DNA of 64,000 nucleotides, taken from Antedon mediterranea. Taxonomy: Eukaryota > Echinodermata > Crinoidea > Comatulida > Antedonidae. The position numbers were made by a program, and so were the translations under genes. Location of the stretch: NCBI RefSeq assembly GCF_964355755.1, contig NC_092673.1, positions 28,339,001 to 28,403,000 on the forward strand, in the 5' to 3' direction. This document shows, piece after piece, positions 1 to 64,000 of this stretch (within the stretch, counting starts at the first letter, position 1; each line of letters begins with the position of its first letter). The notes under the pieces are model-generated. The model made no database searches and was not told the DNA's origin. It saw nothing but the letters and a program-made list of their open reading frames with translations.

Positions 1-516
1 AAAATTGTAATCGCATACGTAATCAGTTTTTGATGACCTCGTGTCAGTTTCCATACGTAGAGGGGGTAAAACAAGTTTTTCCTTGTAAACAAGTACACGT
101 GGTGTGAAATGAACAGCTTTTTAAAATTCATGTTTTATTAGTTAACTTGAATTGCGTTAATAATTCCTGTTCGAAATAATAATAAAATAAAGAAAATACG
201 CCTAAGCTACTTTTAATATTCTATTATAAGTTTTTATTTATAAAAGAGAAGGCTGAGGGTAATTTATGGATGATATTGAATGATGATGATGATGTAATTA
301 CTTGATTGAAATATAATATACCCATCATAACTTTAACTGTTATTTTAGTGTTAGCAGGCCAGACCACTAAATCAGTTATTGCTGTTGCTTGAGCATGGTG
401 TAAATCATCTGAAAAAAAGAGTTGAATTTATTATAAACATTTTGTTCCTAATAGCATTGCACTTAAAGCTGAAAGGAGAATGTTAATTTTGGGGTGGCAG
501 CAAATTTGAAGATAAC

Positions 517-938
517 ATTTTTTTTATATATATTTATTTTTATTTATTTTATTCAGTTGACAACCAACAGTGATGAAACCGTCACTAACAGGTTGAATCT
601 AAACATAATAAACTATAATAATACATTCAAATATACAACAATAACATAAACAAAGATTAGAACATTATAGAGATTTAACAATTTTACCCTTAAATACATT
701 TAAACTATCATAAAATAAATCAATATCCAAACAAGTAACAAGCAACCTATTAAATGTGTTAGGTAACCGCTGAAAAATACCTCGTTTTGTGCATTCAACA
801 CGACCACAAGTAACTTGAAGCAAACTCTTGCTACGAGTACGAGTTCTTATATTCAACTTACACAAAGCAACAAGAGGACAATCATAAACAGAATTGAAAG
901 AGTTGTATAAAAATACCATATCAAAAACAATTCTACAA
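517..938 (-). mobile_element. 3' remnant of a non-LTR retrotransposon
   Basis: The reverse strand has an open frame (about 84 codons, 665-919) resembling the extreme C-terminus of a reverse-transcriptase ORF, with a GRVECTKRGIFQRLPNTFN motif followed by an FKGK region. A short 3' UTR follows, then an AATAAA-rich A/T tail near 517-560. No catalytic motif remains. It lies upstream of the first visible UCK exon, probably in an intron. Confidence 0.45.
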
Positions 939-1113
939 TATTCTGACCCTGATATTCATGTCATGCTGATTTATTTTTTAATGTAGCCATTGTTAAATAC
1001 AGTAGTCATTAATTTTTATTTTGTAAAATAAATACGTTCAAATTTTAAAAATCTTGCAAATAAAATAACTTTTTCATTCTGGTTCTGTTTCATGTAAAAT
1101 GTTTTTTTTTTAG

Positions 1114-4089
1114 TCATCAGTTTGTGCAGAAATTGTTGAACAACTTGGTGAAAATGAACATGAGAGTCGGCAACGCAGGGTAAATGTGATTGGTCAGGAC
1201 AGTTTTTATAAAGTTTTAAATGAAGAAGAGAAGAAAAAAGCATTCAAGGGACAGTTTAATTTTGATCATCCAGGTGCGACGTCACAGTCAATTCATTAAA
1301 TTAATAAGAAAATGTTAAAAGTACAATTTTGCTTCCCAATGACACATAACACAGTAGAACCCCCTTTTTTAGGACACCCCTTAGCCATATTCAGTAGAAA
1401 CTGTGAAATGTACTGTACGAGGGACAATAGAGAGGTTTCGCAATCTTACGAATACGATAACAAAAACAGATACGTCGCGCACACGTATTCGTTTTCGTAA
1501 GCCATAAATAAAATATGACTGCGGTAAATTTGAGCGAAGCGCAGGTACGTGTTGCTTGGTGCTTGGCTGCCTAGGCCTAGCGTAACATCAAAGCGAGTGA
1601 GGACTTTAAAAACTGCTAGTTATCAAAATTGACTTGGCATTTTAGTAAATTACTTTAGTAAATTACTTTCAATAAATCTATAATTATATTATAATCATGA
1701 ATCATTCCTGATTCAAATGCAAAATGTGCAAAATAGATAAAAAACTATACTCGTTTTGTAGTTACGAATATGACTGGTGATATTCGTCAACACGAATACG
1801 CTTTACAAATATGAAATGGGGATCAGCACAAAAGTTTCACAAATGTATGACTTATCCGTTTTCGTTATCGTATTCGTAAGGTTGCGAAACCTTCCTAATA
1901 TATTATGTTTTACGGCCAAACTTTATTAAGGGGACCCTTTGTTTGAGCTCAAAGTGTCTCCTTTATTTATCCAACAATTTATAAAATTTTTGAATTTGTA
2001 CAAAGTAATATTTTATTATAATGTATATATAACAATATTAATTTATTCCTAGCTGGTAGGAAATATGTTATTTGAAATGTAGTCCTATACTTTAAAACGT
2101 TTTATAATTATTCATTGTTATCCAAATTTGTGGTATCAGTATTACAATTATGTGGCAACTTCTTTAAACAAAAATTGTTTGCAGCAACATGTTAATCACC
2201 TTAGAACCTACATCATGCTAAATGTACACTTTATATTATACAATGTATTAAATAAATGTACTGTTAAGCAAGATATTAACAACTGATAATATATTAATAA
2301 TAACTTTAGTGCTTGAGATGAGAGTCTTACTATTTATAATTTAAAGTATCCTGTTGGTCTATTTCTAGATGCATTTGATTATGAAATGATGAAACAGATA
2401 TTGGAAGATGTGGCATATGGTAAAACAGTTAAAGTGCCAGTTTATGACTTTAAAACGCATTCCAGGTACGTTAAGCTTTGTCCACACTATCAAACTTGAT
2501 GTGACAATAAAATGTGATGTGCCTATATATGGACACGATGATGTCATCATATCACTACCATATTTGAGCACATCACACTTTTTTTGTCAAACTAGTTTTA
2601 TAGTGTGGACAGAGCTTAAAATAGAGAAAGTCCAAAAAATAGAATGAAACAAATTTACCTGCAAAGAACACAAGACCAAGGAGAACATGTTACATCTGTA
2701 GGCCTGAAGTATACTTTTACAATATCACCGAGAACCAGCACCAATGTTGATTGTTCTTTTAGAAAACCTGAAGGTTTCACAGTAATTTATCCTGGTGATG
2801 TGGTCATAGTGGAAGGAATTCTTGTCTTCTATTACCCAGAAATTAGACGTATGTTTCACATGAAACTGTTTGTGGATACAGACCCTGACACAAGGCTGTC
2901 AAGAAGAGGTAATTACATTCTTTAATTGTTTTCTGAAAATTCAAGTTTTTAGGAATGCATTTTATAAATGAGATTAAAAATGTCTTTTTAAGTATAAAAA
3001 AAAAACTTTCTAGAAAGAGGTATGTAACTATCTGCGACTTGAAATAGTTTGTGTGCTCTTTCGTCTTTGGTGGTTTCTTCTTTGTTATTGTTTTAATTAA
3101 TCAATCTCCTTTGTTAATACTACAATGTACAATCATGCATTTTGTGAAGTAGGGAAATAGTTTGTATCTTAATCACTGTTTGGAGTGTTTTTAAAATTAT
3201 TTCTGCTTTTTAATTATAATTAATGAAACAACTTCATTTGTAATGTAGTATTGCGAGATATTAATGACAGAGGTCGTGATTTGGAACAGATTCTAATTCA
3301 GTACACTCAGTTTGTAAAACCAGCATTTGAAGAATTTTGCCTCCCAACAAAAAAATATGCCGATGTAATCATTCCACGAGGTGTTGAAAACACAGGTAAG
3401 GAGTGTTATGAAGTTACCTAATGAAGTTGTCCAGTATCATGGACAAATTCTGTAATACAGTGTAACATGTATCACATGCATGTATTATATTATTAAGCTT
3501 ATCAATCTTTATGGGACAACAAAATGTGATGTGCCCATATATGGACACGATATGTCATATCACTACCATATTTGGGCACATCACATTTTTTGGTCAAATT
3601 ACTTTGATAGTGTAGACAGAGCCTTAGGTTAGGCTTATGGTTTGATAGTGTAGACAGAGCCTTAGGTTAGGCTTATGGCCTATGACATAATGTGACACTG
3701 TTTCAAAGAATTTTCCTATGGTACAAATTCTAGATACAGTACCGAGAATCGGCTAATTGAAGAGTTAGTGAAATTGTCTTTATAAACATATATTCAAGAT
3801 AATTAGTTAAGTTTTTATATTGTTTTAAATTTTATTGTATCTGTGTTTCTAAGCTCAGGAAAACAAATATCATGTATGTATATTATGTGACAATAAATTG
3901 ATTCTTCATTATTGATTTCATCTTTTAGTCGCAATAGGCCTTATTGTCCAACATATTCGCGATATTTCTAATGGAGGTCTAAAAAGAATGAATGGAACTT
4001 CAAAAACAGAAGCAGTCAAAAGTCACATGGTGAATGGCGACGCAGGGCCTGACAGGGACCAATCATTAAACAGCAACCGACCCCACTGA
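1114..4089 (+). CDS. UCK2: Uridine-cytidine kinase (UCK1/UCK2-like), 3' part of the gene
   Basis: Pyrimidine-salvage kinase that phosphorylates uridine and cytidine to UMP and CMP in the cytosol. Coding exons seen: 1114-1273, 2369-2465, 2763-2908, 3249-3395 and 3929-4089 (TGA). They join into 236 codons with consistent phases and GT-AG borders. Family-typical stretches are [82 protein letters not shown] and VIIPRG. The first visible exon begins at the SSVC that follows the Walker A loop, so roughly 35-40 N-terminal residues with the P-loop lie upstream; I did not find them in bases 1-1113. The C-terminal tail after ISNGG is short and unconserved. UCK1 and UCK2 cannot be separated confidently. 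Introns carry MITE copies at 1428-1897, 2473-2616 and 3495-3678. Confidence 0.9.
1428..1897. mobile_element. MITE with long terminal inverted repeats (GAGGTTTCGCAA family), copy 1
   Basis: A 470-bp element in a UCK intron. Its ends are inverted copies of TAGAGAGGTTTCGCAATCTT, and the inverted similarity runs inward about 50 bp through alternating AATACGATAACG-type sequence. A second copy sits at 17968-18475 with the same interior. No coding capacity. Confidence 0.75.
2473..2616. mobile_element. MITE-1 copy (CTGTCTACACTATCAAAC family) in UCK intron
   Basis: Palindromic element bounded by AAGCTTTGTCCACACTATCA and its complement, with the family core TGTGATGTGCC and CATATTTGAGCACATCACAC. It starts 7 bp after the 5' splice site at 2466. 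Confidence 0.8.
3495..3678. mobile_element. MITE-1 copy with duplicated right end, UCK intron
   Basis: Family core with a diverged left arm. The right terminal segment TTTGATAGTGTAGACAGAGC is present twice, 38 bp apart (3603 and 3641), each time followed by CTTAGGTTAGGCTTATGG. Confidence 0.75.
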
Positions 4090-4328
4090 CAAATGACCTT
4101 GTTATGTCTACTAGCTACCAGCATACTCTATAACATGCACAATCTCCAGTGAAAGTTCTACAAGAACTTCAGACGCCAGCTTTCTCAATATTCTTTGTAT
4201 TTAATATTTCATGAATTTTTTATTTATTATTTAATAATTGCCATTTTGACTAAATTTGTGTAACTTTTTAAACAATCTGGCACACAAATGTAAATAAATG
4301 TTAATTTACATACAGGTGTTGACATAAT

Positions 4329-4447
4329 GGTTCTGTCAGTGTAAATTGCACAATTGAGCAGCACTATTGAGCATGTGTGATTATTTGAATGAATGCATGT
4401 TTTTTCGTCCAGTTCAATTTCAATCAGTGTAAATTGCACAATTATTA
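4329..4447. repeat. Local duplication plus a dispersed 55-bp repeat
   Basis: The segment TCAGTGTAAATTGCACAATT occurs twice here (about 4334 and 4425). The sequence between them, about 4356-4412, recurs essentially unchanged at 6999-7055 (core GAGCATGTGTGATTATTTGA), so a small dispersed element is likely. It sits just downstream of the UCK stop codon, possibly in the 3' UTR. Confidence 0.55.
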
Positions 4448-4713
4448 ATATAATAGTAAGCTTTAAGTCATTTTTTAAGGGAGCAGAAACGGTTTTGTGG
4501 GACTGTGTAGGAGCCACTAATGATTAGAATTCTCTAGGCCTGTTCACTGCCCTTCCCTATTGGAACTTTGCTAGCATTAACAAGCAACTAAGAAGCACAT
4601 TTTGCTTGGACATCATATTGCTTGTATGCCTTGAAATGTGCATGCTAGGATGCTGGTTGTTTCAGAAGGGAGTGGTAGGCAGTAATACCCCCTCCTTTGG
4701 GACACACCTGTTA

Positions 4714-5052
4714 TGCACTTGTCAATTGTATGACCCACTATACGACCCCCGGGAGAGGTGCGTCATTTGTCCGATGTGCGTCATACTTTTGAATACCATG
4801 ACGCACCCGTGCGTCAAAAAGGTGACTTACCTTTAGGTGACCATGACGCACCCATTTTGACGCACTGTGACCATGTTGTTTATGATATGGTGGGTGGTAA
4901 AGTGACGGACATTGACACACCTTGTTCATTGATGTGACGTACCATCTAGGTTTTTTTGACGCACCCCTGCGTCAATAATTATTTGTAAATGACGCACCCA
5001 TGACGCACCTCTACCGGGGGTCGTATAGTGAGTCATACAATTGACAAGTGCA
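4714..5052. mobile_element. MITE with about 50-bp terminal inverted repeats (GACGCACC family)
   Basis: 339-bp inverted-repeat element. The left end TGCACTTGTCAATTGTATGA and the right end are near-perfect complements, and the match continues through CCCACTATACGACCCCCGG. The interior holds many copies of GACGCACC in both orientations. The flanks read TTA and TTAA. Open frames across it are by-products of the repeats. Confidence 0.75.
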
Positions 5053-6156
5053 TTAAGGGGACACTGTTTGGTCCGGATGGTGTTCACTACTCATTATACA
5101 CAATCTTCTATACATAGTATTTTAATGGTCAAGTAAAAAGTTTTAAAAAAGAAGTGTGCTGAAAAACTCCCAATTTTTATTTTTTTTTATATTTGTACCT
5201 TTTATTTTGTGTTTGGGAGGGGGGTTGTTCTTTCTTGAAAACTACAACTCCCTACTGTGAAGGTGTATATTATAGTTTTGTTGTAAAAACTGGTTTAATA
5301 ATGAATACCTTATTCAGTGAAAAACTTTTGAAAAGCTGAATAGATTGATAAATTTTATCTCATAATATCCCTGCCACCTCAATTAAAGTGAAGATAGTAC
5401 ATTTACCAAATCATCTTGCATACAGCTAACTTGATATAGATGATTTATGAATTAAAATCATAATGCAGTAAATAAGTTGAAATTTATTAGTTAAAAAAAC
5501 AAAGCTAACTATGTACTGTATATTTCGCTGAAGTCCGTTTTTAATTTTGCTTTTTCTTATTTATGTATATTGCATTTAGAATGAGGTATACAGAAGTGGG
5601 GGGTGGGGAGATCTGTGGTATTGTCGTAGTTGAGTCTTGGCAAGTAAAGTTATTTGAATTGTTATAGAATTTTAGAAATAAAGTTTCATTATTTTAATAG
5701 AAAAGATAAGGGTTTAAGTTATTCACGTTTTTAGACAAGAAAGAATTTTAAACTGTTTATTTTAAAAAACTAATTCTTCCATGAGCACAGAATAGAATTG
5801 AAAAAAAGAAATTATTTAGTTTTCAGAAAAATACATGGTACTCAAATTTGTTAACTTATTTCTTGATATGTTGTATAAAGTATATTTAGTTTAAGGGGGA
5901 AAAAACAAGCAACTCAAATTAAAAAAGGACATATGAAATTCAACATAAACAAATTTATGTTAAATGTAATACATTACGTACAGAGAGATAGGCTCAGTAT
6001 TTTAGAACTAACTGCAAGTTTCCAGGGTAATATATATATTGTTTGATTGAAAATTTTATTTGTAAAATGTGTTTTCAAATTGTTGGTCTTCCGAGTTACA
6101 TGTTTCCAGTATACATTTAATATTTACAACTATTAATTTATTCGATTTAATTTATA
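5053..6156. other. AT-rich intergenic stretch
   Basis: Nothing recognisable apart from a possible polyadenylation hexamer (AATAAA near 5677). It starts with TTAAGGGGACACTGTTTGG, a sequence related to the ends of the repeat at 24825-25066. It may include 3' UTR of the kinase gene. Confidence 0.3.
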
Positions 6157-6307
6157 CAGTCAACTCTCTTGCAATACTAGACACCCTCAAGCTGTGTTTT
6201 CTCGAAAGTCGGTAAACGGCAAAAAGGAATTTAGAACCTTTTGAACCTCAAAGAAAAGTCTGATATTGGGAGAGACAGAGTCCGTACAGTATTTGTAGAG
6301 TTGACTG
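6157..6307. mobile_element. TA-flanked MITE-2 copy (CAGTCAACTCTC family)
   Basis: Begins TA|CAGTCAACTCTC and ends GAGTTGACTG|TA. The inner arms resemble the ATACYRGACACC and GGTATTGGGAGAG motifs of the other copies at 7978, 16309 and 39341. A TA duplication suggests a Tc1/mariner-type mobiliser (inference). Confidence 0.7.
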
Positions 6308-6342
6308 TAATTATGCACAGACATATGTCACTGCCTGTAAAC

Positions 6343-6503
6343 TTCTGTCTATACTATCAAACTTTATGTGACAAAAAAAAATGTAATGTGCCCATATACG
6401 GACATGATGATGTCATATCACTACCATATTTAGGCATATATCACTACCGTATTTGGGCACATCACACTTTTGTTGTCGAACAGTTTGATAGTGTAGACAG
6501 AGC
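6343..6503. mobile_element. MITE-1 copy, intergenic
   Basis: CTGTCTATACTATCAAAC at the left, GTTTGATAGTGTAGACAGAG at the right, with the family core TGTGCCCATAT and CATATTTGGGCACATCACAC. It lies 35 bp beyond a MITE-2 copy. Confidence 0.8.
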
Positions 6504-7394
6504 GAAACACTTTAAAACACCGATTGATTGATTGCTAACCATTACAACCTCATTGCTAAATGTGGCCAGTAAACAATGTGATATTAAGGGTTTAAAAACA
6601 TATTTATACAATATAGCAGAATTCATTACTGTACAATCATTCCAATAATACATTTGTTTTATCTATCTATATTTTCACGATGTTTACCAAATGCGTGTAG
6701 TACCGTATGCACACATGGTACATCATATGTTCACGCTGTCTACCAAATGTGTTGAGTGTACACACATGGTACATTGATATTGTAAAATTACAATCAAAAA
6801 CATTTTTTTGCGATAGAACAAGATTTAATTATAAAGAAAGAATTTAAGATGTATTTCAGGGAATGAGACAGTTTGTAATATGTATCTCCCTCTTATAAAA
6901 GATGGAGTAATTGTAAATTACTTAAATAAGTGTTATATATTAGTTAAGCGTTCTTTTTTATGCCTACAAAAAAACAAAAAAAAACATTTCTTTAAAAGCA
7001 GCACTATTGAGCATGTGTGATTATTTGAATGAATGCATGTTTTTTCGTCCAATTCTTTTTTATTTCTTTCATCATTTTTTCAAAATAAAGATTACTCTTT
7101 TTAACTAATTTGTTCAAAATCTCCTGTGCTATATAAAAACATATTTCAAATTTTCATACATGCTTTTTGTAATTTCTATGTAGTGTAATTACAAAAATGC
7201 AGAAAATCAGTGTTCGTTAAAATTATGAATGCATTGCACTATACAATGCTCCGTAGTGATGATTAGTTGTTAAATTGTAAATTTAGTTGAGTATAGGTTA
7301 TTATTACAAAGAAGATTTATGTTCTTTGTTCTTGCTTCGCATTTATTTTTGAAGATAATAAAATTCTGACAGTCGTAAAAGTATTTTCCATTTT

Positions 7395-7545
7395 TTACCT
7401 CCGCCAAGGAGGTATATGTAATCGGTAGCGTGTGTTTGTTTGTTTGTTTGTTTGTTAGCAGGATTACTCAAAAAGTAATTATAAGATCTTTACCAAAATG
7501 AATAGACAGATAGATATGTGGTCAAGAACCATTCCATTAAATTTT
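7395..7545 (+). repeat. Dispersed CCTCCGCCAAGGAGG repeat, copy 1
   Basis: Starts CCTCCGCCAAGGAGGTATAT, contains five TTTG units and then TTAGCAGGATTACTCAAAAA. The same arrangement, reverse strand and diverged, is at 43370-43527. I recall this motif as a common interspersed repeat in marine invertebrates, but the class is unknown to me. Confidence 0.5.
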
Positions 7546-7977
7546 GGGACCACAGTCCCAATTCGGGACCACTTTTGTGTATACTTTTTTAGACCTGCTA
7601 GTGTTAAAAGATAGGACAGAATTTTTCAAAAGCCGGCGAGCAGTCTTAAAGTAACAAGTAAACTGAAATTGCATTTTCTCGAGAACTACTTGTCCAAAAA
7701 ACTTAATTTTTGAACAAGAGGCAAGAGTTATAATTTGTGATTTGTAATTTTAAAACAGAATTTGATTTAATGTGCACATATTTTGATGCGAGTAGTTTAA
7801 AAAACCTATTTTCAAATTCACTCGTTTGATTTTCGCGTTGCTGTTCTATTGTTAGTCAACTGAAGCTATTGTTAACTGAAAGGCTTGTTACATAACCATT
7901 ACACCAAACTCGCATGCTTGTAATGAAATTAGCCTAAATCACAAACAGCATTTAAGACACACACAAATATATATATA

Positions 7978-8163
7978 CAGTCAACTCTCCCAATACCGGA
8001 CACCTTTGGGCCGGCCAAATAAGTCTGGTTTTCCGGAAAGTCTGGTATTCGGAATGTGTTTTTAATGGTAAATATAAATTTGGGACCTTTTGGTCCTCAA
8101 AAAAAGTCTGGTATTGGGAGAGTTTCTGGTTTTCAGAGAGTCCGGTATTGGGAGAGTTGACTG
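7978..8163. mobile_element. TA-flanked MITE-2 copy
   Basis: 186 bp with inverted ends CAGTCAACTCTCCCAATACC and complement, flanked by TA on each side in a short (AT)n tract. The best-preserved copy of the family in the window. Confidence 0.8.
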
Positions 8164-8459
8164 TATATATATTTTTTTACCGGAGAAATCTTATGTAGGA
8201 GAATTTTACAGTAGGTGGAGGTATGCCCTCTCGGAGTGGCTTTCTAGTTTTAAATGTTTTACGTTGTTGACAAAATGAATACTGTAATAATATTGAAATA
8301 CTGAAGTAAAGGTAAATAATAAATAAGAAACACAACAATTTAATCTAACATTACAAACATTAACATTCAAGAATCGATTGGTTTAGGATTGATTTGTATA
8401 TTATATTTAATATTGTAAAATGTTGACGACCAGTTTGTTGTTTATATTGTCATTATCAT

Positions 8460-9193
8460 TCATAAAGTCACTTTTTGCGCACCATAGTTACAAATACGCC
8501 GCCAGTTTTTCATGCAAGCGCGGAATTGACGAGAGAGTCGAGCGGAAGATCGAAGTGAACAAAAGAGCCACTACTTCACTACTTACTACTACTACTAGGC
8601 CAGGCCTAGAACTCGGACATGGTATAAAAAAAAAAAGTAATTCTAAATTTTATTAGTAGGCTTACCTAGCTAAAATAAGCTAACTAGCTTAAGCTTAGGC
8701 TAAGCCCATCCGACCACCACCACCACCAGCAGCAGAAAGAGGCCAACCAAGCGCGATAGAGAGAGTACTTTAATAATAATAGTTAGTTAAGTTAGGGCTA
8801 GGCTAGGCCTAACTAGTAGGCTACTTACTTGGCTAGGCCTAAGTATTAAGCTAGGCCTACCTAGGCCTAGACCTTAAACACAACTTACATAGGCCTATGC
8901 TATTAGTATTATAGTTGTATTAATATATAAATGCAATAAAGCTTTAGTAACAGAAACGTAGTTAATTCATTCACTCAATTGATTGACTTTTTATCACAGA
9001 GGCACACATTCATATGGCTAAACACTTTTGACCAATCAGAGAGCCCCAATGCTGGAATGACGATTGATCACTTTATTTCAGAATAACAAAATTCTCAATA
9101 CTGGCGTTTAACCATGGAGTAAAGAATTCTTTACTCCATGGTTTAACAGCAGCAGAATTTTTTTTTTTAATTTCTTTTTTTTCTTTATATTTT
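8460..9193 (+). promoter_or_regulatory. Candidate ACTR5 promoter and 5' UTR region
   Basis: The first ACTR5 coding exon follows a very strong 3' splice site (long T/C tract, then TTTACAG at 9191-9197), so an untranslated exon probably lies upstream. Bases 8470-8560 are richer in CpG and G+C than their surroundings. They are followed by a TAGGCCTA-rich stretch (8640-8900) and a 34-bp perfect palindrome (9110-9143). No TATA box or transcription start can be assigned. Confidence 0.35.
9110..9143. repeat. 34-bp perfect palindrome before the first ACTR5 coding exon
   Basis: AACCATGGAGTAAAGAA is followed without spacer by its exact reverse complement, centred on GAATTC. It ends 56 bp before the ATG of ACTR5. 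Confidence 0.85.
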
Positions 9194-9199
9194 ACAGAA

Positions 9200-12100
9200 A
9201 TGACTTTTGCTTTCAAAGATAAACACATCAATTTGTGTTCAGAAGCTGAGCATGATTACACTGTTGATATCAAAACAAATAAAGTTCCTCTCATCATCGA
9301 TAATGGTAAGATATACACTAAGCTTTATAAGCTCTGTTCACACTATCAAACTTTATGTTACAACAAAATGTGATGTGCCCATATATGGACATGATAATGT
9401 CATATCACTACCATATTTAGGTATATTACTATCATATTTCATTGGACACAGAACACTTTTTGTTCAAAATAGTTTGATAGTGTAGACAGAGCCTTAGGAT
9501 TAAATCCTGTTCACATTGAAATAAATACACATAGTCATAGGAAGTGTTTTTCCAGCTTAACACTTAGCCACGTTCATATTGGCAAGAACCACAACATGTC
9601 TGTTTACATGTCTCTCTGATCAATTTTACTATTATGTATTGTTGTTTTTAAAATTTAACTTAGGAAGTTGTAATGTTTTTCTTTTTGTATTTGGGGACCC
9701 AATGGAAATAAGGTTTTTATTAAATTTTCATTGGTTATCCTCAGTTAAAAAGTATCCTTTTTTTTTTTAATTTTTGTCTATAAAATTGAATGAACTGAAT
9801 AAAATGAGAAAAAAAATTGTAACACCATATGCTGTGCAGTATTTTCATATATTCTTTTTTAATAATAAACTTATGATACCTTATTTTGTTTAGGGTCATA
9901 TCAGTGCAGGGCAGGCTGGGCTACCGAAGACAACCCTAGACTTATATTCAGAAATTTAGTGGCCAAGCAAAGAAGCAAAAAAGACGTCATTAATGAAACT
10001 TATATTGGAAATGACATCACAAACATAGAAGTTGTTCGATGGATGCTAAAAAATCATTTTGATCGTGATGTTGTCGTAAATTATGATCTACAGGAGCAGG
10101 TATTTGATCACGTTTTTTCTCATCTTGGTATAGAAGGTCAAGGGTCGTTGGAACATCCCATTGTGTTAATGGAGGCTGTCTGTAATCCAAATCATTCACG
10201 GCAATGTAAGTAATAATTCAGTATTTTTCAGAAAAGTGTTTGCTTGGACAAATTTCTTGCTTAAAGGCTGTCTTAATGTGTTAATATATTTTTTCCATTT
10301 CAGTGATGAACGAGCTTTTATTTGAATGTTACCGAGTTCCGTCTGTGTCATTAGGTGTTGACGCCCTCTACAGTTTGTACAACAACAGACCAGAATCAAG
10401 TACGTTTATTGAAATAGCTGTTTTCTATTAAATCTGGCACGTAAGGCTTACCTATAGTATTTAATTTCTTGTGGTTATAGTCAGTGAGTTATGAGCATTC
10501 ACTGGCTAAACCCAGGGGCCCCAGAGCTCAAGGGGCCCCAGAGCTCAAGGGGCCCCAGAGCTCAAGGGGCCCCAGAGCTCAAGGGGCCCCAGAGCTCAAG
10601 GGGCCCCAGAGCTCAAGGGGCCCCAGAGCTCAAGGGGCCCCAGAGCTCAAGGGGCCCCAGAGCTCAAGGGGCCCCAGAGCATGAGCAGCCCCAATGCAAG
10701 CATTGGATGGTCCCTTTGGAGTGCTAAACTAGGGGACTTTGCGCTGTTCGTTACACCACTGTGATTATAGTCGTTCTATGTTAGTATTCAATTATTGTAT
10801 TCTGGATTGCACACGTAAAAGTGTCGTCGTACATGCTTGACCATCCCAGCGGACAGTGAACCACTTTCTTTCCATTTGCACAATTTGACCAATGTATTTT
10901 AAATATTTTCAGTGAAATTCGATGGTATCATTTTATCGTCTGGTTACCAGACAAGTCATGTTCTACCTTTTGTAAATGGTAAATTGGATGTTACGCAATG
11001 CCGACGTATCAACGTTGGAGGATCACAGTCTGTAGCGTTCCTACATCGACTGCTTCAATTAAAGTACCATAGACATTTTGCCGCTATTAACCTTAGCCGA
11101 TCTGAGGTAGGGATGCTCTCAGAAGTTTGCATTACCAAAGCGTATGTTTGGGGACGGGATAAAAAATTGTTCCAAGTTTTTCTTTTATTACTCAACAGTG
11201 ACACAGGTCATAAATATTGGAAAAGCAAGCAATACATTTTTTTAAATTTCATACGCATCCAACAGCAAGTAACTCCAATTACAGGATGGATAAACTATTA
11301 AATAATTTATCGTGCTTACATTGCATACAGTCTCATTTGAGGCTTAGGGAGTGGAGTTGAAAGAGTTGTGAGTTACAGCCATGGCAATAGGTCAGGATTG
11401 AACCCTGGACCTTGGGATAGGAAGGCAAACGTGTTAACCACCAAGCTACAGCTCCACTACTTTTGAAGTACTTTCCACATTTCATAGACAAACTCCTATA
11501 AAGCATTTTGGTTTGTGTCAAAAGAGTATGGGTGATGTTTAACTTATATCACACCATTGGTAGGTGCTATACAAAAGCTTTAGAATAGACTTTAGGCAGC
11601 AGAGATGACATTCAGGTCCCTTACGATTTATATCTTCCAAATAAACTCAAATGTCTCTGTTTTTGTAATTTATCATTTCTTGCAGGAAATGTTAAAAGAG
11701 CATTGTTACATAGCAGAAGAATTTTGTTCTAATCTTGAACTGTGGAGTAAACAAAACTATTACAACGAACATGTTCATAAAATGCAGTTGCCATATACCC
11801 CAGTAAGAGCAAATATTTTTACTTATAATCATATATACTTATCAGTTTTGGTATGCTGGAATTTAGCCTAAATTAGGGGGTGGGATTATATACTCAAGCA
11901 TGGGCTTATACTCGGTCATATATGGTATTTATTGTATTGACTTTGTATTGCATAGCTTCCAGGTTGGTCTACCGGAGACAAGATTGAACAAAGAAAACAA
12001 AAGGTTGAACGACTCAAAGAACTTAATGCTAAAAGAAGGCAGGAAAAGGTTGGAACTTTTGTTTAATAAATATTTTTTTTATCTTAATTGACACAATTTC

Positions 12101-15100
12101 AGCGGAATTTGCAATAGTAAAACCATCATGAAACTATCATCTTTTTTCAATTATTTTTCATCAATATCCAAGCTTGCTTCACCAGTTCATCTTTGTATTT
12201 TTTTCCTTCATATAATTTATCTAAAAAAAATCAATACATTTTTAGTATATCACTGACCGGTTTAGAATTCGTTCGATGTACACTATGTTAATATAATACC
12301 GTATATCCTCTAGTATAATCCCCCCACCCCTTCCACCCCTAAGAACAAGAAATTGAGCCAACTTTGGTGGGTGGGCTATACCCGGAGAAGCCTGGTTCAG
12401 GAAAAAAATATAATTGGTAATTAAGCATTTCTTTTAAAAACTCATCTGAACTGGCTAGAGAGAGGCTTACATCCAGTCACATCCTGGACTATACCCAGGG
12501 ATATGCCTGTTTGTGAAATCAGACATAAAGTAGGGGGTCGGATTAAACCCGAAGATATGCTTGTTTGTGAAATCGGACATAAAGTAGGGGGTTGGATTAC
12601 ACCCGGAGTGGGATAATACCTGAGGATATACGGTAAATGTTAATACAGTATGCTATGATGTATCCTGTCTCTCCTCAAAGCTAACTGCTGACCAAGAAAA
12701 GTTAAAACAATTGTTGGAAGCTCTCACAGCATTGCATGAAGATGAAGACGATGATGATGATTCAAGATTTGTAAGTACACTGATTCAAATATGGTAGTAA
12801 TGTGCCCAAATATGGTAGTGATGTACCCAAATATGGTGGTGATATGACATCATCGTGTCCATATTATGAGCACATATAGTTTGATAGTGTAGACAGAGCT
12901 TTATGAAGAGAAAGGACAGACAGACAGACAAGGATTTATTGATTGTTTTGTTGCTACATCTTAAACCTTAGAACCATACCTAGATCTCCAATTTGATATT
13001 TGATTCTGCTTTCACCAACATTTTTAATTTTAATAACTGTTTTTACTGCTTCTTTGTTTAAGAAACTTATTGAAGAATTAGGATTTTCAAATGAGGATGA
13101 AATATTGTTGGCTGTTGGCAAGCTGAAGGCATCCATTCGTAAAGCCAAAGATAAGATGAATGACACAGAGGTCAGTTACCATACCTGCACTAACCAGGTT
13201 CATTGGTTCATATAATCTGTTTGATTTTCTCACAATTAAGATGGTATACATTCAAACAACCAATAATAAGGAAAAATCGAAATAAAAATGATAAAAGTAA
13301 AACAGCCAGAAAAAAAAATGCAAGATGTTTTTCTATTAGACCTGTGAAGGGACGGATTACGACTTGCTAGGAATTTCTGATGAGAAATTGACGATGGAGA
13401 TGCAAGAGAAGAAGAAGCGCCAACAAGTGATGAAAACGATACAAGAGACGCTAACCAAGAGAGTGAAAGAAGAAGTTAGAAACAGGATGGAGGAAGGACT
13501 GAAACTATTAGAGGAAAACAGAGAAGAAGAGTTCCAAGAATGGTTACAAAATGTAAAATCTGTCAAGCAGGTAGGAATAAAAACTACTAACATTTTCTGG
13601 GAGTCTTAATAAATGAGCATTTATAACATGCTCTAAAGCTCTGTCTACTCTATTAAACTATAGTTGACAAAATAAAAGCTTAAAATCTGTCTACTATCAA
13701 ACTAGTTGACAAAATAGTGTGATGTGCCCAAATATGGTAGTGATATATCCAAGTTTTGAAATAAAATTCCTATTTTGGGACACACATTCAAGCTCATTGA
13801 TAATATTTTACCTACATTTACAATTTTTGTTATTATTCATATCAATATATAAAACAATTTTGTAGGAGATTGTGGATAAAAGGACCACAAGACATCAAAA
13901 AAGGAGCAAACAAGCAAAGCGAGGGACTTTGGAGGCGCAAGAAAGAATGAAAAGACTAGCCCAACTGGCTCAAGATAGTACGTATCAGAAGTATTTGTTT
14001 TGTTTTTCTACAATTTTCAGGACCGTTCTATGGTTACCACCAGGTAGGCTTGCTTCATCAACGCTTCTATGAATGGATGACTAGTTGGGAGCAGGAACGC
14101 TAGTAGACGAAACCCAGTTCCATTTTTTATTGCGATCATGCGGGAAATTAAGTATTTTAACTGCTTTATTCTAGCCTTGTATTTTGTATCGCAAACATAT
14201 GTGAATCACTTCGGCGAGTGTGTAGCAATTGTGTCATTTTGCGAAATTATTCCCTGTGTTAAGTAAATCGCTTTGTTTGTTTTTTGTTTTTTATCAGCTA
14301 AGAAGAAAGAAGATACATTTGGAATGAATGATGATGATTGGGACGTATACAAACAAGTTGTAAGAATTTATTTTGTTTCGTATTGCTCCCCATATTCGTA
14401 TGAAATTATTTTTTTTTTCAGTAATATGCTCTCTACTAAAATTATTTACTTCAATTGTTTTGATTCAGTAATACCAGTACTAAAATTATTTACTTACATT
14501 TTTTTAATTCAGTAATGCTCCCCATACTAAAATTACTTATTTCAATGCTCCCCAAAATACTGGTTTTTGATTATTTTTTCCTTTTTCATAATCAATAACA
14601 ATACTTTACAATATAGAATTAAATTTGTCATTATTTCTCAATGCTCCCTCGGTTTTCAGTTTACGCATCAATGGATCTTCTCGATGTTTCCTTGACAACT
14701 ATTTTAATGTTTTTTCAGAGTCGTGATGGTGATGACAGTGACTCCGAAGAAGAGCAGGAAAAACTAATGGAACTTGAACAGTTATTGCAAGATTTTGACC
14801 CTAGCTATGAAAAGTAAACAATTGTGTACACTTAACGATGTCTTGTCCCCCAAAAACATGAAAAATGAAAATTCAAAAATCAGACTTTAAATACGCCATG
14901 TTGCAGTATTAATAAAGTTATTCACTTCTGTAAAGAAAAACCAAAGAAAACAAATTATTTCACTTTTAAAAAGACAAAAGAAACAATTAATTTTAACCAA
15001 AAACAATTGTCTGACAGACAATTTAAGTATTTCTTACTTTAAATTACATTTTTTCGGCTAAATACATTTTTTTTTTCAGTTTTTGGTCAAAGTGAATAAC

Positions 15101-16234
15101 TATTATGTGCCATTAAAATGGCACGTTCAAAAAAAAATTTGAAAAAAATATTTTGTAGGGGGACAATATATCTTTAAGCACAAATGAGATAAAAGCTTTC
15201 AAAAATGGATATAGAATTTTAATTAATATAGCAAAATGTAAACAAATGGCATTGTTACTTTTTGGAAATAATTTAAAGGATTGGTAAAAATTGGACTGGG
15301 TTATTTATTCCTTTTTAATTAAATTTTTTTTTATTTCACAGGGAATCAAACATCTCCTCTAGTCATTTTAACCTGGCAGAGTACTATCAACTCCACCTTG
15401 GAACAGAAAGGATTCGAGCCCCAGAGATATTGTTCCAGCCTTCAATGATTGGCTTAGAACAAGGAGGCCTAGCAGAAACCCTTCAGTTTGTACTCAGTAA
15501 ATATAGCCCTGAGGTTCAGAACAGATTAGTTCAGGTTTGTAAAGCTCTGTCTACACTATCAAACTAGTTTGACAAAAAAAGTGTGATGTGCCCAAATAAG
15601 GTAGTGATATTCCCAAATATGGTAATGATACACCATCATTATGTCCATATATGGGCACATCACATTTTTTTGTTTGATAGTGTAGACAGTGCTTAATAGC
15701 ATTTTATACATTTTTAAAACTGTAGTTTTACCAATTTCATCTCTAAAATCTTGTTTTCTTGGAAGCCATTTCTTGATTTCTTTATGTAAAATGTTTCGAC
15801 TGTAATCTAAAGATTGTTTTCAACGTTTTCTATAGAATGTATTTATAACTGGTGGGAATATGTCATACCCAGGAATAGAGCAAAGAATCACAAAAGAATT
15901 GCTTGAGATGCGACCCTTTCAATCCACGTTTAATATACTAAAAGCTGGTAAGTAAATTTTTATTGTAACATATCAAACATTAAAAGAAAACCCCTATTCA
16001 AGGGTGACAAATGGTGCCAATTTTGACCAATGACAAGTAGTGTATCTGAAATTTGTACCATTTTTTTCTCTAGCCGATCCTGTTCTTGATCCATGGTATG
16101 GGGCCAAGAAGTGGGCTAGTGACTCTGATCAACTTATTTCTGGGAGTTGCTCAAGAGCAGAGTATGAAGAGAAAGGCATGGACTACCTTAAGGAACACAT
16201 TGCATCAAATATCTACTCTCCAAATTTGAAATGA
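9200..16234 (+). CDS. ACTR5: Actin-related protein 5 (INO80 chromatin-remodelling subunit)
   Basis: Nuclear actin-related protein; in other animals it joins the INO80 ATP-dependent nucleosome-remodelling complex. Fifteen coding exons: 9200-9305, 9894-10205, 10304-10399, 10913-11106, 11686-11802, 11956-12048, 12681-12770, 13063-13170, 13340-13570, 13866-13977, 14298-14359, 14719-14813, 15342-15534, 15836-15947 and 16074-16234. They give 693 codons plus stop with all phases consistent; vertebrate proteins are about 600 aa. Actin-fold landmarks are [16 protein letters not shown] near the N-terminus, [77 protein letters not shown] and the C-terminal [14 protein letters not shown] and KEHIASNIY. 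Between them lies the ARP5-specific insertion, highly charged and probably coiled-coil, with an acidic DEDDDDD stretch and a long lysine/glutamate helix. The ATG is 2 nt after a strong acceptor, so a 5' UTR intron (or trans-splicing) is likely. Introns hold MITE-1 copies and a 17-bp minisatellite. Confidence 0.93.
9329..9495. mobile_element. MITE-1 copy in ACTR5 intron 1
   Basis: AAGCTCTGTTCACACTATCA to GATAGTGTAGACAGAGCC, starting 23 bp after the 5' splice site at 9306. The core carries one extra, degenerate internal unit. Confidence 0.8.
9655..9800 (+). repeat. Possible non-LTR 3' UTR fragment in ACTR5 intron 1
   Basis: The stretch GACCCAATGGAAATAAG near 9698 matches GATCCCAATGGAAATAAG in the 3' UTR of the retrotransposon at 48721-50102, and both are followed by a GGYTATCCT motif. 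A GAATGAACTGAATAAAATGA tail follows. Probably a short 3' remnant of a related element. Confidence 0.35.
10515..10684 (+). repeat. 17-bp GC-rich minisatellite in ACTR5 intron 3
   Basis: About ten near-perfect copies of GGGGCCCCAGAGCTCAA in a strongly AT-rich region. Each unit contains two 6-bp palindromes (GGGCCC and GAGCTC). As 17 is not a multiple of 3, the array is open in several frames, producing spurious proline/glycine-rich frames that I do not call as genes. Confidence 0.95.
11247..11462 (-). repeat. tRNA-derived SINE, copy 1 (ACTR5 intron 4)
   Basis: Reading the reverse strand from 11462: GTGGAGCTGTAGCTTGGTGG then TTAACACG resembles a tRNA 5' half with box A, and GGTCCAGGGTTCAATCCTG resembles a box B. 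The 3' tail ends near CGCATCCAACAG (about 11247-11265). A second copy with the same head and tail is at 23221-23403. Confidence 0.65.
12780..12902. mobile_element. MITE-1 copy lacking its left arm, ACTR5 intron 7
   Basis: Three internal units of the form CCCAAATATGGTAGTGAT and an intact right end (GTTTGATAGTGTAGACAGAG). The left terminal repeat is missing, and the element starts about 9 bp after the 5' splice site at 12771. Confidence 0.75.
13635..13752. mobile_element. Partial, rearranged MITE-1 copy, ACTR5 intron 9
   Basis: Two left-type ends in tandem (AAAGCTCTGTCTACTCTATT, then a CTGTCTACTATCAAACTAG form), followed by TGTGATGTGCCCAAATATGG. No right end. It begins 64 bp after the 5' splice site at 13571. 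Confidence 0.65.
15541..15694. mobile_element. MITE-1 copy in ACTR5 intron 13
   Basis: Nearly full family consensus, AAAGCTCTGTCTACACTATC to GATAGTGTAGACAGTGCTT. It begins 6 bp after the 5' splice site at 15535 and makes up about half of the 301-bp intron. Confidence 0.85.
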
Positions 16235-16308
16235 TTGTAGTATTTAGTAAGGAACGTCAATCTACATACATCTTACCAGGAAAGAGTGAAATTATTAATT
16301 CACTCTAC

Positions 16309-16487
16309 CCTGAACTCAACTCCCCCAATACCAGACTCTGAAAACCGGAAACTCTCCCAATACAGACTTTCCTTGAAGTCTAAACATTCCTAAATTTATT
16401 TTTACAATTAGAAACACATTCCAATACCAGTCTTCCTGGAAAACCAGACATATTAGGTCAGGTATGTGTCTGGTATTGGGAGATTTT
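16309..16487. mobile_element. MITE-2 copy downstream of ACTR5
   Basis: Inverted arms AACTCYCCCAATACCAGACT and complement (GTCTGGTATTGGGAG), with a TTTATTTTTACAATTAGAAA interior as in other copies. The ends have decayed and no clear TA duplication remains. It probably lies in the ACTR5 3' UTR or downstream of it. Confidence 0.65.
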
Positions 16488-17052
16488 AATGCATTTACTA
16501 CAATAGTATCACACACAGGATATAATATGTCATGTTTTCCATAAGATTCAATTTATACATATGTCGAACAAACAAAATCGAGAGATCAAGAAGACGAGAG
16601 TTAAAAAATAACAAACATGCACACATTTATTGTCCCAAATGTCTTGCCATACCTATTTCTATATCTAGTTTTTCGTTTTGATATTACTATTAAGCACCAT
16701 TATCAATACTGCAATACACAGTATTTAATTCAATTATAGAAATTAAAGATCATATACAAAAATAAATTATAAAATACTGTACTTTTACATAAAATTGTGT
16801 TCAGATATGCATAGATTTTGTGAATTTAGCATAGTGGTAGAATTTCTTTAAGTAAACTCTTACTGTATTGCTGCCATGTGGTATAAATGTAAATCACCTT
16901 AAGTACAACTGGTAACAATTGTACTTAAACTTAAGTATTATTGCCTGGATGTGACTTTCCCAATGGTTTATCTTGTATCATGCTTTAAAACTCTAAATCT
17001 CCTATACATATTGTGTGTATACAGCTCTTCATTACATTGTGTCATCCTTTGT

Positions 17053-17196
17053 AAAGCTCTGTAAACACTATCAAACTTTATGCGACAAACAAAATGTGAT
17101 GTGCCCAAATATGGACATGATGATGTCATATCACTACCATGTTTGGGCACATCACTTTTTTTGACAAACTAGTTTAATAGTGTAAACAGAGCTTTA
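17053..17196. mobile_element. MITE-1 copy between ACTR5 and the reticulocalbin gene
   Basis: AAAGCTCTGTAAACACTATC to AATAGTGTAAACAGAGCTTT. It sits 35 bp past the stop codon of the reverse-strand reticulocalbin gene, so it is probably in that gene's 3' UTR. Confidence 0.8.
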
Positions 17197-17230
17197 ACAC
17201 ACCATCTGACTTGCTCTGCTCACAATATTT

Positions 17231-20186
17231 CTATAGCTCTTCATGTAATAAACTGTTCCCTGTTAAACCATGTCCATAATGAGTGACGCGGCTACCAGCG
17301 AACACATCGTAATGATTTAGAATTTCTTCCAAACTTAACTTTCCATCCATGTCATCGTCTGATTCTTTTAATAGATGCAAAGCCTAATAAAAATAATTAT
17401 AATTTTTTGAAAAATGTGCAAACCATAAATACTATAGTTCTGCTATTGATGGGTTTATGGGTGATACAGGTATCCTTATTATCCAAATATCTACTTTTAA
17501 ATTATTTATTTTAAAGAGTTTTTATTTTTAAAAGAATACAGTATTAGAGTATTAGACTTAAAAGAGTTAATCTCTTTCACCTCATCTACAGCATTATCTT
17601 TATATTTTGGTGAGACCCAAGCATAGATCTCGTCTCCCTTCAATACACCATCCTTATTTGTATCTAAAATGCTGTTAAATAATTCTGTTTCTTCTTTCAC
17701 CCATCCTGGGGGATTGCCATCATCTTAAAAAAAAAACAAGATAAATGTTGTAACCCTTGACAAAATACAAATATACAAGATTTTGTTTTCATTTTTAAAT
17801 ATATTTTTTGGTCAAATAATCAAGAAATTAATTACCTTGTTTATAGTAATCTCCAAGAAATTCTTCTAAATCAACTCCATTATTAATATTGTTGTCTAAA
17901 TCTAGTAACACTTGTTCTATGACGATATCCTAAGAAATTGTAGAGTATATTAGTTAAAAGAAGTTAATAGAGAGGTTTTGCAATCTTACGAATACGAAAA
18001 CGGATACGTCACGCACACGTATTCGTTTTCGTAAGCCATAAAAAAATCTGTTTCGCATGGCAACGAAATATCGAGGCGCGTCCAAAATATGACTGCAGTA
18101 AATTTGAGCGAAGCGAAGGTAAGTGTTGCTTGGTGCTTGGCTGCCTAGGCCTAGCGTGACATCAAAGCGAGTGAGTGAGGACTTTAAAAACTGCTATTTA
18201 TCAAAATTGACCTGGCATTTTAGTAAATTACTTTAGTAAATTACTTTCAATAAATCTATAATTATATCATAATCATGAATCATTCCTGATTCAAATGCAA
18301 AATGTGCAAAATAGATCAAAAACTATACTCGTTTTGTAGTTACGAATATGACTGGTGATATTCGTCAACACGAATACGCTTTACGAATATGAAATGGGGA
18401 TCAGCTCAAAAGTTTCACAAATGTGTGACGTATCCGGTTTCGTTATCGTATTCGTAAGGTTGCGAAACCTCCCTATTATTAGTTAATACAGACCTACAAC
18501 ATATCAACAACTAATTGTTAAAATAATAAATATACAAATCAGACTGTATGTATGATGTACCTTCATATGATCAGCAATTCGTGGGTTGTGAAACGGTAGA
18601 TATTCCTCCGTATTCAACACTCCATCACCGTCCATATCAGATGACTTAAACCGCTTCTCATTGCGGGAAATCTCCTGTAATTTAATAGTAGTAATAGTAA
18701 ATGTATTGAGAGCATTAGGAACCTTTTGATTTGCTAGGACGTATCATGTGTGCATTCCGCGACGCAGATTTTGCAGATTGTAGGTTTTCAAGCGACAAAT
18801 AATTACACAATATGTCTAGGTTGTTGAAAATGTGGGTATGCATGGCGCCATTTTTGTATTGTACCATTTTCTATCAAAATTAAAAATAAGGAATAACATA
18901 TTTTTGTCATTGTATTTTGTATTGTATGGTAATTAGTTCCTACATATAATATGTGATTACTATTTTATTCTACTCAAAACTTAAATTATGGATATGTGAA
19001 AACCAGATCCTATGTCCATAACTTATATTATGAATATGTCCATTAAGGACAAACCTTTTGGTACGATAATTCTGGTTTAAAATCCTCTCCTGGCACAAAG
19101 CCAAAAACAAATTCCAGGTACTCATCCCATGAAACCACGTTGTCTTTGTTCTTGTCCTGCATCTCAAATACTACTATGGATTCATCCCTATCAATCTTTT
19201 TGAACGACTCCATTAGCCATCTAACCATTTCATCTGAAACGAGGAGAATTTTAAATCTTATGACAATACTCTTAAGCTCTGTTTACACTATCAAACTAGT
19301 TTGACAAAAAAAGTGTGATGTGCCCAAATATGGTTGTGATATGCCCAAATATGGTAGTGATATGCCCAAATATGGTAAAGATCTGTCTACACTATCAAAC
19401 TTGATGTGAAAAAACATGTGCCATATATATGTACAAGATGTCATATCACTACCATATTTGTGCATTATACTGCCATATTTGGACATTTTATTTTTTAACT
19501 GCAAATTGAAAGTGTCACCTGTTGAAACAAAGCTATCATTGTTCTTGTCAATACTTTCTACTATCTTTGTCAGTTTATTTTTGCTTTCACTTTCTGTCAG
19601 ATCTTCAAAGGCTTTCGCAGCGTTCTGAGAAATTAATCAAATAAATATATTATCTCATTTATATCACAACTGGCAATTAACAGTTCCTACCACTACTAAT
19701 TATTTGGTAGTCAAATTGGGGCTTAATCTTCTATGCTTGCTGTCCAAGGACAACATAGCACAGGATATGCAGTAGAACGTCTATATAACAGCCCACAGAA
19801 TTAGTGAGTTTGTCCCTGAATAGGGGTGAGGGATTCTATTGTACTAGAAACACAAAATGTCACTTGGAGTCTACTGTATGTGTATCATAGATTCAGCATC
19901 TACATTATTTATTTACTTATTTATTTGATGATTGATGATATGATTGCTTTCTTGGTGCATGTCATATGTAATAAAAATGTTTATTTAAACTATATATTTC
20001 TTTGCTTCTTACTTCACCGCCAAGAAAAGCCTGATGATCGAACTCTACATTATGTACACCATTTGCCTGCTCGTGATCAGCCATATTGTTAGATTCAGCA
20101 TGTTTTCTGTCTGATTCCACTGTTACTATTAGTAGGCATATTGACGACACTACTACAAGCAAACTAAATCCATAAGAGTGTCCCAT
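17231..20186 (-). CDS. RCN2: Reticulocalbin-2-like (CREC family) EF-hand protein of the ER
   Basis: Low-affinity calcium-binding protein of the secretory pathway. Exons in coding order: 20186-20013, 19624-19519, 19233-19055, 18674-18561, 17929-17836, 17723-17581 and 17383-17231 (TAG). They give 320 residues; human RCN2 has about 317. The N-terminus is a signal peptide with hydrophobic core LLVVVSSICLLIV. A family FDHQAFLGG motif follows, then six EF-hand positions. Five have normal 12-residue loops: DKNNDSFVSTDE, DKNKDNVVSWDE, DMDGDGVLNTEE, DTNKDGVLKGDE and DDDMDGKLSLEE. The fourth, DLDNNINNGVDLEE, is two residues too long. The C-terminus HEEL is a variant ER-retrieval signal. The ATG is 6 nt after a strong 3' splice site, suggesting a 5' UTR intron. 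Promoter shared head-to-head with the SMYD3 gene. Another CREC member is possible, but the FLGDY and ALHLL motifs favour RCN2. Confidence 0.88.
17968..18475. mobile_element. MITE of the GAGGTTTCGCAA family, copy 2
   Basis: 508 bp in a reticulocalbin intron (between the exons at 18561-18674 and 17836-17929). Same ends and interior as the copy at 1428-1897; differs by small insertions, including an extra segment near 18045-18080. Confidence 0.75.
19272..19515. mobile_element. MITE-1 copy with extra internal units, reticulocalbin intron 2
   Basis: Begins TTAAGCTCTGTTTACACTAT, with several CCCAAATATGG units and a second left-type end embedded near 19382. The right part is decayed. It nearly fills the 285-bp intron, and its decayed end reaches the 5' splice site at 19518 (reverse strand). 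Confidence 0.7.
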
Positions 20187-20712
20187 TGAATACTATAAAC
20201 AGAAAAATACATTTTTATAAATTTCTTTGAGGAACTTTAGTTCCCATTAATTGTTCAAAATATATTGTATATAATTATTCTAATATAATTTAATTATCTG
20301 TGTTTACTTAGTCCTCAGTATAGTAGTATCAAAATTGTGGCAAACCAACAAAGGACTTCTGTAGATTTGTGCCTTCCTGTCTGCTTCCTTTATTGTATTG
20401 TACCTTCTTGTAAAAAGGAAATTTAAAACTCTCTGTGCAAATCTTGTTTACCTGATAATATAGCCTAATTAGTACTACTACTGTACTGTTCAAGTATTAG
20501 TTACTGTAATTAGTAATACTATAAATTATAATGTTATCAACAATTACAAATACATGTGATAATGATAAAAAGCAACATTTAAAAACTTTTACTTTTATTA
20601 TTCACACCACCACCAGAGAGAGGATTCTCTCATCTGTCCACTACTTACTTATGTAATTGGGCAAAAGTTATTAACTACCTGTCAACCTTTTGCTGTCAAC
20701 GAAATATTTAAG
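20187..20712. promoter_or_regulatory. Shared intergenic region between divergent reticulocalbin and SMYD3 genes
   Basis: Only 526 bp separate the two start codons, which face away from each other. The region is AT-rich, has no recognised repeat and must hold the 5' UTRs of both genes, so a bidirectional promoter is likely (inference). No TATA box or initiator can be assigned with confidence. Confidence 0.55.
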
Positions 20713-23700
20713 ATGGCTGCTGTCTCGCGTTTCGACGTGCGCATTGACAAAACAAGAGGAAAATGTGCTTTTGCTGCCTGTGATTTGATTCCTGGTGATG
20801 AAATTCTTACTGATGTTCCCTACGTGTTTTCCTTAAGACGTGCTCAACGTAGATGTGATTATTGTTGTTCATATAGGTAGATATTTGACCGCTTAAAATT
20901 CTAGCACTAGGCCTACTACCTATTACTGCACCAACAGTTCGCCGTCGGGAAGTCGTCTAGACAAGGTTTTTAAGTCACCTAGGCCTCCTACAAATCTTAT
21001 AACTATAGAGGGCGGAATTGTAATTTTCTTTAATGAATAATGAATACCTGCAGTGTTATATGTGCATAAAATAAACTTAATAAATAATATGTTTTCTTAT
21101 TTATTTTTTCAGTGACAAGCTCCTTCGTTGCTCTAAATGTAAACTACAAAGTTACTGTGATAGATCATGTCAGGTAATTGTATTTCATCTTCATTTCAAT
21201 TCTTCGATGATTGTGGACTCTATTTATTTAAAGTTTTGGACCCAAACCAATTTATTTGAGTGCTGTTTTTAAATTTTTTTAAACTTACAAGCTCCTCACT
21301 CCACCCTAAAAAACTAAATTAGGCCTAGACGAACATATTCACAACCTTTTTGCAGAAAAACAACTGCTAGTTAGCATATTATTATTATTATATTATGAAA
21401 CTATTCCATTATTCATACTTTTAATAAAGTTATTTATTTATACTTTAATAAAGTAAGTGGGAACATAACAACACACAAAATATAACATTAACAATTGAAC
21501 CTCATTTTTATTATATAATATTTTTGTAAATTTACTTGTATAATGTCTTTTATTCTGTGCTTCTTCAGAGATCTGCTTGGAAAGTGCACAAAGAGGAATG
21601 TAAGAATCTGCAGCGTGTAGGTAATAGACCATCACAAACCGTTCTACTGATGGCACGGCTTGTTCAAGTCGTAAAGGTACTGTGTAAGCCTCCAAGATAA
21701 GAAATGTAAACAGGGCTGAATCCAGGGGGGAAGCGCTAGGGTCGCACACTCCTGTTTTTGACAGCTAAAATGAAATTATGAACTACTTTTTGATGATACC
21801 ATACTATCTATTTTTTGACAGACTTTTAATATTGTAATATATTGTGTGCACCCGTTCCTACACCATCCCGGTTGACAAAAATTCTAATAAAATATCTAAA
21901 AACAACAATGATGAGAACAATAGCATGTTTTTATTGTTTTTTAGGCTGATTCGGGATACCAAAATGGTGGCTTTAACTTGCCTTGTGGTTTACATGAACT
22001 TCAATCAAGTAAGAATGCTGTTGTTTTTATAATTAAGCAATTTGTATAGCTTTTTAGCCAAGGCCTATTTCACTGGCTCCTCTGTAAACAAATTGATATT
22101 TTCATTTAAGACTAGTATATGCTCAAACCCAAAATATACTTTATATATATTGAATATAATATTTAATATTGGAGGTATAATTATTAACCACAAATTCTTC
22201 TTTTCTCAGATCATAAGCAGTTTAGTGAACGAGCTAGAGGGTTAGTGATAGATATTATGAGGTGCCTGGGAAATTACTTAGGAATTCAGAATGTGCCCAG
22301 CTATCCAGACATGCTTGAGCTGTTTGGTAGGGTTGCTTGTAACTCATTTAACATCTGTGATAAAGAAATGCAATCGATTGGTGTTGGACTCTACCTCAAG
22401 TAAGTACAACCCGTCCCTTGGAACAAGTTACATTATTACAGTGTAAAGGATCATGTCAAAATTTACTGTAGCTACTCTAGTAAATACATTTTGTTTAATC
22501 ATAAACCTGTTTAAGCTTTTTTTATGAATGATCATACAACTCACGACACTGTTTATATGACTGACTTCTAGTATACAAATAATGCACAAGTCAGCGTGCG
22601 TTAGTAGAGATGCGGCGCACTCGAGGTAATTTGTGTATTATAGTAAAAAAATAAAGGGCGCATGACTCATCTCAGCTCGTTCGATTGGCTACATCCTTGA
22701 ACAGATTCGGGAACAGATTTTTTTTTTCGTACACGAAAAAAAGTACTATTAAACGATCGTTTAATAGTGCGTACTATTGCATGCCATGTGACCCACATTC
22801 GTCCAATCAAATGACAGGAAGTTATTTAGGTGTTATATAATACAGAATATTTGTTTTTTTTGTCTGTCCTAAAGTACCTATAACTGATACTGGTTTGGAT
22901 TTATCCTAATACTGTTATTGTTATGTTTTATAACAGAGCAGCAATATTTAACCATAGTTGCAGTCCAAACTGTATTGCTGTATTTAATAGTACAACTCTT
23001 CATATGCGCGCTGTCAAGAATATCAAAAAAGGAGAAGAGGTAAAACTCAATTTTAAATACTGCTGTCAAAATATTTTGGAAATATATTTTAGAGTGAGAA
23101 TATAAAATATAACTAAGCAACTGGACTTATGTTATTTGAGTGACAAATCCAGTAAAGTGATTATTTTGCTACAGTATGTTTATTTTAAAAATTTTTTAAA
23201 TAGTATGTATAGTTTAATATTTCATACGCATCCACAGGACGGATAATGGATTTTATAATTCATTTTAAGTCTCATTTTAGGCTTATTAGGGAGTGGAGTT
23301 GAAAGGGTTGTGTGTTTAATCCTGGCACTAGTTCAAGATTGAACCCTGGACCTTGGGATTGGAAGGCAAGCATGTTAACCGACAAGCTACAGCTCCACTA
23401 TATTTTGTTTTTTGTAGCTCTTGGTCAGTTACATTGATTTGATGTATCCTACTGAAATCCGTCAACAAATGCTGCAAGATCAATATTTCTTTACATGTGA
23501 TTGTACAGCTTGCCAAGAACGTGTTAATGATGGACAGATGGGAAGTATTGTATGTCAGAAATGTTCCGGTCAGATTCTAAGGAAAAATAGTAAGTGTTTT
23601 AACCTACAAACTTAAATCTGTTTTTATTAGACAAATACAGGACAATTTAGTAGTCATCGTGATTGACCTTATTGACCTTGTCTATAAATATATAAATTAA

Positions 23701-25887
23701 TAAGGTATTGCATGGTAGGTTTTGGAGTAGAAGACATTGACTTTCCTCAAAATGTATAATCTAACATTTAAAAATATACCATTGGTGTTGTTTGTAAATG
23801 TATATAATTGTGTAAGGTTTATGTCTGTTGGGCTATAAAAATTGTATACTTTTTATGCTAATAGGTTAAAGTGCATATTACCGTATTTTGCATGGTGAAT
23901 AAACACTAGTAAAGTTATAGTAGGTTTGTGATACATACATAAATACATGATGTACTGCAAACCAAACTTTATAACACATTTAGTTGTCATTTTAAATTTA
24001 ACTTCTAATTTTCTATTACCATTTAATTTCTAGGAAACTCATTTCAGCTCTGCTCTGAGTGTGGTGCGGAGGTTTCAACAATACGATCTTCTGAGATTAC
24101 TGAACTTGAAGAAGACTGCAAGAAGGTTTTAGACGATTCTGAAAGCCACTTAGTAAACCTGAATCACTTAGCAGCTGATAGTATCCTTGTAACAGGCATA
24201 CAGTATTGATAACATAATTGGTGCTCAATATTCTCTGATTGGTCAGATGTTTGTCCTATTCTAAAGGCCAACTCAGACAGCATCGTATGACGAGGCCCGA
24301 CGAAACGTCTTGACTCATCGGTGCTCTCTAAATTGAATCTAGACGAGACGAGTCATCTTGAGCATATCAACGAGCATAGGTTTTGGGTCGTCAGAAGAAC
24401 TATAAACATGTTTTAATTTTTCTCCCGATGAGACAACTCGTCGGGCCTCGTCATATGACGCTGTCTGACTGGTCTTATTTGTATAATGTTTCTTTATACC
24501 TCTTTTTTTCTGTATTTACTACAGGCAGTACAGTAATTTTAAAACATGTTATTAGTAAGTTATTTTATATTAAACTATTGTATAATATGATACTTAACAC
24601 GTTTAACAGATGATGAATCTTTAATCATTCAGTTATCAAGACGACTAGAAGGCACATTGCATACTCAGCATTTTTACTGGATTCATGTTTTGAATAAGTT
24701 AGCTGATATTGCTATTTGCCAACAGAACTGGAGGCAAGCGTTAAAATATTGTGAAAAGGCTACACCACCCACCATGTAAGTCCTATTATTCAGATCTATA
24801 ATGTATATATAGATTTCTGTACTATTAAGGGGATACCTTTAAGTTTTCCACTAGGCAATTTGTTAGCGAGAATTGAAAAGAGTTTACTGGTGCACTTGCA
24901 TATTGATATTTTAAGGGATTTTTTTTTGCACCAATCGAAAAGTGTTGACTAATGCACATGCATATTGATATTTTAATCTTTGTGCAACCAATCAGAACTC
25001 AGGAATTTTGATTTGCGTGAATATGTTGGAAAACAGGCTTTAGGACCAAACAAAGTGTCCCCTTAACAGGTGTGTCTGGCTACAGTGTTAAAACATACAT
25101 TATTCCTTGTTTGTTTTTTCACATGAAAGTGTTAGCATAATAGGGGTGTCCCCTGAATAGGGGTGTCCAAAGGGAACAGTTCTACTCAATTCTTTTTTCA
25201 TGACCTTTGAGGTCAATGCTCTTTGTACCTAATTTACCAAAAATGTTGTTTCTTTTTTCTCCAGTAAGTACTATCCATGTTACCATCCATTGGCTGGTGT
25301 GCAACTGTGTAGGTTAGCCAAACTATATGATTGGCTGGACAACTATTCTGAAGCTATTAAATACATACAACAGGTGTGTAAATATTTTTACCGAATTTAT
25401 GAATTTAATTAGTCTATTTCATGGAACCCTATTTTACTTGTATAGGCACTATAATTGCCATATTCCCAGAATGGACACACGTCAAAAGGAGAATGGAACA
25501 GTCCAGCCACCATAGTGAGCTGTATTAAATATCTCCAACAAGCGACATATCACTCATGACTACTGGAATACTAATTTATAACTGTTTGTTTGTGTATTTG
25601 TTGTTATGCATTATTATTTATTATGACCATCTATAATCTGGAGGACAGTGGGTATAAAATTCAGAGAAAATCATGGGGTAGGATTATACTCGGTCAATAC
25701 AGTATATTTACAGTATACTAAAAACTGTATGTTTATATTGATGATAATAATATTTTTACAGGCCATTGACATAATTGGTATTACTCATGGTAAACAGCAC
25801 ACATTTTATGAAGAGTTACAAGAACATAAAATGGACTACACGTACGAAGCTAAATTTGATGCCATAAATCAAAATGCAACCAAGTAA
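20713..25887 (+). CDS. SMYD3: SET and MYND domain lysine methyltransferase, SMYD3-like
   Basis: SMYD enzymes methylate lysines on histones and cytoplasmic proteins. Eleven exons: 20713-20876, 21113-21173, 21569-21676, 21945-22008, 22210-22399, 22937-23039, 23418-23589, 24034-24180, 24610-24775, 25265-25373 and 25762-25887 (TAA). They give 469 residues in one frame; human SMYD3 has 428. An N-terminal SET half holds the MYND zinc finger with C48, C51, C61, C64, C70, C74, H82 and C86. SET motifs follow: VACNSFNIC, SIGVGLYL, FNHSCSPNC, GEELLVSYIDLMYP and the post-SET FFTCDCTACQ. After the post-SET come two further CxxC pairs (VCQKCSGQ and LCSECGAE) that could bind zinc and that I do not recall in human SMYD3. 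The C-terminal part is helical, TPR-like, ending with the family GITHGKQH region. SMYD1/2 are less likely. Candidate poly(A) signals at 26193 and 26216. Confidence 0.9.
23221..23403 (-). repeat. tRNA-derived SINE, copy 2 (SMYD3 intron 6)
   Basis: Same architecture as 11247-11462: the reverse strand begins GTGGAGCTGTAGCTTGTCGG, has a box-B-like GGTCCAGGGTTCAATCTTG and ends in CCTGTGGATGCGTATGAAA. Confidence 0.65.
24269..24475. mobile_element. MITE with about 38-bp inverted repeats (GACGAGGCCCGACGA family), SMYD3 intron 8
   Basis: Left end CCAACTCAGACAGCATCGTA continuing TGACGAGGCCCGACGA; the right end is its near-perfect complement (TCGTCGGGCCTCGTCATATG, then ACGCTGTCTGACTGG). 207 bp, no coding capacity. 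A shorter relative lies at 58737-58815. Confidence 0.75.
24825..25066. repeat. Putative short inverted-repeat element (TTAAGGGG ends), SMYD3 intron 9
   Basis: Ends TTAAGGGGATAC and GTGTCCCCTTAA. Inside, a unit with GCATATTGATATTTTAA occurs twice (about 24898 and 24960). Related termini occur at 1927-1960 and 5053. Confidence 0.5.
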
Positions 25888-26011
25888 AAAGACATCATAA
25901 GGAGTAACATATTACTACTTTTAAATATTAATTACAAAGAGACACCCAGTAGTGGATGAATATTTTCGAAGCGACCTCTTTTTACACATGCTGTCTCTCT
26001 GTAATATTTAT

Positions 26012-26166
26012 AAAGCCTTGTCTTTACTATCAAACTTTATGTGACAAAAATGTAATATATGAACATGATGATGTCATATCATATCACTACCATATTTGGG
26101 AATTCACTAACATATTTGGGGACATCACACTTTTTTTGTCACTTAAAGTTTGATAGTGTAGACAGA
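26012..26166. mobile_element. MITE-1 copy in the SMYD3 3' UTR
   Basis: AAAGCCTTGTCTTTACTATC to AAGTTTGATAGTGTAGACAG. It lies between the SMYD3 stop codon and the first candidate poly(A) signal (26193), so the mRNA would carry a long hairpin here. Confidence 0.75.
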
Positions 26167-26333
26167 TGTCAAGTGTACATATTGTAAACTGTAATAAAAA
26201 TGTTTATATTATACAAATAAAAGTTTTTTTATGAAATAAAACAAAAAATCTGGTTTCTTCCATTGTACAGTACTTTTGTCAGCTTCGGCGTTCCATATAC
26301 GTACAATTAAAAACAACAAAACAAAGTCTATCG

Positions 26334-26406
26334 CACGTGAGCTATATTGTGTAGTCGTTTATTGATAACTGAGAGCTATCAGTGTGTATAATCCTCGTAC
26401 ATAATT
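26334..26406 (+). repeat. Left outer inverted repeat of the satellite block
   Basis: Starts at CACGTG and contains GTGTAGTCGTTTATTGATAA then CTGAGAGCTATCAG and ATCCTCGTACATAATT. The reverse complement of 37714-37787 matches with a few mismatches and small gaps. The middle resembles a diverged 97-bp satellite monomer (GTAGTC, TGATAACTGAG). Confidence 0.65.
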
Positions 26407-26610
26407 GTTTCTTAGTTGTAATAAAGAACACATTATTATAATATCAAGCATGTTATTATGATAAACAAATTTATAGGTATCAATACTGATATTTTTACTT
26501 TAAAAAATTTTAATAAGTTTTTTAATAACACAGAAACAACATTCTTAATTTAACAAATGATATGTAGTACTACTAAATCAATGTCTAATTGCATAAGGAC
26601 TATGTGTACA

Positions 26611-29600
26611 GTATTATGATCAGTGTAGTTACAATTTGATAACTGAGCACGCATCTCACATCTACCTCATCAATAATTATTATTAATAATCTATATCACG
26701 TTGTAGAATATGATGAGTGTAGTCATAATTTGATAACTGAGCACGCATCTTTTAGAATCTACGTCATCAATTTTAATATTAATATTATATATCACATTGT
26801 TGGATATGATCAGTGTAGTCATAATTTGATAACTGAGCACGTATCTTTTAATATCTACATCATCAATAATTATTATTAATAATCTATATCACATTGTTGG
26901 ATATGATCAGTGTAGTCGTCATTTGATAACTGATCACGCATCTTTAAATATCTACCGCATCAAAATTAATATAAATAATCTATATCACATTGTTGGATAT
27001 GATCAGTGTAGTCGTAATTTGATAACTGAGCACGCATCTTTAAATATCTACCTCATTAATAATTTATATTAATATCATATATCACATTGTTGGATATGAT
27101 CAGTGTAGTCAGAATTTGATAACTGAGCACGTATCTTTTAATATCTACCTTAATAATAATTTATATTAATATCATATATCACATTGTTGGATATGATCAG
27201 TGTAGTCGTAATTTGATAACTGAGCACGCATCTTTAAATATCTACCTCATTAATAATTTATATTAATATCATATATCACATTGTTGGATATGATCAGTGT
27301 AGTCAGAATTTGATAACTGAGCACGCATCTTTCAATATCTACCGCATCAATTAATAATCTACATACACATTGTTGGATATGATCAGTGTAGTCAGAATTT
27401 GATAACTGAGCACGCATCTTTCAATATCTACCTCATTAATAATTTATATTAATATCATATATCACATTGTTGGATATGATCAGTGTAGTCAGAATTTGAT
27501 AACTGAGCACGCATCTTTTAATATCTACCTCATTAATAATTTATATTAATATCATATATCACATTGTTGGATATGATCAGTGTAGTCAGAATTTGATAAC
27601 TGAGCACGCATCTTTCAATATCTACCTCATTAATAATTTATATTAATATCATATATCACATTGTTGGATATGATCAGTGTAGTCAGAATTTGATAACTGA
27701 GCACGCATCTTTCAATATCTACCGCATCAATTAATAATCTACATACACATTGTTGGATATGATCAGTGTAGTCAGAATTTGATAACTGAGCACGCATCTT
27801 TCAATATCTACCTCATTAATAATTTATATTAATATCATATATCACATTGTTGGATATGATCAGTGTAGTCGTCATTTGATAACTGATCACGTATCTTTCA
27901 ATATCTACCACATCATTAATTAATATTAATATTATATATCACATTGTTGGATATGATCAGTGTAGTCATAATTTGATAACTGAGCACGTATTTTTTAATA
28001 TCTACCTCAATAATAATTTATATTAATATCATATATCACATTGTTGGATATGATCAGTGTAGTCAGAATTTGATAACTGAGCACGCATCTTTCAATATCT
28101 ACCGCATCAATAATTCATATTAATATCATATATCACATTGTTGGATATGATCAGTGTAGTCGTCATTTGATAACTGATCACGTATCTGTCAATATCTACC
28201 TCATTAATAATTTATATTAATATCATATATCACATTGTTGGATATGATCAGTGTAGTCAGAATTTGATAACTGAGCACGCATCTTTCAATATCTACCTCA
28301 ATAATAATTTATATTAATATCATATATCACATTGTTGGATATGATCAGTGTAGTCATAATTTGATAACTGAGCACGCATCTTTAAATATCTACCGCATCA
28401 ATTAATAATCTACATACATATTGTTGGATATGATCAGTGTAGTCGTAATTTGATAACTGAGCACGCATCTTTAAATATCTACCTCATTAATAATTTATAT
28501 TAATATCATATATCACATTGTTGAATATGATCAGTGTAGTCATAATTTGATAACTGAGGACGTATCTTTCAATATCTACCTCATTACGAATTATTATTAA
28601 TATCCTATATCACATTGTTGAATATGATGAGTGCAGTCATAATTTGATAACTGAGCACGCATCTTTCAATATCTACCTCAATAATAATTTATATTAATAT
28701 CATATATCACATTGTTGAATATGATCAGTGTAGTCATAATTTGATAACTGAGCACGCATCTTTAAATATCTACCGCATCAATTAATAATCTACATACACA
28801 TTGTTAGATATGATCAGTGTAGTCGTAATTTGATAACTGAGCACGCATCTTTAAATATCTACCTCATTAATAATTTATATTAATATCATATATCACATTG
28901 TTGGATATGATCAGTGTAGTCAGAATTTGATAACTGAGCACATATCTTTTAATATCTACCTCAATAATAATTTATATTAATATCATGTATCACATTGTTG
29001 GATATGATCAGTGTAGTCAGAATTTGATAACTGAGCACGCATCTTTCAATATCTACCTCATTAATAATTTATATTAATATCATATATCACATTGTTGGAT
29101 ATGATCAGTGTAGTCAGAATTTGATAACTGAGCACGCATCTTTTAATATCTACCTCATTAATAATTTATATTAATATCATATATCACATTGTTGGATATG
29201 ATCAGTGTAGTCAGAATTTGATAACTGAGCACGCATCTTTTAATATCTACGTCATCAATAATTTATATTAATATCATATATCACATTGTTGGATATGATC
29301 AGTGTAGTCGTCATTTGATAACTGATCACGTATCTTTCAATATCTACCTATTCATTAATTAATATTAATATCATATATCACATTGTTGGATATGATCAGT
29401 GTAGTCATAATTTGATAACTGAGCACGTATTTTTTAATATCTACCTCAATAATAATTTATATTAATATCATATATCACATTGTTGGATATGATCTGTGTA
29501 GTCAGAATTTGATAACTGAGCACGCATCTTTCAATATCTACCGCATCAATAATTCCTATTAATATCATATATCACATTGTTGGATATGATCAGTGTAGTC

Positions 29601-31605
29601 GTCATTTGATAACTGATCACGTATCTGTCAATATCTACCTCATTAATAATTTATATTAATATCGTATATCACATCGTTGGATATGATCAGTATAGTCAGA
29701 ATTTGATAACTGAGCACGCATCTTTTAATATCTACCACAGCATTAATTAATATTAATAATCTATATCACATTGTTGGATATGATCAGTGTAGTCAGAATT
29801 TGATAACTGATCACGTATCTTTCAATATCTACCTCATTAATAATTTATATTAATATCATATATCACATTGTTGGATATGATCAGTGTAGTCAGAATTTGA
29901 TAACTGATCACGTATCTTTAAATATCTACCTCATTAATAATTTATATTAATATCATATGTCACATTGTTGGATATGATCAGTGTAGTCGTCATTTGATAA
30001 CTGATCACGTATCTTTCAATATCTACCTCATTAATAATTTATATTAATATCGTATATCACATTGTTGGATATGATCAGTATAGTCGTCATTTGATAACTG
30101 ATCACGCATCTTTTAATATCTACCACATCATTAATTAATATTAATAATCTATATCACAGTGTTGGATATGATCAGTGTAGTCAGAATTTGATAACTGATC
30201 ACGTATCTTTCAATATCTACCTCATTAATAATTTATATTAATATCATATATCACATTGTTGGATATGATCAGTGTAGTCAGAATTTGATAACTGAGCACG
30301 CATCTTTCAATATCTACCGCATCAATAATTCATATTAATATCATATATCACATTGTTGGATATGATCAGTGTAGTCGTCATTTGATAACTGAGCACGCAT
30401 CTTTAAATATCTACCGCATCAATTAATAATCTACATACACATTGTTGGATATGATCAGTGTAGTCGTAATTTGATAACTGAGCACGCATCTTTAAATATC
30501 TACCTCATTAATAATTTATATTAATATCATATATCACATTGTTGGATATGATCAGTGTAGTCAGAATTTGATAACTGAGCACGTATCTTTTAATATCTAC
30601 CTTAATAATAATTTATATTAATATCATATATCACATTGTTGGATATGATCAGTGTAGTCGTAATTTGATAACTGAGCACGCATCTTTAAATATCTACCTC
30701 ATTAATAATTTATATTAATATCATATATCACATTGTTGGATATGATCAGTGTAGTCAGAATTTGATAACTGAGCACGCATCTTTCAATATCTACCGCATC
30801 AATTAATAATCTACATACACATTGTTGGATATGATCAGTGTAGTCAGAATTTGATAACTGAGCACGCATCTTTCAATATCTACCTCATTAATAATTTATA
30901 TTAATATCATATATCACATTGTTGGATATGATCAGTGTAGTCAGAATTTGATAACTGAGCACGTATTTTTTAATATCTACCTCAATAATAATTTATATTA
31001 ATATCATATATCACATTGTTGGATATGATCTGTGTAGTCAGAATTTGATAACTGAGCACGCATCTTTTAATATCTACCACATCATTAATTAATATTAATA
31101 ATCTATATCACAGTGTTGGATATGATCAGTGTAGTCAGAATTTGATAACTGATCACGTATCTGTCAATATCTACCTCATTAATAATTTATATTAATATCA
31201 TATATCACATTGTTGGATATGATCAGTGTAGTCAGAATTTGATAACTGAGCACGCATCTTTCAATATCTACCGCATCAATAATTCATATTAATATCATAT
31301 ATCACATTGTTGGATATGATCAGTGTAGTCGTCATTTGATAACTGAGCACGCATCTTTAAATATCTATTTCATCAATAATTATTATTAATGTCTTATATC
31401 ACATTGTTGGATATGATCAGTGTAGTCATAATTTGATAACTGAGCACGCATCTTTAAATATCTACCTCATCAAAAATTATTATTAATAATCTATATCACA
31501 TTGTTGGATATGATCTGTGTATTCATAAATTGATATAACGCATCTTTTATTATCTACCTAATCAATAATAATTATTAATACTTAATTTTGGATATGATCA
31601 GTGTG
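26611..31605 (+). repeat. 97-bp tandem satellite array (forward), about 50 copies
   Basis: Measured period 97 bp (for example 27083 to 27180). Conserved part of each unit: TTGGATATGATCAGTGTAGT, then TTTGATAACTGAGCACGCAT and AATATCTACC, followed by a variable AT-rich half with alternating TTAATAAT. Sequence variants recur in groups, suggesting a higher-order pattern of several units. The first and last units are the most diverged, as expected at array edges. Confidence 0.95.
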
Positions 31606-32339
31606 ATTTTGTTAGATTTACTGTATACAAGAGATCGAGTCGATGGGTTTTGAAAATGTGTTATTCTTTTGTTCCTAATCACCCTATTGATTTGTATCCG
31701 TTTGCTGTTTAAATTTATACTTTTAAGAACGCATCGTTTATGATGAACGTGTGCCGTTGTAAAAATAAAAATATTCCATATCTTTTTATGTTTGATATGT
31801 ATTGTAGAGGCCATCATGAGACATGCTTTGGCTTCTATTGAGGGTCCCAGTTCTTCTTAACAGAATAAATGTGCAGTGAATGAATTATTTGATAAATGAG
31901 GACGTGTGTTTTAACATCGATCTATACAGACCGTAATACTCTTCCAGAAATGATATGTTGCTATAATAGGCCTATGACCAATTTCCATTACATTAATAAT
32001 TCAATTAAGATTGGAAATGTGTCAGAAATACTAAAGAAATCCAGTAATCTTATTGATTAATAATTATTTATACCATTTCTGATGAACGAACAGAAAACTA
32101 AACTTGCAGCCAATCAAAAAGCTGCTGTACTGTATAAGTAGGGAATTTTAAGTAGGAGTTGTTTTAAATGTCATTGGTCTCGGCTAATCAGTTATTGCCA
32201 TTTGACTATGATAGGCATCCTTTATTACCTATAACCAGGGAAGAGTTAAATTTAACTCTTCCCTGCTATAACTATGGGTAGACCAAACAATAATAAAATA
32301 TAATGACTTCCTTCACTTTTTACAACCTAGTTCGTGTTT
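31606..32339. other. Unique spacer between the two satellite families
   Basis: About 730 bp of non-tandem, AT-rich DNA with no credible open frame. The only structure seen is a 30-bp perfect palindrome at 32236-32265 (CAGGGAAGAGTTAAA followed by its complement). Confidence 0.6.
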
Positions 32340-34618
32340 TAAAATGTCAATTTTGGATAAATTTACAGATTTTACCATTTAAACTGCGTAAACGTAATGC
32401 AAACTTTAAAAAAACACCCACAAACATCATCCAAACAACTTAATATTGATTATACCACTACAAGAACTATAAAAGAGGACAATTTATGAAATCATTTCAT
32501 TGAAATAGCTCTAGGTTTGATTTTTTAGGGTGAAAAATATCAATTTTTTGATAAATTGACAGATTTTACCATTTAAACTGCGTAAACTTAATGCAAACTT
32601 TAAAAAATAGCCTACAAACATCATTCAAACAATTGAATACTGATTATAGCACTACTAGAACTATAAAAGAAGACAATTTATGAAATAATGTTATTGAAAT
32701 AGCTCTAGGTTTGACTTTTTTGGAGTGAAAACGTCAATTTTGGATAAATTGACAGATTTTACCATGTGAACTGTGCAAACTTTAAAAAAAACACCCACAA
32801 ACATCATCTAAACCACTTAATATTGATTATACCACTACAAGAACTATAAAAGAGGACAATTTATGAAATAATTTTATTGAAATAGCTCTAGGTTTGAATT
32901 TTTTGGGTAAAAAATGTCAATTTTGGATAAATTTACAGATTTTACCACGTAAACTGCGTAAACTTAATGCAAACTTAAAAAAAACACCCCACAAACATTA
33001 TTCAAACCACTTAATACTGATTATAGCACTACAAGAACTATAAAAGAGGACAATTTATGAAATAATTTAATAGAAATAGCTCTAAGTTTGATTTTTTAGG
33101 GTGAAAAATGTCAATTTTGGATAAATTTACAGATTTCACCATTTCAACTGCGTAAACTTAATGCAAACTTTAAAAAAACACCCACAAACATCATTCAAAC
33201 CACTTAATATTGATTATATCATTATTAGAACTATAAAAGAAGACAATTTATGAAATCATTTTATTGAAATAGCTCTAGGTTTGATTTTTTAGGGTGAAAA
33301 ATATCAATTTTTGGATAAATTGACAGATTTTACCATTTAAACTGCGTAAACTTAATGCAAACTTTAAAGAATACCCTACAAACATCATTCAAACAATTGA
33401 ATACTGATTATAGCACTACTAGAACTATAAAAGAAGACAATTTATGAAATAATGTTATTGAAATAGCTCTAGGTTTGACTTTTTTGGAGTGAAAACGTCA
33501 ATTTTGGATAAATTGACCGATTTTACCATGTGAACTGTGCAAACTTTAAAAAAAACACCCACAAACATCATCTAAACCACTTAATATTGATTATACCACT
33601 ACAAGAACTATAAAAGAGGACAATTTATGAAATAATTTTATTGAAATAGCTCTAGGTTTGAATTTTTTGGGTAAAAAATGTCAATTTTGGATAAATTTAC
33701 AGATTTTACCACGTAAACTGCGTAAACTTAATGCAAACTTAAAAAAAACACCCCACAAACATTATTCAAACCACTTAATACTGATTATAGCACTACAAGA
33801 ACTATAAAAGAGGACAATTTATGAAATAATTTAATAGAAATAGCTCTAAGTTTGATTTTTTAGGGTGAAAAATGTCAATTTTGGATAAATTTACAGATTT
33901 CACCATTTCAACTGCGTAAACTTAATGCAAACTTAAAAAAAACACCCACAAACATCATTCAAACCACTTAATATTGATTATATCATTATTAGAACTATAA
34001 AAGAGGACAATTTATGAAATCATTTTATTGAAATAGCTCTAGGTTTGATTTTTTAGGGTGAAAATGTCAATTTTGGATAATTGATAGATTTTACCATGTA
34101 AACTGCGTAAACTTAATGCAAACTTTAAAAAATACCCCACAAACATCATTCAAACAATTGAATACTGATTATACCACTACTAGAACTATAAAAGAAGACA
34201 ATTTATGAAATCATTTTATTAAAATAGTTCTAGGTTTGACATTTTTGGGGTGATTATGAAATAATTTTATTGAAATAGCTCTAGGAATAAATTGACACAT
34301 TTTACCATGTAAACTGTGCAAACTTTAAAAAAACACCCCACAAACATCATCCAAACCACTTAATATTGATTATATCACTACTAGAACTATAAAAGAAGAC
34401 AATTTATGAAATCATTTTATTAAAATAGCTCTAGGTTTGAATTTTTTGGGGTAAAAAACCACTTAATATTGATTATAAAAGAAGACAACTTTTTGAAATG
34501 ATTTTATTGAAATAGGTCAAAGTTTGACCTTTTTGGATAAATTGACAGATTTTAAAGTGTAAACTTTACAATGCAAAAAAGGCCATCTGCAAAAATCCTT
34601 CAAACCACTTATTATATT
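32340..34618 (+). repeat. 193-bp tandem satellite with a 764-bp higher-order repeat
   Basis: The landmark TCAATTTT recurs at 32347, 32540, 32734, 32917, 33111, 33304, 33498, 33681, 33875 and 34067, giving units of 183-194 bp. Units separated by four positions are much more alike, with an offset of exactly 764 bp at four consecutive landmarks (32540/33304, 32734/33498, 32917/33681, 33111/33875). A third, decaying higher-order copy starts at 34067. Conserved text includes AACTATAAAAGARGACAATT and GAAATAGCTCTAGGTTTGA. Confidence 0.95.
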
Positions 34619-34624
34619 AGGACA

Positions 34625-36290
34625 ATATTAATATTTGAAGCAGATATAAAATGATGCATGCTCAGTTATCAAATGACTAGGCCTACACTGATATTTGATA
34701 TTGGTATATAGACAATTAATATTAATTATTGTTGAGGTAGTTCAAACTATGATTACACTGATCATATCCAACATTGTGATATAGAATATTATTTTGGAAA
34801 AGGTAGATATTAAAAAAGTAAACAGATCATATCCAACAGTTTGATATAGATTATTAATATTAATTGATGATGCAAATATTAAAAGATTTTTTCTCAGTTA
34901 TCAATTATGACTACACTGATCATATCCAACAATGCGATATAGATTATTAATATTAATTGATGATGCAGATATTAAAAGATTTTTGCTCAGTTATCAATTT
35001 ATGACTACACTGATCATATTGAACAATGCGATATAGATTATTAATATTAATTATTGATGAGGTAGATATTAAAAGATGCGTGCTCAGTTATCAAATTATG
35101 ACTACACTGATCATATCGAACAATGTGATATAGATTATTAATATTAATTATTGATGAGGTAGATATTAAAAGATTTTTGCTCAGTTATCAAATTATGACT
35201 ACACTGATCATATCCAACAATGTGATATAAATTATTAATAATAATTATTGATGAAATAGATATTGAAAGATGCATGCTCAGTTATCAAATTATGACTACA
35301 CTAATCATATCCAACATTGTGATATAGATTATTAATAATAATTATTGATGAGGTAGATATTAAAATATGTATGCTCACAGTTATCAAACTATGACTACAC
35401 TGATCATATCCAACATTGTGATATAGGATATTATTAATTGTTATTGATAAGGTAGATATTAAAAAACTAAACAGATCATATCCAACAGTGTGATATAGAT
35501 TATTAATATTAATTATTAATGAGGTAGATTTTTAAAGATGTATGCTCAGTTATCAAATTATGACTACACTGATCATATCCAGCAATGTGATATAAATTAT
35601 TAATAATAATTATTGATGAAATAGATATTGAAAGATGCGTGCTCAGTTATCAAATTATGACTACACTAATCATATCCAACATTGTGATATAGGATATTAT
35701 TAATAGTCATTGATAAGGTAGATATTAAAAGATGCATGCTCAGTTATCATATTATGACTACACTGATCATATTGAACAATGCGATATAGATTATTAATAT
35801 TAATTATTGATGAGGTAGATATTAAAAGATGCATGCTCAGTTATCAAATTATGACTACACTGATCATATCGAACAATGTGATATAGAATATTAATAATAA
35901 TTATTGATGAGGTAGATATTAAAAGATGCGTGCTCAGTTATCAAATTATGACTACACTGATCATATCGAACAATGTGATATAAATTATTAATATTAATTA
36001 TTGATGAGGTAGATATTAAAAGATGCGTGCTCAGTTATCAAATTATGACTAACACTGATCATATCCTACATTGTGATATAGGACATTATTAATAGTTATT
36101 GATAAGGTAGTTATTAAAAGATGCGTGCTCAGTTATCAAATTTTGACTACAAAGATCATATCCAACATTGTGATGTAGATTTATATTAATATTAATTATT
36201 GACGATGTTGATATTAAAAGATTCATGCTAAGTTATCAAATTTTGACTACACTGATCATATTTGATATTGTGATTGATGAAATATTCATA
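34625..36290 (-). repeat. 97-bp satellite array in inverted orientation, about 16 copies
   Basis: Units of about 96 bp such as GCTCAGTTATCAAATTATGA followed by CTACACTGATCATATCCAAC are the reverse complement of the forward array. Divergence between units is higher than in the left array, and a few are truncated (near 34800 and 35460). Confidence 0.92.
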
Positions 36291-36589
36291 AATAGTGTAC
36301 AATACTCACAGTATTTTTTAATCCATCCACATGAAGAAGAGACACAAGAACAAGAGTTGTTTGAAATTGTGAAGCCTCACAACCTTACTAATTGTGATGA
36401 CATTTAATATAATATTACAGCCATACACAAACAGTAAGGTAGTTAGGGTCACTACAATCTATTAAAATAATTAACATTAATTAACTGGAAACATTGTTAA
36501 TTATCAGTTTGAGTTTGACTTTTGTCTCTTTTGTTGTAGAATTGAATCTCTCTTTATCCATTGCTTTCAACCTGAAAATAAACAGGCCT

Positions 36590-37330
36590 AAATAATACCT
36601 TGGCATTAGCAATGAAATCAACTTGCACACTGATGAATCTTAATACTCCTACCTATCTAATATTTTATATAGATAGGCTGTCTATGACCCCCCAGCCTAT
36701 CCCTAGCTAGGCCGGGAGCCTATGCCTCTCTAGACCATTCTGCTGGCTAGCTAGCAAGGCCCTAGGTCTAGTCCTATAATTAATAGCACAGGTCTCATAT
36801 AGATAGGCCTAGAGTGTTTAGACTGAGCCTGGTTATATGCCTATTTATTTAACTAGGACTAGGCAGGCCTAATCAGCCTAAACTAAGGCCTAATAAACTA
36901 GTCTGGGCCCTAACTAAAATACATACATATAGAGCTAGCTAGTTAGGCAGCCTAGGCCTAGACTTATTTATTAGCTAGTAAGTAGGCCTAGCTAGCTAGC
37001 CTACCAGTTCCCTAGTAGGGCCTAACCAGGTGGGCCTAGTAGCCTAGCCTAGCTAGTAGTAGTAGCCTACTACTTCTTTCTAGGCCTAGGCCTAGCAAGA
37101 CTAGGCTAGCCCTAGTACTAGTAGGCCTAGCTAGGCTATAGGCCTAGTAGTACTAGGCCTATTTCTAGGCCTAAACTACTAGCTAGAGTAGCGAGATGCT
37201 AGCCTAACTAGGCCTAGGCCCTAGCTAGCTAGCTAGCCTAGGCCTAGCCTCTTTCTAGCTAGGCCTATAGGCTATAATAGGCTAGGCCCTAGCTAGCCTA
37301 GGCTAGGCCTAATCTGCCCCTTTTTGGAGG
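36590..37330. repeat. CTAGGCCTAG-rich low-complexity tract
   Basis: Dense overlapping copies of TAGGCCTA, CTAGCTAG and GGCCTAGGCC with irregular spacing, all short palindromes. Shorter tracts of the same type are at 8640-8900, 53270-53380 and 54225-54250. There is no coding signal. Confidence 0.8.
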
Positions 37331-37713
37331 CTAAAATATTGTCTGAAATAAGCTATGACCTACAAATATAGCTTAACTATCTGTTAAGGGTGACACTGAT
37401 GATGGGTAATCAATAAAATATGCTTCTAAATCTACCTTTTTGGCTTGCAATCATAATATCCAGTCTAGCCTAGGCCTGCACGGATCAGGTAGCAAAACGA
37501 ACGAAGTGAGAGCACAGAGGAGGAGGAGGCCTAGGGCCTAGGTTTCAGGCAGAAAAGAACATCTTGAGTTTGTGTAATTATATATCTATTTATAGTTATT
37601 TTAAAATATATCCCTAACATTTAAAAAGTTATATATATTACTGATAATTAATTGTAAGAAGGATACTCTACCTAATGATATTATCAATTAAATGTATTTT
37701 CCGTACGAAATTA

Positions 37714-37787
37714 ATTATATACGAGGATGGCATAAGTGATAGCTCTCTGTTATCAAAAAACAACTACATACTATACCTGCGCACGTG
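37714..37787 (-). repeat. Right outer inverted repeat of the satellite block
   Basis: Reading ATTATATACGAGGAT then GATAGCTCTCTGTTATCA, AACTACATACTATA and CACGTG, this is the reverse-complement partner of 26334-26406. Confidence 0.65.
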
Positions 37788-38472
37788 GCATGTGCACACA
37801 GCAGACTAGGCCTAGCTAGGTACGTCTGGGCCTATTGTGCAGTATTCTTTCATTTTCAGTTCTGTCGTTATGAATTTCGATTAACTGTAAATTACATTAT
37901 TGTATCTTTTTCGAAAAACAATTTGGCTAGGCCTCTAGAACCCTGGGCCTAGGCCTAGTCTTTTAGTTAGACAATTTTACTATTTTTAGGCTAGGCTAGG
38001 CTGTAAAGAAAAGTAAGTAGGCAGGCTAGGCTAGCTAGGCCCTAAGCCCCCTTTCCTAGCAAAGTCTAGGTCGAATCGTCCCACTACCGACCTCCTCGCT
38101 TAAGTGTACGGCTAGCTAAAGTTGGCTTAGCTAAACCCGTAATAAAATAAATAGGTTTATGCTAAACCTATACATAGCCTATAGCCTTAGGCTATAATAT
38201 ATCTTGTGTGTTCTTGATCTTGGGCCAAGGGTTGGGCCTACTATATTACACTATGTCGAGTAATATTATTAGTAGTACTAACTCAGTAACTAGCCCTACA
38301 CATAAATTTAGTATTGCTAGTCCAGGGACAAGACCAATCGAACGAGGGGCCTAAAAAGTATGATCTGTCCTAGCAGAGTATACGCCAAACAATGTTCCCA
38401 CACTTGGCATATTATTTATATGAATTTACAATGTTACTCAATCTGTTTTGCCTTTGTTTCCAAGACTGTACC
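37788..38472 (+). promoter_or_regulatory. Upstream region of PHPT1
   Basis: Contains several TAGGCCTA motifs and no repeat family. A good 3' splice site (TGTTTCCAAG ending at 38464) precedes the PHPT1 ATG by 8 nt, so a non-coding first exon probably lies in this interval. The promoter itself is not identifiable. Confidence 0.35.
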
Positions 38473-39670
38473 ATGGCTGATGGTGGATCTGAAGTTGAAC
38501 TAGATACTATTAATGATGTAGAAATTGATGAAAATGGCGTTTTTAAGTACGTACTTATTAAAGTCAAAGGAAAAACCTGTACAAAACACATTGTGAGAGG
38601 ACATGCTTGGGCAGAATATCATGGTAAGAAAGAGGATATTACATCAATTACAGATACCAACAAAATTTACTACAATACAACAATAAAATATTTAAACCCA
38701 AAATAAACTGATCCTACGTCCAAAATTCTAATATCCAAAATATGGGCATACATTTTGGATACCAGCAAAAAGTAACCATCGGAATGATTGAAGTAAAAAA
38801 AAAATGTTTTAAAGTACCAAATACATCTCCTGCATTATAATTAATAATCTTGGGAGACTTATTTTAATTTTACAGCTGATATATATGAACAAGTAGAAGA
38901 AGCAATCGGACAAAAGAAGTGTCAGTGTGTCGGAGGTGGCAGAATCAACCATGAAATGTTCAACCAGAGTATACATGTTTATGGTTACTCAGTGGTAAGT
39001 CTGACTAAAGCTCTGTCTACACTATAAAACTTTATGTGACAAATGTGAAATGTGATTTGCCCATATATGTACCTTTGGATGCTGTCATATGTCTATATTT
39101 GGGCACATCACACTTTTTTTGTCAAACTAGTTTGATAGTGTAGACAGAGCTTTAGTGACTTCAATATCATACAGCATACATTCTCTGTTTTGATAGCTCC
39201 CATAAATATCCTAATTTTCATACTTTCTGGTGTTAAGGCCATTTGTTCACTCGTAATGCCAATAAAAAGTGTACAATGAAACTAATGATCTATGATAGAT
39301 TGTGTGTTTTTATTGCTAAATATTTTTTTATAGCCAAATACAACATTAAACTCTCCAAATACCAGACTCTCTGACACCCGGCCCGGAAACTCTCCCAAAA
39401 CCAGACTTTTCTAAGGCCCAAAATGTTCCAAATCTTTTTTTATAATTAAAAACAAATTCCGAAAACCAGACTTTCCAGAAATCCAGACGTATTGGGCCAG
39501 CCCAAAGGTGTCCGGTATCGAGAGACTAGACTGTATATCAATCTAACTCCTAAATAAGCTGTACCTACATATTTTAGGGATTTGGAAAAGCTAATCACGA
39601 AATTACAGTTGAAATTTTAAATAAAAAATATCCAGATTATGAGATAACATGGAGCAACGAAGGATATTGA
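38473..39670 (+). CDS. PHPT1: 14-kDa phosphohistidine phosphatase
   Basis: Removes phosphate from phosphohistidine in proteins; small cytosolic enzyme. Three exons: 38473-38623, 38876-38994 and 39578-39670 (TGA), giving 120 residues against about 125 in mammals. Family motifs in order: [15 protein letters not shown] (residues 41-55), [11 protein letters not shown] (66-76), [11 protein letters not shown] (83-93), then [14 protein letters not shown] at the C-terminus. The histidine at the end of AEYH (residue 50) matches the catalytic histidine of the family. The ATG chosen begins MADGG; an upstream in-frame ATG at 38392 would add a hydrophobic leader that looks like intron. Intron 2 carries one MITE-1 and one MITE-2 copy. 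Confidence 0.93.
39007..39154. mobile_element. MITE-1 copy in PHPT1 intron 2
   Basis: AAAGCTCTGTCTACACTATA to GATAGTGTAGACAGAGCTTT, with the core nearly complete. It begins 12 bp after the 5' splice site at 38995. Confidence 0.85.
39341..39533. mobile_element. MITE-2 copy in PHPT1 intron 2
   Basis: Begins after TA with CAACATTAAACTCTCC and ends AGACTAGACTG followed by TA. Interior GACTTTYCWRRAAWCCAGAC and GGGCCAGCCCAAAGGTGTCC-type arms as in the copy at 7978-8163. Confidence 0.7.
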
Positions 39671-39732
39671 ATGAAAATAAGGAGAATTGAAGATGAGATG
39701 GATGCATCTGAGCCAGAAATAGGGTGCGTAGA

Positions 39733-40345
39733 GAAACTGTATCTTGAATTCTACCACTGTTTTGATGACATCTGGCGGTTGTTGCATGTAAAACACTATA
39801 ATAATGGTTATTAGGTCGGATATTAATTCATTCACTCACTCTATTGATACACTTTTGGTGATTTCTAAAGTAGGTCCAGAACATCAATGCGTAGTTTGTT
39901 AAATATGTATAGCTCTCTAAGTTCTGCTTGCTGTTGCATGATGTGGATTAAAACTAACATTGTATACTTTTACCCACAAATAAGAAACTATATCTTGAAT
40001 TCTACCACCATTTTGAAAGCAGTTGTTGCATATCAAATTATATAATAGCATTAGGTCAGAGGTTAATTCATTAGAACATGCTTCCTCACTCTAGATTTAG
40101 ATGATGACAGGTTTTCGCAAATTGATAGTTCCCTAAAGCGATGTCCCCACTATAGAAGCAACAAAAGGACGTAGACACAACGAAAGCAATTTGACCAATG
40201 AAAAGCGACAGTTCTAATAATCCATCGCTTGTGATTGGTCAAATCACTTACGTCTTTGCGTTGCATCTCTAGTGGGAACCAAGCTTAATGAAAGTTCTGC
40301 TGCGTGATCATTTGCTGTTGAGTGGTGTGCATTGCAGTGACTTAA
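39733..40345. repeat. Direct duplication downstream of PHPT1, second copy split by an insertion
   Basis: About 39733-39955 and 39984-40345 share ordered blocks: CTTGAATTCTACCACYRTTT, GTTGTTGCAT, ATTAGGTCRGA, TTAATTCATT, AGTTCTGCT and GTGATTTAAACT-like ends. The second copy is interrupted at 40135-40287 by an inverted-repeat element. Probably in or just past the PHPT1 3' UTR. Confidence 0.5.
40135..40287. mobile_element. Short inverted-repeat element (CCCACTAKAGAWGCAAC ends)
   Basis: Left arm GTCCCCACTATAGAAGCAAC, right arm GTTGCATCTCTAGTGGGAAC. The arms continue through ACGTA to TTTGACCAAT and ATTGGTCAAA. About 150 bp. Confidence 0.6.
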
Positions 40346-40518
40346 ACTCTACACTATCAAATTTTATGCGACAAAAAACTGATGTGCCAAATATGGTAGT
40401 GAAATGCCTAAATGTGGTAGTGATATTCCCAAATGTGTTTGTGATATGATATCATTATGTCTATATATGGGCACATCACATTTTTTTGTCACAAAGTTTG
40501 ATAGTGTTGACAGATCTT
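40345..40518. mobile_element. MITE-1 copy downstream of PHPT1
   Basis: Diverged left end CTCTACACTATCAAATTTT, three internal AAATRTGGTAGTGA units, right end AAGTTTGATAGTGTTGACAG. Confidence 0.75.
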
Positions 40519-41591
40519 AACATTGTGTTTAGATAACATTGTATTACAACAAAGAACACATATAAGTGGTATTTTACTAAAAACTTTAATAATACTGAGT
40601 AGTTTTGATTATCTTGATAATCATGTTAACTATAAAAGTTATGGAATGACAAATTATTATGTTACAAAAATAAAATGCTTTAACAAATATATAGTCTCGT
40701 ATGTGCTTCATTGTACGTAATACTGTACTTAATTAATAAATACCTTTACCCTGAAAAAGTAACCTACATTCTATGCAAAAATGTTGTAATTTTAAAATTA
40801 ATAATATAAATACTGAATAATATTTCACATTTTGTAAGAAATACTTTCAACGTTTGTTTTATTTTTAGGATAAAATATCAAAAGCTATTTGTAGTTTTAA
40901 TTACCATAATAGCACTGTTGTTTTCATTTTATTCATGCTTATTAAAAATGTCAGTATACTACAGTATAGCCATTTATAGCTCACTTTCATACCTTGCACT
41001 AGTATAATTAGTTTTGATATCGACTTTAAATTTAAATGTTTTTACTTGCTTTTTAAGAATGTGCATTTAAGTTTTCTTTCTAGAAGCGCATATATTCTTA
41101 AGCTTGTGAACCTAAGGGCGACTTTTTAAGATTGCATCCACTTGCTAGCTTGCTAATTACAGCGAAAGTAAGAATCCATACTTATGTTATTTTTTTTTTC
41201 GTGGGAGGGTGGGGGTAAAGTTTGGGTCGGCATTTCTCCACGACAGTAACTAGGCTATGAAATTGTTGCCAAACTGCAGGAATGTTAAAACACACAGTGC
41301 CACCAGCACGTTTCTCTTGGGATGTCTGAGAATATAAATACATTTAAAATTAACTCAACAATTTGGACAGTTTTGACATTTCTACACATACAGTAAGTTC
41401 AGTTTATTTGTCAAAGTCCTTAGTTGGACTGTAGACATTCTTATTAAAAGCTGTTTGTTTTAATATAATACAATCATATATATTCACTTGAATTTAAATC
41501 AAGGTCCATAAAGTAGTTGGCTTGTACCATTCTGGGGAGGGGGTGCTTTGCTGAACATTCACACATTTAGGGTACAGTATCTGAAAAAAGG
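40519..41591. other. AT-rich intergenic DNA between PHPT1 and DNase II
   Basis: No gene or repeat recognised. Candidate poly(A) signals are AATAAA near 40733 for PHPT1 and, on the reverse strand, AATAAA (TTTATT near 41405) for DNase II. The genes are tail-to-tail. Confidence 0.35.
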
Positions 41592-44500
41592 TTATACCAT
41601 TACCATTCTATTAATTCCACCAATGCATACATGTTTGTCGGCGTCCTTTGTGATGTTGTCAGATATCGCCCATTTTGAGTGATCGAGCGTCTCATATTGC
41701 ACAAAATTTCCAGGAAAGATGGTAGTGTTGATGTTGTGCACTTGATATGGAGGATCGCAAGATGAGTTCATTCTTAAGTATGTAGCCCCATTTTGCCAGG
41801 TTTCTGTTAGCAAACTTGTTTTCAGTTCTTGGTTAAGCCAATCTTCATAAATATCTGTAACGTAACAACAGTTAAATATTACATATATAATACATTAAAT
41901 ATAATAATTTTGTAAACAAATTTTTTAAATATGCCAATTTAATGTCTATATATAAAGCAAGCATAACTTTAATTTTACATTTTTAGTATTTTTATTCAAC
42001 TTCAGAGTTTTATTTCCATGCTATAGCAAAAATTATCTACCGTATATCCACCATGTTTTTTCACCTTCTAAGGAGGCACCAGACACATTATTACATTAGA
42101 TTAAACTACCTAACTACTGAAAAAAAGTTTTCCTGGTTTTATGGCCGAATTTTGCCAAATTTTTTATTTAACCATTTTAAGGGAAATTCATGTTTTTTCG
42201 TCTTTATTTCTATTACAAATATTTGGTTTATGTACAATTAACCAGATATTATAATTAAAATTCATGCCTGTACCGGAGCTTTAAAACTGAAAAAGCAATA
42301 GATATATTACTTTACCTGCTTCAAAACTTTTTGCTTTTGAAAAGCTTGTAAACTTTACTCCATTTTGTGACGTTAAGATAACACTTTGCTTAGTTGGTTC
42401 CTCGATGTATACCTTTCTCACCACTTTGCTTAAGTTTGTCAGTTGGCCTCCAAATTTGTCAGGAATGTTATAATCGTAAACATGTGGATGGTTGAATAGT
42501 AATTGTCCACCTTTTTTATATTTAAAGTAAAGAAAATCTAGTTACAGAATAATAATATGATCATGTAAAACCAACTATTGTTGTTTAATCAAACCGTTAT
42601 GCTCCACTGCACATAATACAATTCTAAAGCCTTATCTCCAGTATCGAACTTACGGTATGTGACAAAAAAATGTGATGTGCCCATATATGGACATGATTAT
42701 GTCATCAATACCATATTTGGACATATCACTACCATATTTGGGTACATCACACTTTTTTTGTCAAATTAGTTTGATAGTGTAGACAAAGCTTAATAAAGGT
42801 TACGCAAGGCATTCCTGAAGATGAACAAATATAGATATTTTTATTTTCACTTTTGAAAGAATACAAAGTAAAATTCTTTTCCTGATGCTAAAAGTTAAAA
42901 CAAGTAAATTATATTATACAGAGATTAAAAGTTCATAAATTAGATGTAAATGAGAAAACTTTATAATTATCATTACTTGAAATAATGTATTGAAATATAA
43001 TTACTGTATTTTATATCAATATAACTAGGCCTACTAATTGCCAAAAATTAAGGTAAAATGTTTGTAAATGAGAAGATTGACTTTACTCACCGATTGGTTC
43101 CAGCTGACCAAAGTTAACAGAGATGCAAAGAAAAGACTGTCCATATTTTAGAGCATTGTAAGGCCATACATAAGAACTCTTTGCATATTCTGGAAACTTT
43201 GGAGTACTGTGTATAAGCCAAAACGCAGTGGATGAGTCAAAACCAAGTGTACCTTAAATGTATACACAAATTAGCATAGGTCGGACAAATTAGCATAGGT
43301 CAGGACTGTGAGAACAAAACCTGTTTTGAATATCATTTCAAGACTAGAAGGGCGTTCATGACAATTTAATGCACGTTCCCATACAACTATGAAACTATCT
43401 TTTAAATTCTTTTGAGTAATCCTGCTAACAAATATAGTACAATTATTCGTATGATTAATCAGGAAAACACCACACGCAAGCAACCAACCACATAACCTCT
43501 CGCAATTCTGGCGGAGGTAATAAAACAATGTTTAGATCAGGGTGCTTGACTGCAACTCATTTCTGCATGTCAGTGGCAGATTCAGAATTTAGTAATGCCT
43601 GTAGGTGAGTCATAGCACAAACAATTACATGATGCACCTATATTTAATTTTAGCATGTCCATAGGATCTAGTATCATGTGTGTTAAGTAAACTAAACTTA
43701 CCTTTAGTATGTCCATAGTATTGAGAACTGGTTCCATCAGGGAACTCGTCATTGTACATTACATAACCAACATCCTACATGTATCATGAAAAGAATTAAA
43801 AATTGGAGATGAAATTTATTAAATCATACTGTAGTAAACAATAATTAGGCGTGTTCGACAGGCTGCTTTGAGCAGATAATGCCTGCAGCCCTAAAGTTAT
43901 GCAAATAAAAAAGAGTGTGATGTGGCTACATATGGTAGTGTATTGATAATGTAGACAGAGCCTAAGAGTCCAACTCAGATGGCATTGTTGGGCCTGTTTA
44001 CATTATCAAACTTTACGCGACAACAAAATTTGATGTGCCCATATATGGACATGATATCATATTATCGCATATCATGCACATCGCAATTTTTCTTTTCAAA
44101 TTAGTTTGATTGTGTAGACAGAGCTTAAGACTATTCACCATCTCAATGTTTGAGCTACTTCACCTGTGATTGTGAATTGTCATATATTTGTTGCAGTGTG
44201 TAGCCTATAGCTTGCCGGCTATCATTTAATGACACACTGGATAAGCGCCAACTAGGAGAATTGGCGTCCATGTATTGGTGGGCTACACCCTCCTTGATGA
44301 GTGTATTATTGTTATTTTTATTTCTGTGGAGTTTAAGTACAATAAACCTGAAAGAATCAAAATATTAAACATTAGTTGATTGTACATTTATATATTCATC
44401 TCATACTATGAGAATATATATAAATATATGAGAGAAGAAAAAAAAATGTATATATATCTATACCACTGAAAATGTAAGGATAAAAACCAGTGAACCATTA

Positions 44501-45502
44501 GAAACATTAAGTCTTCGTTAAAGTGTGCTGGTTTTCATTTTTTATTCCCATAATTAAAGATATATTGTCCCCCTAAACATTTTTTCCTTCAAATTTTTGT
44601 TTGAATATGCCATTTGAATGTCACGTAATAGTTATTCACTTTGACCAAAAAATGGATACAAAACAAATTTATTTACCTGAAAAAATATAATTTAAAGCTA
44701 AATAATGCTTAAATGGTTTTTGTATTAAAATTAAACGTCTTTTTATTTTTTTGCCTTTTTACAGATTGTGAATAGCATATTTAAAGTCTGATTTTATTAA
44801 TCTTCATTTTTCATGTTTTTGGGTGACAATACATCTTTAAGGATTTCTTGACACTTTTTTTTTGAGGATGTAATCATTTAAGTTGAGCACAAAGCCCAAT
44901 TTCTGGCCCGTAAAGATGTATTAACAATGAAGAAGGCTAATAAAAAAAATACTATTTTTTGCTTTAAATTACAGTTTTTTCATCTCACTCCGACCCTAAA
45001 TCTCAAATCACTTCAAAAACCTAATCTATGTCCATGATGCAGCCGCTAACCTACGCACAGTGGTAAATAAAGAAAATGAAAGCAGGAAATATAAGTACTC
45101 CATGTAGTGTTTCCATGAACTGCACCTGCGCAGTTTTTACTATTCGACACTTTACTTACTTCCTCTTACACTAAGGCTTCCCTCGTCTGGTATTGACCAC
45201 CCTCTCCTGGTATTGACCACCCTCTCCTTATTCAATGGCCAACGTCTGAGGCAGACACTATATACAGGGAATGTTTAAACAGTCCTGACTTAGTTGTATT
45301 CATCATTTAGATGAATGAATGTAAAACTAATTGACATTGTCGTTCGCGACAGACGTCGACCACAAAAAAAAAACACCTTCGGTACTTACCAATCAATTGG
45401 TTTTCCATCACTGTCGAGACAACCAACTGAAGATGCAACTGGATGGCAAAACAAGACAATAAATAAAAATGAAGTTATTATTAAGCTCACTGCAGCAGGC
45501 AT
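41592..45502 (-). CDS. DNASE2: Deoxyribonuclease II (acid lysosomal DNase)
   Basis: Cleaves DNA at acid pH in lysosomes, typically degrading DNA of engulfed cells. Exons in coding order: 45502-45390, 44347-44164, 43774-43702, 43252-43091, 42510-42316 and 41854-41592 (TAA), giving 329 residues in one frame (mammalian DNase II about 360). The N-terminal signal peptide has core LIITSFLFIVLF. Next come CLDSDGKPIDWFIVLKL (family start of the mature enzyme), QYMDANSPSWR, VGYVMYNDEFPDG, then GHTKGTLGFDSSTAFWLIHS, FLCISVNFGQL, FNHPHVYDY and SVILTSQNGVKFTSFSK. The C-terminal part has NSSCDPPYQV, DHSKWAI and VCIGGINRM. The two HxK motifs (GHTKG, DHSKW) fit the PLD-like active site of the family. Introns contain MITE-1 copies and a CCTCCGCC repeat. 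Confidence 0.92.
42626..42791. mobile_element. MITE-1 copy in DNase II intron 4
   Basis: AAAGCCTTATCTCCAGTATC to TTTGATAGTGTAGACAAAGC, two inner CATATTTGG units. About 300 bp from the nearest 5' splice site. Confidence 0.8.
43370..43527 (-). repeat. Dispersed CCTCCGCC repeat, copy 2 (DNase II intron 3)
   Basis: On the reverse strand it reads ACCTCCGCCAGAATTGCGAG, then GTTAGCAGGATTACTCAAAA, the same order as at 7395-7545. Confidence 0.5.
43915..43965. mobile_element. MITE-1 fragment in DNase II intron 2
   Basis: Only part of the core (TGTGATGTGGCTACATATGG) and a right end (TGATAATGTAGACAGAGCC) remain. Confidence 0.5.
43992..44127. mobile_element. MITE-1 copy in DNase II intron 2
   Basis: GCCTGTTTACATTATCAAAC to GTTTGATTGTGTAGACAGAG. 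In transcript orientation it begins 36 nt after the 5' splice site at 44163. Confidence 0.75.
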
Positions 45503-46398
45503 GCTGAACCTCTTATCCGTAAATTCACAGAAAACACGAATCTCCCTAACACATTGTCACGAGATGTAAATGTTTACTTTTTATCGCCCGGCTAAATAAG
45601 GCCCATTGTATTTAAATCGAAACATTTCCTCATTACCGCTTCATCCTTTGTTGACTTATTTTTGGCTTTTTTGAGTTTAGACCATCCCACTTTTATACCG
45701 TTTATTGTGCTATCTATAATGTTAATAAACGTATACATTATTAATTTTTAATGTCACATACTACTTTAGAACTGCACGTTGTAGTTAAATTATGAAATGA
45801 ATCACATAATGTAAAATTGAAATTTGTTTGTGATTCTATTTATTTTAATTGATTGTTTTATTGTTTCCGTTCTATAATGAAATCGCCCGAATTATTAGAC
45901 TTGTCTAAAGAGGGCGTTACTGTATTAAGCTGGAATACAATTTGGGGATTCCCCGTTTCTACTCAACAGATTGCTGATTGGCCTGCAATTTAGGCCATCG
46001 GGTGAAAATCCTATCGTTCAATCCCGTTCCAGTCTCATTAGCCTAAAAAAACTCTACATGATAATTATGTTAATAATATTTTAAAAGTAATAACACAAAG
46101 TTTCACCTAAAAAACGTATCATATAACAAGGAAATCACATTTCAACGTCAGTATTTGAAAATTTTTTTACATTGTGTTGACCCATGACCTTTTCCACACG
46201 AAACTCTTTTAGCCAAAAAATGTTTTTTTTTCATTGAGGTTTTATTCATTAAATAAAATATTTATTCACAAAAACTACATTGAAGAAGCTCAGTGATATT
46301 TAGTATATTAATTATAACAGAAAACTTGATAATAAAACAGTATTATCGTAATTTTAGTACAACAATTGTTAACGATTTGGTGAATATGGACGCGTGAC
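45503..46398. promoter_or_regulatory. Divergent intergenic region between DNase II and the hypothetical gene
   Basis: The two start codons face away from each other across 896 bp. AT-rich; no repeat, TATA box or other element recognised. The DNase II ATG is preceded by AGGTTCAG, a weak candidate 3' splice site. Confidence 0.3.
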
Positions 46399-48498
46399 AT
46401 GAACTGTGCACACAACAGCATGGCTTCGATTGATGAAAGCCACGTTTGTGATCTTCAAATAAAATGTTGTTTTCACCATGAAAACATTACTGATAAAACG
46501 GCATTTCCAATTACGGAAGTTCGATTTTATAAGGTTGTTGCTTGTACCAAGTTATGGGTAAACTTAGATGGTACCTGTAAAGATATTGCTAATAAACTAG
46601 TATCCGAGCTAGATATTCTTAATGCGTCATATGAAGACATAATAACAAAGCATCCATATTTTGGATTTCATCACCATTGTTATCGTAAATACATCAACAC
46701 AAGAACGATAGAATTGGTAAGTTTAACACATTCACTAGCCTATGTATCATTTGTAAGAAGGCACAGAAGCAGATTAGAAAAAATTACAAAACCTGCAACC
46801 AGAAATTGAGAAAGGCTCTCACAGATGATGCAGGTAAGAGCCTTTTAAAACAATTAATACAATTTTTTGTACGTGGTATAGATTATGTACATATATAACT
46901 TATTAACCATTTTTTTATGCTGTATATTTAAAGGATTCCTAAGAGCAGCTGCTGAAATGAAAAATGACCAAGAAATGTTGAAGGACATACACGGAAAGAG
47001 CTGTGCTTGCATTGAAGTGAGGTACCATGACTCATGCTACAGGGAATATATAAAAATTGTGCACCGAAAGAAACATATTCATGCAAAGTATGTTTAATTT
47101 TATTTATGTTAAGTTATTGTATGTAAGCCTTATTATTATACATATTATTATTACTGTATATATTAATTTGATATATATCATATACCAACCAAGAGATTTG
47201 TCATTATTTGTTCAGGTCTTCAACAAAGTCATTTTTTGATGAACATAAAAAAGGCTACAATGTGTTTTGTGAAACAATTATTAAAGAAAGAATGAAAACC
47301 GGTCAAGAAATCATCAGATTAAGTAAACTTCAGAAGTACCTTGACAAGTATATTCAAGAAGAGGAACATATTAATTTGGGATATGTAAGGTACTGTATGC
47401 AGTTTGATTAATTTTCTTACCTTACAATGGAACATATGCGTAATAATGATATTGTTAATTTAATTTACCTTCACAATAAGTTATAGCTTCTAATGCAATA
47501 TTTTGTTTTATAACAGGTCAGATTTACTAAAAGCAAAACTCGAAAAAGATTTTCCAGAGCTTGTATTCCATTTACCAAGTAGAAGGTTAGTAATTACAAA
47601 TTGTAGATATATAGATGGTAACCCATAAAAAATTGGAATGCTTTTTTTTTTAACAATTTGAATGTATGTATACTATATTATAATAAAGTAATTATATTTT
47701 TTTTGGCATTTTTTAGGAATGAGGCAACCATGGTTTATTTTGCTGACATATCCACAGGCTCTTTTGCTGAGCAATTTTTGGAATCAGAAGAGAGTACTGA
47801 CCTGTCATCAGATGCATCTGTTAATCCTGATATATCTACCACTACAAATAAAGAGGAAAGATATCATTTGCAAGATGAATCACGAACAATTCACTTAGCA
47901 GGTAAACCATATTGTATAATTGTTTTAGACAACATATGAATTCATTAAAATAATAGCCTATTTAATGGTAACTTTATTTGTCTTTACAGGCCTGATTTTA
48001 AAGAATGCAATCAAGACATCAGAGTCAATGGACTATAAGTGGCCTCCACGAGCAAGTGATATTAACAATGTAGTTATGAGTGACATCATTCCATTCCACC
48101 TTTTTAATATCTTGGCAATATGTACCAACACAGTACAGGAACACATTGATCCATCGATGGCAAGTGTTCCAGAAGAAATCCGAAATAAACTTGAGGCAAT
48201 CTGTCAAGACATTGTGTACTTAGCTTCAAGAGGCAGGCGACAAACACCAAAATCCTTAGCACTTGGTCTTACTATTAGGCATATGACTGGTTCCACGCAC
48301 CTCTTAGATATATTAAGTAAATTTGGACATTGTAGCTCTCCAGACACTATTGTTTCATACGAAACAAGTCTTGCGATGTTTCGATTGTCCACTGCTAATG
48401 CTGTTCCGGATGGTTTCAGGCGTGGGGAACTTGTTACTATGGTTTGGGACAACATTGATTTTAATGAAGAAACCACAAGTGGCCAAGGCACAACATGA
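46399..48498 (+). CDS. Hypothetical Cys/His-rich protein of an invertebrate multicopy family
   Basis: Seven exons join in one frame: 46399-46716, 46758-46833, 46934-47087, 47216-47389, 47517-47585, 47717-47901 and 47990-48498, giving 494 residues. Two similar Cys/His motifs lie near the N-terminus: KCCFHH with HHHCYRKYI (about residues 17-98), and CACIEVRYHDSCYREYI (about 157-173). A charged helical stretch follows (exons 4-5), an acidic serine-rich linker (exon 6), and a C-terminal block with LGLTIRHMTGSTHLLDIL, KFGHCSSPDTIVSYETSLA and VTMVWDNIDFNEETTSG. I recall proteins with these blocks as uncharacterised multicopy genes in cnidarians and other invertebrates, some perhaps transposon-derived. 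In my memory they continue past a GTTHHTNG motif, whereas this one stops right after GTT, so it may be truncated. Function unknown. Confidence 0.65.
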
Positions 48499-48720
48499 TG
48501 AAATGATTTTATTCTATTTTTATATTAAGTTGCCATGAGAAAAACCAATTTCAAATCTTTCGTTGATGAACTTATTGACAATAAAGTTATCTTGTATCTT
48601 GTAAATCTAAACATTAAAATTTAGTTGAAATGTGTTGTGGTCTTAATTAAATGGTTTAATTTTCAAAAGTATTGATAGAAATAAAGAAATAATTCAAATG
48701 CTTTTAGAATTATATATATA
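48499..48720 (+). other. Putative 3' UTR of the hypothetical gene
   Basis: AT-rich, with AATAAAG near 48580 and again near 48682. It ends in an (AT)n run where the retrotransposon begins. No further homology to the upstream protein was seen. Confidence 0.3.
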
Positions 48721-50102
48721 ACGTGTATTTGATGGCAGACATACAAAAGGCTTTTGATACAGTCAACCATCAGATATTATTGCAAAAACTGGTTCATATG
48801 GGCATTGATAAAGATTCTTTATTATGGTTTGAATCATATTTGAAAGATCGCAAACAAATTACATCAGTAAATGGCGTTCAGTCTCAACCATGTACTATAT
48901 CTAGCGGAGTTCCGCAAGGTAGCATTTTAGGACCTCTTTTATTCATATGCTACATGAATGACATCCCAATTAGTGTAAATTGCAATATTATGTTATATGC
49001 TGATGATACAATATTGTTGTCTTCTGGTAATGATATTAGACAAATAGCTAATGATTTAAGTTCAAACCTGGAATCATGTAACAACTGGCTTATAAACAAC
49101 AAACTATCATTACATCCTGATAAAACTGAATCAATATTGTTTGGTACTAAAAGAAAACTTAAGAATGTTCATGATTTTGCTGTTATGTTTAAAAATAAGT
49201 TGATATGTAAGAAGAATATGATCTCATATCTTGGTTGTTTGCTTGATGAAGACCTGTCTGGAGAATCTATGGTTCAAAAAGTTCTTAGTAAGACTAATTC
49301 AAGACTTAAATTTTTGTATAGACATTCTGCATGTCTAAATTTCTTTTCTCGTAAAATTCTATGTTCGGCACTGATCACTTGTCACTTTGACTATGCATGT
49401 TGCTCCTGGTTTTCCGGTGTTTCTAAAAAACTTAAACAAAGACTCCAAACCAGTCAAAATAAAGTTGCTAGGTTTATATTAAATAAAAATAATCGGGCAC
49501 ATATTGGTAAAGACGAACTGAACCAAATCGGTCAATTATGTCTAGAGGATAGAATTTGCCAACTCAAACTTAATCATGTTCATAAGATTTTTTATGGAAA
49601 ATCAGTACCTTATTTGACTGAAAAGTTTCAAAGAGTTTCATCTAACCACCATTATATGACTAGAAGTAGTGTCAATGGTTTTTCAGTTCCTAAATCTGAT
49701 AGTCAGATATCTAAAACGTTTTATTATACAGGCATAAAGGCATGGAATAACCTACCTCATTCCATTCAACAAATAGAAAACAAATTTAATTTTAAGAAAA
49801 ATGTTAAATCACATTTCTGTTCTACCAAATAATTTTATAAGTCAATCATAATCTTTAATTTAACTTGTTTTTTATATTATTGTTTTTGTAATATTTACGT
49901 GTTTAATGCAATACTTTGTAATGTTTATATTTTTTATTTTAGATTGTAAAGGATCCCAATGGAAATAAGCTGATCAGCTTTTTGGGCTATCCTGGAAAGT
50001 CTTTTATAAATGTATTATTTGTAATGTCCGTAATTTGTGTTATCACTTTGTATGTATTTTTTATGATGATTTTCCAAATAAATTCAAATCAAATCAAATC
50101 AC
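48721..50102 (+). mobile_element. 5'-truncated non-LTR retrotransposon (CR1/Jockey-like) with reverse-transcriptase ORF
   Basis: An open frame from 48723 to 49832 (369 codons) encodes the catalytic half of a non-LTR reverse transcriptase: first aspartate motif ADIQKAFDTVNHQ, SGVPQGSILGPLLF, catalytic YADDT and the CNNWLINNKLSLHPDKTE region, then the long C-terminal domain with WNNLP. The N-terminal RT blocks and any endonuclease are missing, as in a 5'-truncated insertion. A 270-bp 3' UTR ends in tandem TCAAA units (ATTCAAATCAAATCAAATCA), a microsatellite-type tail. The frame is undamaged, so the insertion is probably recent. It lies between the hypothetical gene and flotillin. Confidence 0.9.
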
Positions 50103-51165
50103 ACTCGTTTATAATTGTAAATTAAATAAACTACAGTAATTTAACTTATGACGCGACTTGACTTAGCCTGACGCGTTTTACCTTGACAGTGACGCGATTA
50201 GATTTTAATTGACGCGATCTAACGAGTCGGGACGTAACAACGTACAATTACCACGGTACTCGTCCACGCTTTTTGCCTGTTACTTCAGCGGGATGTTTTT
50301 AATCTTTCGGGCTAGCGATGGTCTTTTATCAAGATAATTGTGCTTATGTGATACGGTATTTTGGTGAAAAAGTTCAAATTATTACTTAAAACATGTTAAT
50401 AGATTGATCTATGACAATTTTTTGTATACTAAAGAGGTTGGAGCGAAAAGTGTTTTCTAGTGGCTTTTTTTTCTTCACCCGATGGCCTAATTAATTGCAT
50501 GCGCTATTATCGGTGTGCATAGGTATTATACGTATTGTATTAAATCAAATTAAGTACTGTAAATCCTTTTCAACAATAATAATAGTTATTGTAATTTTTA
50601 TAATTGTTAAACTTCAATTGTCGATAAAAAAAAAATGAACGCCCTATGACGTAATCGCACTGTAAGAGTAAGTAATTTGGCCAATTACCACGCGATAGAG
50701 CATCCTATGTCGCTTTTGATTGGTCAACTTTGTGCGCAGGGCTAAGGCGTTGCGGCCTCTAGGCAACGCCAAATTGAACGCAAGTGATTTTTGACCAATC
50801 AAAAGCTCATGTTGAAAAGAACTAAATTACATTTAGCTAGGCCTAGTAACATCAACACTTTTTCGAACGGCCCGCAGCCTGTTTCAGGCGGCTAAAGTCA
50901 ATTGATAGTTCAATTGTTGCGTTATTAATGATGTTAATTTTGAAACGACCGCGCCAGTTTCAGCGTCAAATCAAACGCATCGATGATAAAACGTATATGA
51001 TAATTGCTTGTAATAAATCGCCTTGAGCATTATAATAACAATTTCCGCGAGTAGATCTACACGGTGTGTATGCATGCGTCGTGCGGAGGATATTATCATT
51101 AACGTTTCGGACATAAATGTTGGTTTGAGATCAAATTATAACTAAAATTCAACATTATTTGAAAA
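50103..51165 (+). promoter_or_regulatory. Upstream region of flotillin exon 1a
   Basis: Bases 50140-50300 and 50640-51110 are richer in CpG than the surroundings and contain several GACGCGA-like motifs (GACGCGACTTGACTTAG, GACGCGATT). A palindromic ATTGGTCAACTTTG / TTTTGACCAATC pair flanks 50717-50803. Promoter activity is inferred only from position. Confidence 0.35.
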
Positions 51166-51211
51166 ATGGGGTTCGAAGTGTGTGGACCAAACGAAGCCAT
51201 GGTAATTTCAG
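51166..51211 (+). other. FLOT1: Flotillin alternative first coding exon 1a
   Basis: Encodes [15 protein letters not shown] plus the first base of glycine, followed by GTAATG donor. It leaves phase 1, the same as exon 1b. Confidence 0.8.
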
Positions 51212-54200
51212 GTAATGTGTTTTTGTTTTTTGGTATATAAAATACAATGCTATGAAATTGCCAGTGTGGCCATGTATTGGGATTTAGTCGTTGCTGCAGC
51301 TGAACAAGAATACGTGAAATAGTTTAATTCTGGTTTTTACCGTATTCAAGGCCTGTGTCACATACTGAGGTGTGACCGACAACACATTGAGGGGTGTGTG
51401 TGTGGGAGGGTTGTTTTACTTTTGTGCTTGAAATGTGCACCTCCCTGTTCCTTTCCGTCGAATTGAAAACGGAGGCCACAATTGTAATTCATAGAATAAT
51501 AATAATGTGCTAATCACGGATCAAAAACGGTTCCGAAAAAGAGAGCCGGTGGTGAAAGGCCTACGTCTGTACTTTTGCATCATTTTATTTTTAATATAAC
51601 AATATTTATCTCCCTTCTGAACTTGAACATGGACGTCGAGTATTACTTGAACACTCATTTACGTCACGCGGGTCATCATATATTAAACTTTCGAGCCATA
51701 ACACATTAATGACAGCCAATCAAACGTCGGCTTCATATATTATTATGGCATGCAGAAAAATAATGTATCTAGCTGCCCATTGACTCACACGGAATTCAGT
51801 ATTTTATGAAAATTAAATGTTGAAATATATTTGTATTGCTTCCGATTAGTGATTAATTTAATAATTATAATCAACCAATTAGATCATTTATTTTGATTAT
51901 ATTTTAGCTTATTTTTAATTAAACTGACGCACCACAGTTATTCAAAATAGAAATTCAGTTCTGCTTGGCATAATTTAGACGAAAAACTACAATTAAGAAA
52001 ACTTCAAATTGCAAAACGCTATATAAGCCAGCCATTTGTTAAAAATAGTCTGCTAAATCTCAGAGGAATTTTGAAAAATCTCCATCATGTATGGATTTAT
52101 AAAAATTAGTTGTAGGCTATTTCAAATATGGCGTCTCGGTTCAGTCATAGGAAATTGACTTTTAGTATATGAACTTACCTGCTCAATCAAGCGTAGATAT
52201 TTGGATTCTGTCCAAACTTTAGTACGTACTTATTCGTTACGATGTTGAGTTCTAATGCGCACAGAAAAAGCACAATATTTTTGTTACAGTAGTACAAAAT
52301 AAAAGTTGCATCAAATAGTAGGCCAGCAAATAAAGTTGGCCCGGGTGGTTCATTTCTTTACCTCAGTGATTTTTAAAATTGTTAATATCATAGGAAGACA
52401 GTCCATCGCCTTTCTGTTTTAAATTTCTAAATTAATAAATGGATTTATGTAATTTCAGAAATAAATTTCTAAATATTGATGGGTCTATTATATTATCTGT
52501 TTAATTTCTTGGATCCGCCTGGAATATACTATCAATCTATTTTATCAACCCTATACTAAAGTAGATTATTACTTTCTCCCACAATGCACCCTGTTTTACA
52601 CATTTAAATGTCGCAAATGTGGGTTAATTAAAGCGTTCCTAAAGTGTGTAATTATTATTAATAATATTTAATTGTATATTTAATCTTCATAGTATGGCAA
52701 CATTTTAGGAAATTAAAACAAACACTAGTTGATATTTATAAATGTGACGCCTTACATCATTAATACATCAGAGACTGGGGATGGAACCATTTTGATTGAG
52801 GGGTGTGTGTGTTGTGTTTGTGTGAAATAAGCTTAATAAAATGGTTTTCTTTGAGGCTTGTGGGCCTAATGAGGCAATAGTTGTATCAGGTATATGTTTA
52901 ATATAAGTGTATACATATTAGATTTGTTTTAAACATAAATTTCGGTATCTTATCTAAGTAAATTTGGTAAATCTATACAAACTCCTAGGCCTAGCTAGCT
53001 AGACTAGGCCACACGCACCATGTACCACCCAGCCAAAAAAAGCAAGTACGGCGACATAGCCATCCCGTTGCCTTATGCATACTCTAGCTAAAGGGCCTGA
53101 AAACATACCCCACCCCATTCAGGTACAATTTCTGTAGATTATATCTGTACCTTGTAGGCCTAAATAAAGTAATATCATTTATTAATTAAATAAAAAAATG
53201 GTCTGTCAGTGAGTGAACCTTATTAAAATAAAATTTCATCAGGTATGCCTAGTAGTAGGCTAGGCCTAGCCTACTAGGCCTAGTAGCTAGCCTCTAGCCT
53301 AGCCATTATTAAAATTATTAACTTGAAACAAAAAATGATGCAATTTAGATCTATAGGCCTAGCTAGCTAGGCTAGGCTTAATAATATAATGATGGAAATT
53401 TTTTTTCAAATAACTGTAAATAAAAATTGGTACTGCAGTGTTAATTACATACTGTAAAGACAATTAAAGACACCTTCCCTACGTTTTTTAGATCTATTTT
53501 AAGATCACAAACTATATTTAATCTAAAAATACTACTATTATATGGTCCTATTGCGAAAACTTTTTTCGACTTTAAATGGTTAAAAATGTGAAAAATAAGT
53601 CGATTCTAGCCTAATAATTATAGCGGCCCGCTATAAATCCCAAAATGCATTGCGCGCGGATTGATATTTCTGTTTTTCTTCTGTAATTCACCCACTTTTC
53701 GATCGATCGTGCGGCCAAAACAAATGGAAGACTCCTAACTTTTCAGTGAAAGTACCGGGTTTTCCCCAATTTGTATCAACGGAGTCTGGCAAAAATAGAA
53801 AGAAAATTAAAGCCCCCTTCCCTACGTTTTTTAGATCTAATTTAAGATCACAAACTATATTTAATGTAAAAATAATACTATATGGTCCTATTGCGATAAC
53901 TTTTTTCGTCTTTAAACGGTTAAAAATGTGAAAAATAAGTCGATTCTAATAATTATAGCGGCCCGCTATAAATCCCAAAATGCATTGCGCGTGGATTGAT
54001 ATTTTTGTTTTTCACCTGTAATTCGCCCACTTTTCGATCGATCGTGAGGCCAAAACAAATGGAAGACTCCTAACTTTTCAGCAAAAATACCGGGTTTTCC
54101 CCAATTTGTATCAACGGAGTCTGGCAAAAATAGAAAGACAATTAATGCAGCAACTATACAACGTCAGGCTAGGTATATAGCTAGCGTACGATGTTCGTAC

Positions 54201-57200
54201 GTTACCGATGTTTACCAGCTAGGCCTACAAAACTAAGCCTAGCTAGGCTAGGCCTAAGACCGTCCACGAGAGGTCGATCGCCGCGAGCTACATAGGTAGT
54301 GCATTGTTTCTCACTTTTTATCATAATTTACCATAAAACGTACATTTAAGACAAGGAATGACATGGTTTAATGTTTTTAAAGTGATATATATGTATTATT
54401 TTCCAAAAAACGTCCAAAATTGCAGGGAAGGGGTCTTTAATGTAGCAACTATACAACGTCGGGCTAGGTATATAGCTAGCGTACGATGTTCGTACGTTAC
54501 CGATGTTTACCAGTTAGGGCTACAAAACTAAGCCTAGCTAGGCTAGGCCTAAAGACCGTCCACGAGAGGTCAGTCACCGCGAGCTACCTAGGTAGTGCAT
54601 TGTTTCTCACTTTTTATCATAATTTACCATAAAACGTACATTTAAGACCAGGAATGACCTGGTTTAATGTTTTTAAAGTAATATATATGTATTATTTTTA
54701 CAAAACGTCACAAATTGTAGGGAAGGTGTCTTTAAACGTAACTTGATGGTGGCAGCCTGTTCCCAAGTACAACTATGTGTAGAAAGTTGCGACCTCTGAA
54801 CCTGTGATTCACGAAGTTTAGTATAACAAAAAAAAAAAACAAAGTTTAGTATAAATAATTTGGTAACATTTAAATTTAGGATGTTGCCATACAACACCAG
54901 AGATGATTGTTGGAGGACGTGCATTTGTGTGGCCAGTCATCCAACAGATGCAGAGACTGTCTCTTAACACAATGACGCTGTCCATCAGTACAGATAATGT
55001 CTACACCAGACTGGGAGTACCTATCTCGGTCACTGGAGTTGCTCAGGTAAATTGATTGTAATTTAAATAAGTAAAGATCATGTAAACTTCAACTTTTAAC
55101 ACATTGACATTTTTGCAATATTTTAATTAATGTATTTGTATAATTTTATCTATTTGTCAACTTCATCACAGTAATCCATGATGCAAATAATGTCTATTTA
55201 TTTATTCTTTCTTTCTACTGAATGACACTTTCTCCAAAGTGGTTCTAAAAATAATTCAAAGAGAAAAGTAATTTACATAGTAGTAGTACACACACATTTA
55301 CAAAACTATCTACAAAACATACAGTATATATAAAAACTGGAAGGAATTCAAGGTAAAAGATACTTTTAAGTATTAAAATACTTAATAAGTAATATTTTGA
55401 ATTGAATTAAAATTTAATTTTTAGAATTTGTAAGAAATTTCTATGTTTTATTTTAAAAAAATCAATTTTGAAGAATGCAAACAGAGGTCACATAAAGAGA
55501 GGCCTGTCAATAAAATTCCCTTCGATGTATGAAATAATGATAGATGCTAGTTTGTTAGAGTACATTCAAATGTCAAATTTTATTTATTTAAGGTCAAAGT
55601 TCAAGGACAAAATCAAGAAATGTTGAAAGCAGCCTGCCAACAATTTCTCGGAAAATCTGAAAATGAAATCGAGCAAGTTGCTATGGAGACATTAGAAGGA
55701 CATCAGAGAGCTATCATGGGAACAATGACAGTTGAGGTACCTCAAGTTTAATCTCTAGTATTCAAATCAGCAATTATTGATATGATTTGTAATTTTCATC
55801 AAATTTATTTTAACATATTTTATTTATTATTTTTTACAAATTGTTCATTTATACTGGGTAACATTTTCAGTCAAAGAGTGGTCTCCCAGAGGGCCCATTA
55901 ATGATCTGTGGCTGACTAATGAACTAGTAGACCGAGGTAACTCCTACTCGTCTCGAAAGTGCACATGAGCCAGATGTGTACACTGGACTTATGGTTTATA
56001 GGTCCTATTTGAGAAGACTCTATCTACCACCAGAACCATGGAGTGAGTGAGGCTCGAACCCTTGTCTATGTTATGGCTACAGAATTAGGTTTCCACTGTC
56101 TTAACCGCTTGGCCGCTCACTCGCTTTTAATTTTCTTTAGCCTCCACAACCCCGGCTTACATCCATTTCTTAAATCGTGCTTTTTGTAGCTGCAGTACAT
56201 AAATGTTGAATTCATATTTGTTTGGTTAAATTATCACATTTGAACAAAACTCCAATCCTTATGATGTTCTTATTGTGTTAAACAATTATGAAAACCAAAA
56301 CTGAAAACACAACTAGCTAAGCATTTGTCTACTAATTAAAATTGTGTCTTTTCGCATCAGTGAGCTTGTCTACATTGATATTTGATTCAGTAATGTTTTA
56401 TTCAAAGAGTTGAAGCCATGTAGCTTATGTTAATGTAATCAGAAGCTTGCATCACATTTACTCAAAGTCACACTTAACATCGTTAAGCTCTATCTACACT
56501 ATCAAACTTTTATGAAAACAAAATGTGATGTGCCCATATATGAACATGATGATATCATATCACTACCATATTTGGGCATATCACCACCCTATTTAGGAAC
56601 ATCACACTTTTTTGTCAAACTAGTTTGATTGTGTAGACAGTACAGTACCACAGAATATATATAATAATAAAATGAATGTTTTAAAAACTCTATGATATTA
56701 TATTAAATCTATTTGTGCTCAATTATTTAGTACTATTAAAATATACATCATTTTTTATTAATAATAGTAGTGTTTTCTTGGTTGAATTATTCAATAACTT
56801 AGTAGCACTGTTCCTACAACCTAATACTCTATTATTTCCTATTTGGAAGCACTAACAAGGATGTGATATTTATAAGAGATTACTGGCTCAACATTTAAAT
56901 TCAGGATTTAAATTGGTTCATAGACAATAGTAAAAACCTTATTACTGTATATTAATTATTATACAGTACATGAAAATAATCTGTATATATTGCTTTGTGT
57001 TTACCAAAGGAATGGCTGCTTTTATTAGTATGTTTGAAATTAACACTGGAGTTGATTTATGTAATTTCCACATCTGATACTCACTTTATACATAGAGATA
57101 TTATAGTTCACTATAATATCTCTATGCTTTATATGATTTGTGATACATCAGGTTATGATGTATGCACACTAGTAATTTTACATTAAACCAGATTGATGTT

Positions 57201-60200
57201 GTGAATGTAACTATGTATTTAATGTTAATTGACTATCCATGAAGGGTTTATTCTGTACGTGACAAGCTTCACACTGTTGAATGTGATTTTTATATTTAAA
57301 AAATGACTGTTTGTGTTTTTGTAGGAGATTTACAAAGATCGCAAGAAGTTCTCAAAGAATGTGTTTGAAGTTGCCTCATCGGATTTGGTAAACATGGGAG
57401 TTTCTGTCGTCAGCTATACATTGAAAGATGTCAGAGACTCTCATGTAAGTCTAATGCTTTTGTTTTCTTAAATACACAATCTTTTTTTGGAGATGAAATA
57501 ATTGTATAGTGTCATTCTTACTCATAATGGCTTTTTAGGGAGGTTTTTTCAACCACATGATTAATAATAATAATAATATCCTGGATTTATATAGCGCCTA
57601 ATGTTGTGAACATTATTACCCCGGTCATTTTTGCATCAAACACGTATGGAAGCATACTCCCATTATGCAGCTAGTAATCAGCGCAAAGTTGTGTCTTGAT
57701 CTAACCAGGTACCCATTTATTCACCTGGGTGGAGAGAGGCAAACGTAAGTAAAGTATCTTGCCTAAGGATACACTCAACACGGCAGAGTTGGATTTGATC
57801 TCACGATCAGTAGTCTAACGTCCAACACATTGCACCACACAACCCTACTGCTTCTCCCCTAACACATATACAACTACATGCACAATCATATTATGTCTTT
57901 GAATTAAGGTTCGACTGTCTTAACCGCTCAGCCACTCATGTTAGTGAGTGAGTGGTAGGCAGGAAAGATCATAACTAAATGGTTTTTTTACATAATTAAA
58001 AATATTAAATTTTGATTCTTTTAGGGTTATTTAAGAGCGCTTGGTATGACTCGAACAGCTCAAGTAAAGAAGGACGCTCGCATTGGTGAGGCTGAAGCCA
58101 AGCGAGATTCTGGAATTAAGGTAAAAATTTGTTAATTTAGAAAACCTTTTTTTTTAAATGTTATTAGGTTTGAATATTTATTTTAGAACAAATCAAACGT
58201 TTACATTAAATTTTCTTGGATCATGTGTCAGTGCAGTTTATTAGTACAGTATACAAATAATGAATTGTTATGAGTGCAATGGTACAAATATTTTCAGATG
58301 AAATGTTCTATTTTTACTATCCTCATTCATTCGAGTTAATTTTTTAGCAGCCAAATACAAATTTTTAATTAACAAGTTTTCTAAAGAGTTTTTAGAGTGG
58401 GTCTTGCATAACAACATCCCTGAGTTCATTTTATTCATTGTTATGAGTACAAATATTCAATTGCTTTCCTTTAATTGCAGGAAGCAAGAGCCGATGAAGA
58501 AAGAATGGCAGCCAGATACTTGAACGATGCAGAGATTGCCAAGGCTAAACGTGACTTTGAACTGAAGAAAGCAGCCTATGACATGGAAGTACAAACAAAG
58601 AAGGCAGAATCTGAGATGGCCTATGAATTGCAGGTAAGTTATTGATTGCTTTATAGAACCAACAGACATCAGTAAAAATACAGTATGAGCAGTATTACCG
58701 TCAGATAAACAACCCAAAACCACCACATCAGGAAATGAGTCAGCTCAGACAGCCATGACGAGTCGCGACCCGACGAGAGGTCACCATCGTATGATCCTGA
58801 GTTAGGCTTTAGCAGTCGGAATTAATAACTAGACATGAAACTCGTCACTTTGACGAGTTAGTTATCCGCACCACGACAAACGCCACGTGCACGTCATACG
58901 TTGGAATATTGCACACAGATAAAGATTATGGCATTATGACAAGAACTGAAGAATATGATATGCTGTTAGTGCTGAATTCTGTCAATTTTGTGTCATATAG
59001 TATATACATGCAAACACTACAGTATAATCTGTATACATATTACATACAGTGTAGAATAGGTGAAATTACGGGACCCGACATTTATTCCAATTTTTAACAT
59101 GGCGACGGTATCAAAATGAAACACTTAGATAGCAATTTCAGAAGGAAATTATCTTAGGAACAACATATTAACGTGTAGAAGAAATTTGAATACGTAAAAT
59201 ATAGATGCGCACCCTTTTAAATGTGATGAACTATTACGCAAAATATGAAAATACAACTTTTTTTATTCAACTGGCCATATGATGACGTCACAACATCCGA
59301 TTGGCAAAATGTTTACATGAATTCGTATCTACAATCCAATAGCTTCCAGAAAACGTTTTAATCGTGATTATCACATTTTATTCTTACGAGCTATTACAGA
59401 ATAAAATTTACTGTAAAGATGAAATTAATGACCCACGTAATTGAAATTTTTAGGCATGATGACGTCATAAAAATTAAAATATTTTTATCTCATGCTAAAG
59501 AAAGTTGATTGACCTACACAATATATGTGACCCGATCTGGCAAAACCCTCTCTTTGTCGGCAATTCAAAATTCACGTAATCAGTCAAAATACGTCCAAAT
59601 CGACTACCCTGGCAGATTACATGTTTTTGCATTTTCGAAATATTTCACTATCTAAGAATACGTCTACCTGATTTAAACTCCCGAAATTTAACTAAAATTA
59701 TGAAAAAAGAGAGTTTTAAAAACATGTATTTTCCTCAAGCCTAACAATTTATTCACGATCTACGCTAAAATTTTGCGTAAATTCAGTTGAAAGTTGCCGA
59801 GTTTTAAGACATTTTGATCGCCAGTTCGCTGCACAATGTTGAAAGGTCACACATCAAAATAAAGCTCATCCATTTGACATTCCAAATATGGAAGTTTTAG
59901 GGCGGAGTTTAAAGAAGGAACCAATGAAAACTTTGATTTACTATGACATCATTTCAGAAAATTCGGTTCTTCGAAGTTTCTGGAACAGCGAACTGCGTGT
60001 GTTGCTATGGCGCATCATCGCAATAACAAACGTTATTGGTCAACGCGCTAGATGTTATACGCTCTACGCGCGGAAATAAAAAGTTGTTTACATTTTTGTG
60101 AGGTTATTTTTATTGTACACACAGCATGTCGTAAATTGGAATAAAAACGATTTTAATATTCAAAGTAAAGTGTTCTGCAATAGCTGTAGTGTGTATTTGT

Positions 60201-63200
60201 TTATTCCATAGTAAAATAGACAAGTCAAAAACAATTCACGTCATAAATTCAATTGTATTTTCTATATTTTTTTGGGCTAGTAGGCCCTAGGCCTAATTTT
60301 ATTATGGTTGTAGGCCTACTACTACTGGGCCTAGCTTTATATTATTGTCAATAGTTTTATTTATACATTTTATATATCCAATCGGCTCTTAATTATTTAT
60401 TTAATTTATTGTCCATTCCTTTCATATTAAATGTTTTTTTAAATCATTGGATTCAAGCCCAAACATCACAGCGAATCTTCCACGTTATAAAAAAAAACAA
60501 ATGTAATCGTCAATACAGTGTAATGTTAGCTTGCAATTAGCTGTGACTCTGCAAGGCGCCTAACTTGTCTAGACTAACGCTAGCCCCCGTGTCGATGCAC
60601 CGCTGCCATACACGGCCTGATGAACACCCATCATCAGTAGGTCTTAATACAGGCGATGACGGCGAAAATCTGAATAGGCGCGCCTAGGCCTAGGCCTGCT
60701 TGGTTTTTTGCCGTTGATATCGTAAACACTTCCGAAACCAGTTAACATTAGCTTGGTAGTTATAATGCTGCTTTTCAATAGTGCAAATTAGTTAATTCGA
60801 GTGACTAAATAGGTTAAAACGGCGTCTGAAATCAGTGAAATCATGGACCCGTGGACACCCATATAAACTCAAGTTTAAAAGCTCTCGTCTTAATATTAGG
60901 AGGGACACGTTCTCCAGGAGAGTTATTCTCTTATGGAATGCTCTGCCTACGGATGTAGTTTCATGTGCTACGGTGAACTTGTTCAAAGCAAAACTTAACG
61001 TCGCATGGTCTAACCACCCGCTGAAGTTTTCACCCTATATAGAATATGATTTTATTGCTAAGAGGGGCTTTTAAGCACTGAGTGCTTTGCCTCGATCCCG
61101 TAGACGAAAGTGTACGGGAAACAAGTAAAGTAAACAAGTAAGTAAAGAATAAATTGACCATAGTGTCCACGCTGCTGCTATATCGCACACACTTCCTGGT
61201 ATGACGTCATTGTGCCTTAGACCAAAATAGCGCGTTGCTACGGAGTGAGTTTTCAGCGCGTATCAAAAAGAATTTCATTGCAAACTTCAAACGCGATTTT
61301 CTCGTAAACTAATTGAATGATTTGTAAGTTTTTAAAATATAATAACTTTTTAAATATTTACTCAATTTTTATGAAATAAACACCATTGCAAAGCTTATGA
61401 TTCAAATAATCCAAATATATAAAAAAATACAAAATGAATATTTCCGACAAAAGTAGGGTTTTGCCAGATCGGGTCACATATAAATGTAAAAAAAGGAATA
61501 TAGATAAGCGTGATGCGCTCCATTGAATGTGATGAGCAATAACGAAAGAGACAAAAATCCTATATTTTACATTCGTGTGGCTATACGATGACGTCACAAT
61601 GTTTTTTTTAGCCTTATCGATGCATGATCCGTTATCTACAACTCATCAACTTCTAGATTTTGTAATAAAAATAAACGGTTCACGGTTTACTTTAGAAACT
61701 ATGACTGTTTAAAAAAAGACAAAATTTTGACGATTTTTTAAGCTTTTTCATAAAAAACGCGCATGAAATGTTTATTGAAATTGGAAAAGGTCTAAATTGT
61801 TTTCAAAATTACTAGGAAAGGCTTGAAAAATATAATTCAAGAGAAAAAAATATGTTTTTAACGCTACGTGCGCACCGCGTGCGTAAAAAATTGCGCGCCC
61901 GTGGGAATTTTTGACATGCTCAAAAATGATTTCAATCCCATATAGGAGGCTGCTAAGATAAAGCAGGCCATCAAGGAAGAACAAATACAAATCTTCTGAT
62001 AATCTTCTTAATCCATGATTTCAATCCCATATAGGCTGCTAAGATAAAGCAGGCCATCAAGGAAGAACAAATGCAAATCTTCTGATAATCTTCTTAATCC
62101 ATGATTTTAATCCCATACAGGCTGCCAAGACAAAGCAGGCCATCAAGGAAGAACAAATGCAAATCAAGGTAGTGGAAAGAGCTCAGCAGATTCAAGTACA
62201 AGAACAGGAGATTCAGAGACGCGAGAAAGAGTTGAACGCTCAAGTGAAGCAACCAGCGGAAGCTGAGAAATACAGACTGGAAACCATTGCTGCTGCTAAC
62301 AAGTACGTTTTTAAAATGACGTGTAAAGCTCTGTCTACACTATCAAACTATTTTGACAAAAAAATTGTGATGTGCCCAAATATGGTGGTGATACGCTTAA
62401 ATATGGTAGTGATTGGACATCATCATATCCATATATGTGCATATCACATTTTTTTGTCACATAAAGTTTGATAGTGTAGACAGAGATTAAGAAATTTATT
62501 CCTGTTCATCCGCGATTTCCCTCCTGGTTCCCAATGTGATGAGGCAAATGCTCTTGCATAGTGTACAAATATTATTGACTTAATTATCTTTCTAATCAAA
62601 TCAATTTTATTCATCTCATCAAAACAATACACGCAGCAAAAAGGTGTAACAAATTTAAAGAAGAGAAATGGATCTCCATGAAACCCCAAGGGCTTGTGAT
62701 AGGGAACCCACTACAAACTAGCACTTCTAGGAAATTTATTCTGCCCATCCCCTGTTTCCCAACTATATAATGTTGCTAAATTTAAACAGGCAAGTATCTA
62801 TACAGTAATAGAATATTGACACAGTGTTCGCACAAGTAGTATCTGACTTAATATTTTATAATTATTTTAGGAAGAAAATTATTCTGGAAGCAGAAGCTTC
62901 CTCTGAAGCTGTCAGAGTAAGTAACTAATATTAAGAATTAAAAGAGCATAATACAAGCAGTGATAATGGATTGTAAAGCTCTGTGTACACTATCAAACGT
63001 TATGTGACAAAAGAATGTGATACGCCCATATGGATGATGATGTCATATCAATACTATATTTGAGCATATCACTACCATATTTGAGCATATCACTGCCATA
63101 TTTGAGCATATCACTGCCATATTTGAGCATATCACTACCATATTTGAGCATATCACTACCATATTTGAGCATATCACTGCCATATTTGAGCATATCACTA

Positions 63201-63965
63201 CCATATTTGAGCATATCAGCCCTTTATTTTCTCATTATTGTACCATTGTCTATGTACCTCTATTTTTCTCTTTGAGTATTGATGTATATGTATTTTTAAT
63301 AAAATAAAATATCACTACCATATTTGAGCATATCACTACCATATTTGAGCATATCACTACTATATTTGAGCATATCACTACCATATTTGAGCATATCACT
63401 ACCATATTTGAGCATATCACTACTATATTTGAGCATATCACTACTATATTTGAGCATATCACTACCATATTTGAGCATATCACTGCCATATTTGAGCATA
63501 TCACTACCATATTTGAGCATATCACTACCATATTTGAGCATATCACTGCCATATTTGAGCATATCAGCCCTTTATATTCTCATTATTGTACCATTGTCTA
63601 TGTACCTCTATTTTTCTCTTTGAGTATTGATGTATATGTATTTTTAATAAAAATAAAATATCACTACCATATTTGGGCACATCACCTTTTTTTGTCAAGC
63701 TAGTTTGATAGTGTAGACAGAGCTTTATAATTGTTTTTTTCAACACGTTTGTCTAGTATTGAATCATTCCATTTTACATCCTTCTTTATTTGCTTATGAC
63801 GTTCGTTTGTTGCATTCTTCTGTCCAGGTACGTGGAGAGGCAGAGGCATATGCTATTGAAGAGAAGGCAAAAGCAGAAGCTGAACAGATGGCCAAGAAGG
63901 CTGATGCCTGGAAAGACTATCAAGATGCCGCTATGATTGACATGGTTCTTGAAACTCTTCCAAGA
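51166..63965 (+). CDS. FLOT1: Flotillin-1, incomplete at the 3' end
   Basis: Membrane-microdomain scaffold with an N-terminal SPFH/PHB domain and a coiled-coil flotillin domain. Exons: 51166-51211 (1a) or 52841-52889 (1b), then 54880-55046, 55593-55736, 57325-57444, 58025-58120, 58481-58633, 62121-62302, 62871-62916 and 63828-63965. They give 364 residues with exon 1a; the full protein is about 430, so the last part lies beyond the window. Landmarks are [104 protein letters not shown] and RGEAEAYAI, the latter within EA-rich repeats. The cysteine palmitoylated in mammalian FLOT1 (Cys34, in a LPCIQQ context) is valine here (WPVIQQ); two cysteines follow the SG at the exon 1/2 junction instead. 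Partial copies of exon 7 precede it. Confidence 0.92.
52841..52889 (+). other. FLOT1: Flotillin alternative first coding exon 1b
   Basis: Encodes [16 protein letters not shown] plus the first base of glycine, followed by a GTATAT donor. Same phase as 1a and one residue longer. No good 3' splice site is needed if it has its own promoter. A GGGGTGTGTGTG stretch at 52798 lies shortly upstream; a similar one is at 51389, downstream of exon 1a. Confidence 0.8.
53464..54735. mobile_element. TTAA-flanked MITE inserted into a copy of itself, flotillin intron
   Basis: Order A-A-B-B, with TTAA at every junction (53464, 53807, 54142, 54437, 54732). A (about 340 bp) starts with AGACACCTTCCCTACG or AGCCCCCTTCCCTACG; B (about 292 bp) ends with the complement, GGGAAGGTGTCT or GGGAAGGGGTCT. 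The inner element is 53811-54436, inserted at the TTAA that separates A from B in the outer element (53468-54731). TTAA duplications point to a piggyBac- or Kolobok-type mobiliser. Non-coding. Confidence 0.85.
55880..56125 (-). repeat. tRNA-Leu-like SINE, flotillin intron 3
   Basis: Reverse strand from 56124: GAGTGAGCGGCCAAGCGGTT then AAGAC resembles a class II tRNA 5' half; GGTTCGAGCCTCACTCAC resembles the T arm plus acceptor. The ends GAGTGAG and CTCACTC can pair over 7 bp, but the T stem is not complementary, so this is a retroposed tRNA-like unit and not a working tRNA. A non-tRNA body extends to about 55880. Confidence 0.55.
56485..56640. mobile_element. MITE-1 copy in flotillin intron 3
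   Basis: AAGCTCTATCTACACTATCA to GTTTGATTGTGTAGACAG, with two inner CATATTTGGG-type units. About 750 bp from the nearest 5' splice site. Confidence 0.8.
57091..57126. repeat. Perfect hairpin, 17-bp arms, flotillin intron 3
   Basis: CATAGAGATATTATAGT, a 2-nt spacer (TC), then the exact complement. Confidence 0.9.
57566..57960 (-). repeat. Interspersed SINE-like repeat, flotillin intron 4
   Basis: Contains CCTGGATTTATATAGCGCC, then CCAGGTACCCATTTATTCAC and CTGGGTGGAGAGAGGCAA, then CTTGCCTAAGGATACACTCA. I recall these blocks in a widespread marine invertebrate repeat whose reverse strand begins tRNA-like (GTGTGGTGCAATGTGTTGG). A second tRNA-like scrap (CTTAACCGCTCAGCCACTCA) lies at 57910-57930. 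Confidence 0.55.
58737..58815. mobile_element. Short relative of the GACGAGGCCCGACGA MITE, flotillin intron 6
   Basis: Left CAGCTCAGACAGCCATGACG and right ATCGTATGATCCTGAGTTAG match the two ends of the element at 24269-24475, with almost no interior left. Confidence 0.5.
59526..61478. mobile_element. 2-kb inverted-repeat element with TATA target duplication, flotillin intron 6
   Basis: Left end TGTGACCCGATCTGGCAAAA then CCCTCTCTTTGTCGG; the right end is its complement with one or two differences, giving arms of about 36 bp. TATA flanks both sides (59522-59525 and 61479-61482). No transposase frame was recognised. A non-LTR fragment (60790-61148) is nested inside. Superfamily not assigned. 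Confidence 0.8.
60790..61148 (+). mobile_element. 3' fragment of a non-LTR retrotransposon nested in the 59526-61478 element
   Basis: The frame ending with the TAA at 61072 encodes the typical C-terminus of a non-LTR RT protein: [39 protein letters not shown] and NLFKAKL. A 3' UTR with AAGTAAAGTAAACAAGTAAG follows. The rest of the element is absent. Confidence 0.65.
61946..62120 (+). pseudogene. Two partial upstream copies of flotillin exon 7 (86-bp tandem repeat)
   Basis: The 3' splice site and first 42 or so bases of exon 7 are present three times at 86-bp spacing: 61949, 62035 and the real exon at 62121. Each upstream copy has the sequence CCCATATAG before GCTGCTAAGATAAAGCAGGC. Both upstream copies diverge after CAAATC into TTCTGA, an in-frame stop, and have no evident 5' splice site. 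They are decoy acceptors or decayed exons; use of either would truncate flotillin. Confidence 0.85.
62325..62487. mobile_element. MITE-1 copy in flotillin intron 7
   Basis: AAAGCTCTGTCTACACTATC to GTTTGATAGTGTAGACAGAG, with two internal AAATATGGTRGTGAT units. It begins 22 bp after the 5' splice site at 62303. Confidence 0.85.
63042..63213 (+). repeat. 21-bp minisatellite tract 1 inside MITE-1
   Basis: About eight copies of ATCACTACCATATTTGAGCAT with A/G changes. It ends in a 95-bp non-repetitive segment starting ATCAGCCCTTTAT (63215-63310) that recurs after tract 2 (63563-63660). The 21-bp period keeps frames open; these are not genes. Confidence 0.9.
63309..63562 (+). repeat. 21-bp minisatellite tract 2 inside MITE-1
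   Basis: About twelve copies of the same 21-bp unit, with CCATATTTGAG and CTATATTTGAG variants interspersed, followed by the second copy of the 95-bp segment. Confidence 0.9.
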
Positions 63966-64000
63966 GTAAGTACATTTTATACCTGCTAACTTCCACACAT

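What the first reader, a model, noticed from the sequence alone, without database searches (positions are those of the whole stretch)
26334..37787. Composite satellite block with mirror-image arms and inverted outer ends
A 97-bp array (about 50 copies) on the left and a reverse-complement array (about 16 copies) on the right enclose a different 193-bp satellite. Both outermost edges carry a related 73-bp sequence in inverted orientation (26334-26406 and 37714-37787) that looks like a diverged 97-bp monomer fused to a private segment. This suggests the satellite grew out of the termini of an inverted-repeat transposon, or that the whole 11.4 kb moves or recombines as a unit. I know of no named element with this layout.
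Basis: partly seen in the sequence, partly recalled or inferred. Interest (0 to 1): 0.75.

Follow-up and report, generated by a model that had tools for sequence, protein, structure and literature searches.

The report
Jumping element carrying mirror-image satellite arrays
The block is one complete copy of an 11.4-kb jumping DNA element, present in about 26 copies in this genome, whose inner flanks are long mirror-image satellite arrays that seem to have grown from its own end signals, so it shows how a transposon can build and spread satellite DNA.

Summary
Window 26339-37779 is a complete non-coding DNA transposon (family F1) flanked by the 7-bp target-site duplication CGCACGT. About 26 copies with both ends (9-15 kb, three longer) lie across the genome. 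All 24 copies with intact ends carry an exact duplication (23 of 7 bp, one of 8), against 0 of 552 mismatched end pairs. Nine fully read copies share one layout. The two arms share a consensus at 96 of 97 positions. Array length changes faster than sequence: two copies differ by 0.09% yet by about 8 monomers. One copy holds about 59 kb between left end and middle, array in two of three samples. The monomer contains a diverged copy of the terminal-repeat core. A second family (F2, 120 end matches, about 60 copies), unrelated in sequence, repeats the design: inverted 101-bp arrays, same end motifs, 7-bp duplications. No copy read carries a transposase. P-type transposons in the same genome also make 7-bp duplications (3 of 3), and the design resembles Galileo/Foldback. 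Best reading: satellite-armed Foldback-like elements mobilised in trans, probably by a P-type transposase (inferred, not shown).

The parts
26332..26338 (.). left target-site duplication CGCACGT
   Evidence: identical 7-mer at 37780-37786; 24 of 24 copies with intact ends carry an exact duplication
26339..26406 (+). left terminal inverted repeat, GAGCTATATTGTGTAGTCGTTTATTGATAACTGAG...
   Evidence: outer limit shared by about 27 copies; inverted match to right end, score 67
26407..26614 (+). left subterminal single-copy spacer
   Evidence: TIR plus spacer segment 99-100% identical in C3a and C10b; present in all nine copies read
26615..31584 (+). left arm: about 51 copies of the 97-bp monomer
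   Evidence: TRF; about 35-73 copies in the other elements and about 59 kb of left interval in one
31585..32340 (+). middle unique segment, non-coding
   Evidence: 27 long genome-wide matches: the paired copies plus one old fragment; no ORF of 120 aa or more in the element, no Pfam match
32341..34458 (+). 193/194-bp central tandem array
   Evidence: TRF; listed genome matches fall in copies of this element or in one old fragment at C2:2797820
34459..34650 (+). degenerate edge of the 193-bp array
34651..36261 (-). right arm: about 16 copies of the 97-bp monomer, inverted
   Evidence: TRF; arm consensuses differ at 1 of 97 positions
36262..37712 (+). right unique segment, including a CCTAGG/TAGGCC-rich stretch (about 36690-37330)
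   Evidence: present in all nine copies read
37713..37779 (-). right terminal inverted repeat (reads CAGGTATAGTATGTAGTTGTTTTTTGATAACAGAG... inwards)
   Evidence: 26 strong genome matches; junction table
37780..37786 (.). right target-site duplication CGCACGT

Best explanation
Window 26339-37779 is one complete copy of a large non-autonomous, Foldback-like DNA transposon family (F1). Shown: it inserts as a unit at varied sites, making a 7-bp target-site duplication; all nine copies read keep one layout; array lengths differ between near-identical copies; both arms share one monomer consensus; the monomer carries a diverged copy of the terminal-repeat core in the orientation of its own end; a second family unrelated in sequence has the same design. 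Inferred: a transposase supplied in trans, most likely of the P superfamily as in Galileo, recognises the core in the terminal repeat and again in each monomer, so the arms act as extended binding-site arrays. Also inferred: repair of breaks after excision, or unequal exchange between the tandem and inverted repeats, expands, contracts and homogenises the arms. An expanded copy can become a satellite block.
For: Both ends found as inward-facing pairs on nine or more chromosomes. 24 of 24 intact-end copies with exact duplications (23 of 7 bp, one of 8), 0 of 552 cross-copy matches. Nine full copies with one layout and no transposase ORF; the longest frame, 211 aa, lies inside a nested element. 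Unique regions differ 0.09-3.8%; C4w and C3a differ by 0.09% but have about 51 and 43 left monomers. Arm consensuses differ at 1 of 97 positions. TIR core in the monomer, 2/1000 and 4/1000 shuffles. F2: inverted 101-bp arrays, ends GAGCTATAT / CAGGTATAT, 7-bp duplications, 120 end matches. P-type transposons in the same genome: TNP-like RNase H and GTP-binding domains and 7-bp duplications at 3 of 3 copies. Galileo: 7-bp, occasionally 8-bp duplications, tandem repeats in the TIRs (PMC4168063), transposase binding sites in those repeats (PMC3688188).
Against: No transposase was found in any F1 copy read or in the one F2 copy read in full, and none of the P-type, KDZ or MULE matches lies between listed F1 or F2 ends. 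The P-type element sequenced has different termini (CTGAGACAAC). The TIR-monomer link is modest in F1 and weak at one F2 end (109/1000). The core is only slightly better conserved than the rest of the monomer (0.96 against 0.90-0.93).
Confidence: 0.7

Rival explanations
1. Same mobile, satellite-armed element, but mobilised by a transposase of another superfamily (Mutator-type as suggested for most Foldback elements, hAT, KDZ or an undescribed one) rather than a P-type transposase.
For: Foldback elements mostly belong to Mutator (PMC4079207). MULE matches with open frames up to 707 aa and a few KDZ matches exist in this genome. F1 and F2 termini do not match the P-type element sequenced here.
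Against: Duplications are 7 bp in 23 of 24 copies, the length made by P-type elements in this genome and by Galileo; Tetris, placed in Mutator, makes 8-10 bp (PMC4079207). No MULE or KDZ match lies inside a listed F1 or F2 copy.
Confidence: 0.27
2. The transposon captured pre-existing satellites; the arrays did not grow from its own end sequences, and the TIR-monomer resemblance is chance or convergence.
For: The TIR-monomer similarity is short (about 24 bp core). The central 193-bp array has no visible relation to the ends. One F2 end does not pass the shuffle test.
Against: Core matches are on the same strand as the adjoining end in both arms of F1 (2/1000, 4/1000) and at one F2 end (12/1000). 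The 97-bp and 193-bp matches listed genome-wide lie in copies of the element, apart from one old fragment (both lists are capped). A fossil end carries one clear monomer at the position where the array begins.
Confidence: 0.22
3. Static satellite block, segmental duplication or assembly artefact.
For: Tandem arrays are prone to assembly error; one copy appears to carry a roughly 59-kb left interval.
Against: About 26 copies at unrelated sites, exact 7-8 bp duplications at every intact one, one layout. Artefacts do not make target-site duplications.
Confidence: 0.01

Closest known systems
Galileo (P superfamily, Drosophila)
   Same: 7-bp target-site duplications with occasional 8 bp; long TIRs with tandem repeats; non-coding copies (PMC4168063); TIR repeats hold transposase (THAP) binding sites (PMC3688188); copy number of repeats differs between the two TIRs (PMC3573991)
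   Different: Galileo repeats are few (2-9 units per region; longest D. willistoni copy 9,021 bp, PMC4168063); here about 35-73 monomers in the left arm, an additional central satellite, asymmetric end motifs, and no coding copy found
Tetris (Foldback, Drosophila virilis)
   Same: non-autonomous Foldback-type element whose TIRs hold tandem repeats that gave rise to a satellite (PMC4079207)
   Different: 8-10 bp duplications; 220-bp repeats; only three structurally complete copies against about 26 here; Mutator suggested (PMC4079207)
Foldback (FB) and sea-urchin TU elements
   Same: inverted arms made of tandem repeats; grouped as Foldbacks in PMC4079207
   Different: shorter repeats and different duplication length as I recall them (from memory, not tested here)
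P-type transposon of the same genome (C1:2820999-2826549)
   Same: 7-bp target-site duplications at three of three copies
   Different: encodes a 794-aa open frame with transposase domains, has about 47-bp TIRs beginning CTGAGACAAC and no arrays

Membership tests
TIR DNA transposon, cut-and-paste type | dispersed copies with fixed inverted ends | tested here: met
   about 26 paired copies, ends at the same base
TIR DNA transposon, cut-and-paste type | constant-length target-site duplication | tested here: met
   23 of 24 are 7 bp, one 8 bp; 0 of 552 cross-pairs
TIR DNA transposon, cut-and-paste type (autonomous member) | encodes its own transposase | tested here: not met
   no coding copy read; non-autonomous at best
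Foldback-like elements (structural class) | long inverted arms made of tandem repeats around a middle domain | tested here: met
   for F1; for F2
P superfamily / Galileo | 7-8 bp target-site duplication | tested here: met
   F1; F2; P-type elements of the same genome
P superfamily / Galileo | P-type transposase encoded by an element with the same ends | tested here: inconclusive
   P-type transposases exist in the genome but none lies inside a listed F1 or F2 copy; most F2 copies were not read
P superfamily / Galileo | transposase binding sites in TIR and repeats | not testable with these tools
   needs binding assays; only a shared sequence core is shown
Mutator superfamily | 8-10 bp duplications | tested here: not met
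   duplications are 7 bp in 23 of 24 copies; no MULE match inside listed copies
Dada superfamily | insertion only into small RNA genes; no terminal inverted repeats | tested here: not met
   varied target sites and clear TIRs against PMC3706591

The most novel reading that the evidence does not exclude
This genome hosts a class of 'satellite-building' transposons. At least two families unrelated in sequence, sharing asymmetric end motifs (GAGCTATAT / CAGGTATA) and 7-bp duplications, independently multiplied their own end-recognition core into inverted arrays of about 100-bp units that are kept alike between arms by concerted evolution, and some copies then run away into satellites of tens of kilobases.
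Probability: 0.45. Interest if true: 0.75.

Novelty: new variant of a known kind. Interest (0 to 1): 0.6.

Why it matters
How satellites arise and spread is an old question. Here a young transposon family carries its satellite with it, copies almost identical in sequence already differ in array length, and one copy appears to be expanding towards satellite size. With about 26 F1 and about 60 F2 insertions at known sites, rates of array growth and contraction, exchange between arms, and the role of arrays as transposase-binding platforms become directly measurable.

Tried and rejected
A nested autonomous copy was sought in the longest F1 copies: the inserts are other repeats or the F2 element, without a recognisable transposase. 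TIR-core scan for a coding relative: only the known copies plus partial ends. KDZ and MULE searches: no match inside listed copies. P-type searches: none inside listed copies, but they gave the 7-bp duplication comparison. hAT was not searched. Dada rejected for lack of target specificity. The genome-wide monomer search was capped and did not list even its own source locus, so it cannot show that no free 97-bp satellite exists. The fossil end L113 was first read as holding a single monomer; a degenerate second one may follow, so it is called a very short array. The species was not identified.

Full report
Observation. The outer edges match each other in inverted orientation at about 82% over 66-67 bp. 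Their mutual alignment score is 67, against at most 35 (left edge) and 26 (right edge) for monomers of the same arm.

It is a transposon. The left edge has 30 matches and the right edge 26 strong ones. They fall into about 26 copies that carry both ends, mostly 9-15 kb, with three longer (17, 23 and 73 kb). Aligning the junctions fixes the element at GAGCTATATTG...ACTATACCTG, window 26339-37779. All 24 copies with usable ends carry an exact target-site duplication: 23 of 7 bp and one of 8 bp, with no shared sequence (one of these copies, C1a, lacks the last 3 bp of the right end). Pairing the left flank of one copy with the right flank of another gives 0 matches in 552. Two further copies have a rearranged or truncated right end.

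Anatomy. Nine copies, the window copy included, were read in full. All have, in order: left terminal repeat and spacer, 97-bp array, about 750-bp unique segment, 193-bp array, inverted 97-bp array, unique right segment with a CCTAGG-rich stretch, right terminal repeat. No copy has an ORF that suggests a transposase: nothing of 120 aa or more in the window copy, and the longest elsewhere (211 aa) lies in a nested element and has no Pfam match. The element is therefore non-autonomous. It sits between a reading frame ending near 25887 (read from the sequence) and a Janus/Ocnus-family gene (phosphohistidine phosphatase type, the latter name from memory) whose coding sequence starts near 38470.

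Age and array dynamics. Over about 1.2 kb of unique sequence the copies differ by 0.09-3.8%. The window copy and C3a differ by 0.09% yet have about 51 and 43 left-arm monomers, so the arrays change faster than the sequence. The consensus monomers of the left (419 monomers) and right (134) arms differ at 1 of 97 positions, which indicates exchange or homogenisation between the mirror-image arms. In one copy, C1:27182632-27255842, the interval between left end and middle segment is about 59 kb, against a median of 4.7 kb elsewhere. Two of three 0.6-kb samples from that interval are pure 97-bp array and the third is other sequence. It is read as a large array expansion with other insertions; its exact content is not shown.

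Origin of the monomer. The terminal repeat and the monomer share a core (TGTAGTC-n-TTGATAACTGAG) in the same orientation in each arm; 2/1000 and 4/1000 dinucleotide shuffles reach the scores. The core is slightly better conserved among monomers than the rest. An old, isolated left end at C10:3991940 (about 80% identical) has one clear monomer where the array begins in F1, possibly followed by a degenerate second one. This fits growth from a subterminal repeat, though a truncated old copy would look similar.

A second family of the same design. The 10-kb insert in the C5 copy (C5:6295202-6318162) is itself a transposon, F2. It has 101-bp arrays of 12.7 and 39.4 copies in inverted orientation, ends CAGGTATAT and GAGCTATAT like those of F1, and the 7-bp duplication CCTCCTC within a CCT-rich target. 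Its sequence is otherwise unrelated to F1. Its terminal-repeat core occurs 120 times in the genome, 60 on each strand; 40 inward pairs of 0.5-23 kb are evident among the 100 places listed. A 0.55-kb palindromic derivative at C10:7470327 carries the duplication ACTGAAG, read from its sequence. The F2 core also resembles its monomer, clearly at one end (12/1000) and not significantly at the other (109/1000). The same design in two unrelated families argues that it is selected or mechanistically favoured, not an accident.

Which transposase. No coding partner was found with F1-like ends. The genome holds P-type transposases, including three near-identical copies with a 794-aa open frame (TNP-like RNase H and GTP-binding domains). 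All three of these elements are flanked by 7-bp duplications, CGGACAC, AGCTAGC and TATAAAC, although their ends (CTGAGACAAC) differ from those of F1 and F2. Galileo, a P-superfamily transposon, makes 7-bp and occasionally 8-bp duplications and has tandem repeats in long TIRs (PMC4168063); its transposase binds sites within those repeats, and the authors propose that the multiple sites give binding specificity (PMC3688188). By analogy I infer that F1 and F2 are moved in trans by a P-type transposase that reads the core in the ends and in each monomer. KDZ and MULE matches do not coincide with listed copies, but not every superfamily was searched and most F2 copies were not read.

Comparison. 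Foldback-like elements with tandem repeats in their arms are known, and Tetris has been shown to feed a satellite (PMC4079207). Different here are the scale (about 35-73 monomers per left arm, about 26 complete copies), the additional central satellite, the near-identical consensus in both arms, the asymmetric end motifs shared by two unrelated families, and the apparent runaway copy. I rate it a new variant of a known kind. Whether these families are already in Repbase could not be checked.

Noticed in passing
window 2548-63677, e.g. 3556-3576, 19344-19364, 63044-63559: A dispersed 21-bp motif CATATCACTACCATATTTGGG occurs 44 times with up to 3 mismatches (0 expected by chance), singly, in short tandems and in one longer array; also as a 6-copy tandem in L113.
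   Followed up: partly
L117+L116+L118 (C1:2820999-2826549): A 5.55-kb P-type transposon with a 794-aa transposase frame and a convergent 337-aa ORF, about 47-bp TIRs (CTGAGACAAC...), inserted in a Ty3-like retroelement reading frame; three near-identical copies with 7-bp duplications.
   Followed up: partly
C3:10878358-10890102 (L055, L056) and C5:26697038-26710041 (L083, L084): Two F1 copies with a right end that is inverted (C3) or truncated (C5), possible products of recombination.
   Followed up: no
L102 and L104 (copies C4b and C7b), right arm: Both copies, and in part the C5c copy, share an insert of 1.8-2.9 kb with internal duplications inside the inverted array.
   Followed up: partly
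window 10514-10680: A perfect tandem array of the 17-bp GC-rich unit AGGGGCCCCAGAGCTCA, 9.8 copies at 100% identity.
   Followed up: no
window 53456-54735: Two adjacent two-copy tandem duplications, of 335-bp and 295-bp units, 92-93% matches.
   Followed up: no
C2:1382286, C2:15352026, C3:9339044, C5:1627366, C11:21020252: Five places with the same MULE-domain score in 651-aa open frames, apparently a young Mutator-type family.
   Followed up: no
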